Source: Hexactinellida sp. DTS-2022
Taxonomy: Eukaryota > Porifera > Hexactinellida
Reading direction: 5' to 3'
NCBI GenBank assembly: GCA_028753945.1
Contig: JAPNXP010000007.1
Coordinates: forward strand, 4,464,001-4,528,000
Length of the DNA stretch: 64,000 nucleotides
Position 1 is the stretch's first letter. Every line of letters starts with the position of its first letter. The notes under the pieces are model-generated. The model was not told the DNA's origin. It did not search any database and worked only from the letters and a program-made list of their open reading frames with translations. The translations under genes and the position numbers were made by a program. Below are positions 1-64,000 of this stretch, in pieces.

Positions 1-222
1 ACTTATAGTGTCCCCTTAACTAGTGGCTAGAATTTCCAATACCTTTCCAGCAATATTTACTCATAGTATCTCATAATATCGACATAAATTATGTATTTGT
101 ATAGTAAACTTCGGGTATAACGAAACGTATCGAGACTTTATGCTTAATAATATCGTTTGAGCAATTATAAATACAAACATTCGCTATCTCCTGTTTGGTT
201 ATCAAATTGGTATGCTCAGGTC

Positions 223-411
223 CAGGGACGGATTATCCAATAGGCACAGTAGGCACTGTGCCTAGGGCCTACGAAAAATTTGGGGCCTAATTGCCAGGGT
301 TGCCGTGTGGAGGGAATTTTAATTCCCATTCCCATACCCACGGCAACCCTGCTAATTGCTGCCTGGTATCCTCAAAGTGCTTGGGCCTACAATGACCTTA
401 ATCCGACCCTG
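223..411. mobile_element. hAT-type MITE with 8-bp target duplication
   Basis: The ends are inverted repeats (left CAGGGACGGATTA, right complement CAGGGTCGGATTA). The element is flanked by the identical octamer CTCAGGTC at 215-222 and 412-419. An 8-bp duplication with CAGGG-type ends is typical of the hAT superfamily. It has no coding capacity and is itself interrupted by a smaller element at 295-351. Confidence 0.88.
295..351. mobile_element. 57-bp nested hAT-type micro-MITE
   Basis: A very small inverted-repeat element (CAGGGTTGCCGTG at one end, CACGGCAACCCTG at the other). It is flanked by the perfect 8-bp duplication CTAATTGC at 287-294 and 352-359. It sits inside the 223-411 element and so inserted later. 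A related right end (CACGGCAACCCTG) occurs near 45103-45117. Confidence 0.88.
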
Positions 412-1229
412 CTCAGGTCTTTTAAGAACACACCGAGTGTGTATTAGCATACCATTGTGAAACCTATATTTATGGAAATCAGTCTATTTCTTTACATTAA
501 GCCATCTTCAATAAACAACTAGTTGCTTTGACTAGATAAGTTTCAATCAAAGAAATTGGAGATGATTACTGTTGAATCATGCATGATCTAATTTCCTATG
601 AGTAGTAATAATCTTTATTAACTTCAACTGGGTCATTTATATTTCGTAATTAGTAATTATAATATGCCATTTTTACACCAGGTGCATTTCATAAAGGGAT
701 ATTTTAAATTTTATTGTTGTATTTGCAAGCTTTGTTTCATCGGATTTTATTATAGAATAGTGGAAAAGTAAAATATTCAGGGGCGTAACCTTCACTATTG
801 GCCTCGCCAGATTTTGGGAATAGTGGAAATTAGTACAGACACCCTCGCTAGTCCGAACAGGAGATCCAAAACTATTAACCGTATACTTTTTGGGAAAAAT
901 CTTAAATATTTGAATATTACAATTGAATATTACAAAGTATACTACGTACGTATATGTTTAGTTTGAGTTAAAAAGGATTTGAACAAGTTTGATTCGGTCT
1001 CATTTTATAGAGACATATAGAAAATGTGTAAGGAAACTAACTATGCAATAGTAGCAGCTTTGAGTTTAATTCTAACTTGAAGTAAATCTATTTACAACTT
1101 ATCTTAATGATAGATATACGTAGATAACTAATGCTTAATCTATACTGGTTATGCATTGACACTCTAAGGCTTAGTAACTACGCTGTAGGTCTCTACTTGA
1201 CATCAAGTATCCCTCCATTCAATATAATT
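412..1229. other. Unassigned AT-rich DNA
   Basis: No convincing reading frame, RNA gene or complete repeat was recognised. A GGGGCGTAACC stretch near 780 resembles a degraded MITE end. Confidence 0.5.
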
Positions 1230-1532
1230 CGTACCTTTTTGGTTTCCTCTTATCTCTAGAGGATCTCCTTACTGGCGGCCCTTCTACTTCAGCCATTTTT
1301 TTTCTTCAGCCACTTCTTCAATATGGTCGTATTCCGATACCGTTATCTCTGGTTCGTATACTTCGTGTGTCTCCGATATGTTGTCTTTTGGTACTAAGTG
1401 ATCGGCTAGCCACCTGATTGTAACTTTGCTATTATCTACCTGAATCCACGAGGCTTTCCCTCCTTCTCGTTCGATTTTAGCACTCGGGTACTTGAAGTCC
1501 ATAACTTTGTACGGCCCCTGGGCCTGATATAC
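1230..1532 (-). mobile_element. Ty3/Gypsy-type retrotransposon fossil, integrase C-terminal part
   Basis: Minus-strand translation over 1284-1502 gives a hydrophilic acidic segment like the extreme C-terminus of a Gypsy-type integrase (VDNSKVTIRWLADHLVPKDN). It is the downstream remainder of the pol fragment at 4590-5770, separated from it by about 3 kb of younger repeats. It is an old, broken copy. Confidence 0.55.
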
Positions 1533-1534
1533 CA

Positions 1535-2466
1535 GTGTAACAGCCCAGATTATACCCCCCTCCTCGAATATACCCGGGTATAATCTGTCCTAGCCTAGAC
1601 TATACCCCCGGGTATGAAGTGAGCAAGCCCAAAGTATACCCCTTTGGGGGTATAATCTGGGCTAGGACAGATTATACTCCCTACCTACCGTATATTGTGT
1701 CATGTGCAAAAATGTGGGGCGTCTGGTATAATCAATGTATACATAAATCCAATCATACACGATGCAACTTTGTTGCATCACTTGAATGCAACATTGTAAT
1801 AAACAAGGTGCAACAATTTTGCATGAATATCGAACACTCAACAATATTCATGAAATATCGCAAAAACAATTTGTATGCAACATTCCAAATATACGATGCA
1901 AATTTGTTCTACTATCTAACTTTCTTCGTATATTAACAAATAAACGTATGTTCCATCTCTAAGTTGAATAATTCTCGAATCTAACGAATTATTCATGAAC
2001 TATTAACTTAGCAAATTTTGGTTTACCCGCTGAAAAGTTGAATTTGATCAAATATTAGTTCTCTTGGTAGTTTTAACAACCAATAATGGATTATTCGTCA
2101 AAATAATAATTTATAATCTATTCACAATTATTTGCCATTTTTTTCAATGAATTAGTACGTATTTTAGTTATTAAAATTAAAACCAATTTCTGTTGGGTTC
2201 TTGTTCAATTGTCATTCGAAAGACTACATATTTGGTAACCTGTTACTACTGTACCGTCCCGAAAATTTAGTATCTGTATTTCCCGCACTGTCCCGTCCCG
2301 TTCAGAAAATTAGGCATACCCAATAAGAGAGATATATATTCTGTCCTAGCCCACTTCATACCAGGTATATTTTTGGCTAGGACAGAATATACCCGGGGGT
2401 ATATTCTGTCCTTGGCCAGATTATACCCGGGTATATACTGGTGGGGGTTAATCTGGGCTGCTACAC
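1535..2466. mobile_element. Non-autonomous inverted-repeat element (MITE), ~930 bp
   Basis: Left end GTGTAACAGCCCAGATTA and the complement of the right end GTGTAGCAGCCCAGATTA match, followed by subterminal GGGTATA/TATACCC motifs repeated on both sides. I see no clear target duplication. The interior (about 1750-1910) carries GATGCAAC/GTTGCATC palindromes related to the insert at 30919-31332. A 105-codon open frame inside is not supported as a gene. Confidence 0.7.
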
Positions 2467-2482
2467 CGGATCCATGGAATGG

Positions 2483-2607
2483 AAAGGTTCACGAACGAAC
2501 TTATTGAACTTGAACTGAACGAACAAACGAAAGTGCTGAACAAACTGCACGAACGAATTGAACGAACTGAACGAACGAAATGAACGAACGAAATGAACGA
2601 ACTAAAC
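2483..2607. repeat. Degenerate GAAC-rich tandem repeat
   Basis: The motif (T)GAACGAA recurs about 15 times with variation. The same motif reappears at 4489-4566, so the two patches bracket the 2.6-4.5 kb repeat island and may once have been continuous. Confidence 0.75.
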
Positions 2608-2640
2608 TGAATATCGATAAATTAGAAATACTGAATCATT

Positions 2641-3290
2641 AGAATATAAATATATACGAGCCCTTCGGTCTCGGTCGCTTTGCGACAGATCGGTGCTACG
2701 CACCTCAAGTTAACGGCCGCTGAGCGGCCTTACTCCTCACATTTTCTACCATGGAAATGGTAGATAGCTACAGTATCTAATTTTCATTAATTTGTTTACC
2801 TATTTTGTGTAAACAACAACAACAAATATTCATATTAGAAAATTTTAACCGCGAAAATCGTGTTCAGCACACTTGTTTACTTATAATACCTATTGAAAGT
2901 TAACTTCTAGGTTGATTTTGAATTTTCATTAAATTGTTTAGCTATTTTGTGTAAACAACAACAACAAATATTAATATGAGAAATTTATAAACGCGAAATT
3001 CGTGTTCAGCATACTTGTTTACCTATTATAACATTTGAAAGTTAGTTTATATCCCAATATTAATTGCGGTTTCTATTCCCCCATCACTTTAATATAATCC
3101 GGACAAACACACACACACACACACACAAACAAACAACAATCGAGATTTAATAATACGAGCCCTTCGGTCTCGGTCGCTTCGCGACGAATCACTCTCTCAC
3201 AAAAGTCGCTTCGCGACTTTTGTTTGTTCGTGTTAAGCACTACGCGATACAATTAACGGCCGCTTCGCGGCCTTTCCCTTCCCAAAAAGC
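2641..3290. repeat. Duplicated AT-rich repeat with UUCG-type hairpins and a LINE-like tail
   Basis: Two copies of a ~150-bp segment containing TAAACAACAACAACAAATAT lie at about 2790-2930 and 2935-3080; a third relative is at 45190-45300. Around them are GC-rich hairpins with TTCG or similar loops (GTCGCTTCGCGAC, GGCCGCTTCGCGGCC). The CGGACAAACAC(AC)n stretch near 3100 resembles the 3' tail of RTE-like LINEs; that family assignment is inference. No reverse transcriptase is visible. Confidence 0.5.
3107..3126. repeat. (AC)10 microsatellite
   Basis: An uninterrupted run of ten AC units after CGGACAA, part of the LINE-like tail described nearby. Confidence 0.95.
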
Positions 3291-3611
3291 TATAATATTA
3301 CTATTCAGTTTCACCTGTGGCTAGTGAATTACACACTATTACTTAATAACGCGTGCCTAAAATTCATTTTGGGTTGTGATTCCTGTAATTTGTTTGGGGA
3401 ATTATGTTGAGTAAGTTATTCCCATTGTTCAATAGTTATTAATTATTAGTTAATTAATAGCTCAATAATTCTTAAGGATAGCTCGTTCAGCTATATTAAA
3501 AGGTTCAGCTTGTTAGCTCAAATAAATTGAGACCTGTGGTTGGTAAATTATACGCAATTAATTATTTCAGTAAATTGTATTGCAAAGTAATTTACTCACT
3601 TTGGGTGTAAT

Positions 3612-3692
3612 CTCTCCATAATAATGGTTTAAAGATGAGAATAAGACCGCTTCGCGGTCTTATTCTCACCATTAAACCATTATTATGGAGAG
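3612..3692. repeat. 81-bp hairpin centred on a CTTCG loop
   Basis: The left arm begins CTCTCCATAATAATGG and the right arm ends with its complement. The inner stem is GAGAATAAGACCG / CGGTCTTATTCTC around CTTCG, with only a short mismatched bulge. It could be a structured RNA, a MITE core or a terminator-like stem; nothing in the sequence decides. Confidence 0.9.
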
Positions 3693-4324
3693 GTAAATCC
3701 AGGGTTGCAAAATATTTGATTTATAAATAGTAATAAAGTTCTACATCTTAATAAAAATTCTTTTTGCAGGAGCTGGGTTAGTGAATTATTTAATTTAATT
3801 GATAGCAATAATTAACATAATAAATCTCATCGTTAGGCAGAACCAAAAATCCTAGATTACTTATAACTTAATTAATTTCTAGTAGAAATCCTAGGTTAGA
3901 AATTACGTAATCCCATTGATAGTCTTATTATAGGAAGCCAATATAGGTGTAATAAATAAACAATGCATCAAAGAAATTAACTACTCTAAGCGCATTCTTG
4001 TTAACCAAACAAATCAGATCACCCACATGGTGCTACAAATAATAGGACACATTTTAACTAATAACTTTCGCTATGTAAGTTTGTAAAAATTGATAGTTTT
4101 CATAAAGGTGTTCCATTATGTGCTGTCTATTTTCATATAAAATTTATACTAACCGACTCAAATTTGCAAAAGTTATTAAGGAAAATGTTACCGTGTGATG
4201 TCATACTCACAATATTTCGCTTAGAAAATCAACAGACCCATGTCGCTATGACAAACTACTCCTATATACCAAATTTCATCTCTCTTGGTAGCATGGTCTT
4301 TTCAATCAATTACGGACAAACATC

Positions 4325-4326
<2 letters not shown>

Positions 4327-4372
<46 letters not shown>
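4327..4372. repeat. (CA)23 microsatellite in a LINE-like tail
   Basis: 23 uninterrupted CA units preceded by CGGACAAACATCC and followed by AACAATTCCGCTTTTAAT and a short TAGA-rich run. The same order (CGGACAAACAC, CA run, AACAATCGAG, TTTAATA) is seen at 3100 and, with a very short run, at 45380. This suggests copies of one retroposed tail. Confidence 0.9.
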
Positions 4373-4373
<1 letters not shown>

Positions 4374-4488
4374 CAATTCCGCTTTTAATATATAGATAGA
4401 TATATACGTATGTATATCACTAGATAGTAAATATAAATAGATCTCTACTCATGCCTGCTTGTCATACCTAATAACCACCAACAACTCA

Positions 4489-4566
4489 TCTGAACGAACG
4501 AACTGAACGAACTGAACGAACGCTGGTTGTGTTGAAGTTAGGAGGTGAACGTGAACGAACTGAACG
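4489..4566. repeat. GAACGAACT tandem repeat, second patch
   Basis: Same degenerate unit as at 2483-2607, adjoining the left edge of the larger Gypsy fragment. Confidence 0.7.
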
Positions 4567-4589
4567 TACGTTAATTTGAAATGGATGAA

Positions 4590-5770
4590 TTGGATTTATT
4601 TAGTCCGTTGACTCCGTTCGTGAACCTTTAATTCCCTGACCGGATCCAATCCATCTTCTCTTGTGAAGATTATGAGGTATACCATCTCTCCTGGTTTTAA
4701 TGACATTCGGGTGTAGAAGTCTTTCGGTCGTAGAAGTTTTTGTAGGCCTCCTTAGCTTGTTCCGTGTTGTACCTCGCCAGTTCACATTTCTCGCTAGGCA
4801 TGCCTCCCTCGGAGTTTGGCTCCTCTACTCTCCAGCTCTCTTCAGTCCCAGCCGGCTTAACTTCGTCAGCTACATTGATTGAAGAGCGGAGCCTAGTACC
4901 GTACATCAACTCATGCGGGGAATATTTGTACTTGCATTTTGTAGCGAATTATGGGAAAAAGTTTCCCATTGAAATACCGTCGGCCATTCAGTCTTGTTAT
5001 CTCCTTGATCAGTTAGCTGGAATCGAAGCCCCAGGTTTAAGGTTTGGATAGCTCTCTCTGCCTCTCCATCTCCTGCAGGGTGGTATCATTGGTATGGAGA
5101 AGAGTGTCTCTTGTCTATCCCATATTTTGTGCACAGCTCTCGGATTTTCTTGCCATCTACATTCCTTCCCTGGTCGCTCAATAAGAACTTAGGTATTCCG
5201 TGCCTGTAGATCCCAACTACCAACAGTACTTTCCTCACTAACTCCGCGGTCTAGACGTACATGGGGGTTGTTACGATATATTTAGCAAACAGGCCTGCTA
5301 TGATTAACATATACCGATAGCCTCCTACAGGGGCGGATTGGGCTACTTAGGCGGCCCTGGAAAATTCCCGAAACTGGCCCACTGCCCGAATCCACCGGCC
5401 CACCGATCCACCGCCCATCGTTCCACCCGTCCACCAGGCATTATCCCGGTGTCCCGATGGCCCAATCCGCCTCTGGCCTCCTAGCCTAGGGACCAAGGGA
5501 GGGTCGCAATATCCGTACCGATTGCCCACCTGGGCTGGTGCATGGGGGTAAGTCCGGTAAGAGGTTCTCTCTTTTGGGTGTGCCTTTTACACTCCGCGCA
5601 AACACTACTCACTAAATAATTGTCTTCGATGGTCTTTCTCATCCGAATCCAAAAGAACTGTTCTCTTATGCAATTAAAACTCCGAACTCCTGCATGTGAT
5701 AATCTGTGAGTCATTCCTATAATTTCCTTTTGCAACACCCTTGGCACAACATTCTTTAGCTTTAATTCTT
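4590..5770 (-). mobile_element. Ty3/Gypsy-type retrotransposon fossil, integrase region
   Basis: Minus-strand translation shows, in order, an integrase H2C2 zinc-binding segment (5747-5550; histidines in THRLSHAGVRS, cysteines in CAECKRH), a core-like segment with LLSDQGRN and GAGDGEAERAIQTL-type sequence (about 5300-4980), and a C-terminal segment with YGTRLRS (about 4900-4600). This order and these motifs are those of Ty3/Gypsy pol. The copy is old and carries several breaks. A 148-bp hAT MITE (5328-5475) is inserted in it and a 3-kb repeat island separates it from its C-terminus at 1230-1532. No LTRs were recognised. Confidence 0.72.
5328..5475. mobile_element. hAT-type MITE, 148 bp
   Basis: Ends are CAGGGGCGGATTGGGC and, complemented, CAGAGGCGGATTGGGCC. 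The flanking octamer GCCTCCTA is duplicated at 5320-5327 and 5476-5483. It is inserted in the Gypsy fossil, so it is younger than that copy. Confidence 0.9.
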
Positions 5771-8104
5771 GAATAGTATATCAGAGGAAAAACAAGAATA
5801 TTATAGTAATGATTGTTTTAATGGGAAACAAGTGTGAATTAACGATCGATTTACCAAACCATTTAACAAAAATAATTATCTGAGAGTGCTAGAAATGGGG
5901 TTTGAAATAATTATATCTGCTTGCTTCACTTACATGTACGTATTTTCAACTTGGGATAAGCACTTTTGTTGCTGTTTTGAAGTATTGTATGTAAAGGGGC
6001 CCATGATTTTCTAACCGCCCGAGGCCATCGATACCATTAATTAACTCGTCCCTGACTGTATTTCAAATGTTTCCGGGTTTGTAAGTTCTTCCTATTTATA
6101 ATTTAAAGTCTATATTTAATGTGGAGCTTTGTGCTCAAGCTACCCAAATTATGGTAGTTTTGGATAATTACAAGTTCCCCTCCCATTTCAACTGCTACTT
6201 ACGGTCCTTACTTTGTTTTACTCGTTATATTCCATAAAAAAGCACAAAAATTCTGGGGGGAAAGTGAATTGCAACTGATATGGCGGCCTAAAGTAGTTTC
6301 CTTTCACAAGAAATCAAACAGACAATCATCTCTAACAATTCTCCAGGCTTATCATGATTTTAAAGCCCAACAAGATGAAGAACAAATGAAGGACTATAGA
6401 AAATTAGAAATAGGTCTCTGAATTCATCCTCAGAACAGAAGATAGAATTTCCACTTCTAGCAGCATATTTCCTCTTAGAAAATATTCACCTATTCGACAA
6501 CCCGTGACAACTTAAGTTCCTGAGACTACTCTACCAAGTGTGCATGCATTTCTTGCTATGCAATCCAGAGTTATTCCTCTAAGTCCTTTAAACGTTGAAT
6601 TTAGAATACTAAATGAGGTAACCAGGACACAATGTCTGGAAGAACTAGACAATGCAAAGACGTTTCTTAGCGAAGGTAGATAGTTAAATCAATACTGAAA
6701 AACTTAATTTCTGAAGTAATTTAGAGGAATATTCATTGTGCATTAGGCTCATGCTGGATATAATATGATTGGCAATGTTAGTTTAGGCCAATTTTTGTAT
6801 CAAACTGAACTCCTTTCTCTCTAATTATATCTGTATAGGATAGAATTGTAGTAGAATATTTGAAACCGAAGCGAAATGCTAATAAACTAACTGAACAAAT
6901 CCTCTTTTCTAGTATTAAGTCTATTAAATTGGGTGGGTCAAATTGTTGTTTCTCAATTAAGATTGGAAAACAAAACTCATTGACAAATGAAGCTAAGCAA
7001 GGCGAATTGTCTAGAAATGAACTTTCGGAAATCTGAGCTGGAATACATTACACGGTACGGTAGAGTCAGGGAACCACCCATGGCACCGCGAATGGTCAGG
7101 GGAGCCATCACTGCCCATCAGGCGCAATGTTTGGTTCGGCCGGACGATCGATAGGAGGAACCATATATGGCAAGATAGGACCAAATGTTACAGGGTTTTT
7201 TGTCCAGGTTATACTCAAGCAGAAAAACTATTGAGAGGAACTTTAACGAAATGACGAATCTATAAATAAATAAATATTTAAATTAACCAATCAGCTCACT
7301 ACTTTTCATTGCTTAGCTGCTCAGGAATCTGAAAGTAATTACGCTCTGATACTAGCCCCGTGTGAGGCGACATAATTAAGATTAGTATGCCTCTATAACA
7401 TTCCTTCTAAAGACATTCCTGCCCTAACAGCTGTGCTACCTCAGTTCTCCGAGCTTTATATAAATTAATTGATTAGATTCGTTAAATGCCTCCTACTACC
7501 TGGCACCTGCAATAAGTAATCTGTCAAATCTAACAAATCTGCTGTTACGAGATTATGCAACAGAAGCACAACTCTCTATTCTTATCTGTTACAAATTATT
7601 AATCAGAAAAGACTCATTGTTAAAGTGTTCACATCAAATAGGTTTGAATAATTGGGTTTTATTTTCTCAATTGTTTGAAAATTAGTTGTAAAGATAATGA
7701 GCATTACTCACGAACAAATGACGCCACTCACTAGAGTAGAGTTGTTAACCAAATGAAGTCATTATTTGAATTGGTATTATTTCAAGTCTCCCTCTCTGAA
7801 ACAGGATTGTTATCTCTGTATGAAGGCCTCATCACCATCCTGCTATTCCTGCGAGTCTAGAGCTAGGAAATTCTGATCTGACTTCTTTATCCTGTGAGTC
7901 TCTAGCTCACCTTATCCCTACTGCCTCACAGCTGTAGACTCTGCGAGTCGAGGGACTATCTGAATCAGATGGAGATCCTATCTTGTTACTCAAGGAAACA
8001 TCTGGTGAGTTCTCTATTGAGCTCAAGTTGTATTACCTTCTCATCTTTCTTAATAAGGTGTGTCCAATTTATTTATTTATTAGTTTATGAAAGCTTTGGG
8101 ACCT
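5771..8104. other. Unassigned DNA; contains a repeat shared with 35.97-36.33 kb
   Basis: No gene was recognised. The segment 5805-5905 (TTTTAATGGGAAACAA ... GAGAGTGCTAGAAATGGGG) is about 85% identical by eye to the two sides of the hammerhead repeat at 35966-35995 and 36270-36330. It therefore acts as an uninterrupted reference for that insertion. A run near 6000-6055 ending GTCCCTGA looks like a degraded MITE end. Confidence 0.55.
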
Positions 8105-8340
8105 CGCTGGATCGTACTGCCATCACGCAGCTCCGACGGTCCAAGAGGTGTCTCCAACCTCTCAAGGGTTTCGGCCCTCCATAGGCCTCATCAAGAGGAC
8201 GGTCTATTCCTCTACCCTCGTACGTTTACCTGCGCCAGATGGGAACAGCCTCCATCTGGCAGCGCACACCTAGGTCTGCTCTCTCGCGCGGATCCAACAC
8301 AGCTCCACAGCACCTAGACCTCCTGGGAGTGACTGACCTT
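8105..8340 (-). mobile_element. Dispersed repeat carrying a hammerhead ribozyme (family A, copy 1)
   Basis: This segment matches 34876-35940 (minus its hAT insert) from GGTCCAAG through CACACCTAGGTCTGCTCTC to CCTGGGAGTGACT. The ribozyme lies on the minus strand near the middle. The known precedents for small dispersed repeats with hammerheads are retrozymes and Penelope-like elements; which, if either, applies here is inference. Borders are approximate. Confidence 0.6.
8164..8219 (-). ncRNA. Hammerhead ribozyme-like motif, family A, with a core substitution
   Basis: Read on the minus strand: stem III strand (GAGGGT), cleavage-site A, stem I hairpin GAGGA/TCCTC, core TTGATGAG, stem II GGCC/GGCC, then CGAAAC closing stem III. 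The architecture is the same as at 35762-35817, but the first core base is U instead of the conserved C. C3 pairs with G8 in the family, so this copy is probably inactive or weak. Confidence 0.65.
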
Positions 8341-8559
8341 GCGTCTGTGGGAACCACCATCCACCGTCATTGACACTAAATATATGTACTTTTTTGTATG
8401 TATAATATTTACAGTCTCCCTCTATTCAATTAACTTCCACTAACTGTTCCTATAGAGCCATTATCCACTTGACTAACCACTTGCTCTGTTGATACCCTCT
8501 CTTTCTCTTCTAGACTACACTCAGCTTTGCTCCTCTCCTGTCTCCTCTCATGCCTCATA

Positions 8560-8899
8560 CATACCTGCCAACCGTACAGGGATTCCCTGTACAGTACAGG
8601 GATTTTGACCATTTTGGCTGGACCGTACAGGGATTTTAGCTAGGGAAAAATTATTGATTGTGAGTCTATTAATACCTAAACATGTCTACACCATCTAAGA
8701 TTCTAAATATTGCATTTTGTTTTGTGTAAATAATCTGTTCCTATTCGAGCATATAGGGATTCTCTATACAGTCTATATAAACTAATGTTTTCACCTTTAC
8801 AAGAAAGATTTTTTTGGGGTGTACAGGGATTTTGGCCAATGTGCAGGGAGAAATAGGAGCCTCGTAAAGAGATTAGTCTCAAATAGGTTGGCAGGTATG
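8560..8899. mobile_element. MITE with CATACCTGCCAACC inverted ends
   Basis: Left end CATACCTGCCAACC, right end GGTTGGCAGGTATG, flanked by CTCATA at 8554-8559 and 8900-8905. Its interior has several GTACAGGGATTTT repeats. A related interior piece lies at 16600-16690 within another MITE. Confidence 0.8.
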
Positions 8900-8984
8900 C
8901 TCATAGTGCTACGGCTAGTAGTATTCTCAACTAAGCAGTGTTTTGATTTTTGTATAATTTGTTTGCATTTATGATTACAGTACA

Positions 8985-9850
8985 TAATAGATATAGTGAT
9001 ATTGGATATAGTGATATATTGGATATACCTTATTATAGGAAATTAACGCGCCATGTAATTAACGCGAAGGAAATTAACGTTCCATGAAATTAACGCGAAT
9101 TGGAGCTGAACATTTTCAAATACATGAAATTAACGCGAATAAATTTTATAAAAAAATTTCAGGATTATTAATCTCCAGATTGAATACTATTATTGTGCCC
9201 AAATAGGCTCCTAATCTACTTGATAAGACACCTTTCAAACTAGTTGCACATCTGAAAATATGTAGCTCGGAACTTTGTCCATCCATTGTATAATTTTGCT
9301 AAATAGCAGGAAATTAAGGTCATGGAATATAACGCTCCATGAAATTATCGTGAAGGAAATTAACGCGATTTGGAGAAATTCGCGTTAATTTCATGGCGCG
9401 TTAATTTCCTATAATAAGATAGTGATAATTTGCAGCTTTAGGTGCGTCCCCGAGCAAATCCTATACAAATTTTATTGGTTATAGTGATATCATTATTGGA
9501 TATAGTGATAATTTGTGTACAGATTACACAAGAATATTGGATTTTTTACATTCCTTGGACCCTATAATTTCATATTTTACAGTATAAATATCGTTACCAC
9601 TTGAATTTGATAAGGATTTGATTATTCTTTTCAGAATATAAGTATTGACAATGTATACAATCATATATTAGATGCGTTGATACAGTGGATATAGTGATAT
9701 AATGGGTATATACCCATTATATCACTATATCCACTCACTATATCCAATATATCACTATATAGTGATATATTGGATATAGTGATATATTGGATATAGTGAT
9801 AATTTGGCCACAAATCAGATGTCCCCACCATTATCACTATATCCTACTGT
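8985..9850. repeat. GATATAGTG satellite with long palindromes
   Basis: The unit TTGGATATAGTGATATA recurs in both orientations at 8985-9027, 9419-9440, 9480-9510 and 9680-9850. Two hairpins stand out: one centred near 9720 (GGGTATATACCC core) and one near 9775 (ACTATATAGTGATA). A MITE at 9029-9418 interrupts the left part. Confidence 0.8.
9029..9418. mobile_element. MITE with TTAACGCG-rich inverted ends
   Basis: The ends CTTATTATAGGAAATTAACG and its complement are inverted and perfect over more than 20 bp. The interior repeats GAAATTAACGCG. It is inserted in the GATATAGTG satellite; a short ATA duplication may flank it, which would fit a PIF/Harbinger- or mariner-type MITE. Confidence 0.8.
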
Positions 9851-9918
9851 AGTTGTAATTATTCTTTGTTTCATTGGCTTTAATGAAACTAATTTTTACT
9901 GTGCCGACTATACTATAG

Positions 9919-10063
9919 CATAGGCGTAGCACGCGGTCCGGCTGGTCCGGCCATGGCCGGGCCAGTTTTCATTTATTCTACTATATTATATAGGACGGAC
10001 CGGTTTTGGCCGGACCACTTTAACTGTTTGGCCGAGATATTTCAGAGCCGTGCGACGCCCGTG
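9919..10063. mobile_element. hAT-like MITE inside a 35-bp palindrome unit
   Basis: The left end CATAGGCGTAGCACG and the complement of the right end CACGGGCGTCGCACG match imperfectly. It splits a CTATACTATAG/TATAGTATAG unit that is intact elsewhere. The interior is GGCCGG-rich. The target duplication is blurred because the target is itself repetitive. Confidence 0.65.
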
Positions 10064-10375
10064 TATAGTATAGTGGCCCAGTATTGAAATAACTGCCTTT
10101 ATTATTATTACTGTGCCGACTATACTATAGTATAGTGGCCCAGTTCTAATCTTACTACCTTTATTATTATTATTACTGTGCCGACTATACTATAGTATAG
10201 TGGCCCAGTATTGGAATCACTGCCTTTATTTATATTATTACTGTGCCGACTATACTATAGTATAGTGGCCCAGTATTAGAATCACTGCCTTTATTATTAT
10301 TACTGTGCCGACTATACTATAGTATAGTGGCCCAGTTCTAATCTCACTGCCTTTATTTTTTTTTTTTTTTTTTCT
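10064..10375. repeat. Tandem 60-70-bp units with a 35-bp palindrome
   Basis: Five copies of ACTGTGCCGACTATAC / GTATAGTGGCCCAGT, each followed by a spacer such as TTGGAATCACTGCCTTTATT. The 35-bp core is an almost perfect inverted repeat. Further copies lie at 11951-12010, 14297-14350, 16115-16360, 16838-16960 and 17285-17410, about 15 in all. Confidence 0.9.
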
Positions 10376-11820
10376 CCGTAGACGGTACCCTGGCCAGAGC
10401 TCTATAGTTGATGGGCTGAAACTTGGCATGTAGGTGCGGTAGGACCGTCTAATTTGCACCTGGGGTTACGATTTTTTATTAAGAAATTTTTGACACATCT
10501 TTAACACCTTTCAGATTTTGTCTGGTCCATAACTCAAAATATGTTTTACTAAACCCGAAAATTTTATTTCATATTTGGATTCCCCATAAAATTCTGCGTC
10601 TGATGGGAGAAGAAAACCTTCAAAAAAGGTTTTATTCCTGCCATTAATGGGGGTTGAAATTTCTTTGTTTACTCACACTTCAGTTTCAATAAAACTGTTA
10701 AATCTAATTCCATTGTTTCAACTTGCGATTATTATATTGATTTAACTTGTTAAATCCTACTCTAGTGATTCAACTTGTAATAATTATATTGATTCATCTT
10801 ATAAATTACAGCTGGCTTCTATTTAATTGTAGTATTACTATACAATGGATTAAATTAAATAATATAATATAAGGAATTTGTTGACTCAACTCAACCAACT
10901 GTGGATAACATTGCTAAAATAAATAACGAATAATATAATTTAATAGCAATACACAATGAATGCAGCTGGCTTCTATTTAATTGTAGCATTACTATACAAT
11001 GGATTAAATTAAATTAATTTATATAAGGAATTTGTTGACTTTACTCAACACACCGTGGATAACATTGCTAAAATATATAACTAATAATATAATTTATTAT
11101 CAATACATAATGAATGAATGGCATTAAACTAAAGATGGTTTATGATAGAACCGTTAAGATTTTACATTCCACAACAACGACAGATTAAGTGATTATATTT
11201 ATTTCAGCGAGAATATTCTTGCACAATTAATGTACTGACATATTTAATTCTAATTAATTCGCTCTGTGTTTACCGTATAGAGATGGTTCCAAATAGATTA
11301 TTGGGGTTATCGAGTGCGTGGAATTCAAATATTATAGTGAAATTCAATTTAAATAAATAATAATTGCAAATAATTGAACTTAATTTATTTTGCTGTATAT
11401 AATAATGGTGTTAAATAATAAATAAATAAATTAAATATTTATACTAATTAGATAAATTTCATTAATCTCAGAGATGATACAAGATAGAAACAAACTTTCA
11501 ATTTATCAATTGGTCCTTATGCCAGGTACCACCTATACAAGTGGGTCTTGACACCTTGAGGTGATTATGACATCGTAAAAAAAATGTATTTTTACAATTT
11601 TGTTAATTCGATATTTAAAATGGGTTAGTTGATGTTGGGTGATGACCCAACACACACATAAAAAATGCTGAGTCATCAGCTATTATATTCTACTAAAACT
11701 TGAATATCTCTAAAATTATATGAACTAAATGGAAACTTCCACCACTCTAAGGGTCGATGCCTTCTGTAACACCTTTTTGAAATAATTTAACACCTTCATA
11801 GTGATGATGACATGGCGAAA
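10376..11820. repeat. Cassette repeat, copy 1
   Basis: Begins CTCCGTAGACGGTACCCTGG and contains, in order, AACTTGGCATGTAGGTGCG, CACCTGGGGTTACGATTT, ATGGGGGTTGAAATTTC, GCTGGCTTCTATTTAATT, ACAACAACGACAGATTAAG, GGGGTTATCGAGTGCGTGG, CAATTTATCAATTGGTCC and GTTGGGTGATGACCCAAC. It ends at the hairpin 11821-11949. No long coding frame is shared by the copies, so it looks non-coding or long decayed. Confidence 0.8.
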
Positions 11821-11949
11821 AAAAATCCAAAATTGCAGCCTGCGCCGACAGCATGTTCTTTTGGAGGCACTATAAATAAACAACCAACAAAATATAGTGC
11901 CACCAAAGGAACATGCGTCGGCACAGGCTGCAATTTTGGATTTTTTTTT
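11821..11949. repeat. Hairpin family H, copy 1
   Basis: Inverted arms of about 50 bp (AATCCAAAATTGCAGCCTG ... complement) around a short A-rich loop. An internal GGAGGCACTAT / ATAGTGCCACC pair makes a nearly perfect long stem. Seven copies occur in the window. Confidence 0.9.
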
Positions 11950-12010
11950 TTACTGTGCCGACTATACTATAGTATAGTGGCCCAGTATTGGAATCACTGC
12001 CTTTATTTTT

Positions 12011-13314
12011 ATTATTTTTATTTTTTCTCCGTAGACGGTACCCTGGCCAGAGCTTAATTGTTGATGGGCTTAAACTTGGCATGTAGGTGCGATGGGACCG
12101 TCTAATTTGCACCTGGGGTTACGATTTTTGATTAACAAATTTTGGACACATTTTTAACACCTTTCAAAATTTGTCTGGTCCATAACTTGAAAATTGTTTT
12201 ACTAAACCCCCAAATTTTATTTCACATTTGGATTCGCCATAAGATTCTGCGTCTGATGGAAGAAAAAATATTTCAATAAAGGGGTCAATTTCTTCCATAA
12301 ATGGGGGTTGAAATTTCTTTGTTTACTCACACTTCAATTTCAGTAAAACTGTGAAATCTAATTCCATTGTTTCAACTTGTAATAATTATATTGATTTAAC
12401 TTGTTAAATCCTACTCTAGTGATTCAACTTGCGATAATTATATTGATTTAACTTAGAAATTCCAGCTGGCTTCTATTTATTGTAGTATTACTATACAATG
12501 GATTAAATAAAATATTATAATATAAGGAATTTGTTGACTTAATTCAACTTAACCGTGGATAACATTGCTAAAATAAATAACTAATAATATAATTTATTAT
12601 CAATACATAATGAATGAATGGCTTTAAACTCAAGATGGTTTATGATAGAACCGTAAGATTTACATTCCACAACAACGACAGATTAAGTGAATATATTTAT
12701 TTCGGCGAGAATATTCTTGCACAATTAATGTACTGACGTAATTAATTATAATTAATTCCTTTTGTATTTAACTTATAGACGGTTCCAATTGGATTATTGG
12801 GGTTATCGAGTGCGTGGAATTCAAACATTATAGTGAAATTCAATGTAAATTAATAATAATTGCAAATAATTGAACTTAATTTATTTTGCTGTATATAATA
12901 ATGGTGTTAAATAATTAATACATTAATTAAATTTTTATGCTAATTAGCTAAATTTCATTAATCTCAGAGATGATACAAGATATAAACAAACTTTCAATTT
13001 ATCAATTGGTCCTTATGCCAGGTACCACCTATACAAGTGGGTCTTGACACCTTGAGGTGATGATGACATCGTTAAAAAAATGTATTTTTACAATTTTTTT
13101 AATTCGACATTTAAAATGGGTTAGTTGGTGTTGGGTGATGACCCAACACTCACATAAAAAATGCTGACTCAGCACTTATTATATTCTACTGAAACTTGAA
13201 TATCTTTGAAACGAAGTGAGCAAAATGGAAACTTCCACGACTCTAAGGGTCGTTGCCTTCTGAAACACCTTTCTGAAATAATTGAACACCTTCATAGTGA
13301 TGATGACATGGCGG
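12011..13314. repeat. Cassette repeat, copy 2
   Basis: Same order of landmarks as copy 1, from TTTTTTCTCCGTAGACGGTA to the hairpin at 13315. The two copies are highly similar throughout, with scattered substitutions and small indels. Confidence 0.8.
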
Positions 13315-13445
13315 AAAAAAAATCCAAAATTGCAGCCTGTGCCGACAGCATGTTCCTATGGAGGCACTATCAATAAACCACCACCAAAATATAGTGCCAC
13401 CAAAGGAACATGCGTCGGCACAGGCTGCAATTTTGGATTTTTTTT
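13315..13445. repeat. Hairpin family H, copy 2
   Basis: The same two arms, AATCCAAAATTGCAGCCTG and its complement, around an ATAAACCACCACCAAAAT loop. Confidence 0.9.
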
Positions 13446-14170
13446 ATTATTATTATTATTTCTCCGTAGCAGGTGCCCTGGCCACACCTGTATACATAGA
13501 GGGCTGAAACTTGGCATGTAGATTCGGAGTCGACGTCTAATTTGCACCTGGGGTTACGATTTTGTATTAACAAATTCTTGACACATCTTTAACACCTTTC
13601 AAAATTTGTCTGGTCCATAACTCAAAAAATGTTTTACTAAACCCCAAAATTTTATTTCACATTTGGATTCGCCATAAAATTCTGCGTCTGATGGGAGAAG
13701 AAATTTTTCAATAAAGGGGTCAATTTCTGCCATAAATGGGGGTTGAAATTTCTTTGTTTACTGACACTTCAATTTCAGTAAAGTGTTAAATCTAATTCCA
13801 TTGTTTCAACTTGTAATAATTATATTGATTTAACTTGTTAAATCCTACTCTAGTGATTCAACTTGCGATAATTATATTGATTTAACTTATAAATTCCAGC
13901 TGGCTTCTATTTAATTTTAGTATTACTATACAATTGATTAAATTAAATAATATAATATAAGGAATTTGTTGACTCAACTCAACCAACCATGGATAACATT
14001 GCTAAAATAAATAACTAATAATATAATTTATTATCAATACATAATGAATGAATGGCATTAAACTCAAGATGGTTTATGATAGAAACAAACTTCAAATTTA
14101 TCTCCCGTCCTTGTGGCTCGGATCAATTAACAAATGGATCATGACACCTTGAGGCGTTGATGACTTGGCG
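13446..14170. repeat. Cassette repeat, copy 3 (internally deleted)
   Basis: Starts CTCCGTAGCAGGTGCCCTGG. It matches copies 1 and 2 to about ATGGTTTATGATAGAA, then jumps to the segment just before the hairpin and so lacks about 600 bp of the full cassette. Copy 4 has the same short form. Confidence 0.75.
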
Positions 14171-14298
14171 AAAAAAAATCCAAAATTGCAGATGTGCTGA
14201 CAGCATGTTCTTTTGGAGGCACTATCAATGACCCACCAACAAAATATAGTGCCACCAAAGGAACATGCGTCGGCACAGCTGCAATTTTGGATTTTTTT
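14171..14298. repeat. Hairpin family H, copy 3
   Basis: Same inverted arms as the other copies. It is followed directly by one 35-bp palindrome unit (14297-14350). Confidence 0.88.
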
Positions 14299-14350
14299 AT
14301 TACTGTGCCGACTATACTATAGTATAGTGGCCCAGTATTGGAATCACTGC

Positions 14351-15077
14351 CTTTATTTTTATTTTTTCTCCGTAGACGGTGCCCTGGCCACATCTTTATA
14401 CATAGAGAGCTTAAACTTGGCATGTAGGTGCGATGGGACCGTCTAATTTGCACCTGGGGTTACGATTTTTTATTAACAAATTTTTGACACATCTTTAACA
14501 CCTTTCAAATTTTGTCTGGTCCATAGCTAGAAAAATGTTTTACTAAACCCCCAAATTTTATTTCACATTTGGATCCACCATAAAATTCTGCGTCTGATGG
14601 GAGAAGAAAATTTGTTAAAATTGGTTTAATTTCTGCCATAAATGGGGGTTGAAATTCCTTTGTTTACTCAACACTTCAATTTCAATAAAACTGTGAAATC
14701 TAATTCCATTGTTTCAACTTGTAATAATTATATTGATTTAACTTGTTAAAGCTTTCACTATTGTTTCAACTTGCGATAATTAAATTGATTCAACTTATAA
14801 ATTCCAGCTGGCTTCTATTTAATTCTAGTATTACTATACAATGGATTAAATAAAATAATATAATATAAGGAATTTGTTGACTAAACTCAAATCACCGTGG
14901 ATAACATTGCTAAAATAACTAACTAATAATATAATTCATTATCAATACATAATGAATGAATGGCATTGAACTCTAGATGGTTTATGATAGAAACAAACTT
15001 CAAATTTATCTACCGTTCCTTGTGACTCGGACCAAATAACAAATGCTTCTTCACACCTTGGGCGTTGATGACTTGGC
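14351..15077. repeat. Cassette repeat, copy 4 (internally deleted)
   Basis: Starts TTTTTCTCCGTAGACGGTGC and follows copy 3 closely, including the same shortened right part. Confidence 0.75.
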
Positions 15078-15208
15078 AAAAAAAATCCAAAATTGCAGCC
15101 TGCGCCGACAGCATGTTCCTCTGGAGGCACTATCAATAAACAACACAAAAATAGAGTGCCACCAAAGGAACATGCGTCGGCACAGGGTGCAATTTTGGAT
15201 TTTTTTTT
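15078..15208. repeat. Hairpin family H, copy 4
   Basis: Inverted arms as in the other copies, followed by a short cassette start (15209-15310) that breaks off after CACC/TACCTGGGGTTACG. Confidence 0.88.
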
Positions 15209-15475
15209 CTCCGTAGACGGTGCCCTGGCCACACCTTTATACATTGAGGGCTGAAACTTGGCATGTAGGTGCGGAGTGCCCTTCTAATTTGTACCTGGGG
15301 TTACGATTTATGATCAAATAATTTTAACACTATTTAATCCAATTATGGCTTAGCCAATTAAATTAGAGGGTTGTCCCAGTGCAGATTGGATTAGCAGCTA
15401 GCATCCAATTAGTATAAAAGGATTTTCTATCAATTGTTAGTGTACATATAGAATGCCTAACCGAGGCTGTAATTT

Positions 15476-15580
15476 AATTGGTCGAGAAGTACAAATTAAT
15501 TCTAGCGAAGTATAATTATTAATTCTAGCAAAGTATAAATTGGTCGAGAAGTACAAATTAATTCTAGCGAAGTATAAATT
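15476..15580. repeat. Short tandem repeat, unit about 39 bp
   Basis: The unit ATTGGTCGAGAAGTACAAAT followed by TAATTCTAGCGAAGTATAA occurs about 2.5 times, immediately before hairpin copy 5. Confidence 0.8.
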
Positions 15581-15716
15581 AAAAAAAAAAATCCAAAATT
15601 GCAGCTGTGCCGACAGTATTTTCCTTGGAGGCACTATCAATTACCCAAACGGTATCCACCAATAGATAGTGCCACCAAAGGGAAATACGTCGGCACACCT
15701 ACAATCTTGGATTTTT
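15581..15716. repeat. Hairpin family H, copy 5 (most divergent)
   Basis: Arms are recognisable but altered (for example CAGTATTTTCCTTGG). It is not preceded by a full cassette, so the hairpin may also move or persist on its own. Confidence 0.82.
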
Positions 15717-15743
15717 ACTGTGCCGACTATACTATAGTATAGT

Positions 15744-16063
15744 CAGGGGCGTGCCGTGACCATTTTGAGTGGGGGGGTGTAAATTCTTGGTTTACCGACC
15801 AACATGCATTCTTTCTATCGTGGAGGTAGATAGATAAAATATTTCACAATTTCCCCTGACCCTGCAGTGCTGCAACTTCTAGCGTTACTAACGTTGACTG
15901 CATCGACGACACTAATAAATTATAATTATACATGTGTAAATATAATAATCTGAAAAATTGATTCTAATCGATCGGTTTTACAGACGACACAGGAATTACC
16001 GACCAAATAAGATAAAGTGGGGGGTGTCACACCCCCAACACCCCCCCGCACGGTACGCCCCTG
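15744..16063. mobile_element. hAT-type MITE, 320 bp
   Basis: Ends CAGGGGCGTGCCGTG and CACGGTACGCCCCTG are inverted. The octamer AGTATAGT flanks it at 15736-15743 and 16064-16071. It is inserted in a 35-bp palindrome unit, which it splits cleanly. Confidence 0.9.
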
Positions 16064-16114
16064 AGTATAGTGGCCCAGTATTGGTCTTAGTGCTTTGGTA
16101 TATTATTATTATTA

Positions 16115-16369
16115 TTATTACTGTGCCGACTAAACTATACTATAGTGGCCCAGTATTGATCTTACTGCCTTTATTACTGTGCCGACTATACTATAGTATA
16201 GTGGCCCAGTATTGGAATCACTGCCTTTATTATTACTGTGCCGACTATACTATAGTATAGTGGGCCAGTATTGAAATCACTGCCTTTATTATTACTGTGC
16301 CGACTATACTATAGTATAGTGGCCCAGGATTGGAATCACTGCCTTTATTTTTATTTTTACTGTGCCGAC
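16115..16369. repeat. Tandem 35-bp palindrome units
   Basis: Four consecutive units with spacers CACTGCCTTTATTATT. The last is cut by the MITE at 16370-16836. Confidence 0.88.
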
Positions 16370-16836
16370 CAGGGACGTTGCCAGGATTTTTCACCTAGGG
16401 GGGGCACAGAAATTGCCAGGGGGGGCAAACATTACATTGGTGCTAAATCTAGCAGTTTACGTTACCAAAAACTATGCGATAAAGATGAAGCTTTCTAGTT
16501 TAATGTCCTGCAAAGTTTTAAAATGTTTTGGTTAGTGTAATTCGTTTTAATATATGTGTAGAATTACATTCTAGACGAGCGAGCGAAGCGAGCGAGAAAA
16601 AAATTTGAGGTGTCTAGGGATCTTGACCAATGTACAGGGGAAAATTGGAGCCTCGTACACGTATATGACTCAAATAAATTGGAAAATGTGAACTCATTAA
16701 ATTGAATTCAATAGCATCAATGAATCAGAGAATTAAATAGTTCAATATATTTTACCAGGGGGGGCATTGCCCCGGGGCGAGGATTTCTACCAGGGGGGGC
16801 ATTGCCCCCCTATGCCCCCCCGTGGCGACGTCCCTG
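16370..16836. mobile_element. hAT-type MITE, 467 bp
   Basis: Left end CAGGGACGTTGCCAGG and complemented right end CAGGGACGTCGCCACGG. The target duplication GTGCCGAC lies at 16362-16369 and 16837-16844, inside a palindrome unit. The interior contains runs of G and a GAGCGAGCGAAGCGAGCGAG palindrome. Confidence 0.9.
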
Positions 16837-16959
16837 GTGCCGACTATACTATAGTATAGTGGCCCAGTATTGAAATCACTGCCTTTATTTTTATTTTTAC
16901 TGTGCCGACTATACTATAGTATAGTGGCCCAGTATTGGAATCACTGCCTTTATTATTGT

Positions 16960-17284
16960 TACGAGATGAGGCCACGTACTAGTATCGAAGACTAGGCGCT
17001 CTAGCTGACCCCATCCCGTAAGGATGTTACGTGTGTGGTTTCGTCCCATTGCAGAGACTCATCAGGAGGGTAACCCTCGACCACCATGCGTACTGTCGCA
17101 CCTCTCGCTCCAGCCCGCAGCTCCTGCGAGTGCCGTACTGCCCATGTACTCATAGTCCTAGACTATGGTTACCAGTCGTACTGCCGGCCTGTGAATACTC
17201 ACTTACCTATGAGTCTGCCCGTACTGCCACCTATAGTCTTTCCCAAGGACTATACTCCTGAAGGCTACAGGTGATATCTATAAC
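16960..17284 (-). mobile_element. Dispersed repeat carrying a hammerhead ribozyme (family B, copy 1)
   Basis: It splits an ordinary palindrome-unit spacer: TTTATTATT on the left and ATTATTACTGTGCC on the right, which suggests a short ATTATT duplication. It matches 35998-36268 from GATGAGGCCAC and GACTAGGCGCTC through the ribozyme to CGTACTGCC and CCCAAGGAC. It is non-coding. Ends are approximate. Confidence 0.7.
17035..17084 (-). ncRNA. Hammerhead ribozyme, type III arrangement (family B, copy 1)
   Basis: Minus strand, in order: GTGGT (stem III), C as cleavage-site base, GAGGG-TTA-CCCTC (stem I hairpin), CTGATGAG (core), TCTCTGCAATGGGA (stem II, GTCTC pairing with GGGAC), CGAAA (core), CCAC (stem III return). 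Every conserved core position is present and all three helices close. The geometry (stem III open, stem I closed) is that of type III hammerheads. Predicted cleavage follows the GTC triplet. Confidence 0.9.
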
Positions 17285-17400
17285 ATTATTACTGTGCCGA
17301 CTATACTATAGTATAGTGGCCCAGTTCTAATCTCAGTGCCTTGGTTAGTTATTATTACTGTGCCGACTATACTATAGTATAGTGGCCCAGTATTGGTCTT

Positions 17401-18482
17401 AGTGCTTTGGTTATTATTGGTCCGTAGATCCTCCACAGAACAGAGTTTTAGTAACTAAGAACTGAAATTTTCAGGATATGTGTCTCATGAGTTACAGATG
17501 TGCACCTGGGGTCACGATTTTTTATTACATTTTTTTGGACACATTTTTGCACCTGTTTAATATTAGAAAAAGAACAATAAATTGTGCGAGAATATTCAAT
17601 TTATATGCATTCGATAGAGAATTAAATTTTACACCTTTTCACAGTGCACGAATTTTCAAATTGCGCTTCGTTTGTGCCACAATTGAGTTGCAAGTTTCCT
17701 TTGTTTACTAACACTTCAGTTCAATTGAAGTGTTAAATCGAATTCTATTGTTTCAACTTGTAATAATTATATTGATTCAACTTGTGAGATCGAGTAGGCT
17801 TCTATTTTCTAATTAAACCTAAGATTTTACATTCCACAACAACGACAGATTAAGTGATTATATTTATTTCTGCGAGAATATTCTTGCACTGTTAATAGAC
17901 TGACGTAATTAATTATAATTAATTCAGTCAGTATATGACTTATATAGATGCTTCCAATTTGTGTATTAGGGGTTATCGAGTGTGCGGAATTGAAATTTGA
18001 TTACCAAATTAATTAATTAATTATTTATGACAAAATAATTAACTTAATAATTGTAAGTTGACATTGAAATTGGTGTTATATTATAAATAATATTAATAAT
18101 TATTTATACTAATTAATTAAATATCATAAATCTCAGAATTCAAATAAGATAGAAACAAACTTCCAATTTATCAATTGGTCCTTATGGTACGTGCCACCTA
18201 TACAAGTGGGTATTGACACCTTGAGGTGATGATGACATCGTTAAAAAAATGTGTTTTTACAATTTTGTTAATTCGATATTTATAATGGGTTAGTTGATGT
18301 TGGGTGATGACCCAACACACACATAAAAAATGCTGAGTCATCAGCTATTATATTCTACTGAAACTTGAATATCTCTCAAATGAAGTGAGCTAAATGGAAA
18401 CTTCCACCACTCTAAGGGTCGTAGCCTTCTGAAACACCTTTCTGAAATAATTTAACACCTTCAAAGTGATGATGACTTGGCG
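17401..18482. repeat. Cassette repeat, divergent copy 5
   Basis: Starts with a variant beginning (GGTCCGTAGATCCTCCACAG) but shares CACCTGGGGTCACGATTT, ACAACAACGACAGATTAAG, GGGGTTATCGAGTG and GTTGGGTGATGACCCAAC in the usual order. This copy gives an uninterrupted version of the site where the 12.4-kb element later inserted into copy 6 (17885-17910). Confidence 0.78.
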
Positions 18483-18612
18483 AAAAAAAAATCCAAAATT
18501 GCAGCATGTGCCGACAGCATGTTTCTTTGGAGGCACTATCAATAAACATCCAACAAAATATAGTGCCACCAAAGGAACATGCGTCGGCACAGGCTGCAAT
18601 TTTGGATTTTTT
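18483..18612. repeat. Hairpin family H, copy 6
   Basis: Same inverted arms around ATAAACATCCAACAAAAT. It lies directly between divergent cassettes 5 and 6. Confidence 0.9.
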
Positions 18613-19095
18613 ATCCTTCCGTATCCTCTCTACAGAACAGAGTTTAATTAACTAAAAGCCCAAATTTTCAGGATATGTGTCTCATGGGTTACAGATGTGC
18701 ACCTGGGGTCACGATATTATATCACATTTTTTTGGACACAATTTTACGCCTGTTTATGTTAGAAAAAGCACAATAAATAGTGCGATAATTTTCAATATAT
18801 ATGCATTCGATAGAGAATTAAATTCTACACCTTTTCACAGTGCACGAATTTTCAAATTTTACTTAGTTTGTGCCACAATTGAGTTGCCAGTTTCCTTTGT
18901 TTACTAACACTTCAGTTCAATTGAAAGTGTTAAATCGAATTCCAATCTTTCAACTCGTGATTATTATATTGATTCAACTTGTGAGATCTAGTAGGCTTCT
19001 ATTTCCCAATTGAAAACTAAGATTATATATTTCATAACAACGACAGATTATGTGATTCTATTTACTTCTGCGACAATATTATTGCACTGTTAATA
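18613..19095. repeat. Cassette repeat copy 6, left part
   Basis: Matches 17401-17897 (TCTACAGAACAGAGTTTAAT, CACCTGGGGTCACGAT, TTGCACTGTTAATA) and stops at the 12.4-kb insertion. It resumes at 31531. Confidence 0.8.
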
Positions 19096-19099
19096 TAGG

Positions 19100-19130
19100 A
19101 AACCTCACCCAAACAGGTTAAAGGTACGCA
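19100..19130 (+). repeat. Left terminal inverted repeat
   Basis: 31 bp, the exact complement of 31488-31518. Its inner part reads, complemented, GTACCTTTAACCTGTTTGGG, which differs from the minisatellite unit GTACCATTAACCTGTTTGG at one base. Confidence 0.95.
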
Positions 19131-19241
19131 GGCAAAAATGAATTAAATCAAAGGACAAAATCAATTAGAAAAAATCAAAGCAATTAAAATCAAATTAAAA
19201 TCAAATTAAAATCAAATTAAAGAATCGATTCAAATATTCTG
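19131..19241. other. A-rich spacer between TIR and array
   Basis: Contains four copies of ATTAAAATCAA. No gene. Confidence 0.7.
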
Positions 19242-22200
19242 CGTACCATTAACCTGTTTGGCGTACCATTAACCTGTTTGGCGTACCATTAACCTGTTTG
19301 GTGTACCATTAACCTTTTCGGTGCACCATTAACCTCTTTGGCGTACCATTAACCTCTTTGGTGTACCATTAACCTGTTCGGCGTACCATTAACCTGTTTG
19401 GTGTACCATTAACCTCTTTGGTGTACCATTAACCTCTTTGGTGTACCATTAACCTCTTTGGTGTACCATTAACCTGTTTGGCGTACAATTAACCTCTTCC
19501 GTGTACCATTAACCTTTTCGGTGCACCATTAACCTGTTTGGCGTACAATTAACCTCTTCGATGTACCATTAACCTTTTCGGTGCACCATTAACCTGTTTG
19601 GTGTACCATTAACCTTTTCGGCGTACCATTAACCTCTTTGGCGTACCATTAACCTGTTGGTGTACCATTACCCTTTTCGGCGTACCATTGACCTGTTGGT
19701 GTACCATTAACCTGTTTGGCGTACCATTAACCTCTTTGGTGTACCATTAACCTGTTTGGCGTACAATTAACCTGTTTGGCGTACAATTAACCTCTTCGGT
19801 GTACCATTAACCTCTTCGGCGTACCATTAACCTCTTTGGTGTACCATTAACCTGTTTGGCGTACCATTAACCTCTTCGGTGTACCATTAACCTCTTTGGC
19901 GTACCATTAACCTCTTTGGCGTACCATTAACCTCTTCGGTGTACCATTAACCTGTTTGGCGTACAATTAACCTCTTCGGTGTACCATTAACCTCTTCGGC
20001 GTACCATTAACCTCTTTGGTGTACCATTAACCTGTTTGGCGTACCATTAACCTCTTCGGTGTACCATTAACCTCTTTGGCGTACCATTAACCTCTTCGGT
20101 GTACCATTAACCTGTTTGGTGTACCATTAACCTGTTTGGCGTACCATTAACCTTTTCGGTGCACCATTAACCTGTTTGGTGTACCATTAACCTTTTCGGC
20201 GTACCATTAACCTCTTTGGTGTACCATTAACCTGTTTGGCGTACCATTAACCTGTTTGGCGTACCATTAACCTCTTTGGCGTACCATTAACCTCTTCGGT
20301 GTACCATTAACCTGTTTGGTGTACCATTAACCTGTTTGGCGTACCATTAACCTTTTCGGTGCACCATTAACCTGTTTGGTGTACCATTAACCTCTTTGGC
20401 GTACCATTAACCTCTTCGGTGTACCATTAACCTGTTTGGCGTACAATTAACCTCTTCGGTGTACCATTAACCTCTTCGGCGTACCATTAACCTCTTTGGT
20501 GTACCATTAACCTGTTTGGCGTACCATTAACCTCTTCGGTGTACCATTAACCTCTTTGGCGTACCATTAACCTCTTTGGCGTACCATTAACCTCTTCGGT
20601 GTACCATTAACCTGTTTGGCGTACAATTAACCTCTTCGGTGTACCATTAACCTCTTCGGCGTACCATTAACCTCTTTGGTGTACCATTAACCTGTTTGGC
20701 GTACCATTAACCTCTTCGGTGTACCATTAACCTCTTTGGCGTACCATTAACCTCTTCGGTGTACCATTAACCTGTTTGGTGTACCATTAACCTGTTTGGC
20801 GTACCATTAACCTTTTCGGTGCACCATTAACCTGTTTGGTGTACCATTAACCTTTTCGGCGTACCATTAACCTCTTTGGTGTACCATTAACCTGTTTGGC
20901 GTACCATTAACCTGTTTGGTGTACCATTAACCTCTTTGGCGTACCATTAACCTCTTTGGTGTACCATTAACCTTTTCAGTGTACCATTAACCTCTTTGGT
21001 GTGCCATTAACCTCTTTGGTGTACCATTAACCTCTTTGGTGTACCATTAACCTGTTTGGTGTACCATTAACCTTTTCGGTATACCATTAACCTTTTCAGT
21101 GTACTATTAACCTGTTTGGTGTACCATTAACCTGTTTGGCGTACCATTAACCTTTTCGGTGCACCATTAACCTGTTTGGTGTACCATTAACCTTTTCGGC
21201 GTACCATTAACCTCTTTGGTGTACCATTAACCTGTTTGGCGTACCATTAACCTGTTTGGTGTACCATTAACCTCTTTGGCGTACCATTAACCTCTTTGGT
21301 GTACCATTAACCTTTTCAGTGTACCATTAACCTCTTTGGTGTGCCATTAACCTCTTTGGTGTACCATTAACCTCTTTGGTGTACCATTAACCTGTTTGGT
21401 GTACCATTAACCTTTTCGGTATACCATTAACCTTTTCAGTGTACTATTAACCTGTTTGGTGTACCATTAACCTCTTTGGCGTACCATTAACCTTTTCGGC
21501 GTACCATTAACCTGTTTGGTGTACCATTAACCTGTTGGTGTACCATTAACCTCTTTGGTGTACCATTAACCTCTTTGGTGTACCATTAACCTTTTCAGTG
21601 TACCATTAACCTCTTTGGTGTGCCATTAACCTCTTTGGTGTACCATTAACCTCTTTGGTGTACCATTAACCTTTTCAGTGTACTATTAACCTGTTTGGTG
21701 TACCATTAACCTCTTTGGCGTACCATTAACCTGTTTGGCGTACCATTAACCTCTTTGGTGTACCATTAACCTGTTTGGTGTACCATTAACCTTTTCGGTA
21801 TACCATTAACCTCTTTGGTGTGCCATTAACCTGTTTGGTGTACCATTAACCTCTTTGGCGTACCATTAACCTCTTTGGTGTACCATTAACCTGTTTGGTG
21901 TACCATTAACCTTTTCGGTATACCATTAACCTTTTCAGTGTACTATTAACCTCTTTGGTGTACCATTAACCTCTTTGGTGTACCATTAACCTCTTTGGTG
22001 TACCATTAACCTTTTCAGTGTACCATTAACCTCTTTGGTATGCCATTAACCTGTTTGGTGTACCATTAACCTGTTTGGTGTACCATTAACCTCTTTGGTG
22101 TACCATTAACCTCTTTGGTGTACCATTAACCTGTTTGGTGTACCATTAACCTTTTCGGTATACCATTAACCTTTTCAGTGTACTATTAACCTGTTTGGTG

Positions 22201-23035
22201 TACCATTAACCTCTTTGGCGTACCATTAACCTGTTCGGCGTACCATTAACCTGTTTGGAGTACCATTAACCTGTTGGTGTACCATTAACCTCTTCGGTGT
22301 ACCATTAACCTCTTTGGTGTACCATTAACCTGTTTGGCGTACCATTAACCTGTTTGGTGTACCATTAACCTTTTCGGCGTACCATTAACCTGTTTGGCGT
22401 ACCATTAACCTCTTTGGTGTACCATTAACCTGTTTGGTGTACCATTAACCTGTTGGTGTACCATTAACCTGTTTGGCGTACCATTAACCTCTTTGGCGTA
22501 CCATTAACCTCTTTGGTGTACCATTAACCTTTTCGGCGTACCATTAACCTCTTCGGCGTACCATTAACCTTTTCGGCGTACCATTAACCTGTTTGGTGTA
22601 CCATTAACCTCTTTGGTGTACCATTAACCTGTTTGGCGTACCATTAACCTGTTTGGTGTACCATTAACCTTTTCGGCGTACCATTAACCTGTTTGGCGTA
22701 CCATTAACCTCTTTGGTGTACCATTAACCTGTTTGGTGTACCATTAACCTGTTGGTGTACCATTAACCTGTTTGGCGTACCATTAACCTCTTTGGCGTAC
22801 CATTAACCTCTTTGGTGTACCATTAACCTTTTCGGCGTACCATTAACCTCTTCGGCGTACCATTAACCTTTTCGGCGTACCATTAACCTGTTTGGTGTAC
22901 CATTAACCTGTTTGGCGTACCATTAACCTCTTTTGGCGTACCATTAACCTCTTTGGTGTACCATTAACCTTTTTGGTGTACCATTAACCTTTTTGGTCTA
23001 CCATTAATCTGTTTGGTGTAACATTAACCTGTACA
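19242..23035 (+). repeat. 20-bp minisatellite array 1 (about 190 copies)
   Basis: Unit GTACCATTAACCTSTTYGGY, with variation mainly at two positions (G/C and T/C) and occasional 19-bp units. Larger blocks are themselves repeated: the unit order at 19941-20100 recurs at 20401-20560 and again at 20581-20760. The units point the same way as array 2. There are no spacers, so it is not a CRISPR array. Copies become degenerate at 22990-23150. Confidence 0.97.
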
Positions 23036-23291
23036 ATTTGCCATTAACTTGTTCAGTATATTTTCAACTAGTTTACGTGCCTTACCCTTTTAGGCTTACT
23101 ATTAATTTTTTTGCGTACTATGAACCTGTTTGTCGTACCATTAACATTTTGTTTTATTTAATTTACTTTGTTCTCATTTAATTTGTTTTCAATTTATTCC
23201 AAATTCATTAATATAAATTGTGCTGTTTTTCCTGTCCTTTAGTCTTTTCTCCTTTCTTTCATTTCTGCTCCCGTTTATGCTATATGTTTAC

Positions 23292-24359
23292 CTGTTATAT
23301 AATCCCCTATTTGTTTCAGTGTATGTATTTCCTTTCCTGTTGTTGATTTTTGGTATTCGTAGTAATACCACAACGCCCAGTACCTTCTCCGAAATGTTTC
23401 TTTGCTGTCCATTTTCGCTTTTCCTATCAAATAATCATCTGGATCATGCACGTGCATACCCTGTTTCACCATTGTAGCCAGGTTTGATGCATAGAGCCTG
23501 CTCGTGGTTGCTTTTACTTTAATTTCCTTTTTTATCCATCTCATATACCCTTCTGTATCAAGTACTACGATATCTTCACCATTCTCTGCCTTACTCATTT
23601 CGTCCTTGGCCTTTTCGCTCTCGTGTGGCGTATTTTCATCTGTATCGTATATTAGATCGCGGGTGTCTTTAATTACTTTCTCCTCGTCGACAGGGTATTC
23701 ATACTCTCTTTCGGGCTCGTCATTTTCAGGGTCTGATCCTCCGATGTTTTCTTCCATGTCTAAGTAATTTCTATTGACTATTGAGTCTTCTTCTTCTTCT
23801 GTTATTGTGAGAGTTATCTCAATTGTGTTAAGTTTGGATTTTGCAATAATGCTTTTCCCAACAGAACTTCTTCCCGATATCCCATGTTTCCTCAGAAGAT
23901 GTTGATGGAATCTATGAAAAATGTATGTGATTGATCTATTAGCAAGTTATACATACCTTTTTGTCCTAAGTGAATATTTTATGTTAAGTACACGCTAAAT
24001 CCACTTTTACTTACAATTTACTGTATAAGACGTATTCCGAATTTTCGCATGATTAGTTTACTAAAACTTGAAATGAAAATTAAATAATTTTTAATAATTA
24101 TTGATTTAACTTAATCAACTTACCCTTTTTTCAACACGAGAATGTTGCATTCCTTCCCCTCATTTATGTAGGAACATCTGTAATAAGATCTTTGGGGTTT
24201 GGAGTCCGAAGCAGCGCATTTTATTATTCTCTGACTTAATTTTGCTCTTTCCTGTTGTTCATATGTCGTAGTTTCTCCGTGTACTGTTTCTAAATGGCGC
24301 GATAAACGGCACACGGATATGCCACATATTATGCAAATGCTCTTTGGTCGTGATGCCAT
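23292..24359 (-). CDS. Left-facing recombinase-like gene start (zinc finger + core-binding domain), no catalytic domain seen
   Basis: Two exons are supported: exon 1 24359-24124, identical to exon 1 of the right-facing gene (79 codons; CIICGISVCRLSRHLETVHG zinc-finger-like), and exon 2 23911-23292. The junction signals mirror those of the right-facing gene. The first 48 residues after MEENIGG are shared; then the protein diverges at 23612, where the palindrome ends. The unique part (GYMRWIKKEIKV, TSRLYASNLATMV) resembles the helical core-binding domain of tyrosine recombinases. It ends at a possible splice donor (CAG|GTAAAC, 23291). Beyond lies only minisatellite, so a catalytic exon is either missing or was replaced by the array. 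It is probably not functional as seen. Confidence 0.6.
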
Positions 24360-25439
24360 GTAGGAGTTTTGAGTGTATTTTTAGATGAATTGTGGCAGAG
24401 TTTCTTACATTTATAGTTAAGCATTTGGAACATTAGGTTGTTGTTACCTTCACACCAATGTCTAGCTTAATAGTTACAACTAAATCAGTATTCAAATGAC
24501 ACTGTTGCTACCTGTAGGCTGTGTCATTTGAATACTGATTTAGTAACAGTGTCATTTGAATACTGATTTAGTTGTAACTATTAAGCTAGACATTGGTGTG
24601 AAGGTAACAACAACCTAATGTTCCAAATGCTTAACTATAAATGTAAGAAACTCTGCCACAATTCATCTAAAAATACACTCAAAACTCCTACATGGCATCA
24701 CGACCAAAGAGCATTTGCATAATATGTGGCATATCCGTGTGCCGTTTATCGCGCCATTTAGAAACAGTACACGGAGAAACTACGACATATGAACAACAGG
24801 AAAGAGCAAAATTAAGTCAGAGAATAATAAAATGCGCTGCTTCGGACTCCAAACCCCAAAGATCTTATTACAGATGTTCCTACATAAATGAGGGGAAGGA
24901 ATGCAACATTCTCGTGTTGAAAAAAGGGTAAGTTGATTAAGTTAAATCAATAATTATTAACAATTATTTAATTTTCATTTCAAGTTTTAGTAAACTAATC
25001 ATGCGAAAATTCGGAATACGTCTTATACAGTAAATTGTAAGTAAAAGTGGATTTAGCGTGTACTTAACATAAAATATTCACTTAGGACAAAAAGGTATGT
25101 ATAACTTGCTAATAGATCAATCACATACATTTTTCATAGATTCCATCAACATCTTCTGAGGAAACATGGGATATCGGGAAGAAGTTCTGTTGGGAAAAGC
25201 ATTATTGCAAAATCCAAACTTAACACAATTGAGATAACTCTCACAATAACAGAAGAAGAAGAAGACTCAATAGTCAATAGAAATTACTTAGACATGGAAG
25301 AAAACATCGGAGGATCAGACCCTGAAAATGACGAGCCCGAAAGAGAGTATGAATACCCTGTCGACGAGGAGAAAGTAATTAAAGACACCCGCGATCTAAT
25401 ATACGATACAGATGAAAATACGCCACACGAGAGCGAAAA
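23612..25439. repeat. Near-perfect palindrome, arms about 0.9 kb
   Basis: Positions x and 49051-x are complementary from 23612/25439 inward to about 24510/24541, with at least one mismatch (near 24090). A ~30-bp centre holds a short direct repeat of GTGTCATTTGAATACTG. Each arm carries the same exon 1, intron 1 and start of exon 2. Such low divergence suggests recent duplication or ongoing gene conversion. Confidence 0.95.
24360..24691. promoter_or_regulatory. Shared head-to-head promoter region
   Basis: The 332 bp between the two divergent ATGs is itself palindromic, so both gene starts have the same upstream sequence. I see no decisive promoter motif. The assignment rests on position only. 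Confidence 0.45.
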
Positions 25440-26932
25440 TCCAATCGAAGACATCAATGAGAACGATGTGACTATTTCTTGTGGATTGGAAAATAACCAA
25501 GCCGAAAACATCGATGATATGGAAGAGCCATTACTGAATGTCTCGGTGTATTTTACACCGCCAGAGACGAATTCTACACATATTTTAATGCAAGATTCAT
25601 CAACTCAGACTCAAGAAGGGACTGCAGAATATGAGATCCCCAAAACTGAAGTTCTTGTAGATGATTTTAATAAATGGCTAACGACCATAGATGGAGGATG
25701 TTATAATGAAGATACATCCAAAAAAGCTTCTCTGATTGTTAAAAATATGTTGAATAAGTTGTCACTATTACAAATAATGGACTCTACAATGGTGTGCGAC
25801 TATTTTACTAAAGATAAAACTATGAGCGGAGTATGCGCAGCAAGTTTGAGCGTTTATTTGCGTTACTTCTCTTCCTTCCTCTTTTATTTTCACGACCTAA
25901 ACAGAAACTACTTTCCGTATGAAAAATACAAAGAGCTGGATCAAAAAATTGCAAGGTAACTATACAATTATTTGAATTTTTAGTTTCCTATTATTCGAAT
26001 AAGCGCCCGGCGCGTATTTTTTCGTGGGCCAAATTAATCACTAAATCTTTTTGAAAATCGAAAAAATATTTGTAACTTAATTAATATTAGTCTGAAAATT
26101 ATGAATATAACTAAAACAATACCAGAATGTTAACTCGTTATTTGTCCCCAAATAAAGATATAATGTAAATAATAATAGGTGGCATACTAGCTTGAAGAAG
26201 AAGTCTTTAAGAGAAGGCATGGGAAAGAGACGCATCATCGAGCATGCAACCAAGAACAATATGGTCTGTATACAGACATATTTAACATCCAATATCAGGA
26301 CAGACCTTCTAAAAGGAATCATAAATTGTCACTCAACTACTCTCCTAAACAGCAACGACTATTATCAATTTCGCGCCGCATTAATAGGGGAAGTTATTCT
26401 GAGAAACTCGCAAAGAGCAGGAGTGGCAATAGGAATGAGAACTTCAGAAGTTTATTCGCAAAATTTGGAGGAAGTCTTAAAAATTGTTGTACATAACCAT
26501 AAAACGGGGAAGATTAAACCTGCTGTACTATTCATGAAAGACATTGCTAAACAAGCGATGCTAAATTTCAAGGAAGTAATTCTACCAAAGGTATCTTGTG
26601 AAGAGTCTTAAGACCATTATTTCCTCTCTTATAACGGAAAAATAATTACACACTCGGGTGTACAGTCCAGCTTGAATATATTGGCTAAATTGATCGGAAG
26701 CCCAGACAAAATCACAGCAACAGGATCGAGAAAGGCTGCAGCAACCTTCATTGCGACTACAAATCCAAACAAGACACAAATAGTTGCAGATTTTATGCAA
26801 CATCAACACCAAACCGCGGAGAAATACTATCGACAATTAGGAGGCGGCGATCATTTAATCAAAGCGTATGAAGAAATTGGAAAATTGAGTGAATTAGAAT
26901 CAAGTTCTGCAGCTTATTTTAAGCATTATTAA
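24692..26932 (+). CDS. Zinc-finger tyrosine recombinase of a Crypton-like transposon (spliced)
   Basis: Three exons are supported: 24692-24927, 25140-25955 and 26179-26932. Introns begin GTAAGT and GTAACT and end ATAG and ATAATAG, and the frame is kept across both joins. The N-terminus has two zinc-finger-like motifs (CIIC...H...H; CSYINEGKEC then, across intron 1, FHQHLLRKH). An acidic linker and a helical core-binding domain (FNKWL...) follow. The catalytic domain shows R in SQRAGV (26414), R in GSRKAAAT (26729), H in DFMQH (26801) and the nucleophile Y in AEKYYR (26828), nine residues after that H as in Crypton-type recombinases. One in-frame TAA lies at 26609-26611 in exon 3, so this copy may be inactive. 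Related enzymes cut and rejoin DNA during transposition. Confidence 0.75.
25990..26030. repeat. Fragment of the CGAATAAGCGCC MITE family in intron 2
   Basis: TTATTCGAATAAGCGCCC matches the ends of the MITEs at 39877-40139 and 40738-41005. Only one end is seen here. Confidence 0.55.
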
Positions 26933-27690
26933 TCTGGTATTAACTTATTCAATATAGAATTGGCTATTATTCACACCACAAGGCAGAATTGCCGGTTAAT
27001 TATTACGCTAAATTGGTACAAACATAAAAATATAATTTTGGGAAAAATTTGTAAAATTGCGAAATATTTTAGTCAGAATTATAATTTGCATAAGTTCATT
27101 GGAAACTGTCGTACCCGGAATTACCTCGATAAAACGGTGTCTGAACACAAAATGCGTTTTATAATACATTCTGAAACGGCTAGTGAATTAGAACTTCATA
27201 CAAGATTTGGTAACACAAATAATCTGAATAAACCGATAAATTAGAAAAGTCAAGTTAGGGAAATTTTTTTATACTGTACGTACTTTCAGGAAACAAGGTT
27301 ATAGTATTGTTATTTAGAATGAGGAAAGAAGAAATTAAAAAGAGACAAAGGAAAATCGAAGATCAAATCCGAATAGAGAAAGTTTGTCAGAAATTTGAAA
27401 AATTACAAATAAAGAATGTAGAAGAAGATGAAGATATTTGTAAGGAATTTGAAAATTTACGAATAGAAGAGTAAGGAGAAAATGATTGTAGAAGAAAAGA
27501 ATAAGTGAAAGGAAAGTGGAGGAAATTACAGAAAGGATCCAAATAGAGTTAATAACGTAGAGTCGGTAGGCAACATGCAAATCATTAACGAGTGTATCAT
27601 TAAACAATGTAGTGTAGCATTTACCCGAATAATGGAGGGTAGAGATAAGAAAATTAGGCGTTGTAATAAAAAATTTGATCCAATGTGAAC
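26933..27690. other. Element 3' region, with a small purine-rich frame
   Basis: Follows the recombinase stop. An ATG frame at 27319-27474 (51 residues, highly charged, rich in K and E) is open, but there is no homology or context to support it as a gene. Another frame at 26960-27244 is equally unsupported. Confidence 0.4.
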
Positions 27691-27691
27691 T

Positions 27692-30600
27692 GTTTGGCCT
27701 GCCATTAACCTACTGGACCATTGTTTGGCGTACCATTAACCTCTTTGGAGTACCATTAACCTGTTAGGTGTACCATTAACCTGTTTGGCGTACCATTAAC
27801 CTCTTTGGTGTACCATAAACCTCTTCGGCGTACCATTAACCTCTTCGGTGTACCATTAACCTGTTGGTGTACCATTAACCTCTTCGGCGTACCATTAACC
27901 TCTTTGGTGTACCATTAACCTGTTTGGCGTACCATTAACCTCTTTGGCGTACCATTAACCTCTTTGGCGTACCATTAACCTCTTCGGCGTACCATTAACC
28001 TCTTTGGTGTACCATTAACCTGTTTGGTGTACCATTAACCTCTTCGGCGTACCATTAACCTCTTTGGTGTACCATTAACCTGTTTGGCGTACCATTAACC
28101 TCTTTGGCGTACCATTAACCTCTTTGGCGTACCATTAACCTGTTTGGTGTACCATTAACCTGTTGGCGTACCATTAACCTGTTTGGTGTACCATTAACCT
28201 GTTGGTGTACCATTAACCTCTTCGGTGTACCATTAAACTCTTCGGCGTACCATTAACCTCTTCGGCGTACCATTAACCTCTTTGGTGTACCATTAACCTC
28301 TTTGGTGTACCATTAACCTCTTCGGCGTACCATTAACCTCTTCGGTGTACCATTAACCTGTTGGTGTACCATTAACCTCTTCGGCGTACCATTAACCTCT
28401 TTGGTGTACCATTAACCTGTTTGGCGTACCATTAACCTCTTTGGCGTACCATTAACCTCTTTGGCGTACCATTAACCTCTTCGGCGTACCATTAACCTCT
28501 TTGGTGTACCATTAACCTGTTTGGTGTACCATTAACCTCTTCGGCGTACCATTAACCTCTTTGGTGTACCATTAACCTGTTTGGCGTACCATTAACCTCT
28601 TTGGCGTACCATTAACCTCTTTGGCGTACCATTAACCTGTTTGGTGTACCATTAACCTGTTGGCGTACCATTAACCTGTTTGGTGTACCATTAACCTGTT
28701 GGTGTACCATTAACCTCTTCGGTGTACCATTAAACTCTTCGGCGTACCATTAACCTCTTCGGCGTACCATTAACCTCTTTGGTGTACCATTAACCTCTTT
28801 GGTGTACCATTAACCTCTTCGGCGTACCATTAACCTCTTCGGCGTACCATTAACCTCTTCGGCGTACCATTAACCTCTTTGGCGTACCATTAACCTCTTT
28901 GGCGTACCATTAACCTGTTTGGTGTACCATTAACCTGTTGGCGTACCATTAACCTGTTTGGTGTACCATTAACCTGTTGGTGTACCATTAACCTCTTCGG
29001 TGTACCATTAAACTCTTCGGCGTACCATTAACCTCTTTGGTGTACCATTAACCTCTTTGGTGTACCATTAACCTCTTCGGCGTACCATTAACCTCTTTGG
29101 TGTACCATTAACCTCTTCGGCGTACCATTAACCTCTTCGGCGTACCATTAACCTCTTTGGTGTACCATTAACCTGTTTGGTGTACCATTAACCTGTTTGG
29201 TGTACCATTAACCTGTTTGGCGTACCATTAACCTCTTTGGTGTACCATTAACCTCTTCGGTGTACCATTAACCTCTTCGGCGTACCATTAACCTCTTTGG
29301 TGTACCATTAACCTGTTTGGTGTACCATTAACCTGTTTGGTGTACCATTAACCTCTTTGGCGTACCATTAACCTCTTTGGTGTACCATTAACCTCTTCGG
29401 TGTACCATTAACCTCTTTGGTGTACCATTAACCTCTTTGGTGTACCATTAACCTCTTTGGCGTACCATTAACCTCTTCGGTGTACCATTAACCTCTTTGG
29501 AGTACCATTAACCTCTTTGGAGTACCATTAACCTCTTCGGTGTACCATTACCCTCTTCGGCGTACCATTAACCTGTTTGGTGTACCATTAACCTGTTGGT
29601 GTACCATTAACCTCTTCGGTGTACCATTAACCTGTTTGGCGTACCATTAACCTCTTTGGTGTACCATTAACCTGTTTGGTGTACCATTAACCTGTTGGCG
29701 TACCATTAACCTCTTCGGCGTACCATTAACCTCTTTGGTGTACCATTAACCTGTTTGGTGTACCATTAACCTGTTTGGTGTACCATTAACCTCTTTGGCG
29801 TACCATTAACCTCTTTGGTGTACCATTAACCTCTTCGGTGTACCATTAACCTCTTTGGTGTACCATTAACCTCTTTGGTGTACCATTAACCTCTTTGGCG
29901 TACCATTAACCTCTTCGGTGTACCATTAACCTCTTTGGAGTACCATTAACCTCTTTGGAGTACCATTAACCTCTTCGGTGTACCATTACCCTCTTCGGCG
30001 TACCATTAACCTGTTTGGTGTACCATTAACCTGTTGGTGTACCATTAACCTCTTCGGTGTACCATTAACCTGTTTGGCGTACCATTAACCTCTTTGGTGT
30101 ACCATTAACCTGTTTGGTGTACCATTAACCTGTTGGCGTACCATTAACCTGTTTGGTGTACCATTAACCTGTTTGGCGTACCATTAACCTGTTTGGTGTA
30201 CCATTAACCTGTTGGTGTACCATTAACCTCTTCGGTGTACCATTAACCTGTTTGGCGTACCATTAACCTCTTTGGTGTACCATTAACCTGTTTGGTGTAC
30301 CATTAACCTGTTGGCGTACCATTAACCTGTTTGGTGTACCATTAACCTGTTTGGCGTACCATTAACCTCTTTGGCGTACCATTAACCTCTTCGGCGTACC
30401 ATTAACCTCTTCGGCGTACCATTAACCTCTTTGGTGTACCATTAACCTGTTTGGTGTACCATTAACCTGTTTGGTGTACCATTAACCTCTTTGGCGTACC
30501 ATTAACCTCTTTGGTGTACCATTAACCTCTTCGGTGTACCATTAACCTCTTCGGTGTACCATTAACCTCTTTGGAGTACCATTAACCTCTTCGGTGTACC

Positions 30601-30912
30601 ATTAACCTCTTTGGAGTACCATTAACCTCTTTGGTGTACCATTAACCTGTTGGTGTACCATTAACCTGTTTGGAGTACCATTACCCTCTTTGGTGTACCA
30701 TTAACCTGTTGGTGTACCATTAACCTGTTTGGAGTACCATTAACCTCTTTGGAGTACCATTAACCTGTTTGGTGTACCATTAACCTGTTTGGTTTACCAT
30801 TAATCTTATCGGCTTACCATTAACCTGTTCGGTGTACCATTAACCAGTTTGGTTCGGTGTACGATTAACCTGTTTGGTGTGCCATTAACCTGTTTGGTGT
30901 ACCATTAACCTC
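27692..30912 (+). repeat. 20-bp minisatellite array 2 (about 160 copies)
   Basis: Same unit and same orientation as array 1. Blocks of about 490 bp are repeated nearly exactly (27860-28350 and 28349-28838), a higher-order structure typical of unequal exchange. The units GGAGTACC and the 19-bp CTGTTGGTG variant are commoner here than in array 1. Confidence 0.97.
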
Positions 30913-30918
30913 ACCACA

Positions 30919-31332
30919 CACGATGCAAATTTGTTGCATGCAACAAGGTAACATCACGGTACAACAATGTGCATGCAACACAATTTCGTGCAACATTGTT
31001 GCATGCAACATTTACTTTAGAGCGACAATGTTGCATGGAAATTACTCAAATACAAATGGAATAAATATTATTTTAAATCATTCTAGGTGGCTTGATTAAT
31101 GGTACTGAGAAAGTGAGCAGTAAATTAAATAGGTACACTAGAAAGTCATGAACTTGTGAATTCTTCAATTGTTTTGAGAAGGTGAAAAATTCAAACGAAA
31201 ATAATCTGAAAAACATGTACTGAATTTCCATATTTGCGTGCAACAAAGTTACACGAAAATTGAACATTTTGCATGCAAAACAACATTCACGGTGCAACAT
31301 TTCAACATACACGATGCAACTTTGTTGCATCG
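30919..31332. mobile_element. MITE-like insert with GATGCAAC/GTTGCATC ends
   Basis: Interrupts the end of array 2. Both borders carry ACGATGCAA-TTTGTTGCAT palindromes, and TTGCATGCAAC motifs recur inside. Related sequence lies at 1750-1910. After it a few degenerate minisatellite units remain (31340-31400). Confidence 0.65.
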
Positions 31333-31487
31333 TATTTGGTAGGCTTTAACCTCTTCGGCGTACCATTAACCTTTTCGGCATACCCTTAACTCAGCATTCA
31401 GTGTAGCATTAACATCCTTGAGTTTTAATATTTAAGACTACTTATTCTTGCATAATTCCTAATTTAACTAGTCCATTCAAATTCTTA

Positions 31488-31518
31488 TGCGTACCTTTAA
31501 CCTGTTTGGGTGAGGTTT
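31488..31518 (-). repeat. Right terminal inverted repeat
   Basis: 31 bp, the exact complement of 19100-19130. Read on the plus strand it contains GTACCTTTAACCTGTTTGGG, the likely founder of the minisatellite unit. Confidence 0.95.
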
Positions 31519-31530
31519 ACAGTAGTAATA

Positions 31531-31955
31531 CTGACGTAATTAAATATAATTAATTCAGTCAGTATATGCCTTAGTCTTGGTCTTATATAGATGCTTCCAA
31601 TTTGTTTATTAGGGGTTATCGAGTGTGCGGAATTATATTTGACGGCGAAATTAATTAATTAATTATTTATGACAAAATAATTTAATTTAATAATTGTAAG
31701 TTGACTTTGAAATTGGTGTTATATTATAAATTATATTAATAATATTAATAATTATTTATACTAATTAATTAAATATCATATTATTGCTAAAATAATTAAC
31801 TAATAATATAATTTATTATCAATCTATAATAATGAATGGCATTAAACTCTAGATGGTTTATGATAGAAACAAACTTCAAATATATCTACCGTTCCTTGTG
31901 ATTCGGACCAATTAACAAATGGTTCTTGACACCTTGAGGCGTTGATGACTTGGCG
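31531..31955. repeat. Cassette repeat copy 6, right part
   Basis: Continues exactly where 19095 stopped (CTGACGTAATTAA ... GGGGTTATCGAGTGTGCGG), matching 17899-18130. It then changes to the short form seen in copies 3 and 4 (ATGGTTTATGATAGAAACAA). Confidence 0.8.
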
Positions 31956-32084
31956 GAAAAAAATCCAAAATTGCAGCCTGCGCCGACAGCATGTTCCTTT
32001 GGAGGCACTATCAATAGACCACCAACAAAATAAAGTGCCACCAACGAAACATGCGTCGGCACAGGCTGCAATTTTGGATTTTTT
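31956..32084. repeat. Hairpin family H, copy 7
   Basis: Same ~50-bp inverted arms, closing the interrupted cassette copy 6. Confidence 0.9.
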
Positions 32085-32196
32085 ATTGTTCCTTCAATGT
32101 ACTGTATCTGGAACAATATGAGACTTCCTGCAACAATACATGTTACGTATAGTTGGATTCAATGGAGGTTTGTAGGCCCCAGTACAGACATAAGGC

Positions 32197-32631
32197 CAGA
32201 GTGGACCATGGGTCAACATTGGTGACCCATAACCCATCTGACCCATCGAATTTGTGACCCATGACCCATTGACCCATTGACCCATGACCCATCGAGTGAC
32301 CCATTGACCCATTAAGTAACTCTTTGACCCATCGTGTTACCCATTTACCTTGTTAAATATCTATTTTTTAATATCTAAACATTATGTAACATAATCCGAC
32401 TTACAATATATGAATCATGCTTGTCAATCAATTAATTTGGTAGATTTCTAATACCAAAGAAATACCCTGTAATGTTTATGGATTATTTTGATTCGTACTA
32501 TAACTGGACGAACATGAATTCCAAATGGGTCATGGATGATGGGTCACAGAGCCGTGACCCATGAGTCCATGACTCATGTGACCCATCAATTTATGTGACC
32601 CATCTGACCCATCGACCCATGGTCCACTCTG
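32197..32631. mobile_element. MITE with GACCCAT-rich interior
   Basis: Inverted ends CAGAGTGGACCATGGGTC and GACCCATGGTCCACTCTG are perfect. ATAAGG is present on both sides, a blurred duplication. Most of the interior is built from GACCCAT or ATGGGTC heptamers in varying spacing. Confidence 0.85.
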
Positions 32632-32842
32632 ATAAGGACACCAGTGGTGTTTAAACTGTAGTTTGTAAATATAATTATAATATGCTTAGTAGATCAGATA
32701 ACTATTAATAAGGGGATTAAAATTATAAGCAAATTAATGAAGATATAATTATTTTATGAGCAACCAATTTGGGGATTGTAAATTTACAAATTGTTTATGT
32801 ACAAGTTATATAACAATTAATGGTAAGCAACAAGATCCATAA

Positions 32843-34057
32843 TCAATCTTTCCAATTGAAAATTTGGTTATTCTTTTCCTTCTTTCGAATTTTATTTGCG
32901 AAATCGAAATACATTTTTAAAGAAAGACTGTTGTCTGGCTGGATATATTTCGAATAAACATCCTGTTGTATTATAAATAAAGTCTCACTTGTCTTTCCCA
33001 CACTAATCCTATTCTTCGATTTATTAATTTCGAAATATGTCTCAGTCATTTTCGGTGGTTTTTCCAATATTAGCCTGCACTCTGTGATACAGATTTCAAT
33101 CTTCTCTTTTGAGTGGATATTTTTGTCAGTTTTCCTTATCTTGAAGCTTAACGCTTCGCCTGGTATCAATACGCAAATAAATTCACTGTTGCCGATATGA
33201 AATAATGGCCCTTCAATTTCATTTCCAGAAGTTAAACTTTCAAAATTAACAATTTTCCACTCGAATCCATCGAGCTCTTTTGTTCGCATTAGATGTTCTT
33301 TAAATCGTTCATTTTCTAACTCGAATTTACTTTGTAGCATGTCCTGATGTTCGATAAAGTATGTTTTTTTGTGCGCCATAATGTCTCTTCTAAGCATTTT
33401 CCCAACACTGCAGCTATATTTAGCATACGGACACTCGACTTCAGCCAATGGGCATTCAGTCTCAATGTGCACTTCTTGTTTGGAACGCGGGTGTTCAATC
33501 TCACACTCGCATTTGATTGGATGTTCAGGGCAAATAGAAAGATGGTTAGCTAGATCTCCAAATGGGAATATTTCCTTACAAAATTCACACTCTATTTTTC
33601 TTAGTGGACATTCATTTTTCGTGTGTTCATCAATCTCACACCTTTTAACCACACCTTCACATCTCAAGGGACACAATACAAGTGCAATCCCACAAACCAA
33701 CAGATGTGCCTCGGCCTCACCTAGTTGTCCTATCCAATCACAATCCCTTAAAATCGGACATTTTATACCCAAATTTGCCACTAAAGTCCTTACTTTATTC
33801 ACTGGTTTAGAAATAGTTTCATTTAAGCAACAGAGTTTACATGTTGTTTCACCTTCCCATGTACACGCATCTCTAATAATACCATCACAGTTTGGACATA
33901 TAATCAGTATTTGTTCCATTTCTGTCAAATCCTGTAATAAATATTCTCTTTTGAATCCTCTAAAATCGATCTGAACCCCAAATAAATCTTCCTGGGAAAC
34001 ATAGAGAGCATCTTCAATACAGTCTGGTTGAGGCAAAGAAATATTGTCCATATTCAT
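32843..34057 (-). CDS. TRAF-type zinc-finger protein with MATH-like domain
   Basis: A 404-residue single-exon frame starting at the first ATG (MNMDN). Residues 54-77 hold a reduced RING-like cluster (C54, C57, C65, C73, C76, C77) without an obvious histidine. Residues 100-230 carry a series of TRAF-type zinc fingers with CPL/CP repeats (C100-C106-H118-C122, C129-C133-H145-C150, C157-C160-H172-C176 and further). A short helical stretch at 233-260 leads to a MATH/TRAF-C-like domain from FEWKIVNF (266) to about 395. The family acts as adaptors and, with a complete RING, as ubiquitin ligases in receptor signalling. The incomplete RING here argues for an adaptor role; that is inference. No introns are needed, and neighbours are MITEs only. 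Confidence 0.82.
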   Translation of the reverse strand: MNMDNISLPQPDCIEDALYVSQEDLFGVQIDFRGFKREYLLQDLTEMEQILIICPNCDGIIRDACTWEGETTCKLCCLNETISKPVNKVRTLVANLGIKCPILRDCDWIGQLGEAEAHLLVCGIALVLCPLRCEGVVKRCEIDEHTKNECPLRKIECEFCKEIFPFGDLANHLSICPEHPIKCECEIEHPRSKQEVHIETECPLAEVECPYAKYSCSVGKMLRRDIMAHKKTYFIEHQDMLQSKFELENERFKEHLMRTKELDGFEWKIVNFESLTSGNEIEGPLFHIGNSEFICVLIPGEALSFKIRKTDKNIHSKEKIEICITECRLILEKPPKMTETYFEINKSKNRISVGKTSETLFIIQQDVYSKYIQPDNSLSLKMYFDFANKIRKKEKNNQIFNWKD

Positions 34058-34875
34058 AGAATGAATTTTAATCGATATTATATTTCTAGCCTATTTTATA
34101 CTATTTCAAGAATATATTTCACGTATGAGTGTATTATATTTCACTTACAATTTGCTTTATGTAAGTAACATTGGGTATTTACTAATTTAATTGGGAGCAA
34201 GGGATATACATTTATATTTAATTCATAGAATCTGACTGTCTAAAAGAAAATAAAGTACAGTCATAGCATTCTATAAATAAGGCAATGATACGCATTCAAA
34301 TTTCTGGACCATGGATGAACTAGTATAGTCAACTAAATAGATGCAATTCAATTATTCTTCGAAATAAGTAATCCAGGGTGCTTCTACTTATGTAATTGTT
34401 TTTTATAAAGGTGGTCATCAGGTCATGTACAAGACGCATATTTTTGAGATGCCACTTGGGCGAAATGACGTCACTGTATTGTCTAATAGTCCAAATATGC
34501 CAAAACTTTGAACGCATGTAAAATGTTCAATTTCGCTTTTAAAAACAAATCGCTGTGACTAACCCATGTAGGAGGCATTTACATAAAATATCTCAGAATC
34601 AATTATGGGATGTTTACACATTCCTCTGTTGCTATGGAAACGTGATTTCAATGCTTGAGGTCATATCTCGAGAAGAAATATAGTCACAGCTTAGTCAATG
34701 GATCCAATTGATAGCCCGTCCTCAACTTCCTATTCAATGATAATACATTTCGATGCTCTATATCCAACCAATTTTCTGAGAATTGTGATTATTGTAATAT
34801 ACATTCAAACGGTTATACACATTTTGCCCAAGAAAAAGTGGTGGAACGGCGTTCCCCCCCAATACACCACTGCTC
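34058..34875. other. Unassigned DNA upstream of the TRAF-like gene
   Basis: AT-rich, no recognisable gene or complete repeat. It probably includes the promoter of the minus-strand TRAF-like gene. Confidence 0.5.
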
Positions 34876-34922
34876 ACCGCACGTCTGCCACATCGGCGGA
34901 TCGTAGGTCCAAGTGGTGTCGC

Positions 34923-35745
34923 CATAGGCGCCGAGCTCCCCCTCGTGTCAAACCCGGGGGGGGCGAGGGGGGCTCTCTAGGGGGGGCCAGGGGGGCTCTT
35001 GAGGGGGGCCAGAGGGTTGGAGGGTTTTGGCCAAAGGACCTGACGAGCATGGTGACCAAATGTCCTATTTTTAGAAGGACAGTCCTCAGGCAGTCATGCT
35101 AACTGCTTTCTTACACTGTGTCCTTTGTATCTTTTAAAAAATTGTTTACAGTCTGTTCAGTCTAATAATCCACTCCCTAAATAACTTTGTTGTTCAACCA
35201 TACTCAGAATTATTAAAGTAAACTAGCCCATGTCCTTGTACAAAAGCCTTTATTCTCAAATGTTCTACTATACTGGGTTTCTCAACCTGCGATCTCTTTA
35301 ATTTTAAACGTGTCCTTCTTTTTTAAAGTAGTCATCTGGTTACCCTGCTGGAGGAGCACCTAACTTTGACAATTAACCCAAAACTCCTTGGAAAATTTTA
35401 AGGAATTTTAAATAAACAAATTGGCAAATTACCCATTTTGTGAACTTTTTTAATTCAAAACTTGCGTATGCTGATTTGTTCATATGTATATCATTTATTA
35501 TTTTATGAATTTTTCAGCGTTTATATCTCACAGTATTTAGCATTTATAGCTGTATCCTATGAATGATCAATCACCTCGGAAAATCAATGATGTTCCCGGT
35601 TATTATTTGAAGAAAAATACAGTGCATAATTTTAGTCTTTAATAGCATCGATTATGCATTGTTGTTATTAAAACTTCTATAAAGTTTTATTAAAGGTTTC
35701 GAGCCCCCCCTCAGTTTTGGACTTTTTAAAAGTTCGGCGCCCCTG
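34923..35745. mobile_element. hAT-type element, 823 bp, non-coding
   Basis: Left end CATAGGCGCCGAGCT, complemented right end CAGGGGCGCCGAACT. The octamer GGTGTCGC is duplicated at 34915-34922 and 35746-35753. Inside are long G runs and a second MITE-like unit at 35048-35347. Confidence 0.9.
35048..35347. mobile_element. Nested MITE-like unit
   Basis: CATGGTGACCAAATG at the left matches the complement of the right end (CAGGGTAACCAGATG). Both sides carry an AGGACA or TGTCCT motif next to the ends. The flanking octamers (CTGACGAG, CTGGAGGA) agree only partly. Confidence 0.55.
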
Positions 35746-35761
35746 GGTGTCGCCACCACTC

Positions 35762-35817
35762 AAGGGTTTCGGCCATCCTTAGGCCTCATCAGGAGGACGG
35801 TCCAGTCCTCTACCCCT
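35762..35817 (-). ncRNA. Hammerhead ribozyme, type III arrangement (family A, copy 2)
   Basis: Minus strand, in order: AGGGGT (stem III), A as cleavage-site base, GAGGA-CTGGACCG-TCCTC (stem I), CTGATGAG (core), stem II GGCC/GGCC around TAAGGAT, CGAAA (core), CCCTT (stem III return, with one G-U pair). All conserved core bases are intact, unlike the copy at 8164. Stem and loop sequences differ from family B, so the two families are distinct. Confidence 0.9.
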
Positions 35818-35997
35818 GGTACGCTCACTGCTACCGTTGTGTGATTGCCCATCGCGTCAGCGCACACCTAGGTCTGCTCTCTCTCGCTGTCCTTCACAGC
35901 TCCAGCAGCACCTAGACTTCCTGGGAGTGACTCACCTCTTTCGTGTCCTTTACACTTCGTGACACAATGATGGTTTTAATGGGAAACAAACGTGAAT

Positions 35998-36268
35998 TTG
36001 ATGTGAGCTGAGGAATGAGGCCACATACTAGTATGAAGACTAGGCGCTCGTGGCGACCTCAACACATAGGGGTGATATGTGAGTGGTTTCGTTCCATTTC
36101 AGGGACTCATCAGGAGGGCAACCCTCGACCACCATGCGTACTGCCCCAGAGCTCCTGGTTACCTCTAGCGTACTGCCCATGTGTCCTTCCACATGTAACA
36201 GCGTACTGCCACCTACGTCTTCCCCAAGGACCATACTCCCGATGACCAGGGCAGGGATATAATAACAA
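35998..36268 (-). mobile_element. Hammerhead-bearing repeat, family B, copy 2
   Basis: Inserted into a repeat that is seen uninterrupted at 5805-5905: GGGAAACAA on the left, GATCAATTTCCCAAACCATTT on the right. It matches 16960-17284 but is shorter in the right half. No coding frame. Confidence 0.7.
36083..36132 (-). ncRNA. Hammerhead ribozyme, type III arrangement (family B, copy 2)
   Basis: Minus strand: GTGGT, C, GAGGG-TTG-CCCTC, CTGATGAG, TCCCTGAAATGGAA, CGAAA, CCAC. The core is complete. Stem II has one mismatched pair compared with copy 1, so it may cleave less efficiently. Confidence 0.85.
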
Positions 36269-36475
36269 ATTGAGATCAATTTCCCAAACCATTTGACAGA
36301 AATATTTATCTGAGAGTGCTAGAAATGGGGTTTGAGGGCCTCCATGTCGCAAAAATTTCCCCTGCTTTTCTCCAGGCTTTAAAAATCCCACGAAAGACTA
36401 TCCCATGTTGGACAGTCTGCCTAGATTGTATTCGTGTGCGTTCACAAAAATTCACATGAGTGTTTTCAACATTCA

Positions 36476-36598
36476 TGTGAGGCTATTACCGAGTGTTCTA
36501 CTAACAACAACTGTGAGCATTTATGTACAAACACAGTTGGTTCCTATATTTGTTCCTGTAACTCTGGATTTACTCTATATTCTGATATGTCATTCTGT
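36476..36598 (+). CDS. EGF-like exon (calcium-binding type), copy 1
   Basis: Codes for 41 residues with six cysteines in EGF order (C-EAITE-C-STNNN-C-EHL-C-TNTVGSYI-C-S-C-NSGFTL ... C). The AITEC start and TNTVGSYICSC segment are those of calcium-binding EGF modules of extracellular proteins. The surrounding sequence was not resolved into a complete gene: no signal peptide or neighbouring domain is clear on this strand. A second near-identical copy follows 242 bp later. Confidence 0.65.
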
Positions 36599-36717
36599 GT
36601 CTCAAGAATCAGTCAGTTGACAGCTCCTATATTTCTTGCTCTCTATCTCTCATCTTGCAAACCTCATTTCTATGATTTGTCATATGGGATTAATCACATG
36701 AGTGTTTTCAACACTCA

Positions 36718-36840
36718 TGTGAGGCTATTACCGAGTGTTCTACTAACAACAACTGTGAGCATTTATGTACAAACACAGTTGGTTCCTATATCTGTTCCTG
36801 TAACTCTGGATTTACTCTACATTCTGATATGTCATTCTGT
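36718..36840 (+). CDS. EGF-like exon, copy 2 (tandem duplicate)
   Basis: Almost identical to 36476-36598, with the same flanks (ATGAGTGTTTTCAACA before, CTCAAGAATCAGTCAGTTGA after). A 242-bp unit has therefore been duplicated in tandem. Both copies retain the cysteine pattern. Whether either is spliced into a mature transcript cannot be told from the sequence. Confidence 0.65.
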
Positions 36841-37090
36841 GTCTCAAGAATCAGTCAGTTGACAGCTCCTATATTTCTTGCTCTCTATCTCTCATCTTGC
36901 AAATCTCATTCCTATGATTTGTCGTATGGGATTAACTGTATTTATTCTTATATATTATTCGAATCTAATTCTTAGTTTTCATTATTCTCTCTCTCTCTCT
37001 ATGTTTTTCTTTATTCTTTCTATGCACACCGATATTTCATATATTTTCCTATTTGTTACTTATTTTATCTTTTGTTATTCTGTGATTTAA

Positions 37091-37879
37091 ATTTGAGAAA
37101 GGAAATTGCAACTTCCTTTTTGGCGAGAAATTTCCCTTTCAAATATCAGTCATAGGAAGAGTAATAACAGACAACGACATGAAATAATTAATGTAGACTT
37201 TTTGGAGGAATACCCATTCTCATTATGTATGTGAATAATGCACGATGCAATTATGCACGAATACAGCAAGCAAGAATATATAAACACAAACAAATAGACA
37301 AACAAACAAACAAACAAATAACCAAAGAAAAAGAAAATGATAAGTTACGAGTATTTACAATTCAGTTCATATATTTAGAGGAGTGCATCATTTGGATTGA
37401 TTGTTATTTAGTGACAGATTTTATCTTAATTTCACATTGCAACAAATAAATTTCATTTAACTAAACCTTTCCACCCAGAATTCCAAATTCATAAAAAAAT
37501 CCGTAATCTATGTATTTGAGAAATTATCCAAATCCATATATTACGGATTTGATGCATTTGGAATCCGTAAATCCTAATCGTGCCCTCTGGCTATAGTCCA
37601 CATTATAACTCACCCATATCATTAATGTACATGTTTCATACTATAACCAATCTGACTAATTTTGGATACAAATTTCTTTTAAAAATTACTTTTTGAACAT
37701 TTTAACATATGTGTACTGAAAGAGTCAATTATTTATCCCTCTCTTGCTACTGAGCTGCTATTACTTTGTATGGGGGTATACGATTAGTAGAAATTAATTG
37801 TGACTCTAATGATGAGAGAATTTGTAGAATCAGGGCAGATAACACCATTGGACAGGTTACTTGATAGAGAATCCTGAAT
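37091..37879. other. Unassigned AT-rich DNA
   Basis: No gene seen. It includes a small AAAC repeat (37300-37320). Confidence 0.5.
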
Positions 37880-38255
37880 TAGCACAGACTGGAATAACTG
37901 ATATTCGATTCAATGTGGATATACAGAAAACAATGGTGCTATCATACTATATATAGAAGATGGTATTACTATATTCTTTTGTGTACTTACAATAGTCTCA
38001 AATTAATTAAAACTGGAATAACTGGAATTCAATTCAATGTGGATATAAATACAATAATGGTGTATCAGACTAGATATAGAAGATGGTATTTCTATATTAT
38101 TTTGTGTACTTACAAAGTCTCAAATTAATTAAAACTGGAATTCGATTCAATGTGGATATAGGATATACAATAAAACAATGGTGCTATCAGACTAGATATA
38201 GAAGATGATATTACTACGTATATATATTATTTTTGCGACTTATAATAGTCTCAAT
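37880..38255. repeat. Tandem repeat, three units of about 120 bp
   Basis: Each unit runs AACTGGAATAACTG, ATTCAATGTGGATATA, ACAATGGTG, ATATAGAAGATGGTATT, TTTTGTGTACTTAC, AGTCTCAAATTAATTAA. The third unit is longer and more diverged. Open frames within it are by-products. Confidence 0.85.
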
Positions 38256-39069
38256 TGAATCTAACTGAACTCAAACACAGCTCCAAAGCCTAGATCTAAC
38301 TTCATACAGTCAAAATGCATAAATTACTCACCAAAGTATAATGTCTCTCCATATTACTGCTGCATTCGATCGCTTCCCACTTTTAGACTACAAGTTTACG
38401 AAGACTATCTTCCATGTCTGCCACTACTTAGTGCCTAGTGTAGAAACATTTCTTCCCTCAATGCTGTTTCTACTTAACTTGGAAGAATATTGGAACAACT
38501 GAAGAATATTGGAACAACTGAAGACGCGCCATGGTGTAATGGAAGTAACATTAATTAATGGATAATAGTTGCAGAAATAACAAACAGTTGAAGTAAAGAC
38601 TAATGTCGATTCTATTTATAAGGAATCCTAAGCCTATCTACTAAGTGCTAAACTAACGCTGTGGTGATGAACATAACACTATACTCTTCAAACGATATTT
38701 CACCTTGTCCGTGCAACTAACTGTGAAAGAGAATCTAGTACTGTTATTGATTATCATTTTTAAGAATTTTTAAGAGGAAAATTAATACATTAATTCCCAA
38801 AAATACTCGAGAAACAAACGAAGAATTAGAACAGAATAGAACACAAAAATAAAAGTTTCGAAAAGAACAAACAAGGAATTAGTTACGTAGAAGTAAAATA
38901 GAGATGAGTTAAGAAGTGAAAGAATAAGAAAAATGAGAAAATGACAAATAAGATTCGAAAATAAGTAAATACCCTAGTGATTTATGAAGTTAGTTATGTA
39001 CTATACGAGAATCCAGAGAATTTATATAAGCAAGAGAGATTATATCGATATATATTGAAGAAGTCAGCA
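38256..39069. other. Unassigned DNA
   Basis: No recognisable repeat or gene. It may contain introns of the minus-strand LRR/EGF remnant. Confidence 0.45.
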
Positions 39070-39760
39070 GACTTACTCCGGGAGAGACACAGGAGAGGAA
39101 ATCAGGTTGCAGAGTGAATCCAGACATACAAGAACAAGAATATGAACCAATGGTGTTAGTCCAGGTATGCTCAGTTGTTGGTACCAGTGCACTCGATAAT
39201 ATCTTCACAAAAGTTGTTAGTTCCACTTGGTGTGTATCCAACTCTACAGTTACAGTAAGCACTATCTGCTGTTTTAACACAGTTAATCCCAGGCGACAAA
39301 TTTATGAATCTATGAAACAATGATACGATGGTTATTGTTAATTGATGCAATTGGTACTATTACTTATAGAGTTCCCATGCAGCTAGGAGTGTCACATGTG
39401 CCAGTAACTGACCAACCTAGATTAGTAGTCACATTACTTAACCATGCCATCTCACAGTCACAATGGAATGGATCATAATAACCAGGTACTATGGCTAATT
39501 CTTTCTGACTTACAAAGAAATCTTTGTTCAAGCTACATAGTTACAGTAGAATCGAGTAACCGAATTCTACTAGGAAAGTCTTTTTCTACCAAATCGAAAT
39601 TTGTTTGTAAGTATACCAAGTATATATTTGTGTCAATCCATCTAATCCAGATAGTGCGTTATCTTCATATGTGGACGAGTACAATATTCTCAAAAGTGTC
39701 AAGTTAGCAAACTGCTAACTATAGAGGTGTTGTATTCCTTTCAGATCTAAAAATTAAAAA
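39070..39760 (-). pseudogene. LRR/LRRCT/EGF receptor-like exons, probably broken
   Basis: Minus strand shows three exon-like pieces. At about 39750-39620 is an LRR-like segment (LTLLRILY, ALSGLDGLTQIYTW) after a TTTTTAG acceptor, with an in-frame stop near its start. At about 39490-39370 is an LRR C-terminal cap (PFHCDCEMAWLSN ... GTCDTPSCMG). At about 39320-39072 are two EGF modules (NCVKTADSAYCNCRVGYT, then NTIGSYSCSCMSGFTL) ending at a GTAAGT donor. The second EGF has lost two bases and a cysteine compared with the plus-strand copies at 36.5 kb. The order LRR-LRRCT-EGF is typical of extracellular or membrane receptors. It may be a pseudogene or a fragment of a larger gene. Confidence 0.6.
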
Positions 39761-39876
39761 ACAAGTATTATTGAAACTCATTTATATTTTTGAGATATGC
39801 CGGGTCATAGACTATTTACTTTTGCCTCGAAAATCTAGTCTAATTTTGGAGATTACGAATCAGTTTTGCAAATATA

Positions 39877-40139
39877 CCTTATTGCTTCGAATAAAGCGCC
39901 GGGTCATTATAGTGGCATTGGTATTGTAAAATTAAAATACATTTAAAATGATTTATTAGTTGCTAACTGGAGTGTAATTATATTGATTTTGGCAACTACC
40001 TTGTGTACTGTCGCTGAGAACAATTAGAACCCGGCAAAATATTATTTTCTAAATTTTTCTTGCTTTTTCAAACAAATTTCTGGATAATTTTGGACCACTA
40101 AAAACAATAAGCGGGGGGCGCTTATTCGAAACAATACGG
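39877..40139. mobile_element. MITE, CGAATAAGCGCC family, with TA duplication
   Basis: Ends CCTTATTGCTTCGAATAAAG and, complemented, CCGTATTGTTTCGAATAAGC, with TA on each side. This fits a mariner/pogo-type MITE. Confidence 0.75.
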
Positions 40140-40155
40140 TATATATAGTTTAGAA

Positions 40156-41125
40156 CAGTGTTTCTCAACGTGGGCAATATCGCCCCCTAGGGGGCGATAC
40201 GAGAGTCGAGGGGGGCGATAAAACGGTTAGGGGCGATTGGGGGGCGATATACTTTGTGTTTGATTTACATTAGCTAGAATCTAGAAAGTTCATCATCTCG
40301 GCCATTCTTGACCTAATTCAATCCCGATCTGAAAAATCTTGTACTGGGCCCCATCAAGGGCCTCGATACTGGGGGATCCTCGACCCCCTGAAGTCAATAC
40401 ATTCGTGCGAGAGCCTCATTTCTCTCCCCCAATATTTTGTGCACCTCATGTATTTATCTCCCCTGAAATCAATAATATATTGTTGTCTTAAAATTATTTA
40501 GTTATACTCAATGTTATTGATTTCTTCTTCTCTCCAAAAAGTTTTCTCGCTCGCTACGCTCGCTCGTTTGTAAAATCCAGGTATTCTTAGATTAAGAAGA
40601 AATCAATTAGTAATTTTAGACAACTAAAAAACCCTGTACTTCGCCCCCCGACCCAATCTGCTTTTTAAATCTACGCCCCTGGGCACCATGCCCAACTTTC
40701 ACACTAAACATGGTTTTCAATGTCAAATGTAAATATACCGTATTTTCCCGAATAAGCGCCTCGGCGCTTGTTGAATTCATGGTCAAAATTTGCCATCATT
40801 TTTTCATGAAATTTCCAGAAAATAATATTAAGGTGCATTCTAAATTTCTAATGGTTCCCAGCGAGAGTAAACATCCTATAATTGCCTAAATCACAACAAT
40901 TCCAATGCAGTTATCATTTATTGGGAATAAATTTTAACATGCAGATACCATTTTTATAGAGCCGGCGCTTTTTTAAGCCCAGGTGCTTAGTCGGGGAAAT
41001 ACGGTTTATAGAATAGCTGTCTTAGTTGATTTGTTCTTTTTTTATGTTACAATTGGAGGGGGGGCGATAAGCACTGGCACTATCCGCTAAGGGGGCAATC
41101 GACTGAAAAAGGTTGAGAAACACTG
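40156..41125. mobile_element. hAT-type element, 970 bp, CAGTGTTTCTCAAC ends
   Basis: Both ends read CAGTGTTTCTCAAC inward. The octamer GTTTAGAA is duplicated at 40148-40155 and 41126-41133. The interior is rich in GGGGGCGATA motifs and carries a nested MITE at 40738-41005 and a CTCGCTCGCTACGCTCGCTC palindrome. Confidence 0.92.
40738..41005. mobile_element. Nested MITE, CGAATAAGCGCC family
   Basis: Left end CCGTATTTTCCCGAATAAGC, complemented right end CCGTATTTCCCCGACTAAGC. It is the same family as 39877-40139, inserted in the hAT element. Confidence 0.75.
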
Positions 41126-41509
41126 GTTTAGAACTTCAAACCGATTTTAAAATCTTTTTTAACTTTTGATTGAACTTTGCGGGGCTGTCATATCGTAAAT
41201 ACATACTTGGGGGGTATACGTATAGTGTCTAAATATCCGGAATAATTTTTGTTCTAGAAATTAGGTATTCATATTTACGGAACCGTTCCCCCCAATTAAG
41301 TAATTTAGGTACTTAGATGATCCAGAATGGTATGACACTGGAAAATTAGTCCGGGGACCAAATTTCCAGTAGTGACAGGCCTTTTTCAGGTACTGGTACG
41401 TACACGTCATGTATCAGATTCCGTGACAGTACCGTTCCATACCGTCCCGAAATACACTAGCTAAATATAACTAGACTTGTCCTTCACCTTTTGCCAATTA
41501 GGATCTAGA

Positions 41510-42220
41510 ATGGCGTCTGTAGACACAAACCAATCACAACAGACCTGTCCCATGCATTCCAGCCAGGTCCCTACCAGTCCATCCTGCCCCACGCGCCAGA
41601 GCCCCGCTACCCCCCAGGAGAGCTGTTCGGGCGGAGACAGTGCCCTGAACAGCTCCAACCTCATGCCAGCTCCCAACCAGACACCAGCGCAAGGGCAGCC
41701 GTATCCACTGAGCGTCGCCCGCGAGATGTCCAGCATCCCAAAGCACGGCGCAGACGCCCTTCGCTGGGAGTACCCCTCCGAGCAGATGTTCTTCAACGCC
41801 ATGCTGCGCAAGGGCTGGCACTGGACGCAGGAGCAGCTCCGGTCAGAAGACATGCGACACATAATACAGATACACAATAGGAACAATGAGAACGTCTGGC
41901 AGGAGATCCTAAAGTGGGAGGCGCTGCACTATCCCGACTGCAAGGAGCCTAGACTGGTCTCGTTCCGCGGAAGAGCAAAGGACTACACCCCGCGTGCCCG
42001 CATCCGGTCCTGGATCGGCTACGAGCTCCCGTTCGACCGTCACGACTGGTTGGTGGCCAGGAACCACAAGCTGGTCCGCTATATAATAGACTATTACGGT
42101 TGTGAGCCGACAGGCAGTAAGGAACTGCCTAAGATTATCGTGGACGTGCGGCCTGCTATAGACTCCATTAGCGCAGTGTGGGACAGAGTTAGGGTAGCGA
42201 TCAGGAGATGGGTATCTTGA
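41510..42220 (+). CDS. HCCS: Holocytochrome c-type synthase (cytochrome c heme lyase)
   Basis: 236 residues in one exon. The enzyme attaches heme covalently to cytochrome c and c1 in the mitochondrial intermembrane space. The match to animal HCCS is strong throughout: SNLMPAPNQTPA (49-60), YPSEQMFFNAMLRKGW (88-103), IIQIHNRNNENVWQEILKWE (118-137), PRARIRSWIGYELPFDRHDW (161-180), and VRPAIDSISAVWDRV near the end. His122 corresponds to the heme-ligand histidine of the family. Two Cys-Pro heme-regulatory-type motifs sit near the N-terminus (CPM at 13, CPT at 26). I chose the ATG at 41510 because the frame upstream has no ATG and an acceptor-like ATTAG ends at 41501. Codon use is more GC-rich than the AT-rich surroundings. 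No coding introns, unlike most animal orthologues. Confidence 0.96.
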   Translation: MASVDTNQSQQTCPMHSSQVPTSPSCPTRQSPATPQESCSGGDSALNSSNLMPAPNQTPAQGQPYPLSVAREMSSIPKHGADALRWEYPSEQMFFNAMLRKGWHWTQEQLRSEDMRHIIQIHNRNNENVWQEILKWEALHYPDCKEPRLVSFRGRAKDYTPRARIRSWIGYELPFDRHDWLVARNHKLVRYIIDYYGCEPTGSKELPKIIVDVRPAIDSISAVWDRVRVAIRRWVS

Positions 42221-42389
42221 TCCGTCACTTGTAATGTTAGTATCATATCGTGTTTAATTATACAAGTATATTGTATCATATATTGTTATTGTTTGGGTCT
42301 AACTATGCTGAGCTTATTTATATCGTTCCATGGTGCTGTATGACATTTTTGAACGTATGTCAGCATTTTGACAATTTTTTGAAATTTCT

Positions 42390-42430
42390 GTATACTCCCG
42401 TTGTAACGATATAATGAGAGTTCACTGTAT
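42390..42430. mobile_element. Minute mariner-type MITE (about 40 bp)
   Basis: TACTCCCGTTGTAACGAT on the left mirrors ATGAGAGTTCACTGTA on the right. The CTCCCGTTATAACG end type is shared with 43272-43429. Confidence 0.6.
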
Positions 42431-42482
42431 TTGTTTCTTGGATTTTTATCAAGGTTCAAACTGCTCGAACCGAATATCAGTA

Positions 42483-42550
42483 CAATGGATGCCGGTTATA
42501 TGCACATCGTAGGGAACTGCATATGAAGTGCTTATAACCGACAACTACTG
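42483..42550. mobile_element. Small MITE, TA-flanked (68 bp)
   Basis: Ends CAATGGATGCCGGTTATA and, complemented, CAGTAGTTGTCGGTTATA, flanked by TA. It is a shorter relative of 42619-42791. Confidence 0.75.
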
Positions 42551-42618
42551 TATTTATGAAAATAGTTGCCGTACCGAATAGGAATACTGATATTTGGTTG
42601 AGTAACCGAATACGAATA

Positions 42619-42791
42619 CAGTAGATGTCGGATATAAGCACACCGGTTATAAGAACATATCGGATTTAAGAACACTATGTTGGAAAACGGTTGCCATATA
42701 ATTTATGTCGGTTATAAGAACATGTCGGTTTGACGGTTATAAGCACTTCATATGCAATTCCCTTCGATGTGCATATAACCGGCATCCACTG
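42619..42791. mobile_element. MITE, TA-flanked (173 bp)
   Basis: Ends CAGTAGATGTCGGATATA and, complemented, CAGTGGATGCCGGTTATA, flanked by TA dinucleotides. The interior repeats CGGTTATAAG(A/C)AC. It belongs to the mariner/pogo type by its ends and target. Confidence 0.82.
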
Positions 42792-42822
42792 TACTGATAA
42801 TATTTGGTTACGTCAACCGAAT

Positions 42823-42990
42823 ACCAGGGAATTATCCAGGAGCGCGAGACGCACCTTTTGGAGTATGATTTACGAAAAAATATTTAGGAAAACGCGAAAA
42901 ATTGGAATCTTCTCCTATATACCGTAACATTAATTTGCGATTTAGGCGTATTTACAAACGGCTGTATAACACACTGCCGTATACGAACAC
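42823..42990 (-). repeat. Repeat family R, copy 1 (minus orientation)
   Basis: Complement of the repeats at 47665-47855 and 62805-62975. Shared motifs are GGAGCGCGAGACGC, TTCTCCTATA, TAACATTAATTTG and GTATTTACAAACGGCTGTAT. It is possibly a SINE or a MITE; no diagnostic end was found. Confidence 0.75.
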
Positions 42991-43271
42991 TAATGATACT
43001 CGGTTACGTCAACCGAATGCAAATACTGATAATATTCGGTTGGGAGACCGAATACCGAATAGTGAATCAGTGATATATCAGGTTGGCAACCAAATATCAG
43101 CTATTCGGAAAATAATAATCGGTTCAACCAAATATATCAGTATTCGGTTTCAACCTTGGTTTTTATATACAGTGTACAGTACTCCCGTTATACCGAATGC
43201 AAGGAACCCTTCATTTACTTGATATAAGCGGATTAATATAAATTACTTCATCCATTTGGGGAAAATATAAA

Positions 43272-43429
43272 CAGTAAACTCCCGTTATAACGAGGTAGGA
43301 TATAACGAAATTGAGATTTTCCCCCAGAGCACTAAATGCATTATTATTATTATCCGATTATAACGAGTATTCGGGTATCACGAAGGAATTTCCAGGTCCC
43401 AAGCACTTCGTTATAACGAGAGTTCACCG
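43272..43429. mobile_element. Mariner-type MITE (158 bp), CTCCCGTTATAACGA ends
   Basis: Left CAGTAAACTCCCGTTATAAC and complemented right CGGTGAACTCTCGTTATAAC. TA follows the right end. This end sequence is typical of pogo/Tigger-like MITEs. Confidence 0.8.
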
Positions 43430-43454
43430 TAATTTATAGTCACAGACGGTCAGT

Positions 43455-43843
43455 ATTTTATATAACAGTAGAACTTTTACGAACACCAAGGGGCCTGTCA
43501 CTGGAAAATTGGTCCGGGGGACCAATATTCCATGGAAAATAGTTCTAGCCTGAAATTTTGGTCTATCATGGGGCCAATATTTCATGGGATTTAGTCCCCC
43601 GGACCAATTTTCCCCGTAAATTTGGTTCAGAGGATTAATATTTAATGGAAATGGTCCTAGGACCATTTTTCCGGGTAATTTTGGCCCTCCTGGCCCGTTA
43701 ACAATTTCCCGCAGATCAATTTTCCATCGACAGGCCTTTTCAGGTACTGGTACACCGTACACGTCTTGTATCAGATCTAATGTCTCCCAAATCTCATCTT
43801 CCATCAAGTTGATTTTAGTTATTTATTGAGTTTCTAAATGAAC
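43455..43843. repeat. Dispersed repeat with GGTCCGGGGGACC motifs
   Basis: Inverted GGTCC/GGACC motifs (CACTGGAAAATTGGTCCGGG). A stretch CAGGTACTGGTAC ... TGTATCAGAT is repeated at 41395-41430. The repeat seems to continue at 44670-44760 beyond the foldback insertion. Confidence 0.6.
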
Positions 43844-44661
43844 TATAGACTCCTTAAGGACTGGAACGTCGCGATCTCGGGGTTTTTAACTTGAGCTGAT
43901 AGGCTCCAATTATAAAAATTGAAAAAGCATTAGGTTTCCGGTTTCCAAATGTGATTTTTGGCATGTAGGGGTAACTTTTGGCACCCGTCAACAATTTGAG
44001 GTTTTCACTCAAAATTTCTCACACCTCGACAAGTTATGACGTCATTGTCACATTTCGAGAACCCTGAAAAGTCACTTAATCGCACATAATTCGCGCACTC
44101 TAAGAGATACAAATCTGAAAATTTAATAGAACATGCACATTAATGATGCGGACACTTTGGTCACACCAGATTGCCAATATGCTTACTCATTATGCGACCT
44201 AGCAAGCGAGGCACCCTAGTCTATATAGATATACAGTAGCATCAATCTATATAGATACTAGCGTGCTTCGCGGCAGAACCCAACCACACACCAACCGCTT
44301 CGAGGTTGGTGTGTAGTTTATACACTTCTAACATTGATTATAAAGCGTAAATAGGTCTAAATAGTCAAATTTAACAATGTGAAATTTTAGTGATTACGTC
44401 ATCATGTGATAATGAGTGATAATGAACAATGTGATAATGAGTGATAATGAACAATGACGTCATAACTTGTCGAGGTGTGATAAATTTTGAGTGAAAACAT
44501 CAAATTGTTGACGGGTGCCAAAAGTTACCCCTACATGCCAAAAATCACATTTGGAAACCGGAAACCTAATGCTTTTTCAATTTTTATAATTTGAGCCTCT
44601 TAGACTCAAGTTAAAAACCCCGAGATCGCGACGTTCCAGTCCTTATCTTAAGGAGTCTATG
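43844..44661. mobile_element. Foldback/MULE-like element with ~210-bp inverted repeats
   Basis: The arms 43845-44055 and 44455-44660 are near-perfect complements, starting ATAGACTCCTTAAGGACTGG. AAATGAAC flanks the element (43836-43843 and 44662-44669). Long terminal inverted repeats with an 8-9-bp duplication suggest a non-autonomous Mutator-like element. A partial arm recurs at 49580-49690. The centre has no gene. Confidence 0.85.
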
Positions 44662-44949
44662 AAATGAACATAAACCTCAGAGGAACCAAATTTCCATGAA
44701 CATTTTGGTCCCCCCGAACCTATTTTCCAAGGGGAGTTTAATTTTGCTCTCTCCGGCCCTCCGGATCTGTCATATTGAGGATAGGATCCGAGGTTATAAA
44801 ATTTGAATTTTCACAATATAAAATTCGTCTCTAAAATTTCCATTCAGTTTTTGATATGATTAAGTAACTGCTATGCATTCTAACCGCACAGTCAACCTTC
44901 CAGCTTTTAATGGGTATAGCCAAAATGTGACAATTAATTAATAAGTGAT

Positions 44950-45117
44950 AATTTGGTATGGAATTTCTAATTCCATTCCCATGAATCCCATCCCATTCCC
45001 ACGGGAATTATTTTTTGATTCATATGGGAATTCCCATATGTGGATCTCCATGGGTATTCCCACATAAATCCTGTGGAAATGGGATGGGAATGAAAATTCC
45101 ACTCCCACGGCAACCCT
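44950..45117. repeat. TTCCCAT-rich repeat with a hAT-like right end
   Basis: Repeated ATTCCCAT/ATGGGAAT motifs, ending CCCACGGCAACCCTG as in the micro-MITE at 295-351. The left border is unclear. Confidence 0.55.
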
Positions 45118-46463
45118 GCAAGTTATAATACCCTTATAATATATAATAATCGTTGTAAGCTAACCTCTAGGCGTAACGTAGGTCACGCTCTAGGTTGATT
45201 TTGAATTTTGATAATTTGATTACCTATTTTTATAAACAACAACAACAAATATTCATATTATAAATTGATAAATGCGAAATTCGAAATCAGCATACTTTAC
45301 CTATTATAACATTTGGAATTTAATTTCTATCACAATTCTTAATGCGGTTTCTATTCCCCCGTAATTTGATACAATCCGGACAAACACACGAAAACAACAA
45401 TCGAGTTTTAATAATATAGATTTCTAGATCTTGTAGACCACGGCACCTAATGCCGTCCGAGGACCTCAGGTTGGGAACCACTATCTAAGATCATCAAGTA
45501 GTACTGTAAATAACAAAATATTTCATAATTATACAAATACGGATTCATTTAGAATTTTAGATTATACAATAAATTAGACCTACAACATGTATTGGGTTAA
45601 TGATCTTATTGAGTAGGCCTAGTAAGTTGAAACATTCAATAATATTAGTTAGATATAATCTCGTTAGGCCACTTTCACATTTTGTAATAATTTTCCGTTC
45701 AGAAGTATCAACTGAAGAAATGGACGAGACTAAGATGCGACATCACTTTTATGTGTAAACAAGTAAATACATGAATCATTGATGCCGAGTAACTGGATGT
45801 CTATTCAGACGCTTACACAGTGCCATTAATCCTGTGTCTTGTAGTGTGTAGCAACGATAGCAGTGCTAGAGAGTATACAGGTTTCCAGGATCTGATGTCA
45901 ACCGAGGGGTATGAGGAATAGTCGGCTCTAGTGACACCAGATTACGACATGATTGGATGGAGTTATGTTGCTAATCCAGCTGCTTAACCCGACTGTGTTT
46001 ACATTTATTTCTCAAGATACGAGATTACCGTTATTGGTATTTGTCTTCAGTTTGTGTGGAAATGCTTTCGAGGCGAATCTAGCGATGTAAACTGAGTCTT
46101 AGGTGAGGTAGTACAGTGTAGGTATCCGCTTTGTGTTGGTTAACATTTCCATTAAGGAAGGCCTGATAGGATATCTGGTTTCGCTTGTAGGTAGGATTTA
46201 CGGACCGTATATACATTCCCTTAATATTGCTGTTGTGAGATATCAGTGCAGTGGCTGGAAATGCAGCTATCAGAATCGGCAGATCTAGTGTATAGAATAT
46301 ATTTCAATTCGAGAGAACTGATTGGTAGATGAATCGGGATTTCATGAGATATTACGAATATGTATAACATAATACTTCTTGCGAATTATCTGTTAAGAAG
46401 TGTATTGTTATTGTTGGTAACGGAAGAGCATTGAAGAAAGCTAAACTTGTATTTAATTGTATA
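45118..46463. other. LINE-like tail, then unassigned DNA
   Basis: The stretch 45190-45420 repeats the AT-rich segment and CGGACAAACAC tail seen at 2.8-3.1 kb. A hAT-like end (AGGTTGGGAACCACTA) lies near 45470. I see nothing recognisable from 45500 to 46460. Confidence 0.5.
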
Positions 46464-47059
46464 CAGGGCCGTTGAGAGCGCTAGCGGGCCCCGGGTCATA
46501 ATTTTGGGTGCGGGCCCCCTCTGATATTTTAGGTCCGTTATCGTAAGTGTATAAACTAAACCCAAACTATCGCATTCGTATTATATATATTTACAATTTT
46601 AAATAAATTAAATCCTATTTACTCGTATATTTTATGAATTTTGAAATAGCTATATTAGCCTATATAGCTATAGAGTTTATGATATAGAGGATTTTTGCAC
46701 CAGATTTATGTAGATAAGAAGACATCACAAGTTGTGACTTATTGTTCTAAACAGTCAAAGAAACAAAAATGTTGTTAGCCTATTTACTCGTGGCTGCGTT
46801 TGGATCGGATCCCGTAAACTCAGTTAGTTATGGAAATTTTTTATAACTGATACAAAGTAAGTCAGGACTGGGTTTCTAGGAAGGATTAAATAACCAAGGT
46901 ATTACTCTGCCCAGCAAAGTCTGTATTTTACCCTTGACTTGTCTACTTAATACAGCCAATAAAGTCCATGATACCTTGACAGACAGAGTTTCTCGGGCCC
47001 CCTTGGAACCCGGGCCCCGGGGTAATTACCCCGCCTACCCCCCCCTCTCGACGGCCCTG
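46464..47059. mobile_element. hAT-type element, 596 bp, CAGGGCCGT ends
   Basis: Ends CAGGGCCGTTGAGAG and, complemented, CAGGGCCGTCGAGAG. The octamer ATTGTATA is duplicated at 46456-46463 and 47060-47067. Next to each end is a GGGCCCC-rich subterminal region. Confidence 0.92.
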
Positions 47060-47115
47060 ATTGTATATTCTGAGCCATAAGATGATTAGCATCAATTCCA
47101 TGCATTTTATCCCGT

Positions 47116-47252
47116 TTTTCACTTGTTATCGATTGTATGAATTGTTACAAGCTATTCGTTCCGCGCTATTGATGTTTATACTTGCGCTATGCCTAGTGAA
47201 ATAAAGCGGGAACGAACAGCTTGTAAATACTTTATACAATCGATAAAAAGTG
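47116..47252. repeat. Imperfect hairpin of about 137 bp
   Basis: Arms TTATCGATTGTAT ... ACAAGCT.TTCGTTCC and their complement lie either side of a ~25-bp centre. Probably a small MITE core. Confidence 0.75.
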
Positions 47253-47664
47253 ACTAGCTGGACAAATGCATGGCAATGCTGGAAACTATTGGTATTTTCT
47301 TGGTGTATTCAAGTTTAACAGACAAGCAATGGCATTCATTTGGCGAAACTGATTAATTGAAACAGTGCAGATATTCTAGCAGCAGATATTGTATATGGAA
47401 ACACCTCAGTGCCTACTATGAAACGAACCATCGCACATTGCAAACCCCAATATTGTTAATGATGTCACTCCTATTATGTCTCCTGTAGTGTCGAATAAGC
47501 TAATTCCCTTTTGACCTAATTTATATACTTTCACATGAACCTGCATCAAGCCCTTTTGCTCTGTCTTGTGTCGCTCGACTCTACACGAATGGCTATATTC
47601 TCCTCTACAACCTTAGTATTTGTGGGATTCTCCATAGCCTCCTATACGACCGATGCATTATTGC

Positions 47665-47855
47665 AGTGTATTATACAGCCGTTTGTAAATACGCTCCTAA
47701 TCCTGGTCTGATCCAATTTCCATACGCCTAATTCACAAATTAATGTTACGGTATAGGAGAAGACTCCAAATTTTCGCGCTCCTAAATTCAAATTTTCCAA
47801 AAATCATGCTCCAAAAGGAGCGTCTCGCGCTCCTGAATAATTAATTGCATTATAG
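47665..47855 (+). repeat. Repeat family R, copy 2
   Basis: Matches 62805-62975 closely: GTATTATACAGC, TTTGTAAATACGCTC, ATCCTGGTCTGAT, GGAGCGTCT.GCGCTCCT. Confidence 0.85.
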
Positions 47856-48434
47856 TATGGAGGGATGAATTGGAACTGTTCTAAGCGCGTTGACTTCTTC
47901 AGTGCCATGCGAGATAACTGTCTCGCTGATTAGTGTCTGTGGGCTGTGGCTCAATGTCGTTTGTTTCGTTAACTTTACTCATGACTACTGATTAATATCT
48001 GACGAAAGAAATGCTCTTAAGAATACTGAAGTGTAGTTTCAGGCTACATTCTTTCATCAGCCCCATCTACGAAAAAGAGAATGCCTTCCCTTATGTTTTG
48101 TGAGGTGTTTTGTTATAGATTCGGTCCGTCTTATACATAAATGAATTTCAAAAGAAGATAGTCATGGGGGCAATCAATGTTACTTAATGTTCCCGATAAT
48201 TAGACCCCTTCCTTATGTCCGGAATTTTCGTTGATTTGTAATGCAATAATTATGGCCTATCACACATTGGTTATTTCACTTCCCCTTGGAAGCGTTGCGT
48301 AGTGGCCCGATTGAAGAAATTCCTCAAATCGTAATTTACTATTGCATTGTCTTTTCATTTATGCCACTCTTCCTTACGACAAAGCTGATAATAAAGTTGT
48401 TCAGTTCATTTGTACAGTACATGAATGCTAAGTA
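47856..48434. other. Unassigned DNA
   Basis: No gene or repeat recognised. A 62-codon open frame at 48286 has no support. Confidence 0.5.
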
Positions 48435-48575
48435 CAGTCGACAACCGTTAATTCGAACACTCAAGGGAAAATAAATTTGTTCGAATTAGCGAACGGATAT
48501 TGTATGGAACGGGCTTCGAAGGGAAAAATAAATTTGTTAGAATTAACTGGTATTCGAATTAACGGTTGTCGACTG
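48435..48575. mobile_element. Mariner-type MITE (141 bp), TA-flanked
   Basis: Perfect inverted ends CAGTCGACAACCGTTAATTC, with TA on both sides. A single end of the same family lies at 50762-50790. Confidence 0.9.
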
Positions 48576-49570
48576 TAATTGCACAAAAATATTTTCCCAC
48601 TCACTATTGAAATCAAACGTCGGACTATGGCTTGATTTGAGTAATGTTTAGAATATTTTACTGGAAACTCCATTTTATGAGTTAACGTATTCTGTAGAAT
48701 CTCAGGACTCTTTTTTCATTATTCATAGAATCTTCCATCTTGATCATTTTCTATTACAAAGCGAAGATTCAAATTTTTTGCAGATTTTATAGTTAGTCTC
48801 CAAGAAATTCTCTCATAAAGCCCATAAAGATTTCTTTTGTACTGTATTTAATTTTAATTATGTGTATGAAAAGTATTTACGGTATAATACTATAAGTGTT
48901 TTAAATGTAATTATGATGCTTCTTACTTATACGTATATATTTATTATTTCTCACCAATTGATAAATTAAAATTATAATGTTCCTCAACTTCCTCTTAATT
49001 AACATCCGTGTTTCCTCGAATAGTAGCACCTCCGGAATGCATTGTTTTCTAGCCTAATCAGTAGGGTGTCATTTAGGAGTGTGACACCAAATATACAAAA
49101 CTTAGTTGCCTTTTACAGTACAGTACAGTCTTATATTTTTTAGATAAATCAATATACTGAGACAAATTTCTTCTCGCACTGCAAAAAGTGCTATATGTAA
49201 CTCTGATAAAGCAAATTGTGCCTAGAGAGACTTACTGAGTTTGTATCCTTTTTTGGGATCTAAATATCTTAATCCCGTATATTATAAACTCGGAATTCGG
49301 TGTTTAAATATCCGCCCAAAAATGTATTGCCGTTTCCTTATTCCTTAAGGCTGTAAATCTTATTGTGCGCCGAGTGTTTACACCCTATTATATAAACCTG
49401 GCGAAAATAGTTGTTAGCTCGGGTTGGGCGCGGGTTATTATGAGTTAGGTGCGGGCTAATTTGATTATAGCACCAATAGATGCGGGACGGATACGACCCT
49501 GCAGAGTTCTAGTGTATATGTATATATTTGTATGTTCTGAGTTGATTGAAGAAACTGAACGGTTTCGAAA
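48576..49570. other. Unassigned AT-rich DNA
   Basis: Nothing recognisable. Confidence 0.5.
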
Positions 49571-49700
49571 TCTGATTTTTGCATATAGGGGTAACTTTTG
49601 GCACCCGACAACAAGTTGAGTTTTCCACTCGAAATTTCTCGCACCTCATCAAGTTATGACGTCATTCTCACCATTCGAGAAAAATGAAAATTAACTTAAT
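49571..49700. repeat. Partial foldback-element arm
   Basis: GGGGTAACTTTTGGCACCCG and CAAGTTATGACGTCATT match the arms of 43844-44661. Only one arm is present. It lies about 200 bp upstream of RAD1 and may sit in that gene's promoter. Confidence 0.75.
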
Positions 49701-49928
49701 CGCACATAATTCGCCCTTCAGAGATAATAATCTCTAATTTTAATTTAGCCTGCACATTAATAATTCGGACACGTTGGTCACAACTAATGCAAATACGCTT
49801 ACTTATTATAGAATGATAACGTGATCATTTAAATTTTATATTGTTAAAATTGAAAATATATATTCGTTTATTGTTATATGACTTAGATTCATTCTTCAAG
49901 TCATTTGCAGTATAGGACAGCTCAAAAT

Positions 49929-50732
49929 ATGGAGGAAGATTTATTATATGCTAAAATGGAACATCCCAAGGTTTTTGTTTCTATTTTACGAGGAATAAGT
50001 ATTACTGTCAAATGTTTATGCTTTATTACGAATCTAGGGATAAAATTTGCTACAGTTGTAACCAATTCTTCTCAGTCTATTTGCTTTATACCTGCTGAAA
50101 TGTTTGAAGTATTTCGACTACTTGTTCCCGATATATCCTTTCAAATTAATCTCACTTTGTTGTTAGACTGTTTACAGATTTTTGGCAATGATTCTAACCA
50201 TATCACCCTTTTTATTCATTTTCGTAAACATTCCCCTCTGCTTCTTGTACTTGAAGATAATGGAATTGTGACTGAGTGTGCTATAACTACCGAATCTCCA
50301 TATGAAATGTTGAATCTACATTTCGAAAAGTGTGCACTATTGTTTCTTGTAATTATGAAACCTGAATGTTTGAAGGATATTTTTTGTGATCTTGACATGG
50401 GAACCCCTTATCTTCTGGTGAAACTTTTGCCCAGCTTACAAGTTTTAAGGTTTTTCACAAAAGGTACGTTAGGTGAATGCCAAGTTGATATCTATAATAA
50501 TCCTGAAATAATAGATAAAATGATTTGGTTTTCTCCAGACACAGAAGATTCGTTTGAATATAAAATTAATTCTCTAAAACAATTTTCAAAAGCTGTAGTT
50601 GTTGCAAATAAATCTTCATTCAGAATTGACAACCAAGGAATTCTTTGTATTCAATTTATGATAAATTCTGGACATGATAAAGTTGGATTTATTGAATTTG
50701 TATGCGTTCCAGTCAATTTGCCTTCAACTTAA
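49929..50732 (+). CDS. RAD1: RAD1 checkpoint clamp subunit
   Basis: 267 residues in one exon. RAD1 forms the RAD9-RAD1-HUS1 (9-1-1) ring that is loaded at damaged DNA to activate ATR signalling. The fold is PCNA-like. Clear matches to animal RAD1 include FQINLTLLLDCLQIFG, LLVLEDNGIVTECAI, the CLKDIFCDLDM segment, YKINSLKQFSKAVVVANKSSFR and DNQGILCIQFMI ... FIEFVCVP near the C-terminus. Length compares well with human (282). The ATG at 49929 is used because the open frame upstream starts only at a TTG, and a good acceptor (CATTTGCAG) ends at 49910. No coding introns are seen. Codon use is AT-rich, unlike HCCS. Confidence 0.95.
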   Translation: MEEDLLYAKMEHPKVFVSILRGISITVKCLCFITNLGIKFATVVTNSSQSICFIPAEMFEVFRLLVPDISFQINLTLLLDCLQIFGNDSNHITLFIHFRKHSPLLLVLEDNGIVTECAITTESPYEMLNLHFEKCALLFLVIMKPECLKDIFCDLDMGTPYLLVKLLPSLQVLRFFTKGTLGECQVDIYNNPEIIDKMIWFSPDTEDSFEYKINSLKQFSKAVVVANKSSFRIDNQGILCIQFMINSGHDKVGFIEFVCVPVNLPST

Positions 50733-50761
50733 TTTACTTGTTTATCATTAATTTATTGATA

Positions 50762-50800
50762 CAGTCGACAACCGTTAATTCGAACACACAAGGGAATAAT
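50762..50800. repeat. Single end of the CAGTCGACAACCG MITE family
   Basis: Matches the left end of 48435-48575 preceded by TA. No matching right end nearby. Confidence 0.7.
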
Positions 50801-50849
50801 TAATATGGTCAAATTTATAAATTAGGTGGTGTGTAATCGTGTGTTGCAT

Positions 50850-50994
50850 CAGGCTTTCATCCAAGCAAAATTTCCTGTGCGCCTAGATTAAGTTTGAGCT
50901 CGCTCTCACGCGCCTAAAATACTCAATTTGTATTACGTCCATGGGAGCATCTCTCGATTTTCCTTTAAAAATTACGCGGCTGGATGAAACCCTG
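50850..50994. mobile_element. hAT-like MITE (145 bp) between RAD1 and BLTP1
   Basis: Ends CAGGCTTTCATCCAAGC and, complemented, CAGGGTTTCATCCAGCC. Flanked by TGTTGCAT and TGGTGCAT (7 of 8 identical). Confidence 0.78.
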
Positions 50995-51267
50995 TGGTGC
51001 ATGGCCATGGTGCTAAAATGTATAAATACATCAAAAACTATTATTTATTAGTGATATTAATTAAAGATGTTTCTATTAAACACATTAATCTTTTTAATTT
51101 CTGGTTAGCTTATTCTGAAAATTGCTATTTTAGCCGATAATGAACCATATTTTAGCCACAGTTATGGACAAAATTGGAATTATTTAATTAAACATATATT
51201 TATATCTATCTATCTATAAGTATTTAGAGTTTATTTCCCATTAGCCGCCCATGCAACTAATACATTT

Positions 51268-54200
51268 ATGCTGAACATAACTCTATTCTCAGCGCCTACT
51301 CGGAGAGATGACATATTCCTATTTATAGTAGTCGCTTCCCTTATATTCCTGCTGATATACAGCCAGGTGTTGCATCGAGTTCTGGCTAGACTTATATCCT
51401 TCCTTATCAACCTGTACCTGCAAAAGAAATTTACTTCATTCTACATATCATCCTTCACAATTTCCCCTATTTCAAGCCGCATTCTACTACATGGACTCAA
51501 ATATGCTACAAACTCTTATTGCATCCAATGTGAGTTAGCTGCTTTTGAACTGAATTGGCGGCTGTTATTCACTAAAACAAATGACGTCACTAAAACAAGC
51601 TTTATTCACTTGAACCTGAAAGGTCTGTACTACCATCTCTACTACAGAGAGGAGACCTACTCGCGACTGAGAAATGTGTTTTCTCAGATTGAACGGTCTG
51701 CTTCTATGGATCAACTTTCTGACACGCGAAACGATGAATCTCGTTTTTTTCCTTATTTCTATAAAATGTCTTTTCAAGTCAAAGACGGTATATTCATATA
51801 TGGCAATAGTTCTATACCAAAAGTGATTGCTTTTAAGTTCAAATCCGCATTTGGAAGTTACTCAATAGAGCCGAGTTCGTGTGTGGAGGATCTCTACAAG
51901 CAAGCATTCGTAGCCAGAACCAAGAGCATGAAGATTCTCCTATTGCCCTCTGGATCAGCTCTCCCCGCTGGCGCTAGCACTTCCCCATTCACAGAACTGA
52001 TCTCTGGTAAAGAGAACACATTCCTAGACACGAGTATATTTATTATAAAGTACCAATACGATGAGCCGGGTATAGCTGATGACGTCACTCTGCCTCCGCC
52101 CGAATACACGTGCTCTGTATGGGTTGCGCCTAGCACACACATATACTACAGCCCCTGGCACAATGTGCATAGACTGGCCTTGCATCGACTGCTATTCCCC
52201 TGGGACTATTCCACACGGGATGTGGACCCTGTACCCTCTCGAGGCAAGAAGAGAATCTACAACAACTTTATCGTGTCATTCCAAATACTCAATGAGTTGC
52301 CATGCAATGTTCAGCCTCCACAGTTACAGTTACACATTGGGTTTAATGATGCGAGAGCAGAACGGAAATATTCCCTATTGAACATCTCCTGTGGGGTTGA
52401 TTCTTATATCACAATAGACTATCCATGGAGAGAAACTGACAACGGTAACAACCCAAAGGTATTCGGTACTGTATCTCGTATGAGCGTATGCTCTCCCACC
52501 TACACTCTCCCACACTTAGCAGACATTAAGTCGTTAGAATTCGAACTTTCTATGCAGTTCCCGCGCAAATGGAACGCACTACAGAAATGGGTTTATAACT
52601 TAAAGTTTGATCACGCTAGAATTAATTTTGTATTCTCACACGTGGACTTATTCGATGCTTTGTTAGACGACTGGAATAAGCTGCCCGACCGGCCCCCAGA
52701 CATTCAGTCATTCATACCTTTAGACTGGCAGATAAACGCAGAGTTCAATTGTTTCCAAATATTCACATTCCTGAATCAGTACAACTGGATTCACACTGTC
52801 CCTGGTTCCAAGGAGAATACCATATTAGCTTTCGCGGGCAAGCGAGGTCGGATATCCGCCAGCCTCCCATTCACTGAGTACCAGCCTCTGCGACAGGAGA
52901 TAGCATTCTCCGCGATAGGAGAGGACATGGTGGGCAGATTGTTCCTGCCTCGCTCGCTCTCCACGCGGGACTCCATTGTAAGTCTCAGCGAGTGCAATGA
53001 GCTCAGATGGAGCTGGCCCACTGTCTCAGAGCCTGCCACCGCCTGTGGGGAGTGTGTGCGTGGATCCATGGTTGGAGATGCGTTCGAAGAGGATTGGATT
53101 ACGCTGGGTATGGGGCCATTCATTTTGATTGAATCTACATTCACTTACACGCCTGAAACTCACCAGGAACAGCCAAAAGCAGAGCCAAATAACCTCAGAA
53201 TATTCGTAGACTTAACCGACCTGCTAGCTAGGCTATACGGCACTCTCTTCAGTCTGCTCTTAAATCTGAAAGAGAACTATCCGGGTGAATATCAGACGCA
53301 TCAGCCTTACACAAATTCGGGACCTACAGTGCCCTATGGGGGCGTGCCCGTGCCTGGCAAGACCGCAGTGAATCCATTGGAGGTAGAGCTCGTGTTTAAT
53401 CTCAAGCAGGCACAGCTAGATCTCCCCAAGTTTCCAAACCCGTGGGACAACGACTGTCCCATTCTCCCGGCCCTGTTCGCTAGCCTGATAGAGATATCCT
53501 ACCACAAGGTAGCGGACACCTCCTGCATTCGCATAGTGACGGACGCGCTGCACGTGAATGTGGGCTCCTCCAAGCAGCGGGAGGCGGGGCTGGTGGAGAT
53601 GGGGTTTGCTGTTATGGAGAAGGTTGAGTTCTACGGACACTCCATGCTGGGAGAGGCTAAAGGGGAGTGGCAAGAGTACGCTTGGCTCGTGGGTTGTAAG
53701 ATGGGACCTGTTGTTTCTGCGTGTTCTCTGTCGCAGTTGTCTGAGTTTGTCGACTGGCTTCAGATAGCTTTCTACCATGCAACCGCAACGGAGGATAGCT
53801 ATGCGTACCCTAAATACCAATACTGCCCGGGAGAGATGAATGTAGATCTGCCATCCAGTAAGCTTAAGTACCAATTCACTCTGATTGAGTTGGATAAGGT
53901 AGACTTTACTATTTTCCAGGATTGCGGCGCCTCTCTTGTGATAGAAATGCCAAAACTGGATTTGGATTTGTGCAACCTACACACGTGTAACGCTTCACAC
54001 GGTCTGTCTATGTTGATTCCTTCTGTGACGGTCTCTGTGCTAATCCCATCCCTGGTCTCAGCTGACTGGGTTGAAGTGGGCTACGCTAGCATAGGACAGA
54101 TCCTGGTGCAGAGCGAGATGAGTCTCGTAGAGAACCAGAGTCCTGAGAAACAACGTGCATTCCTAATCGAGGCTGACGTTGCTAAGTACCTCTGGTTCCT

Positions 54201-57200
54201 CTACCCAGAGAAAGCCAAGCTGGACATAGACAATAGGACCATGTGTGGCTGTAAGGGAGGCTGTTATTTCATGGGCAGCGACCGCATGTCAGCTGTTATA
54301 GACTGGCTGCCTCATCTCAGGATGACTCGGGAAATTAGGCGCGCTCCTCTCTCGGATTATCTCGATTTTCTAACTCCGCCGATTGTCGGGAATGAGCCGC
54401 ACTCGTTTTCAAACCTGAACTCTCTGTTCGCATTCCTACTGCGTTTCTACCAGAACAGAGATGCCCGTTTGGAGAGAGTCTCCGAGGCTGCGTCTTGTGA
54501 CGCGCTGGAGAGATTCCAGTCTCTTAATACGAACAGTACCGACAGCTACGAGCTCATTTCAGAGACGCTATCCTTCTGCAGTGCTTTCTCGCACATTCCA
54601 AGCGTCACGGACGTTGACTCGCGTGTCAGTCTGGACAGTGACGAGTCCGTTTGTGAGAGGACTTCTCTCCCGGCGGAATCTCCCGCTCCAGAGAGCTTCC
54701 TATCTCAGTACACACTAAATCTGAGGTTCCTATACACCACCACCTCTTTCCATCTCTTCCAGATGATGCATGACGTCAGACAACTCAACCCTGACTATTT
54801 CCCAGATGCACATAGAGGCGTGTACCAAACTATCCTAGACAAGCGGACTATGGATGCATTCATTGCTAACCCTCTACCCCAAAGGAAACTGAAATTCTCT
54901 CTCCCTCACTTCTCCGATTGCAAATCATCCCGACTCTCTCTCCACCCCACGGAAGCCTCTACCCACACGCGGCCTAGCAGCACTTGTAACAACGAGCAAC
55001 ACAAGACCCTGTCACTACAGATATGCGTAATGCAGAATGTACATATCTACGCTACCACGAGTATATTCAAAGCTGTTACAACTCTCCTAGAGTCTGTACA
55101 GGACCCGTTAATAACGCCACATCCTCTGCATCTGCTAACTAAAGTAAGGAATGACTTTGTAAGCCAGGAGTCCAGTAGAGCTGATCAGATATTAGAACCC
55201 AAACCGAAGAGCACTGCTTTATCCATAACAATTGTAATTAATCCTGGAGTTAACTTGTTCTTCACACTAGTACGTAACACACCGATTTATCACCACTTCG
55301 ACACACACCCGATTAGCGATGAAAAGCGCAGATTCACATTCTATTCATTCGTATCTGTTGTCATTTCATCCTCACTTCTCCAGTTGCAGGTTTCCACTTC
55401 GTCATCTTGCAGGCAGAATATCACATCTGCAGACCCCGATTCGAGTCTGCTGACTAACGAGGGAGTGAGAGTCGCTTTCCATCTGTCAATTCTGTCTCTA
55501 CTGATGCAGAGCGGGCTGCTGTTCTGTCTGCAGCCCGACTACACCTTCGAGAGTATTTCTCAAGCCTTCGAGCATATACCCAGCAAGCAAACCAAATGCA
55601 AATTCCATACTACCCCAGGCGAAGACAAGTTCATATCACTCTCTCAGTTCGAAACTGGTTTGGATGAGATTCTAATTACGGGCTGCATTAAGCAGAGCAG
55701 TGATAAGAAAATAAAATTAATTAACAACTGGTGGTCTCTTCTGAGTCGCACTGACAGTCTCAATGGAAGTTTGGACGTTCGTTGTTCAGGATTTTTCTTC
55801 CACCTGCCGAGTGCTAGAGATATCGATTTGATTAAAAAACACATTGCTCCATCTTGGATAACGACTTTAATATTATTCGTAGATGAAGCGCATTCTGAAG
55901 CGATGCCTGTTATAAACTATTCTAAAAATCTATTCGAACTCCGGCGCTCTTGGTCGCGAGATATATTTATTTCCTTGGCAGCTGTGACTCTAGGTAATAG
56001 CATTAGAGAGGAAAAGTTAAATCCATTTTTTGACAAGAAATCTCGTTTCCTACATTCCTCTCTCCCTCTACAGCTCCTGAACACGATACAATCTATATTC
56101 CTGCACGAGAGAGAACTGACTGCATTGCAGCATATTCCTAGTAAACTAACTAAAAAGTATAAGCAGCGTATCTTGGATTCTCTCCTGGCTAACTTTACAT
56201 TCAGGAAGCTATCTGATTCCGCTATTCACTCTGATATTAAAGTTAATATGAGGGAATTCACTAAATTCTTCTCCTCTGCCCCTCTAAGGAACAAACTCTT
56301 CATGCTATTCGGTTGTTTTGATAATATATTTTCGCAATTTGAATTCCGTCCTAACAACTTTAAGACTGAACTGACTGCATTCAATACATTTATACAAATA
56401 CAAGATGTGTTCGTTTTCATTTCACAGAATCCTCTACGGAGATCGCTCGCTATATCAGACTCGATACCGTTACTATCTATCCAGCCATTCACCTCGTCTA
56501 TTAAGATTAACAACGATTCTCCTCTCTGTCGTATTCCCAGGTACTTCGTAGGGAGAAATGACGACCCGCAAAGACGACTGAAACTCCAAATTACTTCAAC
56601 AGTTTGCATTTCTAAGCTGGCGTTTCACTTCGAAGTTGAAGACATGATTCTAATCTACACATCCATACTGGGACTCAAAACCCATTTGTCCACAATGAGG
56701 GACGAGTTTCCTTCGCGAAACCGCAACAGTGACACGCATCAGCTGACAATGTCAATACTCCGGGCTTCAAACCGCCTCTGGCAGGAATGGACGAATAACT
56801 GGACGGATCTGAATGACCAGCTGGAAATAGCTAGACACTCAACTCCGATAATTATATCAAACACTCCGAATATAAGACTGCGCTCCTCCCCCACTAGGAT
56901 GGCCGCTACGCTAATTTCTCCCCTCCACAGGAACCGATACCAGCAGATTAGAATGTCGGACGTGGAGAGCGGATCCGGATCGAATGCCACCTCCTCCTCC
57001 TCCTCCTCCTGTCCTTACGAGCAAGAGAAACATCTCAATCTATTCTTCGCACTGCAGATAGACAATGCGTTTATATTCTCCCCGGATGAAGTTAACTTTA
57101 ACTTGTCATTCGAGTCCATCACGCTGTCAGCTCTTGTAAAGAGTAATTTCCAGAATAATAAGATTCCACTGTCCGTGCAGGATGATTTTACTAGTGTGTT

Positions 57201-60200
57201 GACTATTGGAGTCGGAAAGGGAAAGCTCTACGTAACAGATGCTGATACACACGCTGACCTCTTGCAGTCGAGACTCAAGCCATTCCAAGGTATCGCTATG
57301 GTTACCCTGAAAGACGGGTACCAGGAGAGAGGCTTGTTGCCCTCTCTGGAACACCTCCACTACTTGTTACACCTCAATTTAGATGATCTGAAAATAAACA
57401 TTCTCAGACCTCCTGACCTACTGTTTGATTCCATTTCCAAAATAGCTGTTAAGCTGATGCATGATATTTCCACTATTGTCAATTCTTATTACTCGCTAGA
57501 AATGGAGAATCCTGTCTATGTCACAAGGAAAAAGCCAGAAAACACAAATTTCTCGCCTCACTTCTTCTATGATCCGTCTCTACCATTCAACCTGCCCAGT
57601 GGTTCAATATTGTTGGATTTCAACTCTGCTGTTTTGAATATCGAAGCTTTGGAGAGTATTTCATTGCAATACGAGTTTAATGGTTTCCAAATCTCCTTGG
57701 ATACCGCTCCACAAAACATGCGACTCTCAGTACTAATCGATTTGCACGTTATTGTGGCAATATCAAAAATAACAGGTAATCCTCTGGACACATTGAATAT
57801 TCCTAAAATAGAGACAGTATTTGAAGTTAAATCTTTGAAACCGATCACATTTATCCCGTCTCTCTCAATACAATCAATCAACCTACACTTCTCAGTTGAC
57901 CTAGTTAACCAGATAACAGCACTGATAGTAGCTTACATGTACGAAACTCGGAAACTCTACTACGACCTCAAACCGTATCTCCCCAAGACTTCCTATGAGA
58001 ATTCTACGCTACATTCTCAGAGCGAGATGCCTGTTCACATACAGGAGGCCACATTCTCAATTCTAGATTTACTGCATTCTGTTAAAATACATCTCGACCC
58101 TATCAATATATCTCTGACGTCATCGCCAGGCCTCACAATGCGTCTTGTTACAACCACCATAGACGTTAACATTAAAAATCCCAATTCTTTCAATTACAGA
58201 CGAAATCTGAACAAGATACAGTCCGGTAAATTCATTCTCATGGAGAAGTTACAGTTTGACATTTCTCTCACGCTTGGTATAGGATTAAACCCACGAGAAG
58301 AACACCACGAGCTAGCATACTTTAGGACCAGAGTGGTAGCCGAGGACAGTATTAGCTCAGACGTACACGAAACCATTGGAGAGTTAAGTAATTTCGAAGA
58401 ATATACAAATTCAAAGCATCTATTCCTTCTTACTATATTGAATCCCCACTTATACTTGCCTACATTTGCAATGGAGAATATATTCACTTACATAATACAC
58501 TGGCACGGCGGGTATTTGTTCTGGCAGAAGCAAGTACGTCATCATGACTATACAGCTGGTAACAAAACACCAACCCTCGTAGTTCGGACATATCCGGAGA
58601 GAATTAATCAAACACCGGCGTTTTTCGATTTCTTCAGTTCAACTATTTTTATGATAACAGTTATTGACTTGGGTGTTTGCATTCCAGTGACTTATCAAGC
58701 TAAACTGTCTCCAAACATACCTATTCATGCATTCCTATGCACCGTAGCAACAACCAGTGTGAGTGCATTGTTCGGCAAGCGCTCTGGAGCAGTGGGGACC
58801 TTCAAAGATTTCAGACTCGGATTCCAGAGCCAATTCAATCCTAGTCGCAGAGTGTGGGCTGTGACAAATGTAGGCACTATTCGGCCATTGAATTCCGGCT
58901 GTGTCCAGCAGGGCACCTGTAAGCTGTGTTTGACCTACTCACTGGAGGACTATATGAACCAGGGCAAGAGGGATCGGATACAGGTACGGTTGGTATTCGA
59001 AATGGCTGGATTCGAGAGCCACATGGATAGCGGGATTGGGTTCTACGTGCCTGCTCTCATAAAGAGCATAACTAACCTAGCTTCTGGTATCGAAGCTGTG
59101 CAGGAGTCTACAGGCTACGACACACAGGGTCTGAGACACTCCTATGTACCTGAAGAATCAGTCGCTCGCTCCGTGAAGAGTGGACATTCTACCACATTCA
59201 CTCCCCGCACACAAGTCCAGAAGCCAGACCAAGGCGACTGGATACATCCGTCCGTGTCCGATAAGGAATTCAGCTCCCTCGTGTCGGATACGATTAGGAA
59301 TACGCCCTCGCAGATATCCAGTCACTGTAGCGATAAAATATTCTCAAACGACGAAGATATAGTTCCTAGGAAACAAGACGATCTGGTTGGGTTCCTACAA
59401 GCAATTGACTTGGACGTTAATATCTCAATAAACGTAGCGCATGGCGAAGTTATAATTGACAGTACAGAGCGTACTCAGGGCATGGAGGAGGTTAAGTATA
59501 AGAGATTCGCCTCCTACCCTGTCTTTCATAATCCTTCTGCTATGTCTTCTAACTACTCTTCGGATGAGGCATCGGGTAATGACTACAATCCGCATTCATT
59601 TTCTGAGTCCTCAACCCTGTATATTCCCGGTCTCGAGCTATCTGTCAGCTACATTTCCTCTATTCACAAGGATAAGAACTACGTCAGTGGCTCCTCACTC
59701 GGTGACACTGTGGTCTCTACGCCGCCTTGCGTTAAGTCGCTGCCCGCCCGTCTCCACGCGCTGGTCATAATACGCGCTGTGCCGAGAGAGATGCGCATAC
59801 TGTCCACTCTAGTCGAGTTCTTAGATAAGATAGCTCAACCGATCAGTAATTTCGCGCAGAGCACTTCATTCTTGCTAGGCGCCGGTTCCAGCGTAGCTCC
59901 TTCTGAACACCAGCCCATCATCGTGAATGACTCGCCGTCTTTTCGGTTCTTCCCCATAGACATTCTTGTGAGCATACAGCTGCAGCCTATGGTAGTTAAG
60001 CTCTCCTGTCTCCCAATCTCTTGTGTGGAGGCTATCCTGCAAACGCCACAGATAGACGTTATGTGTTCATTCACAATCTATAAGCAGCTAGATCCGAACT
60101 TCGAGTCTTCCTTCTCATTCAAACTGCTACGCTCTTACTTGCAACAACACGACATTCTTAATCTCTGCTTTATGACTAACTTTAATCTCACTTTCTATCT

Positions 60201-62256
60201 CTCGAAGCTGTCTCTATCGGTCTCCAGTTCTGTTCCTAGCCAGAATAAAACCAGGGATGCACTGAGAGTGCAACTGGACAGAGCCAAGTTTCATCTTTTC
60301 AGAAAGAAAGCTAACTACTCTTTCGACAAGGACAGCACTTCTTTTCCAGCTTCAACAATAGATTTTTCTATCGTTGCTGTTATTGGGAAACTGTTCTTCA
60401 AATACGACATGCGACGTTTGACAGATGTCACAACTTTCAGGAAATGTTGGTACCGCCAGGGGCTTATGAATTTGATTTTCTTAGGAGCCAATCTGGCGCA
60501 ATCGCATCCCTCCGAGGTTAAGGTCTCCAAAGTGAAAGAAGTTGACGAGATAGAGTCCGCTTCCATAATCCTATTTTCTCTGCAGATACGCGAGTGTGAA
60601 GTGGTATGCAATCTGGCGGATTTAATGGGTGACTGCAATCTCTACACAAAGTCCCTTGCTATTAACGGTCACGTGGGGCACCGTGCTCAGAAACTAATGC
60701 TCCTGTCTATAAACACACTCGTTGAGCAGGCAAAGTTTCTTGCCTATGGGGGCGTGATAGCCGGTAACACAGGTCTGGACAAAGCTAACTTCTATCTATC
60801 TCTATCAAAGAGCCATATACATAAACTGCCTTCTCATAAGCTATCATTCGACGTACTAAGCTTTGACGGCCGTCTCAAATACATGGGTCTGACAGTGTTA
60901 ACGCTGGAAGCCTGCGAGATAAACACGATAGGCAGAGACTCGTGGGATGAGACACAGGGGGACCTCACGCTCAAGTTGCATTTCGATATTAAATGGAAAC
61001 TATTTAGAATGATGCTGACACGATCCACCAGCGATTCAATCATTAAAATATTCGAACGTCTCCAGCGATTCATAGACGACCAACAGAGGCGGTCTCGGAA
61101 AATGCTTTCTCGCCTCCTGCCCAAGGATCGACCTCCAGTCGTCGCGTCTCTGATGGCTAAAATGGAAAATGAAAATACTATTGAACCTCCGATAAACAAA
61201 CTATTCTCTGTCAGCTGGCTATGGGCTGTGGAGGGTGGTGTGTTCCGTCTGATTGAGGATCTAGGGTTTAACTTTTCTACCTTCGCTGATCTCCATTTAG
61301 GCGGACATGTCAACATATCTGGAGACGGGTTTGCTATTGCGTTAAGTCCGTCAGACAACTTCTTAATCGACACGTGGACTGTGATATCTGTAAAGGAATT
61401 GCTGATTAAATTCAGTACAGACGCGATTCCAGGCCTATTGCTCGAACAGAGAAGATCACCTGGACTCAATAATACATTCGCACAACGTATTTGCCAGCAG
61501 TCCTTCAGAATTGAGTTACTGAACAAACACAATGAGTCTGCATTAGAAGAGAAGGCAGGGGTGTATAAAGTAGTCCGCACAAAGGGACCCGTCCCTCCGG
61601 CCGATGCCCCAACCAGAGAATGGCTAGACTACACTTGCATTGAGTCTAAACTGCGTATTTGTCCTCAGCAGGAACCCAATGAAAAGTCTAAATACAAAAC
61701 TAAGACCTCGCCCATCCCCATTCTCTCATTCCCTTCATTCTTCACACAACTAATCACAGACCATTTCTGCAACGGAGATATTGACACCAAGGATATCCAG
61801 ACACGTGTGGAGTGTAACTTTGATTCCAGCTTCTACGGGGAAGTAGCAGTAACTACGAATGTTGATTTATACTTATTCCTTCACGATTTATTCAAAGCTT
61901 ATCTAGAGAGACTTAAAGTTTTAGCTGAAAAGCGATTTGATGAAAATCCTAAGCTTAAAAAAAATCCACATTCAACAACAGTAGATACGAGAACATTCAT
62001 TTGTGACCAATGGCATCTCGAGCCAATGCTCAATGTTATGTCCATGGTGTCCTGGGGTTCAGGTAGTTTTAACCCTCATATTGATTGGCTATTGGATAAA
62101 CTGAGCTTGAATAAGGCTCGTACTACAATACCGAAATGTATTCAGCGTGGTGCTATGGACCCCATAGACCATTTGTTGTCTTTGTTTCTGAAAAGACTGC
62201 TGCTATTCTCTGCTGGTAAGAAATCATTTTCTGATTTACAAGACTCTAATACATAA
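51268..62256 (+). CDS. BLTP1: Bridge-like lipid transfer protein 1 (KIAA1109/Tweek/Csf1 family)
   Basis: One uninterrupted 3662-residue frame. The family forms long hydrophobic grooves (RBG repeats) that move phospholipids between membranes at ER contact sites; Tweek acts in synaptic vesicle recycling. An N-terminal membrane anchor (about 16-37, IFLFIVVASLIFLLIYSQVL) is followed by the FTISPISSRILLHGLKYATN segment typical of the family start. Family-like blocks include LYGTLFSLLLNLKENYPGE (about 655-673) and QEYAWLVGCKMGPV (about 805). The C-terminus IDWLLDKLSLNKARTTIPKC, RGAMDPIDHLLS (about 3606-3640) matches the conserved end of human KIAA1109, so the protein is complete. It is shorter than human (about 5000) and has a poly-serine run near 1908. 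An out-of-frame ATG lies 17 nt upstream of the start. Intronless over 11 kb, which is exceptional for this gene. Confidence 0.93.
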   Translation: MLNITLFSAPTRRDDIFLFIVVASLIFLLIYSQVLHRVLARLISFLINLYLQKKFTSFYISSFTISPISSRILLHGLKYATNSYCIQCELAAFELNWRLLFTKTNDVTKTSFIHLNLKGLYYHLYYREETYSRLRNVFSQIERSASMDQLSDTRNDESRFFPYFYKMSFQVKDGIFIYGNSSIPKVIAFKFKSAFGSYSIEPSSCVEDLYKQAFVARTKSMKILLLPSGSALPAGASTSPFTELISGKENTFLDTSIFIIKYQYDEPGIADDVTLPPPEYTCSVWVAPSTHIYYSPWHNVHRLALHRLLFPWDYSTRDVDPVPSRGKKRIYNNFIVSFQILNELPCNVQPPQLQLHIGFNDARAERKYSLLNISCGVDSYITIDYPWRETDNGNNPKVFGTVSRMSVCSPTYTLPHLADIKSLEFELSMQFPRKWNALQKWVYNLKFDHARINFVFSHVDLFDALLDDWNKLPDRPPDIQSFIPLDWQINAEFNCFQIFTFLNQYNWIHTVPGSKENTILAFAGKRGRISASLPFTEYQPLRQEIAFSAIGEDMVGRLFLPRSLSTRDSIVSLSECNELRWSWPTVSEPATACGECVRGSMVGDAFEEDWITLGMGPFILIESTFTYTPETHQEQPKAEPNNLRIFVDLTDLLARLYGTLFSLLLNLKENYPGEYQTHQPYTNSGPTVPYGGVPVPGKTAVNPLEVELVFNLKQAQLDLPKFPNPWDNDCPILPALFASLIEISYHKVADTSCIRIVTDALHVNVGSSKQREAGLVEMGFAVMEKVEFYGHSMLGEAKGEWQEYAWLVGCKMGPVVSACSLSQLSEFVDWLQIAFYHATATEDSYAYPKYQYCPGEMNVDLPSSKLKYQFTLIELDKVDFTIFQDCGASLVIEMPKLDLDLCNLHTCNASHGLSMLIPSVTVSVLIPSLVSADWVEVGYASIGQILVQSEMSLVENQSPEKQRAFLIEADVAKYLWFLYPEKAKLDIDNRTMCGCKGGCYFMGSDRMSAVIDWLPHLRMTREIRRAPLSDYLDFLTPPIVGNEPHSFSNLNSLFAFLLRFYQNRDARLERVSEAASCDALERFQSLNTNSTDSYELISETLSFCSAFSHIPSVTDVDSRVSLDSDESVCERTSLPAESPAPESFLSQYTLNLRFLYTTTSFHLFQMMHDVRQLNPDYFPDAHRGVYQTILDKRTMDAFIANPLPQRKLKFSLPHFSDCKSSRLSLHPTEASTHTRPSSTCNNEQHKTLSLQICVMQNVHIYATTSIFKAVTTLLESVQDPLITPHPLHLLTKVRNDFVSQESSRADQILEPKPKSTALSITIVINPGVNLFFTLVRNTPIYHHFDTHPISDEKRRFTFYSFVSVVISSSLLQLQVSTSSSCRQNITSADPDSSLLTNEGVRVAFHLSILSLLMQSGLLFCLQPDYTFESISQAFEHIPSKQTKCKFHTTPGEDKFISLSQFETGLDEILITGCIKQSSDKKIKLINNWWSLLSRTDSLNGSLDVRCSGFFFHLPSARDIDLIKKHIAPSWITTLILFVDEAHSEAMPVINYSKNLFELRRSWSRDIFISLAAVTLGNSIREEKLNPFFDKKSRFLHSSLPLQLLNTIQSIFLHERELTALQHIPSKLTKKYKQRILDSLLANFTFRKLSDSAIHSDIKVNMREFTKFFSSAPLRNKLFMLFGCFDNIFSQFEFRPNNFKTELTAFNTFIQIQDVFVFISQNPLRRSLAISDSIPLLSIQPFTSSIKINNDSPLCRIPRYFVGRNDDPQRRLKLQITSTVCISKLAFHFEVEDMILIYTSILGLKTHLSTMRDEFPSRNRNSDTHQLTMSILRASNRLWQEWTNNWTDLNDQLEIARHSTPIIISNTPNIRLRSSPTRMAATLISPLHRNRYQQIRMSDVESGSGSNATSSSSSSCPYEQEKHLNLFFALQIDNAFIFSPDEVNFNLSFESITLSALVKSNFQNNKIPLSVQDDFTSVLTIGVGKGKLYVTDADTHADLLQSRLKPFQGIAMVTLKDGYQERGLLPSLEHLHYLLHLNLDDLKINILRPPDLLFDSISKIAVKLMHDISTIVNSYYSLEMENPVYVTRKKPENTNFSPHFFYDPSLPFNLPSGSILLDFNSAVLNIEALESISLQYEFNGFQISLDTAPQNMRLSVLIDLHVIVAISKITGNPLDTLNIPKIETVFEVKSLKPITFIPSLSIQSINLHFSVDLVNQITALIVAYMYETRKLYYDLKPYLPKTSYENSTLHSQSEMPVHIQEATFSILDLLHSVKIHLDPINISLTSSPGLTMRLVTTTIDVNIKNPNSFNYRRNLNKIQSGKFILMEKLQFDISLTLGIGLNPREEHHELAYFRTRVVAEDSISSDVHETIGELSNFEEYTNSKHLFLLTILNPHLYLPTFAMENIFTYIIHWHGGYLFWQKQVRHHDYTAGNKTPTLVVRTYPERINQTPAFFDFFSSTIFMITVIDLGVCIPVTYQAKLSPNIPIHAFLCTVATTSVSALFGKRSGAVGTFKDFRLGFQSQFNPSRRVWAVTNVGTIRPLNSGCVQQGTCKLCLTYSLEDYMNQGKRDRIQVRLVFEMAGFESHMDSGIGFYVPALIKSITNLASGIEAVQESTGYDTQGLRHSYVPEESVARSVKSGHSTTFTPRTQVQKPDQGDWIHPSVSDKEFSSLVSDTIRNTPSQISSHCSDKIFSNDEDIVPRKQDDLVGFLQAIDLDVNISINVAHGEVIIDSTERTQGMEEVKYKRFASYPVFHNPSAMSSNYSSDEASGNDYNPHSFSESSTLYIPGLELSVSYISSIHKDKNYVSGSSLGDTVVSTPPCVKSLPARLHALVIIRAVPREMRILSTLVEFLDKIAQPISNFAQSTSFLLGAGSSVAPSEHQPIIVNDSPSFRFFPIDILVSIQLQPMVVKLSCLPISCVEAILQTPQIDVMCSFTIYKQLDPNFESSFSFKLLRSYLQQHDILNLCFMTNFNLTFYLSKLSLSVSSSVPSQNKTRDALRVQLDRAKFHLFRKKANYSFDKDSTSFPASTIDFSIVAVIGKLFFKYDMRRLTDVTTFRKCWYRQGLMNLIFLGANLAQSHPSEVKVSKVKEVDEIESASIILFSLQIRECEVVCNLADLMGDCNLYTKSLAINGHVGHRAQKLMLLSINTLVEQAKFLAYGGVIAGNTGLDKANFYLSLSKSHIHKLPSHKLSFDVLSFDGRLKYMGLTVLTLEACEINTIGRDSWDETQGDLTLKLHFDIKWKLFRMMLTRSTSDSIIKIFERLQRFIDDQQRRSRKMLSRLLPKDRPPVVASLMAKMENENTIEPPINKLFSVSWLWAVEGGVFRLIEDLGFNFSTFADLHLGGHVNISGDGFAIALSPSDNFLIDTWTVISVKELLIKFSTDAIPGLLLEQRRSPGLNNTFAQRICQQSFRIELLNKHNESALEEKAGVYKVVRTKGPVPPADAPTREWLDYTCIESKLRICPQQEPNEKSKYKTKTSPIPILSFPSFFTQLITDHFCNGDIDTKDIQTRVECNFDSSFYGEVAVTTNVDLYLFLHDLFKAYLERLKVLAEKRFDENPKLKKNPHSTTVDTRTFICDQWHLEPMLNVMSMVSWGSGSFNPHIDWLLDKLSLNKARTTIPKCIQRGAMDPIDHLLSLFLKRLLLFSAGKKSFSDLQDSNT

Positions 62257-62385
62257 GGTTTAACATCATGATACTCATTATTTGTATATATTAGCTTTTG
62301 ATATTTCAATCTTATTCTCAGTTCATTTATAATTCAGAAATCATTTTCAAAAGTTAAATGTGACTTTATGGTGCACGTATTGCTA

Positions 62386-62391
62386 AATAAA
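62386..62391 (+). promoter_or_regulatory. Candidate polyadenylation signal of BLTP1
   Basis: AATAAA about 130 nt after the BLTP1 stop codon. The placement is reasonable; no downstream element was verified. Confidence 0.5.
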
Positions 62392-63030
62392 TTGTTGAGG
62401 TGCATAATTTCATTAGTTTGCAAGTCAGTCATTTGACAAACATTTTATGAATGCTTGTTTCCATGTAAATGACAAAATTTCAATTCCATACAAAATCTAG
62501 AAACCTTATTTTCCTCTCTCAATATGCCTTAAAATAATTTCCTTATATATTATTTACTTATATTTGTCCGGTATCAGTGATTCAGAACCTCACTTACATG
62601 AGTTTAATTCTCGATTCATTTGGTTACTAAAACATACTATCTTATCTTCTAGCACAGGACACACATACATTAAAATAGTTGTATAGCAAGTAGCGAAGGT
62701 AAATATAATATATTAATAAATCAAATAGCTGGTAGGCAAACCTGGCTTACCAACGGTCAGGAATCAGTTTGACTCTAATATTATATAGTATATACTACAT
62801 CCAGTGTATTATACAGCTATTTGTAAATACGCTCTTGATCCTGGTCTGATCTAATTTTCATACGCCTAAATCACAATTAATGTTATAGGAGAGGATTCCA
62901 CATTTTAACGCTCCTAAATTCAAATTTTCCAAAAATCATGATCCAAAGGAGCGTCTTGCGCTCCTGGATAACTCCTTGACTACACCTATCTAGTGTATAA
63001 TGTACATCTATACCTACTAATTTTATTTTG
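62392..63030. other. Intergenic DNA with repeat family R, copy 3
   Basis: Contains repeat R at 62805-62975 (GTATTATACAGC ... GGAGCGTCTTGCGCTCCTGG). The rest shows nothing recognisable. Confidence 0.7.
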
Positions 63031-63048
63031 ATATTTTTAGCCTTTTGA

Positions 63049-64000
63049 ATGGCATTAGAGCAATTGAAGGTTTGTAAAAGTTGCTTCAACGTAAGCCGTC
63101 ACCAAGTTACACCCAAACTTGTATTCGAGAAAGATAAAACGTCAGATGGGTTTTGCCCGAAGTGTAAGTTTAATTGGCAGTACTGTAACGTGGCTCGTTC
63201 CATGACAGACATGTTGTGGTATGAAATACGTCCAAAGCCTGAGAAGAGCGAGAGCAGTTTGTGTGTGGCTATGCAGAGGGGAAATACTTGCAATAAGGGT
63301 CCGAGGTGTCTTAAACCGCATAATCCTCTCGAAAAGGAAATTTGGGAATCAGAACGTAAAGCAAAAGCTATTGAGCAGAGGGAGTTTGAAAAAATGTTTC
63401 AGTGTAGAGTTTGTAATTCCCGATTTCCTACCAAACACCAGCATGATCAGCATATGGGATCAGAGGGTCATCAGAAAAAGGCAGAAGAGCTTCGCTTGCT
63501 TTCCTCTGCTGGTTCAAGTCTGGAGTTCAAATTTCCTCTCCACAAGAGACCAGTTCTCCCTATTCACGTTCCTAAGTACAAGATGTGTGTACATAAAAGC
63601 TTTAATAAATGCAAATCAAAGAATTGCCAGTTCGCCCATTCAACGGATGAGCTGAGAGCGTGGGAAGAAGCGCTTGAAATTGAGAGGGGAATTGTTCAGA
63701 ACGGAGAAAATTGGGATTCTAGTAATGATGCTAATCAGGTTGAATCTAAAACAGTATTGGGAAGAATGGCACCAAAACGGATGCGTGAACACTCCCTCTC
63801 ATCTTTCGATACGGACTTCGAGAGATTGGAAGCAGATCCGGAAAACGAACCTTTTGTCGACAGAAATAACAGATTCCATTTATTGGTTGATAAGCCTACT
63901 GGCACAAAGAATGAAGGGAGTGATAGAAAACACCAAAGAACAAATGGTGAGAATCAAATACAGAGTTCTGAAGACCAGTTATATAGTGAGAGCGACTTAG
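63049..64000 (+). CDS. HELZ2-like zinc-finger helicase, N-terminal part (runs off the window)
   Basis: An open frame of 317 codons from ATG to the window edge without a stop. In order: a CxxC pair (C9, C12) with a second (C36, C39); a CCCH finger (C72-x8-C81-x5-C87-x3-H91) followed by EIWESER; a C2H2 finger (C119-C122-H135-H141); another CCCH finger (C180-x7-C188-x4-C193-x3-H197) followed by STDELRAW. The order CCCH, C2H2, CCCH with the AHS..EL..W signature is as in HELZ2 and its relatives, RNA helicases with N-terminal zinc fingers. The helicase domain would lie beyond the window, so ZC3H7-type proteins cannot be excluded. An acceptor-like TATTTTTAG ends 8 nt before the ATG. Confidence 0.72.
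   Translation, partial: MALEQLKVCKSCFNVSRHQVTPKLVFEKDKTSDGFCPKCKFNWQYCNVARSMTDMLWYEIRPKPEKSESSLCVAMQRGNTCNKGPRCLKPHNPLEKEIWESERKAKAIEQREFEKMFQCRVCNSRFPTKHQHDQHMGSEGHQKKAEELRLLSSAGSSLEFKFPLHKRPVLPIHVPKYKMCVHKSFNKCKSKNCQFAHSTDELRAWEEALEIERGIVQNGENWDSSNDANQVESKTVLGRMAPKRMREHSLSSFDTDFERLEADPENEPFVDRNNRFHLLVDKPTGTKNEGSDRKHQRTNGENQIQSSEDQLYSESDL

What the first reader, a model, noticed from the sequence alone, without database searches (positions are those of the whole stretch)
19096..31525. A 12.4-kb Crypton-like element whose terminal repeat appears to have seeded its own giant minisatellites
Seen: 31-bp perfect TIRs, TAATA on both sides, and a continuous host repeat either side that is intact at 17885-17910. 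Also seen: two arrays of a 20-bp unit that differs from TIR positions GTACCTTTAACCTGTTTGG at a single base (T to A). Known: Cryptons are tyrosine-recombinase DNA transposons and are generally described without long TIRs. Inferred: the TIR-internal 20-mer amplified inside the element, making about 7 kb of its 12.4 kb. The arrays might act as arrays of recombinase binding sites. I know of no described element with this combination.
Basis: partly seen in the sequence, partly recalled or inferred. Interest (0 to 1): 0.93.

Follow-up and report, generated by a model that had tools for sequence, protein, structure and literature searches.

The report
Recombinase transposon carrying end-derived minisatellites
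An animal genome carries a 12.4-kb jumping-gene insertion that encodes a broken tyrosine-recombinase-like protein, has matching inverted ends, and is more than half made of about 350 tandem copies of a 20-base word that also sits in those ends; the parts are known kinds, the combination seems unusual, and only one copy was seen.

Summary
Perfect 31-bp inverted repeats (19100-19130, 31488-31518) bound the stretch. Two same-direction arrays of a 20-bp unit fill 6,977 of 12,419 bp; the nearest unit variant shares 20 of 21 bases with the terminal repeat. Joined flanks match uninterrupted host copies. Correction: TAATA stands on both sides, but three host copies favour a 3-bp ATA duplication (inferred; none of them reads ATA there). 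Between the arrays a near-perfect 1.8-kb palindrome holds the starts of two divergent genes with the same zinc-finger-like N-terminus. One runs into a tyrosine-recombinase-like domain (XerC model E 7e-5, far below its cut-off) with one in-frame stop and HxxR changed to TxxR; the other is an intact 290-codon frame with an unknown tail. No DDE or RT domain was seen in the 16 of 36 frames scanned. It is not filed as a Crypton: animal Cryptons are reported without terminal repeats. Arrays seeded by terminal repeats (Tetris) and arrays as binding sites (Galileo) have precedents. Best reading: a tyrosine-recombinase DNA transposon whose ends and arrays share a word, perhaps a binding site. The host genome is not held, so no second copy could be sought there.

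The parts
19095..19097 (.). left copy of the likely 3-bp duplicated target ATA (the literal TAATA is 19091-19095)
   Evidence: joined-flank scoring against 3 host copies; inferred
19100..19130 (+). left 31-bp perfect terminal inverted repeat
19243..23030 (+). left array of the 20-bp unit, about 190 copies, same direction as the right array; diverged units continue to about 23150
23275..24359 (-). left gene: exon 1 24359-24124, exon 2 23911-23275, GT-AG intron; 290 aa without internal stop; N-terminus as the right gene, then a 111-codon tail of its own
   Evidence: spliced translation; open frames; tail frame open in 6 of 20000 shuffles
23612..25439 (.). near-perfect palindrome: arms 23612-24510 and 24541-25439 (2 mismatches in 899), 30 bp between
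24692..26932 (+). right gene: exons 24692-24927, 25140-25955, 26179-26932, GT-AG introns; zinc-finger-like N-terminus, acidic stretch, tyrosine-recombinase-like C-terminus
   Evidence: gene model; Pfam PF00589 E 0.0012; NCBIfam XerC E 7.3e-5; all below curated cut-offs
26609..26611 (+). single in-frame TAA inside the recombinase exon
27724..30912 (+). right array of the 20-bp unit, about 160 copies; decayed units at about 31346-31425
31488..31518 (-). right 31-bp perfect terminal inverted repeat
31528..31530 (.). right copy of the likely target ATA (the literal TAATA is 31526-31530)
   Evidence: inferred
31528..31565 (.). 38-bp imperfect host palindrome (arms of 19, 84% complementary) whose outermost 3 bases are the ATA at the insertion point

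Best explanation
It is one insertion of a DNA transposon that encodes a tyrosine-recombinase-like protein. I infer that an intact form of the recombinase pairs the two ends through the inverted repeats, cuts the element out as a circle, and puts it into a short AT-rich target. The inverted repeat may be composite: an outer 11 bp (AAACCTCACCC) next to the crossover, and an inner 20-bp word bound by the N-terminal zinc-finger-like part, in the manner of the core and arm sites of lambda integrase (recalled). That inner word, with one base changed, was amplified inside the element into two arrays, which then grew by unequal exchange. Shown: the insertion, the ends, the arrays, the kinship of end word and unit, the gene models, weak recombinase similarity, and the stop codon. 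Inferred: the circle route, which protein part binds which word, the direction of seeding, and any use of the arrays.
For: Insertion with an empty-site match. Perfect inverted ends. The only recognised enzyme domain is a tyrosine recombinase: 4 of 4 NCBIfam hits to the read-through catalytic exon at E up to 1 are recombinases, best E 7.3e-5; Pfam PF00589 E 0.0012 for the spliced protein and 0.00012 for the exon; phrog_216 integrase E 0.0031. In NCBIfam, 0 of 9 shuffles hit a recombinase. In a MAFFT alignment with XerC and XerD two arginines, a histidine and the tyrosine line up. 10 further frames gave no Pfam hit at E up to 0.1. The bases outside the perfect repeats are unequal (2 left, 9 right if the target is ATA), which I judge easier for a recombinase site than for a DDE element cut at its repeat ends. 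Terminal repeat and unit share 20 of 21 bases. Exact repeats within an array reach 494 and 528 bp but only 79 bp between arrays, as local unequal exchange would give.
Against: All recombinase matches lie below curated cut-offs where there are any. The best PHROG hit is a family of unknown function (phrog_10184, E 0.00099). Scanned as two pieces without read-through, the exon gave no recombinase hit in Pfam. One shuffle reached an unrelated NCBIfam family at E 0.002, so E-values near 0.001 are not strong. A profile of XerC and XerD alone gave 3.6 bits, and hhalign a probability of 0.6% over 49 columns. The HxxR histidine is T, and the first arginine could also be that of a nearby GMRTSEV (sequence). 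A 3-bp duplication fits several DDE superfamilies (recalled). Two single-sequence models had pLDDT 33 and 38 and were useless. One copy only. Binding of the N-terminus to the word is untested, and its zinc-finger match is weak (E 0.0035, below cut-off).
Confidence: 0.5

Rival explanations
1. A DDE cut-and-paste transposon without a transposase of its own in this copy, mobilised in trans, that carries a recombinase gene as cargo or helper, somewhat like Tec elements or the Mariner-Crypton fusion MarCry.
For: Perfect 31-bp inverted repeats and a likely 3-bp duplication; Tec1/Tec2 and MarCry-1_FO combine DDE transposase and recombinase (PMC3212892). The recombinase here has a stop and lacks the HxxR histidine.
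Against: No DDE domain in the 16 of 36 frames of 50 aa or more that were scanned whole or in part; unequal extra bases outside the inverted repeats.
Confidence: 0.32
2. On the arrays only, and compatible with either mover: they are a neutral by-product. Slippage and unequal exchange amplified a fragment of the terminal repeat (or the repeat was copied from an array), and the arrays bind nothing.
For: Array edges are diverged and long identical blocks lie inside, as in ordinary minisatellites. Variation sits mainly at positions 14, 17 and 20, which a few old variants reshuffled by exchange would give.
Against: Nothing here excludes it.
Confidence: 0.5
3. Chance nesting: a recombinase gene block inserted into an older host minisatellite, with unrelated inverted ends.
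For: The gene block lies between two arrays of the same direction.
Against: The perfect inverted repeats and the empty-site match lie outside the arrays; the ends contain the array word; no 19-bp match to the terminal-repeat word with up to 3 mismatches lies outside the element in the window.
Confidence: 0.07
4. Assembly artefact: the palindrome or the arrays join pieces that are not contiguous in the genome.
For: A 1.8-kb near-perfect palindrome and 7 kb of short repeats are places where assemblies fail (general knowledge).
Against: Both genes read on into different tails at the palindrome borders. Both outer flanks match the empty host site.
Confidence: 0.08

Closest known systems
Crypton, animal groups CryptonA and CryptonI (Kojima and Jurka 2011, PMC3212892: passages and section 8 seen)
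   Same: DNA element whose only recognised enzyme is a tyrosine recombinase; movement as a circle proposed for Cryptons; animal host
   Different: Animal Cryptons reported without terminal repeats; others have short direct repeats of 4-6 bp. Here 31-bp inverted repeats, a likely 3-bp duplication, TxxR for HxxR, large arrays and a divergent second gene
Tetris, foldback transposon of Drosophila virilis (PMC4079207: abstract, outline and section 19 seen)
   Same: Internal tandem repeats that share a stretch with the outer terminal repeat, thought by the authors to derive from it, and that grew into satellite-like arrays
   Different: About 220-bp repeats inside the inverted repeats, 37 bp shared at about 80%; apparently non-autonomous. 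Here a 20-bp unit shared almost whole, in direct arrays between short inverted ends, beside a recombinase-like gene
Galileo, P-element superfamily (PMC3688188: abstract and outline seen)
   Same: Tandem repeats near the ends in which the authors identified further binding sites of the element's own THAP domain
   Different: Long foldback-like inverted repeats and a P-type transposase; its proximal site was footprinted, whereas binding here is only proposed
MarCry-1_FO and Tec1/Tec2 (as described in PMC3212892)
   Same: Elements that carry a tyrosine recombinase gene; MarCry-1_FO has 16-bp inverted repeats
   Different: They also encode a DDE transposase; none found here
MITE of Porphyromonas gingivalis with a minisatellite (PMC4596501: search listing only)
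   Same: A minisatellite inside an inverted-repeat element
   Different: Bacterial and small; relation of its unit to the ends not looked up

Membership tests
Crypton | encodes a tyrosine recombinase | tested here: met
   weak but consistent hits in three libraries, all below curated cut-offs where given; shuffles gave no recombinase
Crypton | catalytic tetrad R-H-R-Y | tested here: not met
   R, R and Y line up with XerC/XerD, the HxxR histidine is T
Crypton | no terminal inverted repeats | tested here: not met
   31-bp perfect inverted repeats; feature from PMC3212892
Crypton | short direct repeats of 4-6 bp at the ends (fungi, oomycetes, diatom) or none (animals) | tested here: inconclusive
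   3-bp ATA preferred over 5-bp TAATA, one insertion only
Crypton | recombinase falls in a Crypton clade | not testable with these tools
   no relatives found in viral or prokaryote collections; no eukaryote collection at hand
Crypton | circular intermediate | not testable with these tools
   needs DNA
DDE inverted-repeat transposon | DDE transposase gene | tested here: not met
   no such Pfam hit; 16 of 36 frames of 50 aa or more scanned whole or in part; a trans-mobilised element would lack it too
DDE inverted-repeat transposon | inverted repeats at both exact termini with a fixed-length duplication | tested here: inconclusive
   2 and 9 extra bases outside the repeats if the duplication is ATA, 4 and 7 if TAATA
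Foldback-type element (Tetris, Galileo) | long inverted repeats built of tandem units | tested here: not met
   both arrays run in the same direction
DIRS/Ngaro-type retrotransposon | reverse transcriptase | tested here: not met
   no RT hit in the frames scanned, 16 of 36

The most novel reading that the evidence does not exclude
A separate kind of animal tyrosine-recombinase transposon with composite ends: an outer core site plus an inner arm site, the arm site multiplied about 350-fold inside the element and bound by a zinc-finger domain that a catalytic protein and a recombinase-less sister protein share. Both are made from one palindromic promoter block, so the sister protein, whose frame is intact, could act as a built-in competitor or co-binder.
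Probability: 0.17. Interest if true: 0.82.

Novelty: new variant of a known kind. Interest (0 to 1): 0.52.

Why it matters
If other copies bear it out, this would be an animal tyrosine-recombinase element with true inverted ends, which blurs the line between Cryptons and inverted-repeat transposons, and a clear case of a word in a transposon's end being the same as the unit of a large minisatellite inside it. It would make testable whether such arrays serve the recombinase or are only debris. The near-perfect palindrome with two divergent genes that share one N-terminus is an unusual arrangement in its own right.

Tried and rejected
Second copies: no whole genome is held for the window. The unit pattern in viral contigs and genome contigs, a pattern of terminal-repeat word or unit followed by G in viral contigs, and the first part of the recombinase exon in both collections gave no relatives; these collections hold viruses and prokaryotes, so this says little. 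Solved structures: 0 hits for the recombinase region at E up to 10. Single-sequence structure predictions gave pLDDT 33 and 38; no fold search was run on them. The idea that the left gene's tail is a recombinase core-binding domain found no support: no alignment to the matching part of the right gene and no such family; the right gene's own presumed core-binding part also had no family hit. A coding role for the arrays was rejected: the longest frames lying wholly within them have 52 codons. The pattern of variation in the unit (positions 14, 17, 20) was considered as a binding footprint and set aside, because a few old variants reshuffled by exchange explain it.

Papers: PMC3212892 passages and section 8; PMC4079207 abstract, outline and section 19; PMC3688188 abstract and outline; PMC6947457, PMC8268682 and PMC4316633 passages; everything else only as search listings. 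That I found no report of this combination rests on seven searches of an open-licence library, of which I saw listings only: 20 of 36 papers listed; 20 of 170; 25 of 52; 15 of 15; 11 of 11; 15 of 68; 14 of 14. Repbase and subscription papers were not searched.

Full report
What was checked. The window is animal DNA to judge by its genes: a BLTP1-type N-terminus (Pfam E 5.8e-53 for the first 1,201 residues), Rad1, cytochrome c heme lyase, EGF-type and TRAF-type zinc-finger genes. The species was not determined. The host genome is not held, so all conclusions rest on one locus.

Ends and target. The 31-bp inverted repeat is perfect, 19100-19130 and 31488-31518, and no other match of its 30-base pattern with up to 3 mismatches lies in the window. 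Joining the flanks gives a sequence that aligns across the junction to the host repeat at 17421-18128 (88% over 737 columns), and over shorter parts to copies near 11.2 kb (74% over 336) and 12.7 kb (83% over 109). At the site the three host copies read TTAATAGACTGAC, TTAATGTACTGAC and TTAATGTACTGAC. I scored 475 cut pairs against them. The best four, all equivalent, leave one ATA; leaving one TAATA scores lower with each of the three. So the duplication is most simply 3 bp. None of the three copies has ATA there, so the old target is inferred, and a 5-bp duplication with a 2-bp host loss remains possible. Outside the perfect repeats lie GG on the left and ACAGTAGTA on the right. The ATA is also the outer edge of a 38-bp imperfect host palindrome, 31528-31565.

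Arrays. TRF gives 189.6 and 160.0 copies; my own parse gives 193 and 164 units, of which 185 and 144 are exactly 20 bp. Both arrays run in the same direction, that of the right terminal repeat. Position 6 is A in 329 of 329 of these, T in both terminal repeats. Most variation is at positions 14, 17 and 20. Nine variants occur in both arrays and cover 71% of the left and 86% of the right 20-bp units; each array also has variants of its own. Identical blocks reach 494 bp (left) and 528 bp (right) within arrays but 79 bp between them. Borders towards the genes and towards the right end hold decayed units. I read this as one founding word, an early doubling or split, and separate later growth.

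Genes. The block between the arrays holds a palindrome with arms of 899 bp that differ at two positions, 30 bp apart. Each arm contains the start of a gene: exon 1, a GT-AG intron, and the start of exon 2, with a C and H pattern that looks like two C2H2 fingers, the second completed across the splice, then an acidic stretch. Pfam sees only a weak finger match (zf-C2H2_12, E 0.0035, below cut-off), so the finger assignment rests mostly on that pattern. Beyond the palindrome the genes differ. The right one runs through a second GT-AG intron into an exon of about 250 codons. Read through its one in-frame TAA, this exon matches tyrosine-recombinase models weakly; scanned as two pieces it gave no recombinase hit in Pfam. 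Nine shuffles gave none in NCBIfam, although one hit an unrelated family at E 0.002. In an alignment with E. coli XerC and XerD two arginines, a histidine and the tyrosine line up, but the HxxR histidine is a threonine; a profile of those two proteins alone gave only 3.6 bits and hhalign 0.6% probability. The left gene is an intact frame of 290 codons. Its last 111 codons are its own, a frame open in 6 of 20000 shuffles, with no recognised family and no alignment to the matching part of the right gene.

How it most likely works. The recombinase is the only enzyme seen, so I take an intact form of it as the mover, by a circle, as proposed for Cryptons (PMC3212892, passages). The same passage gives recombinase sites as two inverted repeats of 11-13 bp with 6-8 bp between. 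Here the circle would hold two 31-bp arms with 14 bp between if ATA is the crossover, 16 if TAATA, so the fit is loose: the outer 11 bp could be the core arm and the inner 20-bp word a further site. The N-terminal domain is the natural candidate to bind that word, which would make the arrays excess binding sites. This is inference. That the arrays do nothing is at least as likely as that they are used.

Comparison. Animal Cryptons are described as having no terminal repeats (PMC3212892 section 8). For Tetris, terminal-repeat sequence is thought to have become internal tandem repeats, and its authors make the same seeding argument. In Galileo, further binding sites of the element's own protein were identified in internal tandem repeats (abstract). 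An oyster table lists one satellite as Crypton-like, and a beetle paper reports 70% similarity of part of a satellite to a Crypton (passages); neither passage shows the layout seen here. Hence: a new variant of a known kind. The whole combination did not show in the listings of seven library searches.

Limits. One copy, a broken gene, recombinase matches below cut-offs, no relatives, no usable structure. A DDE element with recombinase cargo remains a serious rival.

Noticed in passing
30913-31340: A stretch of about 430 bp with imperfect inverted ends (27 nt, 78% complementary) and many TTGCATGCAAC-like words follows the right array; array-like units resume after it, so it may be a small nested element.
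   Followed up: partly
10600-19090 and 31528-32100: A cluster of diverged direct copies of a host repeat spaced about 1.2-1.5 kb, into one copy of which the element inserted.
   Followed up: partly
51268-62256: A 3,662-aa BLTP1-like protein in one uninterrupted open frame of 11 kb, unusual for this gene in animals as far as I recall.
   Followed up: no
36452-36935: Two tandem 242-bp copies (97% matches) in an EGF-type gene; 242 is not a multiple of three.
   Followed up: no
19182-19221: A short perfect 11-bp tandem run (AATTAAAATCA, 3.6 copies) between the left terminal repeat and the left array.
   Followed up: no
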